64,000 nucleotides of DNA, taken from the NCBI RefSeq assembly GCF_030867095.1, contig NC_081824.1, forward strand, positions 240,928,719 through 240,992,718, read 5' to 3'. The position numbers were made by a program, and so were the translations under genes. The notes below the pieces were generated by a model. That model did no database searches. It worked only from the letters and a program-made list of their open reading frames with translations, and was not told the DNA's origin. This document shows positions 1-64,000 of the stretch, piece after piece (the first letter of the stretch is position 1; each line of letters starts with the position of its first letter). Source of the stretch: Alligator mississippiensis. Its lineage: Eukaryota; Chordata; Crocodylia; Alligatoridae.

Positions 1-1017
1 GCAACCTCAACTGCTGACATGGTATCTCTGGGAAACTCATAACTAAAGACAAGAACCAATAATAACTTCCCTTAATTGCAACCTAATTTCACCCAGAAAC
101 CTTTAAATATACACGTAAAAGTTTAAATTATTACAGTACAATTTTAGTTAAATTACTCAGTAGGGAGATCTGATTGCAAATGCTAATTTTCCTAAAGGAC
201 TCGTTTTTAAATTAATATCTTCACAAACTAATAGTTAAGTGCTCTTGTAAAGTATCAGAATAAATGCTGAGAACTTAATAGGACAGGCTGCTATTTTCAT
301 AATAAGGAAGCCACTCCACCCCCCCCAAAAAACCCCACACGCCTTAAATAAGGCAAAACCAGCATCGCTATAAATATGTGGCAACCTACTTATTCATTTA
401 ACATTATAAAAAAAAGTAGCATAACTAAGGATGAGTGGCATAAATGCAAGTTTGGGTACAACCATGTTAAATACAGTATTTGACAGACTAAACATTTCTC
501 AGAATGGCAATTTTAAGTTGACTATCCTTCAACTGATATTTCCCAACTAAAAAGATATCCATTAAACATGCTGATCTCAAGATTACACAGTATTTTTTTT
601 TAAAGTTTGTAGTGTCAGAGTCCAAGTGGTACAGTAAAAGGTCATTTAACAGAGGTGTAAGAAGGTACAGCTCCACACCTGAGGGAAAGCCAGCATACAG
701 GATAGTGCCATCTGCTGTACTGCTGTGACAACAGTCAACCATGGTACAGACTATTTTTGTGCCTCCCCTCAGCCCCCAAAGGCAATGCCTGGGGCTGCTG
801 CTCCAGTTGCCCCACCCCACCAGTTATGCTACTGACATTTAATATGGCATCAGATTGTGTTATATCAGCAGGGTCAGATTTATAATTTTGTAGCTGTTCA
901 CTTCTTTGCCTCACATGCCTGGGTTTTATAAAGTATGAGAAAGACAAGCAACACCTAGACTGGTATCTTAACTTGACCATGTCAACCCAGTTCAGCACAC
1001 CCAGCAGCACCATTTAC
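1..1017 (-). other. WDR3: WDR3 intron 3 (partial), no gene seen
   Basis: This AT-rich stretch lies downstream, in the WDR3 sense, of the third coding exon and runs off the left edge. I looked on the minus strand for the next WD40 exon of WDR3 and did not find it, so the remaining exons lie outside the window. I see no convincing repeat boundary or RNA gene. The short open frames here do not start with ATG or resemble known proteins. Confidence 0.7.
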
Positions 1018-1136
1018 CTGGAAACCAGCAAGTTCTTCTCTCTCAAAAAGAGCACCTGTGTGACAGCATCCTTGTGTCCCTTCAGCCGGTACAAGCCACT
1101 CTCATTAATGATGTCCCACACAATGACATCTGTATC
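1018..1136 (-). CDS. WDR3: WDR3 coding exon 3
   Basis: The 119-nt exon reads [20 protein letters not shown] and continues to KNLLVS, the second WD40 blade of WDR3. On the minus strand the acceptor is CCTTTCAG before GATACAG and the donor is GTAAAT (plus 1012-1017). It starts in phase 0, fitting exon 2, and ends two bases into a codon. Confidence 0.93.
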
Positions 1137-3178
1137 CTGAAAGGGAAGGCACATCACCAAGGGAATGACCTCTGCCTCAAAGAATCTACTGGTCTCAGGT
1201 AAAGCACCTCAGCATTGACATGAAATACTCGCTGCTGTAAGAAGCCTAGCAGGCTTCTTCCACCCTCAAGAGCTGTACAAGGAACCCCCATCCTCCCTCC
1301 AACTCCTGCCCTACTATTCCAGCTGTGGGCTCCCTTCACAGCCCTGCCAGTGCACCCTAATCCTGACCCTTGCTACTCTATTCCAAAGAAATCCCACAAA
1401 ACCATTCACATATTTCTCACCCAAACCCTGGATTACCTGGTAATATTATGCCTCCAGCCATTCCCCCATAGTTAGGGTCTACAATGATCTCCAAAGACCA
1501 TCTACTTCTTCTCAATTTACAAAAGGGCTGACCTCCAGAGTTGACTTTCCCCAACCAAATCTCACCTTTGAGCCTGATACCAGCCTGCCTCCCAGCTGAT
1601 CATACTTCAGAGCAGTAACAGAAGCCTTGTGTCCATTAAAAGTGACAATTGCTTCACCATTCAAGAGGCTAAAAACACGGACTGCTCCATCTTCATATCC
1701 AACGGCCAAGTGCAGCCCATCTGGGGATGGGCAGAGAGAAGTGACCTCCTGTTTGAGGCCCTGAAGGATGAGAACCTATCATTTTAAGAAGAGAAGATGT
1801 CTGCAATATGATGTGACATATCAGATCCAGGCACTCACAGGGAATAGAAGAGTGTACTGTGCATCTACCTCACCAACCTGGAGGGCATCCAGAGCTTTAG
1901 ACACTATTTTCTCACACCTCTTTGCTCTAGTAAGTTTTGTATCATTGCACCATTTAAGAAGGGGTAGACTGAGACAAGAAGGAAAATTATTCCCCCCAGC
2001 CACATGGGAAATGATGACTAGATCCCAAAAGTCTGAATTACCAGTCCTGTGTAACAGCCAGATTGCTGTTCCCTGCTTACCAGTAGCAGAGGCCTGCTAA
2101 CCCTGTGCTATGAAACCATACAATTTCCTCACATCCCACATCCTTCTCTTAGGTGTACGACAAAGCTTTCCCACACAACACAAAGGGGTCCAGAACTCTA
2201 AAGCCATTTTCAAAACAGCTTGTTAGCAACCAGCATCTTGCCAACCACTGGTGCAACGCCCTAGCCATTTTGCATTGAACACCAGCTCTTATGATCCCAG
2301 ACTCTGTTTAGTAAGGAAACAGTGTGTCAGGTTACTCTCCACTGTAGCCACAGAAATTTAACTTTCATTTGGCAACCAGCGACGTTGGACAGCATCCTTT
2401 CCATTCTCAGCTTGTGTAAAGGACAACTCTTCTGACAGCACAACACCCTTACCCATGCCCTTGTATAGTGGGTGTCTGTAATACCTGAACACAGGCACCC
2501 AGGCCTCCAGGAACAAGGAAATCCTGTTCAGACATCTGGACAATAATGCTCTTCCCCAACTAAATCAGTGACTCAAGACCAAACTTAGAGTAAAGAGCTT
2601 CGCCTAAAAAATGCCACTGAGGCATGTACTTGTATTCTGTACTGGTGCCAGGGGCGGCCAAATTTAGCCTAAAGCCTGAACGAGCAAACAAGGAAAGAGG
2701 CAAGTCATCCACATAACCGAGGGACGCCCACGGGTGCTACAAGCAGCTGGATCGCTCCAGCTCCAAACTGCCGGAAGACACGGGACCTTTATAGTAAGTC
2801 TACTCTTCCCTGTTGCACGTCACGTCAGGTCACTCGTGCCACCGCCCGTTGTGGGCCGGGGGCGCAGGAGGGATACCCCGCCCGCGCTGCGAGCCCGAGG
2901 ACACCGGGCGCTGCAGAGGCAGTTCAAGCCGGCGCCCCCGGGGCTCTGGGCGGCGCGGAAGGCGGACGGGCGGGCGGGCGCGCGCCCCGGCGGCGGGTGG
3001 ACCTCACCTTCTCGCCCCTACGGGTGTCCCAGAGAAAGACGTGCTCGCACGCCGGCACCGCCACATAGCGGCCGCTCTCGCCGCGCAGAGGCACATACGC
3101 CACGTTGCCCTTGGGACTAGCAATGAGGCCGAACACCGCGGAGGCCCCGTAGCGCAGGTACTGCCTCGTGAGTCCCAT
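1018..3178 (-). CDS. WDR3: WDR3, 5' part of gene (three coding exons)
   Basis: WDR3 (yeast Utp12/Dip2) is a nucleolar WD40-repeat protein of the small-subunit processome, needed for early pre-18S rRNA processing. Three minus-strand exons (3178-3008, 1775-1566, 1136-1018) join with phases 0, 0 and 2 into about 166 residues. They begin [10 protein letters not shown] and match the vertebrate WDR3 N-terminus, including [32 protein letters not shown] and [20 protein letters not shown], which are the first WD repeats. Human WDR3 is about 943 residues, so most of the gene lies left of position 1. The gene is divergent from GDAP2 and shares its CpG-island promoter, as in other vertebrates. No frame break is visible in these exons. 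Identification is from remembered family sequence; a protein search would confirm it. Confidence 0.95.
1137..1565 (-). other. WDR3: WDR3 intron 2
   Basis: The intron runs from donor GTGAG (plus 1561-1565) to the acceptor next to 1136. No repeat or RNA gene is recognised in it. Confidence 0.8.
1566..1775 (-). CDS. WDR3: WDR3 coding exon 2
   Basis: The 210-nt exon encodes 70 residues, [20 protein letters not shown] through [11 protein letters not shown], covering the end of WD blade 1 and most of blade 2. The acceptor is GATAG before GTTCTC at 1775 and the donor is GTGAG at 1561-1565. Both ends are in phase 0. Confidence 0.94.
1776..3007 (-). other. WDR3: WDR3 intron 1
   Basis: The donor GTGAGG (plus 3002-3007) opens the intron. 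The part nearest exon 1 lies in the CpG island; the rest is ordinary AT-rich intron. I recognise no repeat family or RNA gene in it. The open frames on both strands do not match WDR3 or any protein I know. Confidence 0.75.
3008..3178 (-). CDS. WDR3: WDR3 coding exon 1 with start codon
   Basis: The 171-nt exon encodes exactly 57 residues, from the ATG at 3178-3176 (CAT on the plus strand) through DTRRGEK, followed by a GTGAGG donor. The start is chosen because [10 protein letters not shown] is the conserved WDR3 N-terminus and no similar sequence continues upstream. The GC-rich minus frame that continues toward 3757 is promoter sequence, not coding. Confidence 0.95.
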
Positions 3179-3249
3179 GGCGCACCCGCTCCCCGAGTCC
3201 TCCACCTCCCCACGAGACCGGAACCAGCACACCGCGAAGGACACACGTG

Positions 3250-3259
3250 GGCGGAAGTG
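3250..3259 (+). promoter_or_regulatory. ETS-like site (GCGGAAGTG)
   Basis: The core GGAAGTG follows an E-box CACGTG at 3244-3249. It is a weaker match than the second ETS site at 3317. Confidence 0.45.
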
Positions 3260-3299
3260 AGGTACAATACCCGCCCCCCGAGTGCTGGCTGGCCACGGG

Positions 3300-3304
3300 A
3301 TTGG
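3300..3304 (-). promoter_or_regulatory. Inverted CCAAT box (ATTGG)
   Basis: ATTGG in the context GGGATTGGCAGG is an NF-Y-type box on the minus strand, within the promoter core. Confidence 0.5.
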
Positions 3305-3316
3305 CAGGGGCTGATC

Positions 3317-3325
3317 CCGGAAGTG
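3317..3325 (+). promoter_or_regulatory. ETS/GABP site (CCGGAAGTG)
   Basis: This is a full consensus match, typical of divergent housekeeping promoters, and lies 4 bp before the GC box. Confidence 0.6.
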
Positions 3326-3328
3326 GAA

Positions 3329-3338
3329 GGGCGGGGCC
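3329..3338 (+). promoter_or_regulatory. GC box (Sp1/KLF)
   Basis: GGGCGGGGCC matches the Sp1 consensus. It lies directly between the ETS site and the kappaB-like site. Confidence 0.6.
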
Positions 3339-3350
3339 GGGAATTTCCCC
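3339..3350 (+). promoter_or_regulatory. kappaB-like site (GGGAATTTCCCC)
   Basis: The sequence fits GGGRNNYYCC and is close to a perfect palindrome. Whether NF-kB uses it is unknown. Confidence 0.45.
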
Positions 3351-4164
3351 AGTTGCTTTGCGAGGGAATGTCTCTGGCCCGCCCTGAGCTGGCATCGAGT
3401 CACCGGGCGGGAGGAGTGTGGTCCGCACGTGAGTGAGCGGGGCCGGGGCGCGGCGTTCCGGCACCCCCTCACCCCAGGTGGCCGCGCCCCCGGGCGGGGC
3501 GGGAGGGGCTTGTTCTGGCGGCCCGGGCCCCCGGCGCTTCCTCGGGCGGTCTGTGCGTGCGGGTGCTCGGGGGCTTTCTCCCAGGTGCCTGCAGTTGCGC
3601 TCGGCTGCCCCTGGGGTGGTGCCGGCTCGCGCAGCGCTGCTGACGCCCTCTGTGCAGCTGCTAAGCGGCAGCGTCTGTTACCACTTGCGGTTGCGCCTCT
3701 GACTTGCCTTTCCTGTGCCAGAGCAGCGGGTGTCGGCGCTGGCCATAAAAAAAACAAAACCTTATGGCATCAGGTGCCGCCTGGCTCTACCCGTAGGGAA
3801 CTGGATGCTCCAGCTGCCTTTCCTAGAGAGCTCCTGGGTGCCGTAGGGCGGGTTACTTGCACTGATCGCTTTGAATATGGCTACTGACAGTTCTCTTTGT
3901 TTCCTGTCTGCCCAGCTTGAGATCCTGGGGTCTAAATTGTACAAAGGCAAAGTATTTGCAGCTGCAGCTGAAACCTGGGCCTCAAATATACAATGATTTG
4001 TATAAATACTATGCATTCAGAAAAAATGGGCCAGAGGCATCTCGGGTTGGGCACACACGACTATTGGACAGTTGTAACTAGTCTTTCTGTTCCTTGGTTT
4101 CATATCTGTAAATGAGGATGAAGATACAGCAGCCTCAGTCAGAGGTTCAGTGAGGGTTAGGGTT

Positions 4165-4450
4165 TATGAGAAGAACAACATGTGCCCCCGAAGGCTGGGG
4201 GGGCACGGCGATTGCCTGCAGGGGGCGGCAGCAAACGCAGTGCTCCTGCAGGCAGCTGCAGCAGTGTCACCGGGGTGGAGGGAGTGGTGAGTGCCAGCTG
4301 GCAGTCGGCAACTGCCCACATAGGCTAGCGGCAGCAGCGAGTGGGGGGTGGCAAACGGCAACCGCCTGCAGGCGCTGCCAGCAGCATCGGTGGCATTTCT
4401 CTCAGGGTGTGCACCTCCAGTCTTGGGGGGGGGTGCACCCCCAATGGTAT
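4165..4450. repeat. GC-rich interspersed repeat
   Basis: A GC-rich block in AT-rich intron opens with TGTGCCCCCGAAGG followed by a GGGGGGGCAC run and closes with a G9 tract and GTGCACCCCC. The interior repeats GCAGG/GCAGC motifs. It is probably the interior of a non-autonomous transposon of the family seen at 20.4, 25.4 and 28.7 kb, but ends and class are unclear. Confidence 0.4.
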
Positions 4451-6144
4451 GTGAAGCACTCAAACTAGAGGTGAGCACCATAAAATATTTAAGTATCTAT
4501 TTTGTCTTCAGAGTAGGTTTGACTACTGTGGAAATTTGACAAAAGATTACAAATATAAACAATGAGGAGAAAACAGTATTGAGTAGCTGACTGGTCAGCG
4601 AACACCTTTTGTCTTCATCACTGAATGATTAAAATATTATATAGGAATTAGTTTGTCATCATGTAACTAAACCAGTGTTGCAAAGCACAGGTACAAGGAG
4701 CTGACTTAATATTGCATGGGCAAACTTGGTTCTTATGCTTTATTTTAGAACTATAATATGCCTTCGTCACAGGGAATTTCCTGTGTGTGTAATCCTGGAT
4801 AGTTCATAATGTCCCGTCCTTACTAGTCTCTGAGCATGGTCCAGAAGTGCATAAATTTATTTCACCAGTATTTTCCCTATAAAGTTCTTTCTCTTTGCCT
4901 CTCTTCTGGGGAAGAATTGCATACAGAAGTTAGCCTTTTTTGGTCCACTTTTGCTTTGGGGCTATCTTTCTGTGTATGGTGCTATATAAGGATCAGAGAA
5001 GACAAGGTTGAAGAAGTATGGCCTGCACTTTGAGTAGAAAGTGGCAAAGTTTGAGTTGGACTTCAGTTGCTGAGCATGTCCCATGGTTTGTAGCTGAGCC
5101 CACAAGAAACATCACCTGCACAAACAAGCTTTCCTTTATGATAGTGTTCCCCCAGTCTAAGCTTCTGACCCCATGTGGAATTGAGGCCTCCATAGAAATT
5201 CAGTTGGAAAAGCTGGGGACACATCAGAAGGGGGCTTGTGAGCCTGAAAAGCCCAGAAACCATTGCCTTGTGACAATGCCATGGTGCCTGAAGACCAGAG
5301 TTATCAGCCAGAGTTTTCATCCCAGTGGTTTTTGTATGTGCTGGGATTAGATGAGGACCACAACTTTGAACTTGACTCTGTTCTGCTTGTTGTGTTTCCT
5401 TCAGCCATATGGGCTACTGTAATATACTGTACTTATCTATACTAATTGAGAGCTGAGGTATTTTTCTGGTGCTGTTGCTTGTACCATCCAATAGAGAATT
5501 GAAGTCTTGTAGTCCAGACAGAAGGTGACAAAGGCGTGTATAACTAATTCAGGTCATAGTTTTGTTCACTAGAAGACTATCCTATCCTGACAGAAAAGTT
5601 TGCTTGTTGCTGTGGCTTCCCAAAAGCAGTGTGTCAGTGAGGAATCCTGCTCTGCTAAATACAGCAGAGTGAAGCTATAGAAGTGGTATGTGATAGCATA
5701 ATCTAAGTAGTACTACTTACAACAGCAGGAAGATTCAGTGGCATAGTCCTTAACAAGTGATAGCAGCCAGAATACAGAGATATTAGGTACTTAACTATAT
5801 TTGCTAGAACAGCCTTCTAGAAAGAGATTGGTCAGTGTGTCTCACTGTATTTTATTGACTGGCAGTCCACTGAGTAGTGTTGAATTTTGCAAAAAAGTGA
5901 GCAAATTCAATTTTTAGAAAGTGGGGGATATGTTGTGTAAAGTGCTACGGGTCTGAGTCTATAAAATGTTCAGCACCTTTTTATTTTTAATTGATTTCAG
6001 CAGTTCTTCATTTAGAGTGGAGGGTGCTCAGCATCTCACAGGATTGGATCCTGCAGCATTAAGGTAATTAAAAATTGGTGTATACATATTTATATAATTT
6101 CCTACTTTATTTAAAGTGGGGTTCTGGCATCCTACAAAGGGTTA

Positions 6145-6430
6145 ATGTGTGGGCCCCCCCCAGGTTCCTACCTGGCCACTGCTCCCCCTATTGCTCCAAC
6201 TGTTGCTGAAGCCAGGGTTTGTAGACTCTCTTCCTGCTTCAGCTTTTGCCTCCTGCATCCACCCCAGAGAGCAAGGCAGTGCAGCCTATGGTGCTGGGGC
6301 AGCTTGCGGTTCAGAACTGCCTGCATATGCCACTCAGTGAGATGGGAGCTCTGTGTGGGCCTGTTCCTGCGCATGGTGCACTGGAGTGGGGGATGCATGT
6401 GACACCCAGCTGCTTAGAAGTTAGACAGCC
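6145..6430. repeat. GC-rich interspersed repeat, unclassified
   Basis: A locally GC-rich block with a C8 run at its left edge is embedded in AT-rich intron. Both strands carry short open frames of no recognisable similarity. No clear terminal repeats are visible. Confidence 0.3.
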
Positions 6431-7218
6431 CTGATTTAAATCATTCAGTCACTTTGATTTTTGTTCTATAGGATGCTACTGTCAATGTGAAATTTTAAAA
6501 TTGGTACAATCAACATTTTAGAGAAATTCACTAATTAATTGGAATGTTTTTTCTTATGGTGAGGGAAAGTGATGTTCACGTTTATAAAATTTATAAACAA
6601 ATGGATTGTGTTCAGCTTTAAAAAACTGTTGCATTTAGCTTTACAAAACAACTTTTCATTGTGCTGAGTCCAGCACAGATGCATTGGACCACATTCTACT
6701 CTGCTTAGTACGTGCCCAAGTATGATCCTATTCCATCTTTCATGAGTCTCTGAAAAATTACTGATGCAAAAGGTGGATGGTTCTTTTCTTCCTTGCTGCT
6801 TTTTTGTGAACCATCTTTAAGGCTATAGTGATGTTATGTTTTGAAAATGGATGCTTTACTGAATTTTTAGGGACTCAAACATGGTGGTAGGATAGAGTCA
6901 CACTTAGCCACCTCATAGATGGAATAGGATATGGTCCACTGAGTTGGGGGGAAAAAAAAAAAAAGTAGAACTCTTGTGGGGAGAAAGGTTAGATAAGTGG
7001 TTTTATTTTTCTTAACTACCTTATTTGCAAATAAACTTAATTGTCCTAAAGTTTTTCTTCATAAGGAGTCCAGCTCTTCCAGAATTATTCTTGGTAAAAT
7101 GCCGGGCCTTTGACCTTGCCTTTTTTACCTTTTATCTCTCTTTGAAGCACCTGGAAGGCTCCAGTGAGAACTGGAGTGCTAACAAGTTAGCAGAAAGAAG
7201 AGTTGTTCTTTCCATTCC

Positions 7219-7394
7219 ATGGATCCACTGGGTGCTCCTTCTCAGTTTGTGGATATTGACACACTGCCATGCTGGACTGATTTGTATGTGGCAGAACAAT
7301 TGGATTCTCACCAAGCTCCTGTTGAGAGAGCCCAAGTTGACATTAGGTCACCTTTCCCATACAGGAAAGACATCAATGCCAAAATAGTCTTGTG
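7219..7394 (+). CDS. GDAP2: GDAP2 coding exon 1
   Basis: The exon encodes residues 1-58 and two bases of Trp59 ([20 protein letters not shown] to DINAKIVLW). The donor is GTAAGT at 7395. It covers the linker and the beginning of the macro domain. Confidence 0.95.
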
Positions 7395-10300
7395 GTAAGT
7401 TTGGTTCAGCTCTGTCTTCTCGGTCATTGGTATTTTCCTTTACAGTGGTACCTGAATGCCTAACAAAATGATCTCAACACAAAATAAAATTCTATCATTA
7501 GTCTAATTTGCGCCCCCCATTCCCTGCAGCAGACATACTTCATGTCTAGACAGAAAAGAAAAGGGGAAAGGCTACTGGGGCAAGAGTAAATAATATCCAT
7601 CCCTGTTCAGCTTACAGTAGCTTATTTCTACATTCCTCTTGCGTTTAATTAGTACAAAATAGCTGTGTACTACTTCCTATGGTGCGTTTGTGAGTACATC
7701 TTTCACCTTTTAGTTAATAAACACTAGAACTTACTGTCTCTTCTGATTTATCTTCCTTCTTTATATTGCTGGCTTCATTCTACTTTTTTCTCTGTCTTCA
7801 TTACAGTAGATTATGGCAGCGTGTAGACGAAATGAGAGGCATGTGTGCACGACACTTTAAAGCAGGCTAAATGCTTTTGCACCACTTAATTGTGTCGGTG
7901 TTTGCACACCTTGGTGGTGTATTGCACATTAATTCTAGCCACTGTAGACAATTAGGTGGCATAATGCTCCTTAAATGACTTGAAGGACTTTTAGTTTGCT
8001 GTGCCCCAAGGAGTTTATTTGCTGCTCCTACAACCATGGAGCGAAGCACCAGGCTCCGTGCAGCTCTGGAAAGCCCTGCAGGCAGCCTGGCAACAGCCTG
8101 GGAGAGCAGGCTCTGCCCAAGAAAAGCAGCGAGCCTGATTCCTTTTTTCCTTTTCCCCCCTCCCCCCGGAGCCTGCCTGCCTGAGCTGCACGGGGACAGC
8201 TGCGGTGCCTGCAGGCGGGGGCTGCCGCTGCTGTGGAGGGAAGCAGCGGCCTTCCCACCCCCCCCCACCCCCAGCACAGAGACCGCTCCACCCTCCAGCA
8301 GCTTACCTTCCCCTCCCTGCCAGAAAGGCAGGTAAGTCAGTGGGATGTGCATATGACAAAACGGGTTTAATCAGCCCTAAATTAAAGTGGTGTTTTTTAA
8401 AACCCACCACTTCAATTTAGGGCCCCCGTTTCGTCTACACATGCCTCATAATGTGTTTTCTCATATTGTCTTCAGCGTCTGTTTTTCTTTTTTTTTTCTT
8501 TTGTTTTCCTATCTTACTCTCACTTCCTTTTATATGGTTTTTTTCTTTTTCTTTTTTCTTTTTTTTTTTTTTTTTTTGTCTCCTTACTCTTCTGTTAAAA
8601 TCTGTCTCAGCAGTGCGTGACTGTGCTAACTTATCCCATCAATTTCTCCTCTCTTGCTCTTTCACTTATACCAAGGGTATCAAACTCAAGCAAGTCAGCA
8701 GGCCAGATCCATCATAGGGCTTCTACCCTCAGCTGCCAAACCTGCTGCATTGGCATGGCCAGCATGTGAAGGTTAACAACACTGCTGCTTGCCACCTTAC
8801 CACTGGTTTGCATGCCTAACTGCAATTTCACTCGGGGCATTTAGAAGTGGGTAAGGCCTGGGGGAGATGAGTGGTAGCAGCCCCTGGATTCTGGCCACGG
8901 TGGCACAACAGCTTTAGCAGCCACAGCAAGAGCTACTGTAGGCCGGACCTGGAAGTGGGTCTTTCAGCCGAAGAGAAGTCATCCTACCCACAGCCTCTGT
9001 GTTTGACACGCCTGGTTTTTCCAGCTGACTCCTCATCTTTAAAGTATTGGGTAGACTACCTGAAGATAAATATGAAAAGGAGAATGATCTCTCAGAAATG
9101 GTATTAATTTGAGGATCCAGACCTCAAAACAGCTGCCAAGGAGCAAGTGTGGTGGGATCTCATGCTGCTTAAGCAGAAAAAGAAAATAGTGAGCTCGTAG
9201 CCCCTGTCATATGAGCTTCCAGATTAATGTCTGAAACAGCAAATCCTTTTTTTGCTTCAACCTTCTGCACAGAAGGAGGACTTCTTTCTCAGAGCCTATC
9301 CATACCTGTCTCCCCCACCCCACCCTCTGCTAAAGATATCCTGGATGATGCAGGTGGGTAGGCAGGGCCTCTGCCAGCCTCAGTTTTCATTCCTTCCTTA
9401 CCTGTCTCTGGTCCCTCCTTCAGCTTTCCTTTGCAGTAGCAGAGTGTCAGTGACCAGATTCTTCCCAGTTTCGCCGCTTATCATGGGTTTCTGAGCAGTG
9501 GCAATGAGAGCTTACATGACTGGGTTTTATCATGTCAGGGTTTTTGATTTTGTATTTTGAAGCTGTACACAGTAGCCCTACAGGTTGTGGTTTAAGACTA
9601 AGCACTGCATTAGTTAAGGTGTCTTTTCACAATATGGGCAGTTTCACTCTGCAATTGGAGACTAGAGAGAGAGCAGCTAAGCCTCTCAAATCAAACAGGT
9701 AGCCTCAACCTGCCTACTCTGTTGCCATTCCCTTTATCTTCTTTTCTTCAACAGGGAAATCAGGTAGGCTTTTTTACTCCCTTGCCCAACCCTACACCCT
9801 TGTACATTTGCTTTATTAAGATCCAGAAATGCCTATAAAAATGGTGCAAATGCTTAAGAAAAAGAAAGTGACAAGTTATGAAACAGCTCTTATTTGTACC
9901 ATGATATCCCCACAACATGTTTCTGTTAACAGGTAGCAGCCACCACACCATGACAAGAAATATTCTGCCTCTGAAGAATGATAAAACCTATAATTTCCTT
10001 TGCATCCCTGGTGTTCACTGTTGTCAGGAGCCTACCATTAATGTGTACACTGTGTTGTTTGTTAGAAAAGTATGACAATTCTGTTAAAGGGGTAAGCCTC
10101 TCACCAAAGGATTAGTCTGTTATATATAGTGTTTCATCATCAGCTAGAGGTAGAAGGTACCTTTTGAAGATGGTGAGTCGGTTGTTTCTGTGGAAATGTG
10201 CTGCACAGGCATTAGGGTGTCATTTTAATAGGTTCCCTTGTAACTTGCTATTTATTTACTTCTAGGCTTTGCTTTTATGCAATATCCTCTCAACACACCT

Positions 10301-13300
10301 TAGATTTGTTTAAAACTAAATTGTGTGGAATATGTTGGAGGCAGAGTAGGAAGAGAGTACGGTGTTGCACCACAGGATAGTTATAGCCCCTAAGCAGTCA
10401 AACACTTCAATTGTATGAAATTCTTCTGTATAACTTGTTCTGAATAGTTTCATTGTTTCCTCAGGAAAGGAGATGCGGCCTTACTGAATTGCACAGCTAT
10501 TGTGAACACAAGTAATGAGTCTCTGTCAGATAAGAATCCAGTATCTGAAAGCATCTTTATAAATGCTGGTCCTGACCTGAGGGATGAACTTCAGAAACTC
10601 AAAGGTAAATGGCTTGGAATCTGGCTCTGTAGGAAAAAAAAACTGCCTATATAATAGAAAGATTTGTTTTTTTGAACAAGGCAGGGGGCAGAAAAAATAT
10701 TTCCTGTTCTTTCCCTTAGTTGGCCTTAATATGAAATAAAGGGACAATGCTAGGGCCAGACTATGGCAAGCTATTCTTCCATTTTGTAATTCTAATTACA
10801 GATCATAGAAAAGCTTTTTGGCAACTATTCAGGTTACTGAAATTCTACTTTCAGGTCATGGTACAATTGTTCCCTTTGTGTATGAAGTGGCTTACAGCAG
10901 TTAACTTGAATAACTTACCTAAGCTTTTAGGGTAGTGACCAATCTTGGACAACTCCTGACTTTTCAGGACAACTCCCTTTAAGGAGGCATGCGCAGGGTT
11001 GCTGTTCACCACACCAGAAATCATAAACGCAACATGACTTTTTTTTTTTTTTAAGTCATTTCTGATGGTTTTTTGTATGCCTTGCTAGCCTGCAGCCATA
11101 CAACTTGCCTTTTCAGGAAATAATACTTAAATTATTAATTTAATAGCCTAATACTTAAAACAAAGTTACTATTCCACTTGATAAACAGTGACTCATTCAA
11201 TTGTTAGTTCACTTTCCCTTCTAAATCAAAAATGGTTTTATAAGGAAGTTCATTAATGATGGAAAAAGGCTTTTGGAAGCCTGGTAATTCTGCTTTGGAG
11301 TCTGGGGTTACATGAGCCCTGTCACCATAATATCAGAGTACCTGCAAATATTTATAAGGGTTGAAGTGTTGTAGCCGTGATGGTCCAAGAAATGTGAGAA
11401 GGAAGGTTTTCTTGCTGGTGTCTTTTTATGGGACCAGCTGTATAGCTGGAAGAAATGTTGGATGACAACAAGCTTTCAGGCATAAAGCATGCTTCTTTAG
11501 GTAGAGCCCTTCAGGAAGAAAGGCACATTTATCTAACATCTCCCACCTATACAGCTGATTTAATAAATGACCTGACCAAGAATACCTTGCTTCTGCAAAT
11601 ACTCTTTAGAGCTCAGTGCAGCTCTCAGGGAGGGAATTACTACCCCATTCTGCATGTGAGGTACTGAGATATTTAGGGACTTGCTCATGGTTCTACATGA
11701 AGTCTGAAATTTGAGGTACTTTATTCTTTTTGCCCTCCTCAACCACTGGGGTATCTATATTTCACTAGAATCCTGCAGTGTCCCATTACATTTGTAGCAT
11801 ATCGTTTTGCTCTCTGGTGCTGTAAACATCCTGAGTCTTGGGGAAGGTAACAATAGAAAAGAAACCACACCTCTGGACATTGTGGAAAACACTGCTGGTA
11901 TGTTGTGTGGGGAGGAGGAGGAGGCTGTGCGATGAATAGTGGATGTTTCTGCTTCCATTCGGCAACTTGAATTTCTGCCATTCGGCCAGCAGAAGTGGGA
12001 GAGGTGACTACTAAATTTGCTTATGGAAATTTAGCATATAATATCTGTCATCATTGGTCTTGAGGTCATTCTGCACTGTTTTTGCGCTTGTTCTGTATAG
12101 CAGAACATCTGAGAGAAGCTGACAGTGTAGGTGCTCTGGTTACAAATCCTAGAGTAAATATCATGAAGGCTTTCAGTTGGTTCTTTCCTAATCCCATTAT
12201 AGCCACTTTTCCTAAACCCTGAAAAGTCATGATTAAAGCATGTGACATGTTGACCTTACTTGGGCCTCAGCTCAGTGTTTTTTTTTGTTTTGTTTTTTAA
12301 TGGCTCAGCTGACTGACATTTCTTGGAACTATCTTCCTTTAACCTATAAATGTTTCAGGCTTGTAAACTAACTTCTAGGTCTACAGCTCTTTTACATGCA
12401 CATATAGTAGTTTAAGGAGCTCCTGTAGCAGCAGTAAAGTAAGTCTTCTAACTGCCATTGAAGCTGCACACTGTATCCAATGTACACTGTAAATGGAGAA
12501 AAATCTAAAGCTTTCATTTAAAATGTTGAGAAATGGTAGTTTAATACATAAATCACCAGACTGGATAAAGGAGACATTGGCTCTGTGCCTGGCTTTGTTA
12601 TGGACTTTGTGTGATTTTTGGGCAACTCGCATCCCTGATCTGCCTTACTCTTTGTAAAGTAGAAATAAGATTCTGATTTGACAAGCAGATGCTGGTTTAA
12701 AGGGGGGGTTCTGCCCCTTCCTCAGCCCTCTGCTTCTGAGAGGGGTGGGAAGAAGGAGGTGGGAACCTCCTCCATTGGCCCCACCAGCTGACACATGCCC
12801 AGAGCACACACCCGCTCCCACCCCCCCCCCCCCAACCCCGGCAGCTTAAGCCTGGCTGGGATCTCCCAGCCTCACTTCTCCACCCCTTCCCTAGCCATTG
12901 CCATGGGGGGGGGCAGGGGGTAGGAACACAGTTCCCCTCCCCTACCCCTGCACCAGCCGCCCAACTGAGGTCTACCCAGTGCAGAGGAGAAAGCACCTAT
13001 TGGCTTTCGCTTCCTCCCCCTAGCTTGAGCTGGCCTATGATTGCCCCTTGTCTTCCTCAGCTGTTACCGAAAGGGGTGGGAGTGGAAACGTTCCCCCCCC
13101 CCCCCCCCCCCCCCCGGGCCCAGCAATGCCCCCACCCCAGCCAGCTGGGGGCTGTCTAGCACAGAGTGGGGGGAGGGAAGCACCCACCTGGGTGCATTTG
13201 TCTCCTTGAAGCTCAGAGCTGGGCTGGGATCATCTCAGCCCTGCCTCCTTCTCAGCTGTCTGTTGGTTGGAGAAGAAGTGGGGCTAAGATGATACCAGCT

Positions 13301-16300
13301 CAGCTCTGAGCTGCAGGGGGACGAAAAACTCCCAGACAGGTGTTTTCCCTCCCACACCAGGCATACTCCAGCTTGTGGGGTTGGTGCTGGGCAGAAGTGG
13401 TGTGTTTCTACCCCCTCCTCCCCCTCAATGGCTTCGGAGGGGGCAGGACTGGGGGATCCCAGCCAAGTTCCAGCTGCAGTACAGGGGAAGAGCAGGGTGA
13501 AAAGCCCCCCGGTTACATAGTTTCCCCTCCATGTTGGGCAGATGTCAGCTGGGGGGTCTGCTAGGGGAGGGCTCTTCAGTGTCAGAAATGTGTAGATAAA
13601 TTGGAAGGCATTTAGAAAGGAACAGACTTGATTTGGGGGGAGCAGGGGCACAATTAAATAACAAAAAAGGTTACAAGAAGAAAATATGGTAGAGATCCAC
13701 TGTACATACTAGTGATTCTCAACCTCTTTATAGACTCATGGCACCTTTCAGAACTCTTAGTTCTCACTCACTTTCTGATAACAGAAAAATAATAGAGCAG
13801 TTCTTCTGTTGCGAATAACTCAATGTTTTAACATTATAGATTCTTATTTGAAATGTCTGGGCACATCCAGGCAAGTGTGGATGTGCAGTATGTGGTGTCA
13901 CAGCCCCACCTGTGGCACAACAACACTGCACATGCAGGCGTTCCTTACGTTGCTACTTTGCAGCACAGGGTGGGGAGATCCTGGAGTCAAAAAAAACCCC
14001 ATGCAAAAAAAAAAAGCAGGGTGGGGCAGCGCACACAGCATCAGTGTGCACCACCCAAAACCAGAGCCTGGCCGGCCAGAGCCACACTTCAGCTGCTGGC
14101 CAGGCTTCCTACTGCAAGAGTGCCACGGCTTCAGCTCCAGAGGCCCTCAGGACACCAGGTAAGCTGCTGGAGCCAGCACAGTTGCTGGCCCCAGCTTCCC
14201 CTACCACCTGGGGTAACCTGCTGCATGCCAGAGCGCACGTGCCACAGGCGTTACCTGGGAACAAGTAGCAGTGGCACAAGGTGTGCTGCTGCTACTTGTC
14301 CCCAAGGAACCACATGTTCCTGCTCATCTGGACACGCCCTCTGTGTTTGTTTTGTGAATCATGTTTGCGCACCTAACAGCACTAACATTGCATGGGACCC
14401 TGAAAGGATCTCAAGGAACCCCAGGTGACACAGTCTACACCAGTGATTGTCAACCAAGGTACTATGTCAGAGATGCATAAACTTTCATGACCAAGAGATC
14501 ACTTTATTAGATGTTAGTATTAGAAGTAGCTGTTATGAAAATGTATGCATCTCTGATTTCAGTTAGTCTATAAGGTGCATCTTTACCCTGCCTTCTGTCT
14601 GACTTCAGACTAACATGGCTAACTAGCACTCCTCAGAAGAAAATAAAAATAACTTGGTAAGGAGTGATGAAAGGATATAAACACCACAGGTTTGATTAGA
14701 AGGAAAGGAATGAAATGGAGAAATTAGGAAATGTAGCCTGAATACAAAGTCACTTGCCCTTCTATTGAGATATGTCATACTGAAGTGGACTTCTTGAAGT
14801 ACAGTTCCATTCTTCAGACCCTGAATGTCTTCAAAATAACCCATAAGGAATAACTAGTAAACTCCAGGGAGTGGATGAAAATGTGTTTTATGTCTTCAAA
14901 GAGAGACATCTGATTCTTTTAACAGCAATTACCTACCCACCCCCCAAACCAAACACTTTCAGAACTGTAAAGTGTGTATCTGTCTCATATTTCTATACAT
15001 CTGTAAATAGGTAAACTGCTAAAGAAAAGCCTTCTTGCAGCCTTTGAATTAGGAATGTGAAGTACAGTGTCCCTTGGGACTCTGTATCTTGTTTTGCTCC
15101 TTAGGGTGCATATCTTCTGAAGCAGTGATGCAAGGGCAATGCTTTTCACCTCCCCTGTCTGACCTGAGGATTCTCAGAGCAGTAAACCATCTTGGAGTGC
15201 AGAAGTTATCCTTGCAGAGGGCTGCTGCTGGGTTGGCTCAGGGAAATGAATGCTTGTCTGTACTAATGCGATAGGAGAGAGATGTTCCAGGGTGGACCTT
15301 CTTTGAAGATGAATAATTGGGATGTGCTGGAGTATTCCTGGCCCTGCTACCTAGCTTTTGGTGTCTCTTACCGTGTAAATGTTTGTTTCTCTAGGATGCC
15401 GGACAGGAGAAGCAAAACTGACAGAAGGATTTAACTTAGCCGCACGTTTCATCATTCACACTGTGGGACCCAAGTACAAGAGTCGATATCGCACAGCAGC
15501 CGAGAGCTCCCTGTACAGCTGTTACCGCAATGTTCTACAGCTTGCAAAGTGAGTGCAGGGCAGTTTGGGTTGCCCGTAACATGCATCATCCTGGGCTGTG
15601 GGGTGGGCAGAGTTGCAAGGGGTTTGACCACACACCTGCAGCATTAGACACTGGTGGGGCCTGCTGTCCTCAGCTCCCTTGCTTTGTGCTTCAGATTGCA
15701 ATTGGTTTTGAGGAGACAGAAAACAGGGTATGTCTGCACTATGACCAGTTTAGGCACTGAAAGCAGTCTGGCAGCAGTAGAGCTCCTTTCTCAGCCAAGA
15801 AGCAGGGTGGATGTGTCATACTGTGCTGCTGCAGTAAGACTGCTTCTGGTTCCAAGATAATTCATTGAAAGCTTGCTAGGGTATGCCTCTGCTATACTGC
15901 AGTCCTCAGTGTAGATGTCTATAGGCACAGCCATCTCTGCTATAGGAGATCACATTATTGGCGCATCAAGTTTCATGTTTGGGCATGGAGTACTACTGAC
16001 TGCTTCAGAGAGGCAGTCATCTTCCCATTCCACCTCCAAAATAATTCAGCAGGTCAATATTGGGGTGCTTCATTTTTGGAGAGGGAAGGATCTGTTCTGC
16101 CCAAAAACAGCTGAGGTACAGGCACATCATGCATGAGTCAGTCCCAGCACGTGGTTCTAGGAGTCTCCTGCAACAGAGAGTTGCCCTAGGCCTAGCTAGA
16201 ATATGTGAAAAACATTTCCTTCATGTAGTTTAAACTGAATCTTGCAGAAGATTCTTTGATATCCTCACAAAGTGATTCATGGAACTTTTAAATCAGAAAT

Positions 16301-19300
16301 AGTTGAGTGGCTTATAATTTTGTGTCTCATCTCTTGTTGCTTCTGAACTCATTTATAATGGACTAAAGGTTTGCTATGTACCTTGTTTTTTAATTCATCA
16401 AAGCCCTCTGTTCATGGCTGCTGTTGTCATTGCAGCAACCCTTATGGTGAATTCAACCCTTATGGTGAATCAAAACTTCGGGAAAAGGAATGAAATGTTG
16501 ATGTTTCTCAGGGGACAACAGAATAACTTTTCCCACACCATTTTAAGATCTGTTTGATATTGTGCAATGGTAGTTGCCTTATAAGTGAAGTTGTAGATGA
16601 GTTTCCATTTTTAGCCTGCTTTTTTTCCCATAGCCCCCTCCCCTGCAAGTTCTCTTGGATCTACAGAAGAGTCTCATGTGCTTCAAAACTGACAGGCAAG
16701 GCCAGAACTGTGGTAGAAATGTCACACTCCAAAGCAGTGGTGCTCAACCCCAAGCCCACGGGCCAAATCCAGCCTGCAAAACAGTGTCATCTGGCCCCCA
16801 GGGCTCTCCTTGGATCCAGAAATTTGATGGTGGGGGAGTGGTGGCACTGTTAATTGTCATTCCCCTGCTGCTAAATTTCCAGACCTGTGGGGAATCCTAA
16901 GGGCTGGACAGCATAGCCGTGCAGGCTACATTGGTCATGTAGGGCTAGAGTGGCACAGGACCTGAACCAAGTGCACAAAGTGGGGCAATGTGAGGTAGGA
17001 TTCAGGCACACAGCCAGAAGGGAAGTGCAAGGTGGAATCCATGTGGCATGAAGCCAGTTCTGGGCACTAACCCTGCTGATCCAGCCCCATACCACTAATC
17101 TGGCCCATGAGGCCAAAAGTTTGAGCATTACTGCTTTAAAGTAACTTGGATAAGTGGATTCTTCAGTTACAATAGCCTGAAAATAGCTGATTGTCAGATT
17201 ATATAAGGTCTAACGTTTTTCCTACTGGGAGTGCAGGGATGTTGAGACAAAGCAGGAGAGAAATAACTTGGTTTACTAGACTTTCAGTGGAAGTAGGTGA
17301 AAGTCGACTTTGAAATACAATGGCAATAATCAATTGATAAGTTTTTGGTCATAAGCTCTGATCTTGTACATCAGAGAACCACTTATTTCATGGCCCTCTC
17401 CTGGTGGTTGACTTTCTCTGCAGGGAAAGCTTTTCAGTACAAAAAGAGAATTATTCTATGCAAAGCATTATGTAAAGGCCCCAAAAGGCCTCTGGTAGAC
17501 CTAAGTCCTACAAGAAAGGAAGGTGCCAAGTCACTATCCTGGTCCAGACCTCTGTCAGTGTTCTGATGGGGTTTTTTTGGTTTTTTGTTTTTTAAGCATC
17601 AGAACTACAGGCAGCAGGTGGAAAAGGCTGGGAAATACTAGTGCTGTTCTCTTGTTTGCAGTACTGAGCATTTGTTCCTTCCTTCTGATCCTACCCTCAA
17701 ACTTCTCCTTCCCCACCCCTGTTCTGGTAGCATTGCCCTCCCTCTACAATCACTTGCCCTCCAGTGGAGGCAGCATTTGGAGGAGAGTTTATAGGGGAAC
17801 AGCTCTCTGATATGAGAAATAAGGGCCCATGTGGGAGGGGATTCTTGGGGACAAATCGGGTAAGGGGCACAGGCACTAGTCACTCTTAGATTTTTCTCTT
17901 TTCTTGGCTTTAGGGAGCAGGCAATGTCTTCAGTGGGATTCTGTGTTATAAATTCAGTGAAGAGAGGCTACCCCCTAGAGGATGCAACCCACATAGCACT
18001 GCGTAAGTAATGCGTGAAAGGTCAGTGTGTCTGAACGGGCACCTTTATAGAGCCCAGAGCTGTTTAGATTGGATGTAAACAGCAGCAGAGCGGAACTATG
18101 GGGAAGTACTGTAGAGGTGAGGGGTGCCAGTGTGTTGGATCTGTCATGGCTCTTCAGGTCTGCAGAGATGTATGTATATTCAGGTTTGGGATTGGCAAAT
18201 TCAAGATGATGCAACCAGCTTCATGCTATAATGTGACTGCATTTCTAACAGAGGTGGAAGCTTTGTCACTCTGTTTTGAAATGATTCTTGCTTTAGAGCT
18301 TGGTGTGCCCGGCATCTGAATTTGGAAAACCTTCAGGTTGGAAAGAAGAACTGAGAGCTGTTCGTGGAAGGAATCTGACAAGGCGAGAAATGTTATGCGT
18401 TTCCTTTGTGAGGTGCTTAAACCCTACTAGCACTCTAAATCTTTTTCCATAGTCTCTTGGACTTGTTTTCTTTCTGAAATTCCCCGCCACCCAGAACTGC
18501 CGATTTTATTTCCTCACCTGCTCCTTCCCCTTCTTGGTATTGGGATTAGACTGCACAGGGAATATTGAAGCAGACTAGATGAAAGTTTCTTCCCCTTGTA
18601 ATTGCTTCCTGGAACCAAGCTACTTAAAGGAGAAATTTGGGCTTGTCCTTGGTATGAGGGGAAAACCAATATTTGGACATTGGAGGCTTGATTCAAGCCT
18701 TCAGTATGACCACCCTGATTGTTGTTTTTGCAGGTCCAAATGATGTGGAACCAGAGAGCATCATTTGCCCCTGATACTATGTTGCAAGTTTAAAGGAGTT
18801 ATGCAAGGATTTCACTGCAGGAAATATTTAGAAATATGTTCTTGCTCACTGTCTCCCAACTCTCTCTCACCCCCGCCCCTTTTCTCTTGCTCTTGCTGTC
18901 TCTGAACTGTCATTACTTGAAAGAAGACTGTATTAACTTACTTCACAGTTTTGGGAAAAATAGAATTCTTTTTCAAGTCCTCTCCCATTTAAGTCATCAA
19001 CTTGTGAGATCTGGCTAGATCATAGCTCAAGAGCTGCACCTGCACAGGGACATCCTTGTCTAGGGACTTGGTTGCACAACAGTGTTTTTTCTGACCCTTA
19101 ACATTGACTTAAGAGTTAACCATATCCTCAAACATGGCTAAGGCTTTGGAAAATTTGGAAAAGAAGTAAAGAGGGAATTCTCTTGTGCTTTGCATTTTTT
19201 ATTACTGTTTCTAATTTAAAATGCTTCTTGAAATTTTCCCCCCGTTCTTAGTACTTTTCTACTTCCAGCAGGCCAGGAGGGTGGCACAGTTGGAAGCTAC

Positions 19301-22300
19301 ATTGAAAAGCATCACAGAGAGTGACAAATATCACTTGAAGCCTCTCTTCTTAGGTGCATTCAGAATACCACTGGGTTTCTTATTTATAAATACTCTGTAC
19401 CGTTGCAGTGTTGAGTCTTCGTTTGATTGAGAGACCATGTGCTGATGGACCTTATTTGGGGCCTCAGCTATTGAGAATTAGTTTGTATGCCATTCTGGGT
19501 TGCTCAAGGCTCTTTGCCTTCCTAGGGGGGGCGGGGGGGGGCTTGCAATGCATGTTGGCTTGTTCTGGAATTTTCTTCATTCTTCCGATGTAAGTTAAGG
19601 TCTGGGAGGTTTTTTTGGAAACCAGAGTACAGGACTTGGCTTAAGAGAATGGATTGACTTTTGGGGGCATTGTGAGCATGTTTAATGCATCTGCTGCTGT
19701 TCTCAAAAAATATGATCTTTCTCTGTATCCAACAGGGTATGCACCTGTTCATAACTTACCTCTATGTTTTTGGTTTTTTCCACATTCATTTTTAGTTTAC
19801 CCTAAAAGGGAACTTGCACACTTTCTTCCTATATGGAATGCCTCAGTGTGCAGTTCCTGCTACATAGAAGTAGGCCTCTTTTTTCCAAGGGATTTGGAAT
19901 ATAAATGAAAGAAACATAGTTCCAACAGCATGTTGAGTAAGGGCCTGTTCTCAGTGATACAAGGCTAGCTTTCCTGTACTTTTAATACGTGTTGATGAGC
20001 CTTGCCATATGTGCAGAAAAGGATTTGAATGGCAATGAGAGCCATTCAGCACTCAAAGAAAACTGTTCCCTATGCACTTGGCAGCAAGAAGGAAGACCCA
20101 AAGTTGAATTAGACAAGGTTACTACCTAAAGCTTTTGTGTAGAAGGAGATTTGAGCAAAACAGAGGAAACTGGGGGAGAGAGGGGGTTAGGGAGAAATGG
20201 GCAGAGGGTTTTGAGGAGGATTACAAAGTTATCTAGAGCTTTGAAAGTCAGTTTCAAATGCATAAACACAACACCACAGTAAGTGAGAAGTTAATAGCAA
20301 ATGAGTAGGTGAATCCTTGGTGTGGTCAGAACAGCAAGAAAGGGCTTTCACTGAATTGTTTTAGGAAAGCAGCTGAGAGTCAGGGTGTCACTGTGCACAG
20401 CCCGAGAAGGTATGGGTGTGTGCCCCTGGATCTACACATGGGGCAGGCCCGCTGCAGACTGGAGCCAGAGGCTGCGCCAAGCTTTTCCTGGTGGGGGGCT
20501 GGGCTGCACTGTGCTCGGGGCACACAGCAGTGGCACTGGGAGGGGTCTGCGGCAAATTTGGGGGTGACTGAAGCCCCCCCAGCCCCTCTTTTCAGCACCG
20601 CCACCTCCTGCCTCGAGCGCAGCTTGGCCCAGCCCCCACCAGGAAGAGCCCGATGGCAGCCCGACCTGCCCCGTGCACAGATCTGGGGGGCACATGCCCC
20701 CCATGCCCTCCTGGGGTGCGTGTAGCAGTAGGAGCTGCCCCCCCCCCCCCCCCCCATGACTCCCAGATGAGCCACAGCCCTGTCCAATGTCCCACCCTGG
20801 TTGAGCAGCACCTGCCCCACCCCAGCCCCACTCCCAGGGAGGAAAGGGCTAGCAGCTACAAGGAAGAACTGTTCCAAACTTAGAGGTCCCCTACTAGCAG
20901 AGATTAATGCAAAAGTTTCACTCTTTCTCAATATCTTCAAAGTAAGAAGGAGCAGCATCTGAGAAGGGAACTCTGCCTGCTGGACTGTCTAATTGCATGC
21001 ATAGTTGCTGCCTATAAAGCCATCTTGTTGGAAGAGGAGAGCTAGTGGATGTCCCTGTCCTGTTCTGCTGACTCTGTATTTCATTCTCTTTTCTCTCAGG
21101 CACAGTCAGAAGGTTCCTGGAGATATATGGGGAGACTCTGGAGAAGGTGGTGTTTGCAGTGTCTGAGCTGGAAGAGGTATCTCATCTGTATTCATCCTGT
21201 CAAAGTTCTTGGGCATGTTCTTATCCTCAAGCTTTAGGTCAGTGTAGATTCTTGTTCTCTAGGTTGTATTGTGGAGCTGAAGGTGAGTTACTTTATTCTC
21301 AAATTATACCCGTCTCTTCCCTGGCTTCTGGCCCCCTCGCGTTTTAATGAATGTCCTCCTAGGTGGCTCATCGGAAGCCCCTCTCTGTTTTCCCTGCTTG
21401 TATTCTCTTTAGAAGCTACAAACGGAATTGGCAAAAGCTTGGCCTATAGTTTTCTCTAGCCAGAAGGCAATTGCTTCATGTAAGATTCCTACTTAGCTTT
21501 GTCAATGCTGAAAATCCTCTCTGCTCCTTAGATTGAGGTCGCCATAGATCCTCCTGCCAGAGCCAAAGAAAGATTCCTAGGGGTTGAGGAAACTATCCCA
21601 TTTTCCAAGGGTTAATTAACCTTTGTTCTGTTTCCAGACTCCGACAATTTACTTTTGGACTTTCTTCTTTATCCTCTCATTGTACCTGTCTAAGGTTGTT
21701 TCTATGGAGATTTCAGAACATACTGAATCTAGTCAGTGTCCCTGGTGCCTGAAGTGAAATACGTCCTGCCCATTTGGGTTTTTAAATGAAAAATCCTTCT
21801 CCAAGTTTAGATGCTGGGTTTCCCTTACTGATTACTGTGCCCCTTTCCTCATATTTATCAAAGATAATTACCTCTTTCTTTTGCCTGGTTTCAAGTGGCC
21901 AAAAATACGCTGCCTTTGCAAGAACCTTCCCCTTTTTAAAGAGAACTGGCTTACAGAGGCACAAAAGGTAGTGGGGCTTAGTGGTCCAGCTTGTTTCAAG
22001 CAGCTTTCGTTGAGATCTGTCACTCATGAGAGAATTTTCCATTACAAATAAAAGGTAGCTGCAGTACTACCCTATTTAATTGTACTTTAAAACAGTTGTT
22101 GCTCAACCCCAAGCCATGCTAACATTTTATTATCTCCCTAGTTCCTGCTACATTGTTTTCTGCTGTTTGACTTATGGCACTGGAGAGAACAGTAGAAACT
22201 TAAGGGAACTAAATATATAGATTTGGTTAAACATCATGAAAGGATTGTAAAGCTGTAGCTGTATGAAAAGATGTATACTGAGAGAGAGGATTTATTTAAA

Positions 22301-25300
22301 CTAGGAATAATAGGATTAACCATATGGGGGGAAAAATACAGTTTTAATATCAGAAACATGTTTCTAAAACAGCCTTGTAGCATGAAGGAAGGAAGTATGT
22401 AACATAATCCAGTCAAAATTTTAATGAAACATTTGCAGGGCATAGTCATTTGAAGGGTGGAACTGCTGTGACTTAATATTTCTGTGAATAAACACTCTTA
22501 GAGGCTCGGGCTGTCTCCCTTTCCTCTTTTGCATTGGGCAAAAGCTCAGTGAAAGAAGGGAAGGAGATACGGGGTATCAAATAGGAAGAAGGAACAGTTT
22601 CTGAGAGAGACCCTTTGTCCCCCTATTCAGAGTTGAAATTGTTTGTGACAACATGGAGTAGCAGAACTTTTGAACCCTCTCACGAATACATGTAAGTCCT
22701 TAAACTTTCCTACTTCCAGGTCACTTACAAGAAGTTGCTGCCTCTGTATTTTCCAAGGTCATTGGAAGAAGAGAGTCGATCATTGCTTTGCCTTCCTGCA
22801 GATATTGGCAATGCAGAAGGGGAGCCAGTTGTACCAGAGCGTCAGATCAGGATTAGTGAGAAGCCAGGCATTCCAGATGGTGAGTTTTTGCAGCATCGTG
22901 AAACAACTGTCAGTTAGCGTGACAGTCAGTGAAAACCAGAGAACATGCAAAGGGAACAAACAGTTGCCTTTTTCAGGTGCTACATACTCATCACATTTAC
23001 AAGAACAGCCTCAGAGCAAAAATGTGCCAGTATTATGGCCACATACACTCTACCCTAGTGACATCAGCTAAAATCCTTTCTTCAGAGAAGGTGGAAGATG
23101 TGGACAAGAGATGATTTGACTTTTCTCTGGAGCAGCAAAAAGTCGTGACCAACCCCATGAGAAAGAGCTCCATCTTTGTGACTCCTCTTGGGCTGAGACG
23201 GGTAGTATTTGTGAACAATCCTGCAAGACATCCCCTGCCCCAAGGAATTTGGTATTCCAGCCAGCACGTCCAGAAAAGCGCTGCAGTCAGGAGGCGGGGA
23301 TAGGGCATTGGGAAGATTTCCACTGGGTAAAGACTGTGTGGTAGAAATTACTTTTAAGGAGAGAACTGAAAGAGATGGCCAGGATTTCAGGTGTCAAAAG
23401 GACTGCTAGGCTCCAAAAAACTAACTGGAAAAGACAAGCAGGAGAAACCACAGGTTGTATTTGAGTTGAAAGCAAGACTATCTGATAAGTATGAAGCAGA
23501 ATATAATAAGCAAAGATGGAGTTAGCTTCCCTTCCTGCTTCATATGGTGGTTCAGTCTCATCCATTGTGATAAGCTAAAACCAGCCACCTTTCTACATCT
23601 GTGCCAAGTTCTCTATCCTTTTCATCATTGCTCCTGAACAAGTAGCAGACAGCTTACATCAGATAGCTCAGACCTTCTTGACTGATTTGAGAAGCATGTC
23701 CTTCCCTTTTCCAGCAGTAACGAGAGTTTGTCCAGAAGAAAAAGTGATACAAAATACTCGGGTCCCTGGCCAGGGGCAAGTATTGGCCACAACTGCTTTT
23801 CAGTGTGAAATGTACACCACCACTGCTGAAGAAGAGAAGCCAGTTAGAATAACTCCTGGAAATTTTTCCTGCTTTCTGGGAACACAGACCCAAGTTGTGG
23901 GGAAGGTTTAATTCTCAATACATCCTGTCTGAAACCAAGAATTGCTCTTTTCTTTTTCTTCCTCCTTCCCCCTCCCCCCTTCCCCCCCCCCCATACATTT
24001 TCTGTACAAAGAGAGTAGCATGTGGCAGCTGCAGTTAAGGTGGCAAATAAATGCACCAGAGTCTAGCATTCTGATTTCTCACCCTGCACACCACAGTATT
24101 CTCTAAGAATGGGTCAGCCCACCTATCTTGCATCCTTTTTTTTTTTTCTTTTCTTCCTAAAGGAGACCAAGGTAATGAATCTGCTCCAAGGATGGACTGA
24201 ATAAAATCTCATGGCACTCAGTTTAAAAACTAGAGGAATGATACTAGGCAAAGATTTCTGCGACCTGAAGAAGAATGCACTGCATTCAAAAGCCTGTCTA
24301 AGTTTACCCCAACCATGCAATTGATCCAATAAAAGATGTCACCCCCCAAAATGTGCTTCCTATATGTTTCCTGGACCATCACAGCTGCATCATAATTCCA
24401 AGAGTACCAAAACATGAAGGAACTATGCTCATATTTTCAAGGCACTTTATAGCCATTAAACCTAGGAGTCCCAGTGAGACAGTTCACTACTATCCAGAGG
24501 CAAAGATTTCTTGTGATACCTTTTACTGAACCAACTATATAGCCAAGAGAGGTTTGACAAGCTTTAGGGCACGTGCTGCCCTTTTTTTAGGTCAGAGGGA
24601 GAAACAAAGCTAGCTTGAGCTGAATTAGCAAAGATTATAGTTCAATTGTAGTGAGCCATAAAGCCACTGCCTGTGTCTTTCTGTATGAGCCACAAAGCTG
24701 CTGCCACAGTCCAGGTTTTTTAGTTTCCAGTAAAGTTATGAATTTTTGTTCCTAGTCCCATTTTCTGAAGGTGTTTTGTTGTTTTTCCCCCGAGTTCCTA
24801 CGAGGATTGTGACATCAAAAAAGGGATGGTTCTGTGAAAAGTGCTTCTATCAGTGTTGATGTATGGCTGTTCTTTATTTTTTTTTTTTTTTTTCTGTGAA
24901 TATTTTTATTTTGGTGCATAGCTTTTTGTGTGATTTCATGAGGCATGTGGTGCACTGGGTGAGAGGAGAGCACATTCTGGGATAGACATGTATCCATGAA
25001 TTCTGATTATTGTGCTTGGGGGTAGGGGGGAGAGGGGAGGAAGAATAAGGGGGCAGAGGTGTTGATTGTTGTGGCAGTAGATGCCTGCTGACAAGTTTAG
25101 CATTTGTTAAGGTTGGATTGGGTTGTGTTCATCTGGTGTCTTTTATTCAGCAGGGAATTTGCTTCTGATGAGTCAGGTTTGGGGGTTGCTGAAAGCCAGA
25201 AGTGGGGGAGTTGGGAATATTTTTCTCCAGGTCTGATCTTTTTAAAGTACAGGCTGTAATTTGTTCAATCCTTCTTGTATAGTCTAGTGTGGAATGGTAA

Positions 25301-28300
25301 TAAGCATATAGTGGTACATTGATAAAGATTTTCTTGGCTGATACCGATAACAGGTTATTAATCAACCATATTGAAAGATGCTGATCTGATAACCCAGGGG
25401 TTGTCAACCGGGGGTATGAGTACCCCTTGGGGTACTTGGAAAGGTGCTATGGGGTACATGTGGGCAGGCAGGGATACAGCACCTCCACCCACCGCCGCCT
25501 CCCAGGAGCAGGGCCAGGAGATTTACTGACATAAATAAACCTTTTTTTTCTTTGTGTGCTCCAGCAGCCTCCTGCGTCACATGTATCAATCAGCATCCTG
25601 GTGCTTAAAAATGGTGGTGGGGGTGCTTGAACTAAAGCTCATCAAATGAGCTATACTTCAAGTACCACTGCCACCATTGTTAAGCACAGGTATACTTTTA
25701 AGCAGAACAGAGCCGAAAGGGGTGAGGGTGGATGCAGGCTGCCCGCTGTGAGCTCAGGGGTCTCCGCCCTGTTGCCTTTGCCCCAGGAGCCCTGTGCCAG
25801 CCATGTGCACCTTACCTGCCTGGCAGCAGGGGGGCACAACTCACCGCCCTCACTGCTGCCAGGTAGGCAGGGGGAGCACGGCTGGTGTGGGGCTCCCAAG
25901 GGAAAGGCAGCAGAGCGAAGAGCCCAAGCCACAGTGAGCAGCCCACATCTGCCCCACACATAAATCTGGGGGGCACATGCTCCCCCATGCCTACCCCAGG
26001 GGGTGCGTGCAGTGCTAGGGAGCCATCCCATGCACCATCCTGGCTGGGCAGCGCCCTCAGCCCCATTCCCTCCCTCATCATGGAAGCCTAGATCTGCAAC
26101 CCCCCCTGCCCCTTCCTGTCTATAGACTTACCTGCAGGGAGCTGCTGTCCATGGCCAGGAGTACAGCTGGGCAGCATGTGCATGCATGCAGCTGTGCATG
26201 TGCACGCAGCACCCCCTGCATCTTGCTCCCGGCAGCCCCGACCAGGGCCCCTTGCAGGCTAGAATGCTGCCTGCCTGTAAGGGAAAATCCACCGTTTCTC
26301 AAGGGAACCCAGGTGACCAGAAGGCATAATTACTGGTAAACATTATCAGCTACAATGGCCAAAAAAAGCTGATAACCAGTAATGTCATTTCCCCTTTTAT
26401 TGGTATTGATTCAATAGGCAACTGATATGCTTATAAAGCATAACTGATGTGTTTGTTTTATCTGGTATTTAGCTTAAACAATGTCTGCTTCTCTTGCTGA
26501 ACTAATGAAGGGCAGCCTGTGCCTAAAAGCTTTTTCAAACTTCTCGCACACCTATACAGTTAGTCCAATAAAAGATATCTCAAAAAAATCTTGCTTTCAA
26601 GTTTCCTGGACCATTGTGGCTACAACTGTACTCCATGCCCTTTAGTACACGTTACCAAGATTAGGCTTTGGGAATTTCTAGCTCCCAGTCCTATCCTAAA
26701 TGCTCTAGATAATATTGCCCAGTCAACAAATAATCACAGAAAATTCTGCATCACGATCGGGTGTCTGAATTTCATGACAAGTGTTAGCATTGTTGGTCAT
26801 GTCTACTTATTGCATTGTCACAACACATGACGTAGTCTTTTGGTCCAGTGACATGTATTTCTTGTACATACTACAAAGTCTTGACTACTTTCCCCTTACT
26901 GCCTTTGCCTTATTCCCATTTTTCCATTGCAGATAACTCTGACGAGGAAGGGCTGGAAGCAGATCTTTCTTTCATTGGTTCCCATGCTTTTGCCCGCATG
27001 GAGGGAGATGTTGATAAACAGAGGCGCCTCATCCTCCAGGGACAGTTGTCAGAGGCAGCACTACAGAAGCAGCATCAGAGAAAGTGAGAATGTGGCACTG
27101 GCACCCCATGTGTGTTTCAGCTAGACCTGTGATTCAGAGCATGAACCATGGAAAATATTTATCTTCGTGTGGTGTATAGTTTGTAGTATACTAGCTGGAA
27201 AGAAGGGGCAAAGCCTAGTGTCATTCTAGATCCCTGGATTAGGTACTTGATGTTAGAGAGAGTGATACTTTGTCATACTCATTTTGTATTGGTAGAGCAA
27301 AGGTTCCCAAAGTTATTCTTGGAGGGCCTCTTAATGCATCGTGCTGAGGACCACAAAACAAAATGAGTGTGCAGTGTTCAATAGATATGATATAAAGTCC
27401 TAATTATGTTACAACATAATATTAAGAAGAATTCAGCATTACTGCTTAATTCAAGCTTGACTCATCAGTCTGTCACAATCTCAGTTTGGACTTTGATTAA
27501 TATTCACCAGTTAGCTGGCCCTGTTGAGGACAGTCATCATTAAAAATCCCTTTGCAGGCTGCATACAAATGCCTCACAGGCTGCAAGTTGCCCAGTGCCA
27601 GTGTGCATTGGGTATTCTCTGGGTTGGTTGTTATTATTCATTGCTGCTAGATGGCACTGTTCCATCACAGCTTGCTGTAACTGGTGCATTTTCTTTATCC
27701 CCTTCTGCACATGGATATTTTAGGCCTGATGACATTTGGGAAACTTGAGCACCTATCAGTCCACTGTCTCTTCTGTCATAAGTTGGAGCAAGTGAATTCT
27801 GAGGCTGGCTTTATGCCAAATTTCTGTTTTACCCTTTACCCATATCAGGAACTGGTTTAACTTCTTGGGTGTCAATTCCATGTTAGGATTCTTGTAGTTT
27901 GGACAGGATGTTTGGCTTTAAAACTAGTTAAGCGCCTCAATAAATAGGATGTTGCTAAGACCAGTGTCCGTCTACCTTATGCCTAACTTCTAGATTTTTA
28001 AAAGAAATGCTTTTATTTATTTATTTTTAACTTTTTAATGCAAGTAATCTTTTTTTTTTTCTTAAATGTGAAAATTTTCCCACAGTGTTTGCAGCCCAAA
28101 TACAATGCCATTGCACTTGTTCAGGGATCTGGAAAGGAGATCCATTTGGTGTACGTGGCTGGTTCTGGAAAAAAAAAAAGTAGCCAAGGGCATAATTAAT
28201 GCTGCTGGTTTCGTTGTTTCACTCTCTTTTGAAGCGCTTTGGAAGTATTTTCTTTTCTCAAAGGATCACTGTATTGACTGCTCTCGGAGATCCAGTTCTC

Positions 28301-31300
28301 CAGCTTTTGTAGACTTTCCAAGTTCATCTCCATGTTTTATAATGCAGAAACTGAGGAGAGAAAAAGAGCAAGTTCTGATCCCATGTGTTTCACTTTCTAG
28401 TTACAATCGCTGGCTGTGTCAAGCGAGAGCTGAAGACCTGTCCGACATTGCTTCTCTCAAAGCCCTGTATCAGACAGGTGAGTCCAGGGTCTCCAAGCCT
28501 GCTGCATGTGTGTGTGCGCCAGTAGAAAATGAAATAGTCACCTGCACCTCTATGAAGGGGTGATTCATTGTGGTGAAATTAAAGTATCTGCTTTAATCTG
28601 ACAATTCTAAAAGTCATTTATTTCAGTGCATGTCTGTGTACAGCCAGATAAGGTTCAGGAGAGTTTCTAAAGGTGTATGAAAGTTTCTAAGCTATGTGAA
28701 ATGTGATGAACAGGGATCCTGGTTTTCTCTGTTTGAAAATCCCGAATTCTCTGCTTCAAAACCCCCAAATCTGTGTTTGTCCATGATTTTAAAATGAAAC
28801 ACCGCTACCAGTGCCTCAATCATTTGTATTAACATAAATTCCAAAATACATAAGTATTTAGAATTTGATTTTGGCTTTCTTATTACAGAAAATCAGAGCT
28901 CCCACTGTCCCCTTCACTCACCATGATATGGATCCAGCTGCAGCTGTCCCCCCTGCTGCTTTTGTGGTTCTGAGCAGACCTGATATGCTGGTGCCCCTCA
29001 CTCCCAAGCCACAGCCCACCCACTCCCCCCAGTTCCTGCTGGTGTCCCTCAGTGGCCCTCACCACAGGCCCCAGTGTGTGGGGTGGGAAGGGGGTGTGGG
29101 GCAGGTGGAGTGCCTGAGCATGGGCAATGTGTCAGGGGAGCATGGGGGGGAGGGGGGCACATGTCCCCCAGATTTGTGCACCCACAGCAAGACATGGGGC
29201 TATAATCTGGCCAGATTGGCATGGGCAGGAGCCACCACTGGCCCAGCAGCTGGAACCTGATGTGGGAGGGTGGAACAGGGTAGTGAGACTCGTTGTTGCT
29301 GCTGCCAGGACCCCCGCACCAGCCATGCTACCCTTACCTCACCACCAGCTGCCGCCCCCTCTCCCTTCAGTCCACCCACACTGCCCCCCACCCCTCCGGG
29401 GTAGAGCCATGGCCCAGCATGCAAGCAACTGGCAGCAGGAGGAAGCGAGGGCAGCACTGTCCCCACCCCCTGATTCGTTGCTCTTTGAACTGTTGACAGC
29501 ACACCTAACGTGGGGGTCCTGGTGACAGTGGTGAGACTTGCCACCCTGCTCTGCCTTCCTGCACTGGGTCCTGCCTGCTGGGCCATAGAGGCAGCTTCTG
29601 CCTGTGCTGGTCCAGTCAGACTGCAGCCCTATGCCTGCTGTGGATGCAGAAATCTGGGGGGCATGTGCCACCCCTGTACTCCTCTGACACATTGCCCATG
29701 TCCACCCCTGCTATAGACTTACCTGCAAAGAGCTGTGGGAGCTGCTCACCACCATGCTGTCTGGCTGTCGTGCATGTGGTTCCCTCTGCCCATGATAGCC
29801 TTCCTCCTCCTCCCCCCAGTCCCAAGTAGCCCCTTGCAGGCTGGAATTCTGCCAGCCTGCAAGAGGAAACCTGCAGTTTCCAATGTTTTTCTCCTTTAAA
29901 GGAAAGAATCTGCATTTTTTCGCAGTAAATGGAAAACCCGGATCCCTGGTGATGAACTAGGGACATGTTTAGAAATGTAGCTCTTCTATGATGAATGTCA
30001 AATCATACTTTTATATTTGACATTCTGTTTATCTAAAGAGCAGTTCATGTGCTGGTGTCTGCTGTATGTATTGTTTTCCCTCCTGTTTAGGACTCCTCAT
30101 GCTTCTAGCCCTTTTTATGTAGGTTGGATTGAATATCCAAGTTACTGGTGACTGACTTAATGCAGGGAAGAGGGAGGCAGTCCCAGAATACAGAGGTTCC
30201 AATAAATGCTGGGTACAGTGTAAAGTACAATACAGTGAAATTTTAAAGTCAGCAACTGATGGTCCTCTGGACTTCAACTTCACTTGAGTTTCAAACCACC
30301 CACCTCCAGCAGTCCAGTCCATTTTCCCATGAGAAGTTAAGGGGGATTATAATTTTCCTGGACTCCGAATGAAGCATACCAGAGCATGAAGCCAGCCTGA
30401 CTGACCAAGTATCAGCTTTGTCAGCTTTATTTGCTGTAGAAGAGGATTCCTCTGGCTGAAGTTTGGTACAGAAGTATAGTAAACCTCAAAGCATCTCATG
30501 ACTAATGTTCTTGAGGCCACTTGCAAATTTAAAAATTACATCCAGCAGCAACCCCCTCTCAGGTGGGATGGACTTCCATGAGTGAAAGGCTAAGAAAAAA
30601 AGCAATAATTATCAGTGATATTTGGTAGGCATGTCACACAAGAAATGGAACTGTTACTGATGGATAGGATTCTTCTATTGGATGGGATTCTTCACAGCAT
30701 TAGAGACTGTGAGTCACTGCTGACATTGAGTGAGATCTTGTTTCATACATGCCAGCTACGTCATGTTTTAAGATTCCTTAAAAGTCCAAATTAACCTTTC
30801 CACCCTGTAGACATGAAGAAGTAGACTGCTTAAAGAATAACAAGCCTTACTTAATCATTTTGTTCAGTTGCTACTCTTTAGAAAAGGTATATCTGTCCCC
30901 CTATGGGACTTGCATCCACCCTTCTCTTTCCCTGCCTTTCCCCCTTGGTTTGTAAGTCTTGTTTATCATTTGCATTTAAAAAGCATGCAGGAAACTCCTG
31001 TTTACCAAATCTTCAATGAGGCATGGTACCTGTTAGAGGGTTACACATCTAATAAGATGCGCACTTTGGTCTTGATAAAGCTGGAGTTGGAGACTTTTAA
31101 ACAGAGAGCAATCATAGCAAATTGCTGAAACTTGAGTGTTACTGAATGGAGCCTTCCTTGTCTTTAATGTAGTTTTAGTAATTTTTTTTAGTACTGCAGG
31201 TTCCAGGATACAATGTAGGTGTTTGTTTCGGACTGAGATGAATACCGTATACAGAAGTGCATCTTTGCACACTTCTTCAACTTTTAGTGGTTGGCTGCAA

Positions 31301-34300
31301 CATTAAATTCTGTAGGCTGAAGTTTTGTACTTTTAGTTTAAAAGAGGAATTTCAAAAACTCAGAATCATTCATTTTGAGGTGCTTCTAAACAATACCCAA
31401 TAGAGTCAGATAATTGGGTGAGAAAAGTGAGTCCCACAACCTTTTCTTTTGTTTTTGTAGGTGTGGATAACTGTGGTCGCACAGTAATGGTGGTGGTTGG
31501 AAGAAATATTCCTGTCACATTGATAGACATGGAAAAGGCAAGAACCTAATATAAAATTATAGAGCTGTAGAATTAATTTAGTTAAAAGTTGAAAAGCAAT
31601 TCCTATCAAGTAATTTTCACATCCAGCACTCTGAGGTTCTGTTCTAACTTTAAGGTGGTGTCTGTAGAGGTGTACATTTCTTCAAAAGCTTCCTATAAGT
31701 AGCTTAGGTTTGCATAGGCACATTACGTGAACATTCATCTTCCATAAAGCTTTATATTTGTTTTTTCTGGTGAAATCTTTTTGAAGTGGAGGGGAAGCAG
31801 ACTAATTAGGACCACTCTTTGTTTTTTCAAAATATACAGGGACCACCCTACTTAGGACGGTAAAGGAGGGAATTGTAACAGGTAAACTTTACTTGTGCAG
31901 CTTGTCAGAAATTTAGACCTGCAAAGTAGATAGACATGAAGGGCATAAGATGGACTAAAGGTTAGTTGTAGGAACCTCCAAATAGCTGTATCGTAAACCC
32001 AGGTTTTAGATTTCCCAAACATAAATGCTTAACTTACTTTTATAATTGAAATGAAATGTCATCCTTTTCTAGGATTATTTTTTGGTTCATGAATAAGCGA
32101 AAACATTGGAAGGAAATATGTTAAAATAGGACTCTGGAAATTCTAAATGTGGCTTGTCTTCCCACCTCAGGCTATCTTGTACTTCATCCATGTGATGGAC
32201 CACATCACAGTGAAAGAGTACGTCCTAGTGTATTTTCACACCCTTACAAGTGATTACAATCAGCTAGACTCTAACTTCCTGAAAAAACTCTATGACATTG
32301 TTGACATCAAGTAAGTATGGATCACACATTCCAAGAGAACCTTTTTGTCTGCTCTTGTCTCCATGCAAAAATAAATATATTGTATTTATTTATCTAGCTT
32401 CATGCTTGCCTTTGTAAACTAATAAAGACAGATTGCTTTGGGGGAGAATTTCACAAAGTCAGGAGAAACTTAAAACCAGCAGAAGCAAAATCTATTTCTC
32501 CCTCCCCCCCCCCCCCCGTTCTAAACCACCTAAACAATTCATAGACATCTCTGCAGTGCTTATTGCAGATTCTGAGAAATACAGTGCAACAGGAATTTGA
32601 TCTGTTCCTTGTGTGCTCAGGTTCTGCGTTGTTCTGCAATCTTTACCTGCTATGTAGTCATTCAAGATGACAGCACGCTTAAACCCTGATTATTTTATTT
32701 TTTTTTAACCTAAGCCCTTTTTCTCTAACTCCTATCTGCAGCTGCAAATGGTGCTATATTTTTGCAATGTTATATTTAATCTGCAGGAGGAGCATTCAGA
32801 ACAACCCTAGCAGCTGTAACTTGTATAACCTTCACTGTCTGTACAGAAGAATAGGGGATCTAATAAAATTTTAATCAGAATAATGATCCAGGAAAACTTT
32901 GTACTCCCTCTTACATTTAGTGTTAGAGTATCTGTTGTTTGCCCCAGCTTTGAATGGACTGGGTCAGAGTTAACTTTGCACACAGTTTTGTAAGACTACA
33001 GGTATCATCAAACACTTTCAGCTCTGTTTCTGGCAGAGTGTCTTTTAGTGTTCTAACTGCCCCCTCCCCCTTTTTATTAACCAGGTACAAGAGAAATTTG
33101 AAGGCATTGTACTTTGTCCACCCAACATTTCGCTCAAAGGTAAAGTATACAGAAATTCAAAAAGCTAACTTCTGAGTAGGGCATAAGATTGTGGCATGAG
33201 GGTAGTGGGGCCAGGGGGAACATGAAAGAGAGACTCTAAACCATGAGGCTGTTTCTGCTAAATCAGTGTTTCTCTGGAACTGATACACATTTGAATACTG
33301 CTATTTCAGGTTTGCACAACTGGTGCTCTAGCCTTTCCTTGCCTGCCTTAATATTGGGACCCTATGTGCTCTACTGCTGTCTGCTTTGTGTTTCACTGTG
33401 CACTCTGACAAGGCCTATGGAGAAGCTTGGTCCATTGCCTGTTGTCAGTCCAAAGTTGCATTGCTGGTTAGCTCATGCAAATGAATAGTTGACAGACAGT
33501 GATGATACTAGACTGGCCCACAGCCTCACTAATCTGCTTCTGAATAGAAGCAAAAATTAGCTGTTACAGCAGAGGTCTTTGTCTAGTAAACTGGAAGTCT
33601 TGAGAAACTAAGACTGAGGCTGGTTCAGTGTCAGCTTTGTGGCATCCTCTAACATGGTGGTTGTCAGTATTGTCAGACTCAAGGGATGAGGCTGCTCTGA
33701 ACCTCAATTTTGCATCTGAAAACAAATTCCAAATACAAAATGTTAACAATAGCCATAGCTGCTATTTCAGCACCTCTAAAGGGCTCATATCAAAACTACT
33801 GATTCAAAGTTTGGGACACAGGAAATAAACAGCTCCATTTTCTGGTCTCCCTTGGAAACCACCAAACAAAGTAGTAGCTTCTGGAAAAGTTGAAAAGTTC
33901 ACAGGAAAATAAGCAGCTGAAGGTTTTAACTGGCCTCCTCCAAAGGCATTCCTTCTCTTCCCTCCTTTCTGTTGCATTACAAACTGCAATCCTGACTGAG
34001 CCCAGCAGGTATGGTTAAGCTGTGGCCCTTGAATGCCTGACTTGGACATGGAAGCGTGCTTGGGGCAGACTTCATGCTGTACAAAGCATGGAGCTGACAG
34101 TGGGGAAGAGTCAGGACAGAAAGGGCTATGCTGGGAGAGAATTGGCAGAAAAGTCTGTGCTGACAAATGAACACCTTGCTCCAAGAGCCTGAAATGGAGC
34201 CCAATATTCCTAAGCAGCTTCTCTGCCATCAACAGATGTCTGTGAAACCTGTTGGCTGTTGTTGCTGGTTCAGAGAATGACAAGCCACTGTTGTTCTCAG

Positions 34301-36415
34301 TTACTTATTATTACAAGGGTGGGCAAAATACAGACCATTGGTCACATCTGGCCCACCAAGTGATTCTGCCCAGCCTGCAGCATGTCCCTCAGTCCCATGT
34401 GGCCCAAGCATGCAGGGCAACCCAGGCATGGGGGGCAGCCCAGGCCATGGTGCATGTGACTGGTCCCATTGCCCCTGGGCACAGGGGTGCCCCCTGGAGT
34501 CTCCATGAAGATTGGACCAGGACCCCCATGGGCAGAATGCATTTGGCCAGACAGATGGGATGGGGCTGTAAGCAGGCAGAGAGCAGTGTCCAGAAGCAGG
34601 AAGGGTAGATGGGGCCAGGATTACGGGGTGGTGTCATTGTGGGTCTGGGACTTGGTGCAGAGCTGCAATCCACTCCCCATATGTCCCTGCAACAGGCACC
34701 AGTTCCATCTCCCTGCCCACCTGCAGCCCCATCCCATCTACGCAGTTGAGCATGCATTGCCTGCTGAGGTCCTGGGCCGGTCTCCGTGGAGACCCCACCT
34801 GCCCACTCCATTCAGTACCCCTGACGGTTTAGGGCAGACAGGGCCACTCGTCTTACACCCTCCCCTCCCCCACACACGCACACTGTGCTGGGTGGTGTAA
34901 ACAGCTGTGATGAGAGATTGAGGCTGGATCAGCACCCCCTACCCCATGGCCCTCAATAGCTCTTTAAGTGGCCCTCCAGCCCAAACAATTGCCCACCCCT
35001 GTATTAGTATGCTTAGGCTCTTGGCACACAATGGGCATGTCTACATTGTGGGTATCAAGATAATGTTACCTGCTACTCTGGCTGTTTTGGTTTGCTTTTT
35101 TTGAAAACCTAGTAAATTGCACACATGGTATATTAAAAGAACATTATTCCAGTTGTAAAAGCAAACACAAGTTAGGAAATGCTAGGTTTAGGGCTGCCTG
35201 TACATCTTTGACAGTGTGGACAAATATAATATTTGAAGCACCACAGATAACATTTGAAGCACAAAAGGCAAACCATACAGACAAATGCACCTTTGGAAGT
35301 GCTCCAAAATGGCAGAAGCGTCCCAAAGATGACTGAAGGAAGTGGGTATTGTTTAGAAGCACTTCAAAATGAATCTGGGTACCAGAGGCCCCATACCCCT
35401 CATCTTCCTCCCTCACCCTAGAATTGGGATTCTGCATTTCTGACCCCTGCATACCTCCCAACGTCTGGTCTCCTGGTTCTACCAGGGAGAGGGACTTGGA
35501 ATGAGCAGAGGTAGAGCAGATAAGGCACTCGCTGACATAGACTCTGCTCCCCCACTAATTCCAAATGCTCCCTCCTTTGCACTTTTTGGGGATGGGAGAG
35601 AGCAGGGCCACAGTTATCAGGAGACTGCAGGCTGTAGACTTACACTGCTCTGCTTGCTGCTCCTCCTCCCCTTTGTGGATTGTTGCAGCCCCCTGTCTGA
35701 CTGGAGAGCACACTGCTGCACGCAGCTATAGTGATTTTTGAAGCGTGCATGGCAAGGGGGTGTATGTCTGTCCATTTTGCCCTAACCCAGCTGACTTGTG
35801 CATGTACTTGCGGTCATGCAATTACCCTGCAGCGTATGCTGTTACCTCCCCTTACATAAATTCATCTAGTGTACAAGGTGGGCCTGTTTTGGTGATGAGG
35901 CAGGGTTGTATAAGGGAGACTGGTCTGTAAGTCTCCTGCTTCATTTGTTGAAAACATTGGGAAGTGTGTAAGTGAGCTAGGTGACTGCAGGAGGAGAAAG
36001 GGCTGAATATTGGAGAAGTGGAGTCTGTCCCCACACACTTCCTTTGTGATACTGGGCAAGTTGCTCAAACCTAACTTTTCATGGGCATGTCTACATGAGA
36101 CACTATTGCACAATGGCTACTGTGCATTTATTTAGTACTTGTATAATCAAGTACTAAATAAATGTGCAGTAACCAGAGTTACTGCTCAGTGGTGCCGGTG
36201 AATATCTTTTAAGTGATGCCACTGTGCAGTAGCATATTAGCACTGTTGGTGCTGTGATGCAGTACTGCACAGTCAGCATCTCATGTAGACATGCCCATTG
36301 TGTGCCAAATTGGGAGTTCCAGTCTAATTTTCAGAAGATTTTTCACTCTTGCAATTAAAGTTAGTGGGGAATGTACTTTGTAAATCTTGTCTAAACATCT
36401 TATATGGGTACCCCA

Positions 36416-36448
<33 letters not shown>

Positions 36449-39400
36449 GTTTAATCTCACTGTGCCTTATTTTGCCCTGTTTAAAAAAAGAGAGAAACAG
36501 ATAATACCACCCACTTGTCTCATGTGCTGGTTTGGGAGAATTCATTAATATTTTCTGAAGCACACCATCCCTTCATTAACACAGTGGAAAAGCCCTGAAG
36601 AAAATATGAATTTGTCATCTTAGCAGGATTTCAACAACATGAATAAGGCCTAGGCCACAAGTTAAACAAGAAGACAAGTTATTAATAGCTGTTACTCATT
36701 GAGCACAACCTATCCCATGCATTAAATGTAGCAGGGCTCCTCTGGGAAGAATACTGCATGACCACATAATAAGACTGCATCACAATACGTATGTGGAGAG
36801 GAGCCAAATAAATTTGCACAAGCACACGCATCAGTTCTGGCATTTTTCCAACTTGAATGCCAGTTTTGCAACCTTCATGTTCTTTCAAAACAGCTTTGTA
36901 TAGTACAAACTAGTTTACCCCTATCCAACATGCCAAAAGTACAGCTCATGGGAGTGTATTTTAGAATCTCAAATTCATAAAGCTGGTGGTAAGAGAATGT
37001 GACTACCCTTGGTGTGCAAATGTCTCCCTCTAGTGGTTGGTTTTAGGCTATTACAGTTCTGTATCTGTAATGTAAATGATCCGTGTCAGTGGAGCCCAGG
37101 ATTCTGACGTGGCTGGTGGGTACCATCTGTTGCAGTCACATACATTGTTTCTGAGTCAAGTGGGATTCAGAGGGCAACAAAAATGGTGAGGGGGCTGGGG
37201 GATGTGACTTCTGAGGAAAGAATGAGGGAATTGGGTTTATTTAGTCTAAAAAAGAGGAGACTGAGAGGGGATTTAATAGTAGCCTTCAACTACCTGAAGG
37301 AGGATTTGAAAGTGGGTGGAGCTGTCATCTGCCACCACTGTTCTCAGTGGTGGCAGATGACAGAACAAGGAGCAGCAGTCTCAAGTTGCAGCAAGGGAGG
37401 TTTAGGTTAGATATTAGAATGAATTTTCTTACTAGGAGGGTAGTAAAACACAGGAACAGGTTACCCAGAGAAGTGGTGAAATCTCCATCCTTGGAGGTTT
37501 TTAAGTCCTGGCTAAACAGAGCTTTGGCTGGAATCATCTAGTTGGGGATGGTCCTACCTTGAGCAGGGGGGTTGATTAGATCAATGGTTCTCAACCTTTT
37601 TTGTACCAGAATCCATTTGTAAACATTGGCCAGTCCCAACCCAGTGCCCCTCACTCCCAATCCACTGCTCCCCACTCCCAGGCCCCAGCCCCCCAGTGGG
37701 GGGGTGGGGGCAGGGCATGGGAGGCCCCCAAGCAGCTCCTTGCAAGGTGGAACTCTGTCAGTCTGCAAGGGAAACCCACAGTTTCCCATGGTTTTTCTCC
37801 TTTAAAGGTGAATCTGTTTTTTTTTAAATTTGTTCATGACCTTTTCATATATTCTTGAGACCCAGTTTTGGGTCGCTACCCACAGGTTGAGAGACACTGG
37901 ACTAGATGACCTCCTGAGGTTCCTTCCAACCCTAATTTTCTATGAAGGCAGCTGGGAGCTGCAGCTCCCCGCCCCCCCTTTTCCCACCTGGAGCAACGCA
38001 GCAGGGGCAGGAGGAGGAAGATCTGCTGGAGGCAGGGGGGGGAGCTGAGCAGTACCCAGGTGGCTACAGCCACACCAGGAACAGCCCCGCTGGGAAGTGA
38101 TATGCACTGGCCAAGGCCAGTGGGCAGGAGCACAGTGAGAGCTGCCCTGGATAGAGCTTAGCCCCATATGGAGCACTGAAGGGGTAACCACAAGCCAGAT
38201 CCAATCAACTGGCAGGTGCCTGCCTATCCAGTTAGTTGGTGGGCCATACTTTACCCACCCCTGCTCAAGACTAATGTCCTGAAGATACAGTAGAAACAGC
38301 AATCATGCAAGCTTCCTTCATCAGGTAGAGAGGATTTTCACTCTTGGTCCTATTTTCTGAGACAGCAAATAAAGAAGAAATTCTGCTGGCTGTTTAGTGA
38401 CATGAACATTTGACCACTAGGAGCCAGACCACCGATTCTCAACTAAGGTAGGGGGTTACTTTGGGGTGCTGCCAAATTCTCTGAAGGGTGCCATGAGATG
38501 TGAGGTTCAGGCTTGTCCCTGCTTGAATGATCCCCCCCCCCACTCTCACTGCCAGGCCCTCTAGAAGGAGGTAAGCACTGTAATATATAAATTACTTTTT
38601 TAAACTGGTGGCAACTCAGTTAACAAAAGTCATGAAGGAGTGCTTTGAGTCAAAAAGGCTGAGAACCGCTGAGCTGTACTAAGTCACTTTTCCCCAAAGT
38701 CATACTACAGACAGCTGAATATGATCAGATATATAACTGCTATTTGTGATAGGTGACTCAGCTACTCGGGTGTAAAAGGCTCTATGATGTATTTTGCTCT
38801 TAATCTGCAGAGTTTCTTTTCAAAAGTACAGATTCCAGACTTTGAAAGGTTTGCTTAAACAACTGATTCAGCCCTGGTCACTGACATCTCTTCTACAGGG
38901 TAAACTTACTGTGCAAGAGTCATATCTCAGACATGCTGCCTCCTAAATTGGAAGCAGTCGTGCCATATCCGTACGGTTGCCACAGAAACATTAGTAATCA
39001 CTGCTGAGTGATGGGGCAAAATAGCTTTCCATTCACTAATTAGCCCACCCATGTTGCCATGTGGAAGCAACTACATGGCTCGTAGTTAAGGAGGCAGCCA
39101 GTGCAGGGGTTAGCATAGCCTATTGTGATGGTTTCACCACTGGGCAGGCTAAGATTACATTGCAGGCATGGCCTCGGTTTTCCCTACCTGTGAAATCACT
39201 GAAGTAAGAGTATTTTTGGCAGTATCCATGACAAAGGGCGCTTTGTGCCCAAAACTTTGTCTAGTATCTTTCCCAACTATACAGCTGGTCCAATAACAGA
39301 TATTGTCAAAAAATGCTTCTGCTATTTCTTAAACCATCAAGACTACAACAACATGGCAACGTTGCAAAATGAAGTCACTGGGACAGCAATGGCTTGATCT

Positions 39401-42400
39401 GGAACTATCCAGCTCAGTGAAGTACTTGACTGTTTTCCTAAACTAATTCATAGTTGTTAGGGTCGGAAGGGACCTGAGCAGATCATCAAGTCCAACCCCC
39501 TGCCATGGGCAGGAAAGAGTACTGGGGTCAAATGACCCCAGCTAGGTGATCATCTAGCCTCCTTTTGAAGACCCCAAGGGTAGGAGCGAGCACCACTTCC
39601 CTTGGAAGTTGGTTCCAGATCCTAGCGGCCCTGACTGAAGTAGTGCTTCCTGATGTCTAGCCTGAACCTACTCTCAGTCAACTTGTGGCTGTTACTCCTA
39701 GTAGTGCTCAGGGGAACAAGTTCTCTCCCGTTCCCCGCTGGTCCTCCCCTGGTAAGCTTATAGATGGCCACCAGATCCCCTCTCAGCCTTCTCGTGTGGA
39801 GGCTGAACAGGTTCAGGTCCCGTAGCCTCTCCTCGTAGGGCCTGCCCTGCTGCCCCCTGACCATGCGAGTGGCCCTCCTTTGGACCTTCTCAATGCTGTC
39901 CACATCCGTCCTGAAGTGCAACACCCAAAACTGGACACAGTACTCCAACTGCGGCCTGACCCATGTCACATAGAGGGGGAGGATCTCCTTGGACCTGCTC
40001 GTGATGCATCTGTGGATGCATGACAAGGTGCGGTTAGCCTTACTGACTGCATCCTCACATTGGCAGCCCATGTTCATCCTGGAATCAATAATGATTCCAA
40101 GATCCTTTTCTGCCTCTGTGCTGATGAGAAGGGAGTTCCCCAGCCTATAGATATGCTGCTGGGTCTTTCTCCCTAGGTGCAGTACCTTTCACTTGTCAGT
40201 ATTAAATCCTATCCTGTTCTCATCCACTCACCCCTGTAACCTGTCCAGATCTAGTTATAGCCTGTTCCTCCCTCCTATCATGCCCACTTCTCCCCACATC
40301 TTAGTGTCATCCGTGAATTTGAACAAGGTACTTTTCACCCCCTCGTCCAAGTCGCTGATGAAGATGTTGAACAGTGCAGGTCCGAGGACCGAGCCCTGGG
40401 GGACCCCACTGCCTACATCCCTCCAGGTCGAAAATGACCCATCCGCCACCACTCTCTGGGTGCAGCCCTCCAGCCAATTCGTGACCCATCTGACTGTGTA
40501 CGCGTCGACACCACAGTTGCCTAATTTTTTAACGAGAATGGGGTGAGAGACAGTGTTGAAGGCCTTCCAAAAGTCCAGAAAGACTACGTGCACCAAGACA
40601 CCTGCATCTAAGGATTTTGTGACCTGGTCATAGAAGGCAACCAGGTTGGTCTGACAGGACCTGCTCCTAATGAACCCATGTTGGTTGCCCCTAAGCATAA
40701 TCTCCTCACAGATGTGCTCCTGGATAATTTTCTCAAAGAGCTTCCCCAGGACTGAGGTAAGACTAATGGGCTTGTAATTTCCTGGGTCCTCCTTCCTCCC
40801 TTTTTTGAAAATGGGGACCACATTGGCCCTTTTCAGTCCTCTGGCACCTCGCCAGAGCACCATGAGTGCTCATAAAGCTGTGCCAGGGGTCCTACAGTGA
40901 CCTCTGCCAATTCCCTCAGCACTGTGTGGTAGAGATCATCTGGACCTGCTGATTTGAACATGTCCACCCCACCAGAAGTTTCCTAACTAGGTCCTCTCTG
41001 ATCCTAGGCCTGGCTGTGCTTCTCCTGAGTCCATCCAGAATCTCGGTGGGGGCAATGTCCTGGTCCGTGCTCAGAAAAATGGAGGCAAAGAATTTGTTAA
41101 AGAGGTCAGCTTTATCATCTGGTGCAACCACCAGATTGCCAAGCATGTCCTGCAGGGGCCCCATGTTACCCGGTGCTGCCTTTTTGCTCCCTATGCATTT
41201 AAAAAAGGACTTGTTATCTTTGATCCTGGTCGCTAGTCCTAGTTCTTTCTCTGCCTCAGCCTTCCTAACAGCCCCCCTACATTCTTGAGCAATGGATGTA
41301 TAATCCTCCTTGGTGATGGCCCCTCCCTTCCATCGGGCATATGCCTCCTTTTTGGCTTTCAGATGTTCCTGAGTTCTCAAATTGATATTTATAATTAAAA
41401 GACCATGTTGTCTGTCTCAACTGGCCATAGAGGATTCAAGAAAATTTATAGCTAGTATTGTGTAGGTAAGGTTATTGCCAATTAATCCTTTGTGACTTTG
41501 AAGTGAGTTAATTCCTCTTGTAGCAAGTTAGGTTCTAAACTTTCCCTCTGCATTTGTCCTCCAAAAGTGATAACTTTTTATAATCTGCACTGTTTCCAGA
41601 TTACCTAAAAGGTGCTTTAATAGCTTGATTTGCTTTTAAATATAAGAAGCCAAAAATGAAGAGTTTCAGCATAAAACCAATAATATATTAAGTTCTACTT
41701 TTGGTGGGGGTTCTTTCAAAGCCATGTGTTTCCTTTCAAATTGAACATTTTCAAGTAATCTCACTGGAGCAGTGATACTAATTCTTGGTTAAACTAAATA
41801 TTTTTGTCTTTTGTACCTGTAAGGCACATTATAATGTTTTAGTTAATATATTACTGCTTTTAGCACCTCTGCTACTATTAATATAGCTAATCTTGAAACA
41901 TTTTTCCAGACTAATTTCCAGAAAAGCGGGGGCGGGGCCTCTCCATTTTTGTAACTGCATCATGGAAAAATAGTGCTAGAAGGGACTTCAGTGGATCACG
42001 GTTAAGGGAGCATCATTCCTCTAAATCATCCTAGATAGGTGTTTATCTAACCTGTCATAAAAACTGCACCAGCTTCCCTCTTGGGCAGCTACCAAAGTGC
42101 CCAAAACCTCAAAAAAACCCTAACTTGCCATAGGTAGAGCAGGTGGGGGACAAGAGCCCTGTCAATGTCTTGCCAATGCAAGGACAGGGAGTTGTTTTAT
42201 TAAAATATACTAAAAAAAAAAACCAAGGACAAGGACTATTTGTCCTGCTGCAACCCCCCCACAACCTATGCTGATCTGACCATGAAGTAATATTCCTTCC
42301 TGATCCCAAATGTGACAGTGGCTGCTTACAGACATGGAAAGAAATAAAGCGCTTTACTAAGCAGCGGAATGGCAGCTGAGTGGAGCTGAGGAGGGAAACG

Positions 42401-45400
42401 AGTCCGTGTCCCATTCCCACCTCACCCCCTGCCCCTGCTTCTACTTAGCCCAGCCCAGCCCCCCAGGGAGCCACGCAAACAGGCACGCTCTGAGCCCAGC
42501 ATACAAATTGGCATGTGAATTAGTGCAGAAGGGAACACGAGAGGGTCACAAGCGAGTCCAAGAAGACAAGAATTCAGTAGTAGCATAGTCTATTAACCAT
42601 ACAGTGGTGGGAACATATCATACCCCAAAGATTCCTACCTCTCTCGCAGCTGAAACCCCACCCCACTGCCCTTGCACCACTGAGACCTCTACCCGGAGCC
42701 CATGGTTCCAGCCTCCACCCAGACAGAGCCTATGGTTCCAGGCTGTAGGGGTTGCCTGACATGGCTTCCAGCAATTGGTAATGGGAGCAGGGTCACACCC
42801 ACTTGTGGGATATGCTCTTTAGTGCCAGGTGAGGGAGTTCCAGACACAGGTGAGCAGGCTTTGTGCCATCAGGGCCCACGAGCAGATCAACTACTACTAC
42901 CCGGCGCTTCACCAGAAGACCAAGGAGAGAAGAGCATGGAAGCGTGGCAGCATGAAGGACAAGACTGACCAGGAGTTTCATGCAGCGATTGCTTGGAAGA
43001 TGGTCATCTCGGGGCCCAAGGCATGCAGTGCCATGGTCACTCCTCTCCTGGAGCTGCGCAACCGGTATGCACTTCTCTCAGCACCACCAGAGTCATCAGA
43101 AGCACCAGCTGAGAAGGGAAGGCAGCCAACTATCATCCCAAAGAACAGATGCAGGGTGGTCATGTTGGGCGACTCCCTCCTGAGGGGGACAGAGGGAACA
43201 ATCAGCTGCCCTGACTCCCTAACCCGTGAGGTCTGCTGCCTCCCAGGGGCTCGTATCAGAGATTGGCAGAAAGGATTCCTAAACTCATCCGGCCCTCTGA
43301 CCACTACCCCATGCTCCTCATCCATGTAAGCACAAATGACATGGCTAGGAACAATCCTGGCTGGGTCATTAGTGACTACAGAGCTCTGGGGGCTGCATTC
43401 AAGGGGTTGGAGATACAGGTAGTTTTCTCCTTGGTCCTCCCAGTTACAGGTCATGGGTACAGGAGGGACAGATGCATAGAAGAAGTGAACAGAAGACTCC
43501 AGCGCTGGTGCCACCATAAAGGCTTCGGCTTCTTCAACCACGGCACACGCTTCAGAGACAGCAGCCTGTTGGGAAGGGATGGCATCCACCTCACACTGAA
43601 GAGGAAGAAGCTTTTCTCAGCTAGAATGGCAGACCTCCTGGAAAAGGCTTTAAACTGAGATCACCAGGGGACGGGCAGTCAATTACTGATACAAGCCCAG
43701 CAAATGGCAACCATGAAACCAGCAAACCAGGGAACAATAGCAAGTATACCCTGACACCAACCAAAGGACAGGATTTTCCACAGCACAACAGGAAGCCTAG
43801 AGCCCCCAATGGCAGGCATAGTTGCCTGTACACAAATACCAGGAGCATGGGGAACAAGCAGAAGGAACTGGCCATCCTGCTAACCAATAAGCAATATGAT
43901 TTCATAGGGATAACAGAAACCTGGTGGGACTTCACCTATGATTGGACCACAGGTGCCCGCCTCCGCTCTGCTAGGTGTTCTGTGCGGCTTTAGCCCAGAC
44001 TATCAATCTAGCCTGTCCCGGGCTTGTGAGTGGACCCCAAAAGCTACCCCAGCTGACATCCGGGGATCCCCTTAACTCTCCTGCCACGACTTCGAATGGT
44101 ACCTCAGTGGAGGGGTTCCCCTTTGAGGCAGCCGCCAGGGTCGTCACGCCTCTCAGCGGGCACTCACGAGGCTCTGACCTGCCCTACACCCCGGCCACTC
44201 GCCACCTTGGGTCGGAGGTCTTCTGGCCCTTTGGCATCCCTGGCTGCACTCGGCTTCTTCCTCGGACTCCCGTGGCCCTCCAGCCATGAGTCTGTGTCCT
44301 CAGGTCACGGCTCGAACATGAAGACTTCGAGGCCCTTGGGCCTGGATCCGACTAACATGTATCCCTAGTGCCCTATCCCAACCACCCTGTGATGTAGCAT
44401 GCGATCCCCACCACCGTGACTGCCGAAGCGAAGCAGCCAGTTGGCCCGGAGGCCACAAAGGAATAAAGAGTGCCCTTAACCTATGGGCCCTGTGGTTTCC
44501 CTGTGCCTAGGTGCCCCAGCCCCAGTTGCTTGCCCCACTCAGGTGTGGCGTCCCGGCCAATTATCCTTGGGATGCAGTGGGGCCTGTCCGCCGCTTAATC
44601 CGCCCCTGCTTGGGGTCTTCTGCTGCAGCCCGCGGCAATCCCCGTTGGGGTTCCCGTCGGCCCTGCCCTTGTTACCTCCTCTCCGGGGCTTCCCTGCCGG
44701 CTCGCCAGTCAGTGCTGCCTCCAGCTTTCCCGTTGATGCCTTCGCTGGTTCTGTAATCGGCTTTGCTGCCTCTGCCTCCGTTGGCCTCGCTGCCGATGCT
44801 TCTGCTGGCGCAGCTGCTGGCTCCTCTGCCGGTGCTCCTGCCGATACCTCCACCGGCTCCTCTGCCAGTACTGCTGCCAGCTCCACTGCTGGTGCTTCTG
44901 CTGGTGCCTCTGCCGGCTTCTCTACCAGCTCTGCTGCCGGCTTTACTGCTGGTGTCTCCACCAGCTCCACTGCCGGCTCCGCTGCCAGCACCTCCGCCGG
45001 CTTCTCTGTTGGCAGTTCCCCAGGCTCTGCTGCCGGCGCTTCCCCAGGCTCTGCCCCCACCGTCCCAGGCTGCCCAATGCAGCGGCTGCACCCCTCGGGG
45101 TGTGGGTTTCCCCGCCGAGCCTCCGCTCACCCACCAGCCTTCTGTGCCTTTTGTCTCCACCGGGTGGCGTCTCCAGCTGATGTCACCTGGCCTCAGCTGA
45201 ATATGAGCGCGGCTAACAAACTGCGTGGGTGGTTTCGCCTCGCACGTTTCCCCATGCCTTTCGGACCCTGCAGGAGGTAAGTGGCAGCTTTCTTTTGCTT
45301 CGGCCTGGGGTCCTCCTGTAACTGGTGTACCAGTTCCCCTGGTACACCTTGCATAGGAGGGATCGTGTTGGGAAGAAGAAAGGTGACTTGAGATCCTCTG

Positions 45401-48400
45401 GGTCAAGATACAGGGAAAGGGATTTGACTGTAGGGGTTTACTACAGACCTCAGAAACAATAGGCAGAGCTTGATCAGGAATTTTCTAGAGAACTGATAGA
45501 GGCTGCACGCTCTCAGAGCATGGTCGTCATGGGTGACTTCAACTACCCAGACATCTCATGGGATGAGCACTCAGCAAGATCTGATTGTTCTCAAAGTTTC
45601 CTTACTTGCATTAAAGACCTCTATCTGACTCAAGAAGTCTATGGGCCAACCAAGGGTAAGGCAGTCCCGGATTTAATTCTGGCCAAAGGGGACAATCTAG
45701 TGAGCAACCTGAGGATCAAAGGGAAGCTAGGCAACAGTGACCATGAGATGGTCACTTTCTCCATCCACCGTAAGAAAAGGAAATCAGTAAGATAGAAATC
45801 CTTGATTTTTAGGAAAGCTGACTTCCACAAGCTTAGGAGATTGCTTGGCAAGGCCCTGCAGGACCATGGTCTGACAGGAAAGGGAGTTCAAGAAGAGTGG
45901 TCATTCCACAAGGATGCAATCCTTGGAGCACAAAGGAAGTCCATTCCCTTTCAAGAGAAAAGCAGTAAAAGGGCTGGGAGACCTGCTTGGCTCAATAGGG
46001 AAGTCATGGACCTCCTGAAATTGAAAAGAGAAGCTTATAAGGGATGGAAGTCAGGAATTACTGCCACGGAGGAGTACACAGCAATAGCCTGCACCTGTAG
46101 GGAGCAGATTAGAAAAAGAAAGGCAGAAACTAAATTCAAATTGGCAACCAGAATCGAGGACAATAAAAGGTCCTTTTTTAGATATGTAGGAAGTCGGAGA
46201 AAAAATAAGGGAAACATAGGGCCCCCACTGAACAAAATGGGGACAGCTGATAACTGACACTCGGAAGAAAACCAAACTCCAAAATGAATTTATCGTGTCG
46301 GTATTCCACCACTCCAAGGGTATTAGCCTGCTTGACAGGATACAAGATGATCAAGGTTGCGGTGATCACCCTCCCATAGTTGGCGAAGATCTTGTGGGGG
46401 AACATCTGGAGAGGCTGGATATCTACAAGTCAGCAGGACCAGATGAACTACACTCAAGAGTGCTGAAAGAATTGGATGACAGCTTTACCATAGGTTGCAC
46501 AATGATATCTGAGAACTTGTGTTGCTCAGGAGAAATCCTAGGAGACTGGAAGAGTGCCAATGTGGTGCCTATCTTCAAGAGAGGGAGAAAGGAGGACCCA
46601 GGGAATTACAAGCCAATTAGTTTGACCTCAGTCCCTGGAAAAATCCTGGAAAAAATTATTAAAGAATCCATTATTGGTAGGCTAACTGAAGGCAGTATTC
46701 TAAATGACAGTCAACATGGCTTAATTGTGGGCAGGTAGTGCCTGACCAACCTTATTTCCTTCTGTGATCAGGTAACTCTCCACCTGGATAAGGGAAATGA
46801 GACTGATTTCATATACTTGGATTTCAAAAAGGCCTTTGATTTAGTGTCCCATTATGTCCTAATGGTAAAATTGGGAAAATGCAGCCTCAAGTACTTTACA
46901 GCATGGTGGCTAGGTAACTGAGTCCAAGGTAGACCCAGAGAGTATTAATAGATGGAACTGAGTCAGCATGGCAGTGGTATCCCTCAGGGTTCAGTACTTG
47001 GGCCAGTGCTTTTCAACATGTTCAGGTGTTAAAAGCGTACTGGCAAAATTCATGGATGACACCAAATTATGACGGAGTGCTGTCACGCTTGAGGACAGGC
47101 TGGGGATGCAGGCTGACCTGGCTGGGCTTACAAGGTGGGTGGATCAAAACCTGATGATGTTTAACACGGAGAAATGTAAAGTTCTCCATCTGGGGAGAAA
47201 TAATCCGCAACACACTTAATAGTGTACTACGCTTGCCAGCACCACAACTGAAAGAGATCTGGGAGTCATGATAGACCACAGGATGAACACGAGCCACCAA
47301 TGCAATGCTGTAGCTGGCAGAGCTAATCAAACACTGGCATGCATTTACTGATGCATCTCTAGCAAGACTAAGGATGTCATCTCCCCACTCTACTGGGCCT
47401 TGGCGAGACCACAGCTGGAGTACTGCATCCAGTTCTGGGTGCTACACTTCAGGAAGAATGTGGAGAAGTTTGAGAGAGTCCAAAGGAGGGCCACGCAGAG
47501 GTCTGGAGAGCAGGTCATACAAGGAGTGTTCAGTCTGGAGAAAAGAAGACTTAGAAGGGACTTGGTGGCAGCCTATAGGGCGTATCTGTTCACCAAGGCA
47601 CCCCAGGGGAGGACAAGAACCAATGGCCACAAACTGCTTGAAGATCACTTCAGATTGGACATAAAGAGAAACTTATTTACAATTTGAGTGGCTAGGGTCT
47701 GGAACAGATTCCCTCCAGAGGTGGTACAATCACCTACCCTGGAGATCTTTAAAAAATGTCTTAATGCCTACCTTGCTGGGGTCATCTGACCCCAGCAGTC
47801 TTTGCTGTCCAAGTGCAGGGGGGCTGGACCCAATGATCTGTAAGGTCCCTTCCAGCCCCTAACATCTATGAATCTATGAAATGTCTGTGTTGAGCACCGT
47901 GCTTTCCCATAAGAGGCATTGCATTAGTTTGACCTGCCTTGCCCAACATCTGCATAGATCCCATGCTTCAGCTGGGCTTTTTTTGCATTTTTATAAAATA
48001 GCTGATTGAATCAGCTGCAGAGCCGGGTCAAACTAATGCGCTTCCTCTTCTGGTAAAGTTCTGTTTTGGTTTGGTTTGGATTTGGATTTTGTTCATGTCT
48101 GTGAGTAGCCAGTATGTTTGACTCTGAGAGGAGGAGTAAGACCCTTGAGCCAGAAACCTCCAGGTTTTAATTCCCAGAAATATCATCTGCACACTCCAGT
48201 TAAAATGTTCAGCCTTACCTTTGGCATATACCCAATGCTTCTGAGGGAGGCAGGATAGGAACCCTGACAACTGCAGGGGGAAAAAATTCCTTCCTGGTCC
48301 CATGTGGAAACCAGCAAAGCCCAAACTCATGGGCAAACCAAACACCTTCCGCTCAGCTCTGCAGCTTGGTGACTGCAAATGCAACATCTTACATCATGCA

Positions 48401-51400
48401 CCCTGACTAGACAGCCAGAACTCCCTTATCCATCCTCCTACCCCCTCTATAAACTTATCCCAGCTCCTTTTAATCTTCTTTCATAAACAAGCCAGTTTTG
48501 GAGTTCTGCTTCATTCTCATGCTGCTGAACATGGTCCTCTCCAAACTTCTTCTTGCTTTGGGCTGCAGAGCTTGCAGAGCCTGATCTCCAAGCAAAGCAT
48601 TATATAGAGGTCTCCTGGGCTTCCAACTATTGTTTTTTACATCATGCTTCAGGAGTTACTATTCCTAAATCACCTCTGACCAATGTTTATCCAGTCTCTT
48701 CTTTAAAATCGTCAATAAAGGAGATTCCAATTTCCCTTGGCAGTCTGTTCCATACCCTCACTGTTCTAACAGTGAAGACATTTTTCTTGATACCCCATCT
48801 AAATCTACTTTGCAATTTCAAACCATTGTTACATGTGCTACTTGCCACATGAGAGAGTTGTTTTTCCTCTTTACAGCAGCCCTTCAGATATTTGAAGACT
48901 GTTATCATGTCCCCTCTTAATTGCCTTTTCTGCAAGATGACTCTCAAACTCCTGTATTGCTTGCTTTCCAGGTCTTTTCCTTTATCACTTTTTGTTGTCC
49001 ACCTTTAGACACTTCATAATTTCTCTGTATCCCTTTGAAAATGCAGAGCCCAGACCTGTTCACAATACTAGATGAGGTCTAACCAATGCTTGCTTTCCCA
49101 TGTCTTATACCCAATAAACCACAGTCACCTTTCTTGCCACTGCATCACATTGCTGACTCAAGTTAAGTCTGTTATTCATCAAGACCCCAGGATATTTCTC
49201 TGTAGTGCTACTATCCAGCCAGTTATCGCCCACTTTGCATTTGTGTTTTTGATTTTATTCTTCTCTAGGTGTAGCACCTTGCCTTTGTTGGTATTAAGCT
49301 TCATTCCGTTGGCCATAGCCCAGCTTTCCAATTTATCAAGATCCTTCTAAATTCTACTTCTGTCCTCCAGTGTGGTTGCAATCTTTCCTAACTTTGTATC
49401 ATGTGTAGATTTGCTCAGGAAGCTCTCTTTTCTGGTATTCAAGTAATTAGATGCATTGAACAGCACCATACCCAAGACAAACCCATCAGACACCACTCAA
49501 AACCTCCTGCTATTTGGTTTTGGATCTGTTTATAATTATCCTCTATTTATGACTACTAAACTGGTTGTCTATTAATTTTGTAGTAATTTAGTCAAGACTA
49601 CATTTCTCCATTCTGTTTATGAGAAGATTATGTGGGACTTTGTCAAAGCCTAACTGAAGTCCAAGTACACTATATTCTCTGTGTTCCTTTCATCTGGCCA
49701 ACAAGTTACTTTATCAAAGATGGAGATGTGTTACGCCATGTGTTCTTAGCAAATGTATGCTGGCTGTTTGTAATCAGCCTTTCCTTCTCTAAATGTTTAC
49801 AAATAGACTTCCTTATTTTTGCTAATAACTTCCCAGGTATATAATTCCCTTTTTAAAGATGGGCATTATGTTGGCCCCCTTCTTAATCCTTTGTTAGCTC
49901 ATCTCTCTCCTGACTTCATAAATATAATTGCCAAGGACCCTGAGAACCTCTTCTGCCAATTCTTTCAGTACCTTGAGATAAAGGCCATCAGGCCCTGCTG
50001 TGTTGACCTGACTGCTTTCACATGGATCAGACTTTCTGGTGATCTCTTTTATTATCATAACCCTCAGCCCGTCCCCTTCTTTCTTCATATGATCTGGTTA
50101 TAGCTCTTCCCTCTGCCGGGGGGGGGGGGGGGAGACTGCAGCAAAGTGGCTCTTGAACAGTTCTGCATTCTTTGCATCTTCTGTTAAAGGTCCATGCTGG
50201 TTTTACAATGGGCCTATAGCTTTCTTGGTCTTTCTTTGCTTTGCTAACCCATATATTTATAGAACCTCTACTTGATGTCCAGAGGTGTGCCTGTGTTCAG
50301 CAGTGGTTCTCAATTAGACTGCCTTGAGATCCTTTTAAGGGTGTCATAGGGTACCACACTGTTAGCACTATTAGGTATACAAACATGACTCACAAGTTAA
50401 ATCCAGATATTTCAAATAGGAATTCATAGAGCGAAAAACATTCTGACCTATAGTGGTCTGTGAGTTTTTGCCAACAGAAAAAATAGAATAATTTTTCTGT
50501 ACTGAAAAAAACCCAAACAAACAAAAAGCTGGCATTTTCTGAGGAGTGCCTTGAGTCTAATGAGCTGTGCTATAGCAAGACTGTTCCCCAGAGGCAGCTG
50601 TGACTCCCTCTGGTGGCTAGATGGTTCCTGTCCAGCTTGGTCTCTAAGCTACCCTCCTCTTTCACTTTCGCCTGCCACTCCTTGATCTTCTTAATAAGTT
50701 TGGTAAGGGAGGCTGCCCAAGGGTCTTGGAGCAAGCCTTGGTCTATCTTCCTGCCAGCAGATCCCTCCAGGACCCCACTGATCTCACTCTAAGCCCTCTT
50801 CCCCCCAGTGTCAGGTGGGCCTTCTGCCCAGACATGCCCCCAGGGGACCCACTGACTTATGAACTATTCACAGTCTCCGACCTCCCCTACAGCCATGCCC
50901 ATACCTTACAGGTGTTACCAGTTTTTCATATCAGTAGGGATTAGGCCCCAAATCTCTTCTCTGAATCAGGCCTCTGTGGCCTTATTAGTCTCTACCCCTC
51001 TTGGGCTATGGGCCCCTGGCCCTGGTGTGTGCCCTTCCTTGGCTATGGACCCACAAGTCCTGTCTACTTTCTACCCTCTTGGGCTCTAGGCCACTGGGTC
51101 AAGTTCTTGCCACTCTTGGGCTGGGGTCTTGCCCCTTTAGGGCTGGGGACTCCACCTCTCTCAAACACTGAGTCCTTGGCCCTGCTTCTGTCTGTCTCGC
51201 TCTCCTGCTGGGCCCCTGGCCTAGTTCCTTGCCCTCTTGGACTACACTGCAGCTTAGGCCAGCTCCAGATTGACATGCCTCCCTGGCACTCTGGGACCTC
51301 CTGTTCTCCCCTCTTTGTCCCATCCGGTCCACCGGTTCAAACTCAAACACAACAGAAGTGCACTGGCTGCAACTCAAATCTAAGCCCACTAATTGGCTAC

Positions 51401-53153
51401 TGAAAACCTCCATTCATTCAGTGTCCCTGTTCCCTACCAGCCCATAGCTCCTCTCTTGTTGTTCTCGGGCTTGGTGGGGTCTCAGTCATTCCTTCTTCAA
51501 CAACCATTTCACAGCAGAGTTCTTTTCCCCTTGAGCTTCTAGAGCCATATTACCTTCTCTGGCTTAAGATCTGGGTTTATATGCCTCCCAGGCCCAGCCC
51601 TTTTCTGGTCAGGTGACCCTTTGGGCTGGCTGCAGGTGCTTCCTGATATAGCTTACTGACTTAACTCTAGGGTAGCTTGCTGCTACTAGACAGTGCTGCT
51701 GTAGTATCTTGTCCCCCATGCAGGGCTCTAGCCTATTGTACTACCGCAGAGCAGCTGCAATAGGTACCCATAGTAGATAAATCCCTGGGGACCTGCTGTC
51801 TGACAGCTTATAATGAGCAGCCTTCCCCTCCTGAGGCTCTCCTGACTGCTCTTTCACCCTTAATAAAATGAGCCCTAGGTTCCCTGCTACAGGTGCCTTG
51901 AGTCCAGGGCAGTGCAGTGGTGAGAGTTGAACCTCCCTTTGATTCCTGATCCACCCAAAGTTTTTAAAACAAACTGTCTAGCAGTGGCAGCAGCATTTCT
52001 GTTCAGGCAGTAGTGAGGGATTAACTTGATTTCATGGCTCATTGTAATCTACCTGATTCCTTCTAAACTCTTTATTCCACAGGTATTAATGGCTCTCTCT
52101 CCTTTTTAATGGTAATAATGTTCCACTAATCACGCTATTCTTTCCTCTGCAATTCTGCTGTCTCTTAGTTCCTCCAAGTAACGCAGCTCCTATTTCAAAG
52201 CCCTGAAGACTGCTTTTAACTGTATCTAAAAAAGTATTCAGGTGTGGAAATAATTTTCAATGAAATTATTGGATGCACTGTCAAGATGCTTTGTCAAGAT
52301 GCTCAAGAAGGCTTGATTCAGTTTTATGAAACTAAAGGAGAGATGCAGACTTGCTTCTAATGACTACAGGACTAATGAAACAATATATTGATTATTTTTG
52401 CTTGGTTTGTTCTATTTTTTTAATACAAAACATCTGATAAATCAAACTAATGTACATTCCAAACAAGCTTGTATTTGTTTTTGCTTTGATTTTAAACGGA
52501 ATAATATAGCCCAAGGCCCCTAGCTTATTAGTAAAGCTTCTAGTTTCTTTTACCTGAAGAAAAATATGTATTGTGTAATGTGCAGTGACGCATCACACCA
52601 TGTGCCACCCCCTTTTTCAGAAGCCTAGATCTGTCCATGCTTGAATCTAAGAAGATAGAGAACAACTGGTGTACAGATTCTGAACCCCTCAAAAAGTGTA
52701 ATTCCTTTGTTTTGAAGCTTCATGCTCTGCTTTTAGGGATAGGGACACTACTTTATTTTCAAGGATGCAACCGACTTGGGGCCCAAATTTTGAGCTCAGA
52801 CTGAAATACGAAATCAGGATATTGGCCTGGAAACTGAAGGTGTTAATTTCATGGTGTAAGCACCAAAAAGTAAATGACTAAACAGCAATACATTGGTAAT
52901 CTAAGTGGTGTATTTCTTAAACGTTGTTGTTTTTTCCTTAATGTTGAAGCTTAATTAGTTTCACTGACTGGAATAACACTATTTTAATTCTTTTCTATGC
53001 TTTCTTTAGGTATCAGCATGGTTTTTCACAACCTTTACTGTCTCAGGGCTAAAGGACAAAATCCACTATGTAGAAAGCCTTCAACAGTTGTTCACAGACA
53101 TATCCCCAGAACAAATCGATTTCCCCCCTTTTGTCCTTGAATATGATGCCAGG
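7219..53153 (+). CDS. GDAP2: GDAP2, macro and CRAL-TRIO domain protein (12 coding exons, 3' end outside)
   Basis: GDAP2 (ganglioside-induced differentiation-associated protein 2) has an N-terminal macro domain and a C-terminal CRAL-TRIO lipid-binding-type domain. Human loss of function causes a recessive spinocerebellar ataxia; the biochemical role is unsettled. Twelve plus-strand exons join with consistent phases into 480 codons, [10 protein letters not shown] to VLEYDAR. By position the macro domain spans about residues 43-223 ([20 protein letters not shown] is its signature). The CRAL-TRIO domain spans about 333-480 ([18 protein letters not shown] onward). The human protein has 497 residues, so about 17 codons and the stop lie beyond 64000. 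The start is the first in-frame ATG after an in-frame TAA at 7180-7182, with G at +4 but a weak T at -3. No frameshift or stop interrupts the exons. One intron has a GC donor and the last contains a giant minisatellite. Confidence 0.96.
7821..8440. mobile_element. MITE-like element with GTGTAGACGAAA ends
   Basis: The left end reads GTGTAGACGAAATG. The right end, reverse-complemented, reads GTGTAGACGAAACG, so about 12 bp are terminal inverted repeats. The 620-bp GC-rich interior has no coding capacity I recognise, and a strong hairpin lies next to the right end. I did not find a convincing target duplication, so the exact ends are tentative. Confidence 0.5.
8375..8422. repeat. 18-bp inverted repeat (hairpin)
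   Basis: CCCTAAATTAAAGTGGTG at 8375-8392 pairs with 8405-8422 with one mismatch across a 12-nt loop. It sits just inside the right terminus of the MITE-like element. Confidence 0.8.
8478..8580 (+). repeat. T-rich polypyrimidine tract
   Basis: Long T runs broken by single C or G produce the apparent Phe-rich frames in this interval. It is low complexity, possibly a decayed poly-T tail. Confidence 0.8.
8672..9014. mobile_element. Non-autonomous hAT-like element
   Basis: The left end CAAGGGTATCAAACTC resembles the reverse complement of the right end, which reads CAGGCGTGTCAAAC. The flanking 8-mers CTTATACC and GTTTTTCC agree at five positions, compatible with an aged 8-bp duplication. No transposase is encoded. 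Confidence 0.5.
10465..10604 (+). CDS. GDAP2: GDAP2 coding exon 2
   Basis: The exon encodes residues 59-105 of the macro domain ([20 protein letters not shown] to DELQKLK). The acceptor is TCCTCAG and the donor GTAAAT at 10605. The segment corresponds to the ADP-ribose loop of macro domains but shows [12 protein letters not shown] and no Gly-Gly-Gly run. Confidence 0.95.
11361..11505 (+). repeat. SINE-like interspersed repeat, copy 1
   Basis: The pattern is GTTGTAGCCGTGATGGTCCA, then TTTTTATGGGACCAGCTGTA, then CAAGCTTTCAGGCATAAAGC. The same block order recurs, forward or reversed, at 24.2, 24.5, 26.5 and 39.2 kb. It resembles a repeat common in crocodilian and turtle genomes; the class is not established here. 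Confidence 0.55.
12690..13560. repeat. GC-rich repeat cluster with poly-C tract
   Basis: The block alternates CCCC and GGGG runs, with a C-run at 12819-12832 and a much longer one near 13092-13115. Related phrases recur inside the block in both orientations (for example CAGCTCAGCTCTGAGCTG). It is probably one or two nested non-autonomous elements; ends are not resolved. Confidence 0.35.
13707..13858. mobile_element. hAT-like left end, interrupted
   Basis: CTAGTGATTCTCAACCTC resembles the widespread hAT/Charlie terminus CAGTGGTTCTCAACC. A related terminus, CAGTGATTGTCAACC, occurs at about 14440 in the same orientation. The region between is interrupted by the MITE-like element at 13859, so the true extent is uncertain. 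Confidence 0.35.
13859..14339. mobile_element. MITE-like element with GGGCACATCCAG ends
   Basis: The left end is GGGCACATCCAG and the right end reads GGGCGTGTCCAG when reverse-complemented. The 481-bp interior has a 15-bp hairpin at 14257-14271 and 14289-14303 with one mismatch. TCT flanks both sides, perhaps a 3-bp duplication. The termini are related to the GGGCATGTCTACA ends at 35-36 kb. Confidence 0.4.
14549..14635. repeat. SINE-like fragment
   Basis: TTAGTCTATAAGGTGCATC followed by CTTCAGACTAACATGGCTAA is a familiar reptile SINE-type tail pattern. Only this end is present. Confidence 0.4.
15395..15548 (+). CDS. GDAP2: GDAP2 coding exon 3
   Basis: The exon encodes residues 106-156 plus two bases of Lys157, the heart of the macro domain ([20 protein letters not shown], then [12 protein letters not shown]). 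The acceptor is TTTCTCTAG and the donor GTGAGT at 15549. Confidence 0.96.
15727..15935. mobile_element. Possible MITE (GGGTATGTCTGCACT)
   Basis: The left phrase GGGTATGTCTGCACT and the right-hand CAGTGTAGATGTCTATAGGC are roughly inverted, like the GGGCATGTCTACA elements further right. The match is partial and the ends are uncertain. Confidence 0.3.
16735..17133. mobile_element. Non-autonomous hAT-like element
   Basis: It starts CAGTGGTGCTCAACCC and ends TTGAGCATTACTG, so the termini are inverted repeats of about 13 bp with one mismatch. The flanking 8-mers CTCCAAAG (16727-16734) and CTTTAAAG (17134-17141) agree at six of eight bases, fitting a hAT target duplication. There is no coding capacity. 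Confidence 0.7.
17914..18002 (+). CDS. GDAP2: GDAP2 coding exon 4
   Basis: The exon encodes [20 protein letters not shown] to ATHIAL, residues 158-186 plus the first base of an Arg codon, in the macro domain. The acceptor is GGCTTTAG and the donor GTAAGT at 18003. Confidence 0.95.
18003..21099 (+). other. GDAP2: GDAP2 intron after coding exon 4
   Basis: It holds a G-rich run near 19526-19543 and a GC-rich transposon-like block at 20383-20870. I see no gene or repeat boundary elsewhere. Confidence 0.7.
20383..20870. mobile_element. GC-rich non-autonomous transposon-like block
   Basis: The interior contains ATCTGGGGGGCACATGCCCC, then GGGGTGCGTG, a poly-C run at 20739-20755 and a phrase ending CACCCCAGCCCCACTCCC. 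The same order occurs at 25965-26075 and fragments recur at 29150-29180 and 29645-29700, so it is a dispersed family. No long protein is recognised; the apparent frames reflect GC content. Confidence 0.5.
21100..21176 (+). CDS. GDAP2: GDAP2 coding exon 5
   Basis: The 77-nt exon completes the Arg codon and encodes [20 protein letters not shown] then SELEE (residues 187-212), the last helix and strand of the macro domain. The acceptor is TTCTCTCAG and the donor GTATCT at 21177. It ends in phase 0. Confidence 0.94.
21177..22719 (+). other. GDAP2: GDAP2 intron after coding exon 5
   Basis: This is ordinary AT-rich intron. No gene, RNA or convincing transposon terminus is seen. Confidence 0.7.
22720..22879 (+). 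CDS. GDAP2: GDAP2 coding exon 6
   Basis: The exon encodes [20 protein letters not shown] to [10 protein letters not shown] (residues 213-265 plus one base). It is the end of the macro domain and the start of the acidic linker. The acceptor is TACTTCCAG and the donor GTGAGT at 22880. Confidence 0.95.
23941..23995 (+). repeat. Polypyrimidine/poly-C tract
   Basis: T- and C-only runs end in a long C run before CATACATTTT. It is low complexity. Confidence 0.8.
24240..24410 (-). repeat. SINE-like interspersed repeat, copy 2
   Basis: In reverse orientation it shows ACCTGAAGAAGAATGCACTG, ATCCAATAAAAGATGTCACC and CTGGACCATCACAGCTGCAT, the mirror of the block order at 11361. Confidence 0.55.
24500..24600 (+). 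repeat. SINE-like interspersed repeat, copy 3
   Basis: CCTTTTACTGAACCAACTAT followed by GACAAGCTTTAGGGCACGTG matches the middle and right blocks of the family. It is truncated. Confidence 0.5.
25395..26320. mobile_element. hAT-like element with GC-rich interior
   Basis: The left end CAGGGGTTGTCAACCGGGGG is a typical hAT terminus. The interior shares AAATCTGGGGGGCACATGCT, GGGGGTGCGTGC, TATAGACTTACCTGCA and CCCCTTGCAGGCTAGAATGC with the elements at 20.4, 28.7 and 37.6 kb. The right end is not clear and may be truncated near 26320. Confidence 0.5.
26495..26645 (-). repeat. SINE-like interspersed repeat, copy 4
   Basis: GTCCAATAAAAGATATCTC followed by TTTCCTGGACCATTGTGGCT marks a reversed copy of the family seen at 11361. 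Confidence 0.55.
26933..27083 (+). CDS. GDAP2: GDAP2 coding exon 7
   Basis: The exon encodes [20 protein letters not shown] to [13 protein letters not shown] plus two bases of Asn (residues 266-315). This is the conserved linker between the two domains. The acceptor is CATTGCAG and the donor GTGAGA at 27084. Confidence 0.95.
27084..28400 (+). other. GDAP2: GDAP2 intron after coding exon 7
   Basis: A possible hAT-like left end (CAAAGGTTCCCAAAGTTATT) lies at about 27299 without a matched right end. T-runs occur at 28012-28062. The open frame entering coding exon 8 from 28105 is intron read-through. Confidence 0.6.
28401..28477 (+). CDS. GDAP2: GDAP2 coding exon 8
   Basis: The exon encodes [20 protein letters not shown], then ALYQT, and the first base of Gly. 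The acceptor is CTTTCTAG and the donor GTGAGT at 28478. This segment leads into the CRAL-TRIO domain. Confidence 0.95.
28703..28710 (+). repeat. Target site duplication, left copy
   Basis: GTGATGAA is identical to 29949-29956. Confidence 0.85.
28711..29948. mobile_element. Non-autonomous hAT element with perfect 8-bp target duplication
   Basis: The element starts CAGGGATCCTGGTTTTC and its right end, reverse-complemented, is CAGGGATCCGGGTTTTC, so 16 of 17 terminal bases are inverted. GTGATGAA flanks both sides exactly (28703-28710 and 29949-29956), the 8-bp duplication expected of hAT insertion. The 1,238-bp GC-rich interior encodes no transposase I recognise. It contains an internal inverted pair: the phrase at about 29120-29180 (GGGGGGCACATGTCCCCCAG) recurs reversed at about 29645-29700. 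Confidence 0.88.
29949..29956 (+). repeat. Target site duplication, right copy
   Basis: GTGATGAA is identical to 28703-28710. Confidence 0.85.
31461..31537 (+). CDS. GDAP2: GDAP2 coding exon 9 (followed by GC donor)
   Basis: The exon completes Gly and encodes [20 protein letters not shown] then IDMEK, the first strands of the CRAL-TRIO fold (residues 342-367). The acceptor is GTTTTTGTAG. The exon must end at AAG/GCAAGA, because the next exon begins GCTATC (Ala-Ile), giving MEKAILYFIH as in other vertebrates. Confidence 0.94.
31538..32170 (+). other. GDAP2: GDAP2 intron with GC-AG boundaries
   Basis: The intron begins GCAAGA and ends CCACCTCAG. No GT nearby keeps the frame. GC-AG introns are a known minor class handled by the normal spliceosome. 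No repeat is seen inside. Confidence 0.85.
32171..32310 (+). CDS. GDAP2: GDAP2 coding exon 10
   Basis: The exon encodes [20 protein letters not shown] to [12 protein letters not shown] plus two bases of Lys (residues 368-413), in the CRAL-TRIO domain. The donor is GTAAGT at 32311. Confidence 0.96.
32311..33084 (+). other. GDAP2: GDAP2 intron after coding exon 10
   Basis: AT-rich intron with a C-run at 32503-32518. Nothing else is recognised. Confidence 0.8.
33085..33139 (+). CDS. GDAP2: GDAP2 coding exon 11
   Basis: The 55-nt exon encodes [18 protein letters not shown] (residues 415-432, with the last base of Lys414), a conserved CRAL-TRIO segment. The acceptor is TTAACCAG and the donor GTAAAG at 33140. 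Confidence 0.95.
34314..35001. mobile_element. Non-autonomous hAT element (CAAGGGTGGGCAA ends)
   Basis: The left end CAAGGGTGGGCAAAATACAG and the reverse-complemented right end CAGGGGTGGGCAATTG are inverted repeats. The flanking 8-mers TATTATTA (34306-34313) and TATTAGTA (35002-35009) differ at one base, a good hAT target duplication. The 688-bp interior is GC-rich and non-coding. Near its right side it carries a short CACACACGCACACTGTGC stretch. The left end matches the sequence just left of the giant minisatellite at 54040. Confidence 0.82.
36081..36298. mobile_element. Palindromic MITE
   Basis: ATGGGCATGTCTACATGAGA at the left is mirrored by TCTCATGTAGACATGCCCA at the right, an almost perfect terminal inverted repeat of about 19 bp in a 218-bp element. 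A second, central palindrome lies at 36120-36168. Confidence 0.7.
36120..36168. repeat. Central hairpin of MITE
   Basis: ATTTATTTAGTACTTG pairs with CAAGTACTAAATAAAT across a TATAAT loop; the stem extends further with mismatches to about 21 bp. Confidence 0.85.
36418..36446 (+). repeat. (TG)n microsatellite
   Basis: An uninterrupted TG run of roughly 14 repeats lies in the giant intron. It is unrelated in context to the 54-kb array. Confidence 0.95.
37160..37950 (+). mobile_element. CR1 LINE 3' end, split by a hAT insertion
   Basis: Frames here read [20 protein letters not shown] and then [20 protein letters not shown], the C-terminal end of CR1 ORF2. The 3' end runs ACTAGATGACCTCCTGAGG to TTCTATGAAGG. 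The copy is 5'-truncated and is interrupted from 37582 to 37899 by a younger hAT element. It is inactive. Confidence 0.85.
37582..37899. mobile_element. hAT element nested in CR1
   Basis: It starts CAATGGTTCTCAACC and ends GGTTGAGAGACACTG, inverted termini. The target duplication is GATTAGAT (37574-37581) and GACTAGAT (37900-37907), seven of eight bases. Removing the insert rejoins CR1 consensus-like sequence. Its right interior (CTTGCAAGGTGGAACTCTG, TTTTTCTCCTTTAAAGG) matches that of the element at 28711. Confidence 0.88.
37950..38255. mobile_element. hAT-like fragment (right end)
   Basis: TGGTGGGCCATACTTTACCC followed by ACCCCTG is the inverted form of the CAAGGGTGGGCAAAATAC terminus at 34314. 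The left terminus is not evident. Confidence 0.45.
38430..38671. mobile_element. Small non-autonomous hAT element
   Basis: It starts CACCGATTCTCAACTAAGG; the right end reverse-complements to CAGCGGTTCTCAGCC. The flanks AGCCAGAC and AGCTGTAC match at five of eight bases. It holds a C-run at 38531-38540. Confidence 0.6.
39225..39360 (-). repeat. SINE-like interspersed repeat, copy 5
   Basis: GGGCGCTTTGTGCCCAAAAC, TGGTCCAATAACAGATATTG and AAACCATCAAGACTACAACA give the reversed block order of the family seen at 11361. Confidence 0.55.
39445..41385 (-). mobile_element. CR1 LINE, 5'-truncated, minus strand
   Basis: The element reads right to left. Its 3' end is at about 39445 (reverse complement of TAGTTGTTAGGGTCGGAAGG) and its 5' truncation at about 41385. 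It carries the C-terminal two thirds of ORF2 in three pieces, so it is broken by frameshifts. Age looks moderate, since the frames are still long. Confidence 0.93.
39622..41380 (-). pseudogene. CR1 ORF2 reverse transcriptase remnant
   Basis: Three minus-strand pieces follow one another: 41380-40916 (linker after the endonuclease, [20 protein letters not shown]), 40863-40255 (reverse transcriptase palm, [40 protein letters not shown]) and 40077-39622 (thumb and tail, [20 protein letters not shown]). The catalytic box reads FTDD where CR1 has YADD or FADD, and the upstream DFxKAFD motif reads DFWKAFN. With the frame breaks this indicates a dead copy. It is a passenger in a GDAP2 intron, antisense to the gene. 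Confidence 0.92.
41960..42340 (-). mobile_element. Old CR1/L3-like 3' remnant
   Basis: GTGCTAGAAGGGACTTCAGT, GATAGGTGTTTATCTAACCT and TTCCTTCCTGATCCCAAATG are diagnostic phrases of LINE 3' regions, here reversed and heavily decayed. Confidence 0.55.
42829..43658 (+). pseudogene. CR1 ORF1 (esterase-domain protein), frameshifted
   Basis: Two overlapping frames together give an SGNH-hydrolase-like ORF1. The first (42829-43329) has block [13 protein letters not shown]. The second (43263-43658) has block [14 protein letters not shown], and the C-terminal block GRDGIHLT that carries the catalytic Asp-His pair. One frameshift between 43263 and 43329 separates them. This esterase domain is known in CR1-clade ORF1 proteins and is thought to help membrane or RNP handling. 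Confidence 0.85.
43954..45353. mobile_element. TG...CA insert in CR1, possible solo LTR or unknown element
   Basis: The CR1 endonuclease frame stops at ATTGGACCACAGG and resumes at TAGGAGGGATCGTGTTGGG. The 1,400 bp between start TGCCCGCC and end CTTGCA, as LTRs do. It contains an AATAAA at 44462-44468 and, near the right end, a 9-bp perfect hairpin (GGTGTACCA with TGGTACACC). No clear target duplication is visible (CAGG and TAGG flank it). A long non-ATG frame inside is low-complexity and not a gene. Confidence 0.5.
44730..45060 (+). repeat. Degenerate GCTGCCGGCTCC-type tandem repeat
   Basis: About 330 bp consist of degenerate 15-bp-like units on the theme (GCTGCCGGCTCYRCT). They translate to Ala/Ser/Gly-rich or Pro/Leu-rich peptides in several frames on both strands, the mark of a minisatellite. 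Confidence 0.7.
47902..48058. mobile_element. MITE with 35-bp inverted termini
   Basis: CTTTCCCATAAGAGG followed by GCATTAGTTTGACC at the left is mirrored at 48058-48024 (CTTTACCAGAAGAGG, GCATTAGTTTGACC). The 157-bp element lies just after the CR1 3' end. Its middle is AT-rich with GCTGATTGAATCAGC, another small palindrome. Confidence 0.75.
48390..50260 (-). mobile_element. Old CR1 LINE, minus strand
   Basis: Reverse frames show [19 protein letters not shown] and [17 protein letters not shown] (48687-48947, ORF2 tail) and [17 protein letters not shown] (49894-50088, start of the reverse transcriptase). Between them the frame is destroyed by many stops. It is clearly older than the copies at 39.4 and 42.6 kb. 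A run of about 15 G lies at 50118-50133. Confidence 0.8.
50301..50569. mobile_element. Small non-autonomous hAT element
   Basis: It starts CAGTGGTTCTCAATTAGAC; the right end reverse-complements to CACAGCTCATTAGAC, an imperfect inverted pair that continues with TTGAG/CTCAAG. No clear duplication flanks it. Confidence 0.55.
50600..51891 (+). repeat. LTR-like block with degenerate CTCTTGGGCT repeats
   Basis: From 50960 to 51250 the phrase CCTCTTGGGCTATGGGCCCC and variants recur at irregular spacing. The block ends CCTTAATAAAATGAGCCC then CCCTGCTACA, a polyadenylation signal close to a CA terminus as in an LTR. The start TGTGACTCCCTCTGG would fit, but no flanking duplication is found. Confidence 0.3.
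53010..53153 (+). CDS. GDAP2: GDAP2 coding exon 12
   Basis: The 144-nt exon encodes 48 residues, [20 protein letters not shown] to [13 protein letters not shown], the end of the CRAL-TRIO domain (residues 433-480). The acceptor is TTCTTTAG and the donor GTAAGT at 53154. In other vertebrates a short last exon of about 17 codons follows; it is not in this window. Confidence 0.96.
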
Positions 53154-53867
53154 GTAAGTGGTTTCTGTTGGTTTATACTCCCAAGCATAGCTGCCTTAAA
53201 CCAATACAAAGTAGAATGGATGAAAGTTGTCTTTTAAAAGAGAAGTGAGGAGGATTGCTGTGGAGATAGGCTGCACTTCTGTGGAGTAAGTTGCTTCATA
53301 AAACTCTTATCTACATCAGTTGTTGAGCAGAAGGCTTGGCACAGAAGTAGCCCCTTCTCCTAGTAGTAGCATTTCATATATTTTTTTGGTATGTAAAAAC
53401 AAGGACACCTACTCTTTGCCCAGCCAAGAACTACTTCAGCAGCTTTTCAGAGAGTCCAAGGACCTGACCGAATTTCTGTTAAGGAAAGAAAAATGTAGTT
53501 AACCTAATCAGCTAAATAGATGGAGATGCAACTCTGAGACAGCAGGGTTGCAGACCTGAAGTCTCCAAGAGCTCACACCTCCATCCTGAAGGCAAGGGTC
53601 ACTGGTCTGCCTGACATGTGGAAGTATATTCTGTGGTACTGAAGCAGATGATCCTGTCTCTGACTTGGGTGCAGGCAAGTGGCTGGTGTCTCTGCCCTTG
53701 GGTCCTAGGCAGCCCTGTGTGCGCAAATTTTAGAGGAAGTAGTGCATTCCCCTACTCTTCCCCTGCTCTGCTCTTACTTCTGCTCATCTCCTCACTGTCT
53801 GTTGCCTACAGAACTGATATATGCCATCAACAGCTTTCTCCTGGCCCCCAAATCTGTAGATACTAGG

Positions 53868-54010
53868 GCTGTGCAAAACAGCAGTTTCGTTTAGACTTCC
53901 ATTTTGCTGTTTCAGTGGGACAGTGTTTCGTTTGGAATGGCCTGTTCTGTTTTGTTTCATCGAAACAGTGTTGAAACAGCGAGACAGTTTTGACGTTTTC
54001 CCCATATGCT
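53868..54010. mobile_element. MITE-like AGGGCTGTGCAAAACAG repeat
   Basis: ACTAGGGCTGTGCAAAACAG opens a stretch with repeated GTTTCGTTTGGAAT and inverted CATCGAAACAGTGTTGAAAC phrases. This style is common in reptile hAT-type MITEs; the right end is unclear. Confidence 0.4.
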
Positions 54011-54039
54011 ATAAAGGAGAAGCACAAAACTGCCTATGA

Positions 54040-54316
54040 CGGGGGCGGGCAAAATACGGCCCTTGGATCAGATATGGTCCCCCAGGCCTTTCTTCCTGGC
54101 CTGTGGAACACCTAAAAAGAATTTAGTAAACTAATATTTATTTGCCCCGGCTCCCTGTTAAAGCTGGCTGGTGACAGGGGCAGTAGGACCCAGAGGGAGC
54201 CCTCAGCAGGCTAAAGCAGCCCAGCCCCACCCCACCAGTTCCCTACTTTCCTGCCCCTGCCTTGTTCCATCAACACCTCCATGCCTGGAGCCCAGAGCAT
54301 GGCACCACCCTGGAAC
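54040..54316 (+). mobile_element. hAT-like left end flanking the minisatellite
   Basis: CGGGGGCGGGCAAAATACGG, with CCCTTGG and TATGGTCCCCCAGG following, aligns to the left terminus of the complete element at 34314. The GC-rich interior runs straight into the minisatellite at about 54317, so the array seems to lie within this element. Its right end would be beyond the array. Confidence 0.6.
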
Positions 54317-54439
54317 GGGTGTGTATGTCTGTGTACGCACACGTGTCAGCAGGCATGGGGCAGTGTGTGCGCACCGGCAGGCACAGGGGGTGTGCGTGTG
54401 TGTGTGTGTGTGTGCGTGCGCGCATGCATGCTTGTGCCG

Positions 54440-54837
54440 ATGGGCACAGGGCCTGTGTGTGTGTGCCGACGGGCACAGGGCGTGTGTGTGTGTGTGCCCC
54501 GATGGGCACAGGGCCTGTGTGTGTGTGTGTGTGTGTGCCCCGATGGGCACAGGGCCTGTGTGTGTGTGTGTGTGTGCCCCGATGGGCACAGGGCCTGTGT
54601 GTGTGTGTGTGTGTGTGTGCCCCGATGGGCACAGGGCCTGTGTGTGTGTGTGTGTGTGTGTGCCCCGATGGGCAAAGGGCCTGTGTGTGTGTGTGTGTGT
54701 GTGTGCCCCGATGGGCACAGGGCCTGTGTGTGTGTGTGTGTGTGTGTGCCCCGACGGGCACAGGGCCTGTGTGTGTGTGTGTGTGTGTGTGCCCCGACGG
54801 GCACAGGGCCTGTGTGTGTGCCCCGACGGGCACAGGG

Positions 54838-54880
<43 letters not shown>

Positions 54881-54896
54881 CCCGACGGGCACAGGG

Positions 54897-54937
<41 letters not shown>

Positions 54938-54954
54938 CCCGACGGGCACAGGGC

Positions 54955-54992
<38 letters not shown>

Positions 54993-55009
54993 CCCGACGG
55001 GCACAGGGC

Positions 55010-55047
<38 letters not shown>

Positions 55048-55180
55048 CCCGACGGGCACAGGGCCTCTGTGTGTGTGTGTGTGTGTGCCCCGACGGGCAC
55101 AGGGCCTCTGTGTGTGTGTGTGTGTGCCCCGACGGGCACAGGGCCTCTGTGTGTGTGTGTGTGCCCCGACGGGCACAGGG

Positions 55181-55185
<5 letters not shown>
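54440..55185 (+). repeat. Minisatellite zone A (GCCCCGA-type cores)
   Basis: Most cores start GCCCCGAT, later GCCCCGAC. The extra CC lets GGGCACA of one core pair with TGTGCCC at the start of the next. TG runs are mostly shorter at the left. Confidence 0.85.
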
Positions 55186-55204
<19 letters not shown>

Positions 55205-55213
<9 letters not shown>

Positions 55214-55268
55214 CGACGGGCACAGGGCCTCTGCGTGTGTGTGTGTGTGTGTGCCGACGGGCACAGGG

Positions 55269-55307
<39 letters not shown>

Positions 55308-55322
55308 CGACGGGCACAGGGC

Positions 55323-55366
<44 letters not shown>

Positions 55367-55429
55367 CGACAGCACAGGGCCTCTGTGTGTGTATGTGTGT
55401 GTGTGTGTGTGTGCCGACGGGCACAGGGC

Positions 55430-55473
<44 letters not shown>

Positions 55474-55488
55474 CGACGGGCACAGGGC

Positions 55489-55526
<38 letters not shown>

Positions 55527-55541
55527 CGACGGGCACAGGGC

Positions 55542-55575
<34 letters not shown>

Positions 55576-55893
55576 CGACGGGCACAGGGCCTCTGTGTGT
55601 GTGTGTGTGTGTGTGTGCCGACGGGCACAGGGCCTCTGTGTGTGTGTGTGTGTGCCGACGGGCACAGGGCCTCTGTGTGTGTGTGTGTGTGTGCCGACGG
55701 GCACAGGGCCTCTGCGTGTGTGTGTGTGTGTGTGTGTGCCGACGGGCACAGGGCCTCTGCGTGTGTGTGTGTGTGTGTGTGTGTGCCGACGGGCACAGGG
55801 CCTCTGCGTGTGTGTGTGTGTGTGTGTGCCGACGGGCACAGGGCCTCTGCGTGTGTGTCTGTGTGTGTGTGTGCCGACGGGCACAGGGCCTCT

Positions 55894-55939
<46 letters not shown>

Positions 55940-55993
55940 CGACGGGCACAGGGCCTCTGTGTGTGTGTGTGTGTGTGCCGACGGGCACAGGGC

Positions 55994-56027
<34 letters not shown>

Positions 56028-56042
56028 CGACGGGCACAGGGC

Positions 56043-56073
<31 letters not shown>

Positions 56074-56089
56074 CCGACGGGCACAGGGC

Positions 56090-56123
<34 letters not shown>

Positions 56124-56138
56124 CGACGGGCACAGGGC

Positions 56139-56172
<34 letters not shown>

Positions 56173-56187
56173 CGACGGGCACAGGGC

Positions 56188-56225
<38 letters not shown>

Positions 56226-56240
56226 CGACGGGCACAGGGC

Positions 56241-56284
<44 letters not shown>

Positions 56285-56299
56285 CGACGGGCACAGGGC

Positions 56300-56345
<46 letters not shown>

Positions 56346-56360
56346 CGACGGGCACAGGGC

Positions 56361-56396
<36 letters not shown>

Positions 56397-56411
56397 CGAC
56401 GGGCACAGGGC

Positions 56412-56449
<38 letters not shown>

Positions 56450-56464
56450 CGACGGGCACAGGGC

Positions 56465-56500
<36 letters not shown>

Positions 56501-56515
56501 CGACGGGCACAGGGC

Positions 56516-56549
<34 letters not shown>

Positions 56550-56564
56550 CGACGGGCACAGGGC

Positions 56565-56598
<34 letters not shown>

Positions 56599-56642
56599 CG
56601 ACGGGCACAGGGCCTCTGTGTGTGTGCCGACGGGCACAGGGC

Positions 56643-56688
<46 letters not shown>

Positions 56689-56748
56689 CGACGGGCACAG
56701 GGCCTGTGTGTGTGTGTGTGTGTGTGTGTGTGCCGACGGGCACAGGGC

Positions 56749-56788
<40 letters not shown>

Positions 56789-56803
56789 CGACGGGCACAG
56801 GGC

Positions 56804-56839
<36 letters not shown>

Positions 56840-56854
56840 CGACGGGCACAGGGC

Positions 56855-56890
<36 letters not shown>

Positions 56891-56905
56891 CGACGGGCAC
56901 AGGGC

Positions 56906-56949
<44 letters not shown>

Positions 56950-56964
56950 CGACGGGCACAGGGC

Positions 56965-57002
<38 letters not shown>

Positions 57003-57093
57003 CGACGGGCACAGGGCCTCTGTGTGTGTGTGTGTGTGTGCCGACGGGCACAGGGCCTCTGTGTGTGTGTGTGTGTGCCGACGGGCACAGGGC

Positions 57094-57129
<36 letters not shown>

Positions 57130-57144
57130 CGACGGGCACAGGGC

Positions 57145-57186
<42 letters not shown>

Positions 57187-57201
57187 CGACGGGCACAGGG
57201 C

Positions 57202-57237
<36 letters not shown>

Positions 57238-57252
57238 CGACGGGCACAGGGC

Positions 57253-57288
<36 letters not shown>

Positions 57289-57303
57289 CGACGGGCACAG
57301 GGC

Positions 57304-57334
<31 letters not shown>

Positions 57335-57350
57335 CCGACGGGCACAGGGC

Positions 57351-57381
<31 letters not shown>

Positions 57382-57518
57382 CCGACGGGCACAGGGCCTC
57401 TGTGTGTGTGTGTGTGTGTGCCGACGGGCACAGGGCCTCTGTGTGTGTGTGTGTGTGCCGACGGGCACAGGGCCTCTGTGTGTGTGTGTGTGTGTGTGTG
57501 TGCCGACGGGCACAGGGC

Positions 57519-57556
<38 letters not shown>

Positions 57557-57571
57557 CGACGGGCACAGGGC

Positions 57572-57613
<42 letters not shown>

Positions 57614-57628
57614 CGACGGGCACAGGGC

Positions 57629-57659
<31 letters not shown>

Positions 57660-57675
57660 CCGACGGGCACAGGGC

Positions 57676-57709
<34 letters not shown>

Positions 57710-57724
57710 CGACGGGCACAGGGC

Positions 57725-57764
<40 letters not shown>

Positions 57765-57863
57765 CGACGGGCACAGGGCCTCTGTGTGTGTGTGTGTGTG
57801 TGTGCCGACGGGCACAGGGCCTCTGTGTGTGTGTGTGTGTGTGTGTGCCGACGGGCACAGGGC

Positions 57864-57903
<40 letters not shown>

Positions 57904-57918
57904 CGACGGGCACAGGGC

Positions 57919-57949
<31 letters not shown>

Positions 57950-57965
57950 CCGACGGGCACAGGGC

Positions 57966-58019
<54 letters not shown>

Positions 58020-58034
58020 CGACGGGCACAGGGC

Positions 58035-58068
<34 letters not shown>

Positions 58069-58126
58069 CGACGGGCACAGGGCCTCTGTGTGTGTGTGTG
58101 TGTGTGTGTGCCGACGGGCACAGGGC

Positions 58127-58157
<31 letters not shown>

Positions 58158-58173
58158 CCGACGGGCACAGGGC

Positions 58174-58204
<31 letters not shown>

Positions 58205-58353
58205 CCGACGGGCACAGGGCCTCTGTGTGTGTGTGTGTGTGTGTGTGTGCCGACGGGCACAGGGCCTCTGTGTGTGTGTGTGTGTGTGTGTGTGCCGACG
58301 GGCACAGGGCCTCTGTGTGTGTGTGTGTGTGTGTGTGCCGACGGGCACAGGGC

Positions 58354-58387
<34 letters not shown>

Positions 58388-58402
58388 CGACGGGCACAGG
58401 GC

Positions 58403-58436
<34 letters not shown>

Positions 58437-58451
58437 CGACGGGCACAGGGC

Positions 58452-58485
<34 letters not shown>

Positions 58486-58500
58486 CGACGGGCACAGGGC

Positions 58501-58536
<36 letters not shown>

Positions 58537-58551
58537 CGACGGGCACAGGGC

Positions 58552-58593
<42 letters not shown>

Positions 58594-58694
58594 CGACGGG
58601 CACAGGGCCTCTGTGTGTGTGTGTGTGTGTGTGCCGACGGGCACAGGGCCTCTGTGTGTGTGTGTGTGTGTGTGTGTGCCGACGGGCACAGGGC

Positions 58695-58730
<36 letters not shown>

Positions 58731-58901
58731 CGACGGGCACAGGGCCTCTGTGTGTGTGTGTGTGTGCCGACGGGCACAGGGCCTCTGTGTGTGTGTGTGT
58801 GTGTGCCGACGGGCACAGGGCCTCTGTGTGTGTGTGTGTGTGTGTGCCGACGGGCACAGGGCCTCTGTGTGTGTGTGTGTGTGTGCCGACGGGCACAGGG
58901 C

Positions 58902-58955
<54 letters not shown>

Positions 58956-58968
58956 ACGGGCACAGGGC

Positions 58969-59012
<44 letters not shown>

Positions 59013-59240
59013 CGACGGGCACAGGGCCTCTGTGTGTGTGTGTGTGTGTGTGCCGACGGGCACAGGGCCTCTGTGTGTGTGTGTGTGTGTGTGTGCCGAC
59101 GGGCACAGGGCCTCTGTGTGTGTGTGTGTGTGTGTGTGCCGACGGGCACAGGGCCTCTGTGTGTGTGTGTGTGTGTGTGTGCCGACGGGCACAGGGCCTC
59201 TGTGTGTGTGTGTGTGTGTGTGTGCCGACGGGCACAGGGC

Positions 59241-59288
<48 letters not shown>

Positions 59289-59303
59289 CGACGGGCACAG
59301 GGC

Positions 59304-59343
<40 letters not shown>

Positions 59344-59358
59344 CGACGGGCACAGGGC

Positions 59359-59389
<31 letters not shown>

Positions 59390-59405
59390 CCGACGGGCAC
59401 AGGGC

Positions 59406-59436
<31 letters not shown>

Positions 59437-59493
59437 CCGACGGGCACAGGGCCTCTGTGTGTGTGTGTGTGTGTGTGCCGACGGGCACAGGGC

Positions 59494-59539
<46 letters not shown>

Positions 59540-59580
59540 CGACGGGCACAGGGCCTCTGTGTGTGTGTGCCGACGGGCAC
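55205..59580 (+). repeat. Minisatellite zone B (GCCGAC...CCTCTG cores)
   Basis: Cores are nearly uniform and end CCTCTG. A local cluster of consecutive units at 55715-55860 carries CTCTGCGTG, showing recent short-range duplication. A few CCTGTG cores (for example 55262 and 56702) are intermixed. Confidence 0.85.
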
Positions 59581-59971
59581 AGGGCCTGTGTGCGTGTGTG
59601 TGTGTGTGTGCGCACGCGCCGACGGGCACAGGGCCTCTGTGTGTGTGTGTGTGTGTGTGCGCACGCGCCGACGGGCACAGGGCCTCTGTGTGTGTGTGTG
59701 TGTGTGCACGCGCCGACGGGCACAGGGCCTCTGTGTGTGTGTGTGTGTGTGCGTGTGCGTGCCGACGGGCACAGGTCCTGTGTGTGTGTGTGTGTGTGTG
59801 TGTGTGCCGACTGGCACAGGGCCTGTGTGTGTGTGTGTGTGCGCGCGCGCGCGCGCCAACGGGCACAGGGCCTGTGTGTGTGTGTGTGTGCGTGCCGACG
59901 GGCACAGGGCCTGTGTGTGTGTGTGCCGACGGGCACAGGGCCTGTGTGTGTGTGTGCCGACGGGCACAGGG

Positions 59972-60006
<35 letters not shown>

Positions 60007-60051
60007 CGACGGGCACAGGTCCTGTGTGTGTGTGTGCCGACGGGCACAGGG

Positions 60052-60102
<51 letters not shown>

Positions 60103-60130
60103 ACCGACGGGCACAGGGCCTCTGTGTGTG
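59580..60130 (+). repeat. Minisatellite zone C (mixed, GCGCGC-rich)
   Basis: Cores are preceded by GCGCACGCGCC or a run of GC dinucleotides (59839-59856, 60088-60102), and several TG runs are very short. Single-base variants (ACAGGTCC, CGACTGGC, GCCAACGG) are concentrated here. It marks the junction between the two homogeneous zones. Confidence 0.8.
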
Positions 60131-60276
60131 TGTGTGTGCGCGTGCCGACGGGCACAGGGCCTGTGTGCGTGTGTGTGTGTGTGCCGACGGGCACAGGGCC
60201 TGTGTGCGTGTGTGTGTGTGTGCCGACGGGCACAGGGCCTGTGTGCGTGTGTGTGTGTGTGCCGACGGGCACAGGG

Positions 60277-60315
<39 letters not shown>

Positions 60316-60329
60316 CGACGGGCACAGGG

Positions 60330-60368
<39 letters not shown>

Positions 60369-60426
60369 CGACGGGCACAGGGCCTGTGTGCGTGTGTGTG
60401 TGTGTGTGTGCCGACGGGCACAGGGC

Positions 60427-60457
<31 letters not shown>

Positions 60458-60473
60458 CCGACGGGCACAGGGC

Positions 60474-60504
<31 letters not shown>

Positions 60505-60519
60505 CCGACGGGCACAGGG

Positions 60520-60552
<33 letters not shown>

Positions 60553-60611
60553 CGACGGGCACAGGGCCTGTGTGTGTGTGTGTGTGTGTGTGTGTGCCGA
60601 CGGGCACAGGG

Positions 60612-60644
<33 letters not shown>

Positions 60645-60701
60645 CGACGGGCACAGGGCCTGTGTGTGTGTGTGTGTGTGTGTGTGCCGACGGGCACAGG
60701 G

Positions 60702-60734
<33 letters not shown>

Positions 60735-60947
60735 CGACGGGCACAGGGCCTGTGTGTGTGTGTGTGTGTGTGTGTGCCGACGGGCACAGGGCCTGTGTGT
60801 GTGTGTGTGTGTGTGCCGACGGGCACAGGGCCTGTGTGTGTGTGTGTGTGTGTGCCGACGAGCACAGGGCCTGTGTGTGTGTGTGTGTGTGTGCCGACGG
60901 GCACAGGGCCTGTGTGTGTGTGTGTGTGTGTGCCGACGGGCACAGGG

Positions 60948-60982
<35 letters not shown>

Positions 60983-61078
60983 CGACGGGCACAGGGCCTG
61001 TGTGTGTGTGTGTGTGTGTGTGCCGACGGGCACAGGGCCTGTGTGTGTGTGTGTGTGTGTGTGCCGACGGGCACAGGG

Positions 61079-61111
<33 letters not shown>

Positions 61112-61125
61112 CGACGGGCACAGGG

Positions 61126-61160
<35 letters not shown>

Positions 61161-61174
61161 CGACGGGCACAGGG

Positions 61175-61207
<33 letters not shown>

Positions 61208-61221
61208 CGACGGGCACAGGG

Positions 61222-61256
<35 letters not shown>

Positions 61257-61270
61257 CGACGGGCACAGGG

Positions 61271-61303
<33 letters not shown>

Positions 61304-61317
61304 CGACGGGCACAGGG

Positions 61318-61360
<43 letters not shown>

Positions 61361-61419
61361 CGACGGGCACAGGGCCTGTGTGTGTGTGTGTGTGTGTGTG
61401 TGTGCCGACGGGCACAGGG

Positions 61420-61452
<33 letters not shown>

Positions 61453-61550
61453 CGACGGGCACAGGGCCTGTGTGTGTGTGTGTGTGTGTGTGTGCCGACG
61501 GGCACAGGGCCTGTGTGTGTGTGTGTGTGTGTGTGCCGACGGGCACAGGG

Positions 61551-61585
<35 letters not shown>

Positions 61586-61599
61586 CGACGGGCACAGGG

Positions 61600-61638
<39 letters not shown>

Positions 61639-61777
61639 CAACGGGCACAGGGCCTGTGTGTGTGTGTGTGTGTGTGTGTGTGCCGACGGGCACAGGGCCT
61701 GTGTGTGTGTGTGTGTGTGTGTGTGCCGACGGGCACAGGGCCTGTGTGTGTGTGTGTGTGTGCCGACGGGCACAGGG

Positions 61778-61814
<37 letters not shown>

Positions 61815-61828
61815 CGACGGGCACAGGG

Positions 61829-61861
<33 letters not shown>

Positions 61862-61875
61862 CGACGGGCACAGGG

Positions 61876-61910
<35 letters not shown>

Positions 61911-61924
61911 CGACGGGCACAGGG

Positions 61925-61961
<37 letters not shown>

Positions 61962-61975
61962 CGACGGGCACAGGG

Positions 61976-62012
<37 letters not shown>

Positions 62013-62026
62013 CGACGGGCACAGGG

Positions 62027-62059
<33 letters not shown>

Positions 62060-62116
62060 CGACGGGCACAGGGCCTGTGTGTGTGTGTGTGTGTGTGTGT
62101 GCCGACGGGCACAGGG

Positions 62117-62153
<37 letters not shown>

Positions 62154-62167
62154 CGACGGGCACAGGG

Positions 62168-62204
<37 letters not shown>

Positions 62205-62218
62205 CGACGGGCACAGGG

Positions 62219-62251
<33 letters not shown>

Positions 62252-62310
62252 CGACGGGCACAGGGCCTGTGTGTGTGTGTGTGTGTGTGTGTGTGCCGAC
62301 GGGCACAGGG

Positions 62311-62343
<33 letters not shown>

Positions 62344-62396
62344 CGACGGGCACAGGGCCTGTGTGTGTGTGTGTGTGTGTGCCGACGGGCACAGGG

Positions 62397-62437
<41 letters not shown>

Positions 62438-62451
62438 CGACGGGCACAGGG

Positions 62452-62490
<39 letters not shown>

Positions 62491-62505
62491 CGACGGGCAC
62501 AGGGC

Positions 62506-62541
<36 letters not shown>

Positions 62542-62555
62542 CGACGGGCACAGGG

Positions 62556-62588
<33 letters not shown>

Positions 62589-62647
62589 CGACGGGCACAG
62601 GGCCTGTGTGTGTGTGTGTGTGTGTGTGTGTGCCGACGGGCACAGGG

Positions 62648-62684
<37 letters not shown>

Positions 62685-62739
62685 CGACGGGCACAGGGCC
62701 TGTGTGTGTGTGTGTGTGTGTGTGCCGACGGGCACAGGG

Positions 62740-62774
<35 letters not shown>

Positions 62775-62788
62775 CGACGGGCACAGGG

Positions 62789-62823
<35 letters not shown>

Positions 62824-62993
62824 CGACGGGCACAGGGCCTGTGTGTGTGTGTGTGTGTGTGTGCCGACGGGCACAGGGCCTGTGTGTGTGTGTGTGTGTG
62901 TGCCGACGGGCACAGGGCCTGTGTGTGTGTGTGTGTGTGTGCCGACGGGCACAGGGCCTGTGTGTGTGTGTGTGTGTGCCGACGGGCACAGGG

Positions 62994-63032
<39 letters not shown>

Positions 63033-63046
63033 CGACGGGCACAGGG

Positions 63047-63087
<41 letters not shown>

Positions 63088-63101
63088 CGACGGGCACAGG
63101 G

Positions 63102-63146
<45 letters not shown>

Positions 63147-63160
63147 CGACGGGCACAGGG

Positions 63161-63197
<37 letters not shown>

Positions 63198-63211
63198 CGA
63201 CGGGCACAGGG

Positions 63212-63244
<33 letters not shown>

Positions 63245-63303
63245 CGACGGGCACAGGGCCTGTGTGTGTGTGTGTGTGTGTGTGTGTGCCGACGGGCACA
63301 GGG

Positions 63304-63348
<45 letters not shown>

Positions 63349-63362
63349 CGACGGGCACAGGG

Positions 63363-63405
<43 letters not shown>

Positions 63406-63420
63406 CGACGGGCACAGGGC

Positions 63421-63454
<34 letters not shown>

Positions 63455-63469
63455 CGACGGGCACAGGGC

Positions 63470-63503
<34 letters not shown>

Positions 63504-63724
63504 CGACGGGCACAGGGCCTGTGTGTGTGTGTGTGTGTGTGTGTGTGCCGACGGGCACAGGGCCTGTGTGTGTGTGTGTGTGTGTGTGTGCCGACGGGCA
63601 CAGGGCCTGTGTGTGTGTGTGTGTGTGTGTGTGCCGACGGGCACAGGGCCTGTGTGTGTGTGTGTGCCGACGGGCACAGGGCCTGTGTGTGTGTGTGTGT
63701 GTGTGTGTGCCGACGGGCACAGGG

Positions 63725-63763
<39 letters not shown>

Positions 63764-63777
63764 CGACGGGCACAGGG

Positions 63778-63814
<37 letters not shown>

Positions 63815-63916
63815 CGACGGGCACAGGGCCTGTGTGTGTGTGTGTGTGTGTGTGTGCCGACGGGCACAGGGCCTGTGTGTGTGTGTGTGTGTGTGTGTGT
63901 GCCGACGGGCACAGGG

Positions 63917-63961
<45 letters not shown>

Positions 63962-64000
63962 CGACGGGCACAGTGCCTGTGTGTGTGTGTGTGTGTGTGT
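60130..64000 (+). repeat. Minisatellite zone D (GCCGAC...CCTGTG cores)
   Basis: Cores end CCTGTG, with consecutive CCTGTGTGCG variants at 60165-60490. A few CCTCTG units reappear at 62510 and 63420-63480. Length heterogeneity is almost entirely in the TG runs. The zone continues past 64000. Confidence 0.85.

Follow-up and report, generated by a model that had tools for sequence, protein, structure and literature searches.

Classical hypervariable minisatellites consist of units of 10–100 bp with a GC-rich core, extend over kilobases, and show degenerate edges, a homogeneous interior and blocks of variant units. In the GDAP2 gene of Alligator mississippiensis, the last intron contains a tandem array that resembles them in unit size, GC-rich core, kilobase length, edge-to-interior pattern and variant blocks. 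However, its unit is largely a variable-length TG microsatellite, and its seed is in all probability the VNTR of a transposon. Tandem repeats born in MITEs and other transposons include miDNA4 in a Tc1-mariner MITE of Xenopus tropicalis, the central repeats of DINE and TIR-220 of Tetris (PMC9659126). As in these systems, a non-autonomous DNA transposon spreads a short tandem array in its interior, with later amplification at some loci, whereas the GDAP2 carrier is hAT-like and its unit combines (TG)n with a GC-rich core; none of the rows in Table 1 of PMC9659126 is labelled hAT. Mar, a Buster-type hAT MITE of Drosophila, is like the GDAP2 element non-autonomous and is flanked by an 8-bp TSD of the form nnnTAnnn, which is the Buster form (PMC3517528). 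In contrast to the alligator element, Mar is described without the terms "tandem repeat" and "minisatellite", neither of which occurs in the text of PMC3517528, and the two elements are compared by description, not by sequence. In the human genome, about 20,000 intronic pUG tracts have at least 12 repeats (PMC12697283). The GDAP2 array shares with them UG runs of at least 12 repeats, the intronic position and the sense orientation (PMC12697283), but 147 such tracts lie in a single GDAP2 intron with GC-rich cores between them, and a pUG role here is putative. In PMC, no paper was found that joins GDAP2 with minisatellite or crocodilian with hAT, MITE and transposable elements, and no title among those listed describes the hAT element; Dfam and Repbase lie outside this scope, so novelty is not claimed. 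The letters of the TIR occur in one PMC paper, on bovine oocytes.

The window, which is the whole stretch of 64,000 nucleotides analysed here, contains 12 collinear plus-strand exons of GDAP2 covering residues 1–484, as found by tblastn with a sequence of the human protein. The last exon (ENGPYYSSYPSSPDL, stop) is located with its CAG acceptor at L009:5674-5718, 5.7 kb beyond the window end, and the last intron measures 16,520 bp in the assembly with the N run counted in. These exons confirm the proposal of the first-pass annotation that the array is intronic, lying between coding exon 12 and the last exon, and that its right flank belongs to GDAP2. The features of the locus are listed in Table 1.

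Table 1. Features of the last GDAP2 intron and its surroundings, in window coordinates
Feature	Position	Strand	Basis and remarks
GDAP2 coding exon 12	53010..53153	+	tblastn and donor read; donor GTAAGT at 53154
Outer dispersed TIR element, left part (TAGGGCTGTGCAAAA...)	53864..54031	+	Right end at L009:3771; TSD GTAGATAC/ATAGATAC
8-bp TSD of inner hAT, GCCTATGA	54032..54039	+	Partner GCTTATAA at L009:3157-3164, 6/8 identical
Inner non-autonomous hAT, left arm, starting with TIR CGGGGGCGGGCAAAATACGGCCC	54040..54316	+	Dispersed repeat
Degenerate left edge of internal VNTR, like unexpanded copies (GTCAGCAGGCATGGGGCAG ... GGCAGGCACAGGGG)	54317..54436	+	
Expanded minisatellite, (TG)n-CCGACGGGCACAGGGCC-(TC or TG)	54437..64000	+	204 cores; TRF, parse and 19-mer count
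Block of CC-core units, mostly with TC junction	55213..59569	+	Variant blocks in parse
Middle zone with many CG-bearing spacers and variant cores	59570..60504	+	Array parse

The array lies within two nested transposable elements. A search of the genome with the outer element gave 1317 first-look candidates, and all 40 that were scored matched, own locus included. Two copies of this element (L088 and L089) have an empty site: the left flank runs up to base 226 (213), and from 227 (214) the right flank follows. The hAT element is thus inserted into a second dispersed TIR element, which itself lies in the last GDAP2 intron. The left arm of the inner element gave 1766 first-look candidates, and again all 40 scored ones matched, own locus included. 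Loci were read for 19 of the 39 other matches, and nine of those were inspected in full layout. In eight of the nine, the left TIR is followed by the left arm, the TG-rich VNTR and then the right arm; L024, the ninth, has a VNTR that continues beyond the stretch read. Most copies read are about 0.8–1.0 kb long and consist of a short TG-rich VNTR with an arm on each side. Most of the 19 copies have in common a CAGGGGTGGGCAAAATACGGCCC-like left TIR and a CCCAAAATAATTGCCCGCCCCTG-like right TIR; the right end is insecure in L018, L024 and L029 and weak in L028. A 24-mer of the right border occurs in 206 exact copies genome-wide (control, 0). The TSD matches at 6/8 positions or more in 11 of 20 copies (the 19 whose loci were read, plus GDAP2), compared with a mean of 0.6 and a maximum of 4 copies among 5000 sets of re-paired 8-mers; the central TA of nnnTAnnn is present in 10 of these 11, and the remaining 9 of 20 fall below 6/8. 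On its TIRs and TSDs, the element can be assigned to the non-autonomous hAT elements of the Buster group. The TIRs of the GDAP2 copy are diverged yet alignable, and its right arm aligns to all 15 right arms compared (75–84.5% identity, two in part only). Among 20 left arms compared, that of GDAP2 has diverged furthest, with a mean K2P of 0.229; the others range from 0.149 to 0.181, except L034 at 0.228.

The first-pass annotation described a single TG-rich array from 54317 to the window end. The array is indeed single, but regular units begin only at 54437, and 54317-54436 is degenerate. TRF places the array at 54516-63948 with a period of 47, 201.5 copies and a score of 9265. Our own parse of the window finds 204 cores between 54437 and 64000, exactly CCGACGGGCACAGGGCC in 177 of them, and 203 complete units of 29–69 bp (median 47 bp); the longest TG run per spacer is 5–25 repeats (median 14) and reaches at least 12 in 147 of the 203 spacers. 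The 19-mer TGCCGACGGGCACAGGGCC, at two mismatches or fewer, has 197 matches in the window and none in 100 shuffles, and these 197 are found among 215 matches in the whole genome (backwards-pattern control, 15). Elsewhere in the window, outside the array, only 9–13-base matches to the core are found. The readable array stops at the window end, where exactly 2,500 N (64001-66500) precede about 140 bp of units that are degenerate as judged by eye. Its right end is hidden by this N run, and at least 204 units is a lower bound. The 10 kb upstream of the window are free of N. Over the window, Rfam reports no family at the gathering score and the tRNA scan finds none. A 1589-aa ORF across the array is mechanical because all frames of the majority unit are free of stops.

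Unit variants are arranged in ordered blocks. TC and TG variants form 17 runs along the array compared with a mean of 102.5 in shuffles (minimum, 77), and 59 consecutive TC units start at 56733 inside the CC-core block. CG-bearing spacers form 14 runs compared with a mean of 37.1 (minimum, 26). Adjacent units of equal length number 35, against 16.2 expected and a maximum of 33 in 5000 shuffles. Among 11 unit-length lags tested, lag 1 stands out (0.35% of shuffles), as does lag 8 (2.65%, uncorrected); only lag 1 is interpreted here, and lag 8 is left uninterpreted. The longest repeated run of identical units is 3, in the range of the shuffles (2–4, n = 200), and no higher-order repeat blocks are seen among repeated identical-unit runs in the 204-core parse. 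This local structure, read from one haplotype, makes length polymorphism of the array plausible. A palindromic core as a driver of growth found no support and was abandoned: neither the majority unit (z −0.64) nor the C6-type (z −0.80) or seed-type unit (z 0.17) folds better than its shuffles, the edge CCCCGAT variant being the one exception (z −2.72).

Other copies of the hAT element show from what the array may have grown. The VNTR is unexpanded, at 45–204 bp, in 17 of the 19 other copies, with one unmeasurable and one expanded. Among 20 systematically chosen copies, the left border is secure in 8, where the VNTR spans 48–279 bp. By regular expression, 12 of these 20 contain at least one core-like motif; because 8 contain none and some have TG with AGGGAGGG-like stretches in place of the core, the seed appears to vary between subfamilies. 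Three expanded copies were found, at GDAP2, on C6 at 41.13 Mb and on C8 at 68.73 Mb. The C8 copy (L090) has 42.9 TRF copies of 37 bp over about 1.7 kb without gaps, and stretches matching both hAT arms flank it on either side, with no N. An intermediate stage of growth of about 43 units therefore exists. The C6 copy spans 11.6 kb, including 5,000 N and a 2.7-kb part that was not read, and all 40 matches of its core lie at C6. GDAP2 and C6 thus each have a locus-private core. The first-pass annotation rightly called the array large and intronic; it is no orphan of unnamed origin, however, but the expanded VNTR of a dispersed hAT, and at least one other copy, at C6, has grown to a comparable span, with that at C8 intermediate.

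We consider it highly probable that the GDAP2 array is a transposon-seeded minisatellite, grown from the internal VNTR of a hAT copy. The insertion history and the internal VNTR common to the copies can be read directly from the loci. The last GDAP2 intron contained an older dispersed TIR element, into which a non-autonomous hAT with a short TG-rich VNTR inserted; in this copy, the VNTR would then have gained its private core and expanded to over 200 units from only a few. From one assembled haplotype, we infer that growth was probably driven by slippage within the TG tracts together with single-unit gene conversion or unequal exchange. The array is presumably mostly neutral in GDAP2. It is a striking case of a process already known, and not a satellite of a new kind.

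Transposon seeding would explain the origin of the array, and a functional RNA role has been weighed as a rival to neutrality. If GDAP2 is transcribed, its pre-mRNA would carry a very long UG-repeat lattice, and any effect of it is a prediction. Bound by TDP-43 or folded into pUG quadruplexes, the lattice could tune how GDAP2 is spliced, which 3' end is chosen or how far the transcript is retained in the nucleus. The UG-rich strand is sense to the gene, most spacers contain a TG run of the required length, and the array has space for 386 non-overlapping (UG)6 sites. The pUG fold requires 12 GU repeats (PMC9945446). TDP-43 recognises a site of 12 nt, has a very high affinity for UG repeats and influences nuclear retention as well as splicing and polyadenylation (PMC12697283, preprint). 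However, this role is predicted from sequence, some 1.2 kb separate the array from the donor and, in the assembly, some 3 kb from the acceptor, and expansions of the same element are also present at C6 and C8 in unannotated contexts. We regard such a role as unlikely. A wider proposal, that the hAT family scatters UG-repeat seeds of which a few genic copies may expand to kilobase UG lattices, become TDP-43 or pUG hubs in the pre-mRNA and so repeatedly give rise to length-variable RNA-protein switches, is more doubtful; if it is true, GDAP2 would be the longest readable lattice of this kind met here.

A false expansion or mis-join in the assembly is very unlikely to account for the array length. 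Both long arrays meet N runs of round length, at the end in GDAP2 and within the array in C6, but variants change in ordered blocks, the short repeated runs of identical units are unlike the long exact block copies of false duplication, the C8 expansion was assembled without N, and both GDAP2 flanks are in the correct order. A stand-alone minisatellite or satellite of intronic origin, unconnected with any transposon, is hardly credible: although the derived core is private to the locus, both flanks are arms of one dispersed element, and in other hAT copies a TG-rich VNTR occupies the corresponding internal position, in many with related cores. This shared position largely refutes a stand-alone origin.

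With its origin placed in a hAT element, an array that seemed an orphan becomes a rooted case. One element in one genome provides unexpanded copies of a few units, an intermediate copy and a giant one, and this natural series can be used to ask when and why an internal transposon repeat expands. Because two of the three expanded copies found here run into N runs, further ones may be hidden in assemblies. GDAP2 is a conserved gene with a very long UG lattice in one intron, a setting in which both allele length and splicing are open to measurement.

The TG-rich array in the last intron of GDAP2 is an internal repeat born inside a hAT transposon, which replaces the first-pass annotation's view of an orphan satellite whose core was not known from any named one. 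The large tandem array and its intronic position, both claimed there, are real. Blocks of (TG)n alternate with a 17-bp GC-rich core, and 177 of the 204 parsed cores are exactly CCGACGGGCACAGGGCC. The complete units (n = 203) are 29–69 bp long (median 47), the longest TG run in each has 5–25 repeats (median 14), and the cores of 202 units, one core of different length being left out, carry 16 substitutions relative to the majority core in 3434 bp. The majority unit lacks stop codons in all frames, so a stop-free frame of 1589 aa crosses the array; this frame was rejected as a gene.

Coding exon 12 and the last exon of GDAP2 enclose the array on the left and on the right, and the sense strand of the gene is the TG strand. 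The human GDAP2 protein, used as query, matches 12 collinear plus-strand exons in the window, which occupies C1:240928719–240992718, and covers residues 1–484 of 497; two more weak matches (E 7.6 and E 3.4) were out of place and were dropped. The last intron is 16,520 bp long in the assembly, counting exactly 2,500 N immediately downstream of the window, after which about 140 bp of degenerate units follow. An exon 1-like frame on the minus strand at about 3.2 kb in the window is presumably WDR3. A self-match of the window reveals an inverted repeat pair in the long intron 11, LINE-like and, by eye from ORF translations, CR1-like. The same intron holds a segment that resembles the left end of the inner hAT element (71% similarity) and may be a further copy.

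Coordinates of the features (window positions unless a contig or a handle is given; L009 is the DNA downstream of the window)
Feature	Location	Details
Segment similar to hAT left end	34309-34377	GDAP2 intron 11
Inverted repeat pair	39446-40996; 46385-47873	GDAP2 intron 11
GC-rich 60-bp tandem repeat	44813-45012	2.4-2.7 copies; long open frames
GDAP2 coding exon 12	end 53153	then GTAAGT
Outer TIR element	53864 to L009:3771	TSD GTAGATAC/ATAGATAC
hAT copy	54040 to L009:3156	TSD GCCTATGA/GCTTATAA
Left flank of array	54040-54316	dispersed repeat
Stop-free frame	54187-58956	crosses array
Parsed cores	54437 to 64000	204 cores
TRF call	54516-63948	period 47, 201.5 copies
TG repeat in outer element	L009:3305-3360	
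Last GDAP2 exon	L009:5674-5718	CAG acceptor
C6 array (L024, L066, L067)	C6:~41134772 to at least 41146424	weak left border
C8 copy	L090:1-2601 (C8:68726400-68729000)	assembled without N

The left flank of the array is dispersed through the 2.35-Gb genome, with 1766 first-look candidates; all 40 scored ones match, the 39 others at 73–87% identity. Loci were obtained for 19 of these 39. In each of nine inspected copies a CAGGGGTGGGCAAAATACGGCCC-like TIR is followed by a left arm and then by a TG-rich VNTR whose cores are GCAGGCACAGGGGCAG-like. A right arm follows the VNTR in eight, with a terminal CCCAAAATAATTGCCCGCCCCTG-like TIR in seven; in the ninth, L024, the array continues and no right arm is reached. 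In L028 (C3:113.85 Mb), the remaining one of the eight, the right arm is interrupted by another insertion, seemingly a further element beginning CAGGGGTCGGCAACC; identical 8-mers lie at both ends of this host copy. An 8-bp TSD matches at six or more positions in 11 of 20 copies, GDAP2 included, and 10 of the 11 have a central TA, while among re-paired left and right 8-mers 0.6 copies pass on average and never more than 4. The cut-off was failed by L018, L024 and L029, whose right ends are not secure, by L026 and L035 with 5 of 8 positions, and by L017, L021, L025 and L033, whose paired 8-mers look, in our reading, shifted relative to one another. The nnnTAnnn form is that of Buster-type hAT elements, according to passages of PMC3517528.

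The hAT copy is nested in an older TIR element. This outer element is dispersed as well, with 1317 first-look candidates and matches in all 40 that were scored. Two other outer copies, L088 and L089, show the empty site, since nothing separates the two flanks of the hAT insertion there (subject 226/227 and 213/214). The outer element also contains a TG repeat; because the equivalent place is TG-rich in two other outer copies, it may carry a TG seed as well.

The VNTR occurs in three length states in the hAT family: seeds, INTERMEDIATE and giants. It measures 45–204 bp in 17 of the 19 other copies; of the remaining two, L024 is expanded, and the right border of L018 is out of view. An exact right-border 24-mer has 206 matches genome-wide (control, 0), and 20 copies were fetched as every fifth of the first 100. 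Eight with a secure left border have VNTRs of 48–279 bp (median 120), 12 with a weak left border measure 9–301 bp, and no kilobase array was seen among the 20. A regular expression for core-like motifs finds at least one in 12 and none in eight, several of which combine TG runs and AGGGAGGG-like stretches instead; the seed therefore differs between subfamilies.

The C8 copy is an intermediate expansion of about 43 units of 37 bp, flanked by stretches that match the two arms of the same hAT element with 83% and 72% identity. C6 carries a second giant array of the family, spanning 11.65 kb with a break of exactly 5,000 N counted in; C6:41143208–41146424 is known from pattern matches alone, and no exact match to the C6 core lies between 41143658 and 41146330. 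Its core, GTAGGCACGGGGCAGTG, is private (40 of 40 exact matches at C6). The GDAP2 core is likewise private to its locus: with up to 2 mismatches it has 215 genome matches, 197 of them in the window (backwards control, 15). Three other core variants have 6, 11 and 12 matches, dispersed apart from four at C8:68.727–68.728 Mb. Because these patterns are blind to arrays whose private cores differ, the genome holds at least as many giant copies as are counted here. Neither the seed differences between subfamilies nor the unread part at C6 affects the origin inferred for the GDAP2 copy.

A false assembly duplication is an unlikely source of the length of the GDAP2 array. Neighbouring units are equal in length 35 times versus 16.2 by chance (maximum 33 in 5000 shuffles), TC/TG junction variants form 17 runs versus 102.5 in shuffles, and identical units recur in runs of at most 3, inside the shuffle range. 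These features speak against that explanation and fit an array that would have grown by stepwise local duplication of single units with TG slippage. The lag-1 correlation of unit length, 0.174, is reached by 0.35% of 2000 shuffles; lag 8 is reached by 2.65%, uncorrected for the 11 lags tested, and the others are unremarkable. A core hairpin as the driver of growth was dropped because the majority unit folds no better than shuffles. The mean K2P distance of the GDAP2 left arm is 0.229 to 19 other copies (others 0.149–0.181; L034, 0.228), and that of the right arm is 0.194 to 15 others (others 0.157–0.186; L034, 0.334; L031, 0.458). The arms are thus far more diverged than the core (about 0.5%), which suggests that the present homogeneity of the array is much younger than the hAT insertion.

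On the sense strand, 147 of the 203 UG tracts have at least 12 repeats, and the array holds room for 386 (UG)6 sites. If GDAP2 is transcribed, its pre-mRNA would carry these 147 long tracts. Passages of PMC9945446 state that the pUG fold needs twelve GU repeats and binds and inhibits DNMT1 in vitro, and part of a preprint (PMC12697283) describes TDP-43 as a very tight binder that occupies 12 nt and competes with the fold. Given these published properties and the long tracts, a TDP-43 lattice on GDAP2 pre-mRNA is a fair prediction. On our preferred reading, it is a mostly neutral by-product that fills the intron as an array. The array belongs with tandem repeats born inside transposons, an already known kind, and the GDAP2 case stands out for its hAT carrier, its nesting, its size and the graded series within one genome.
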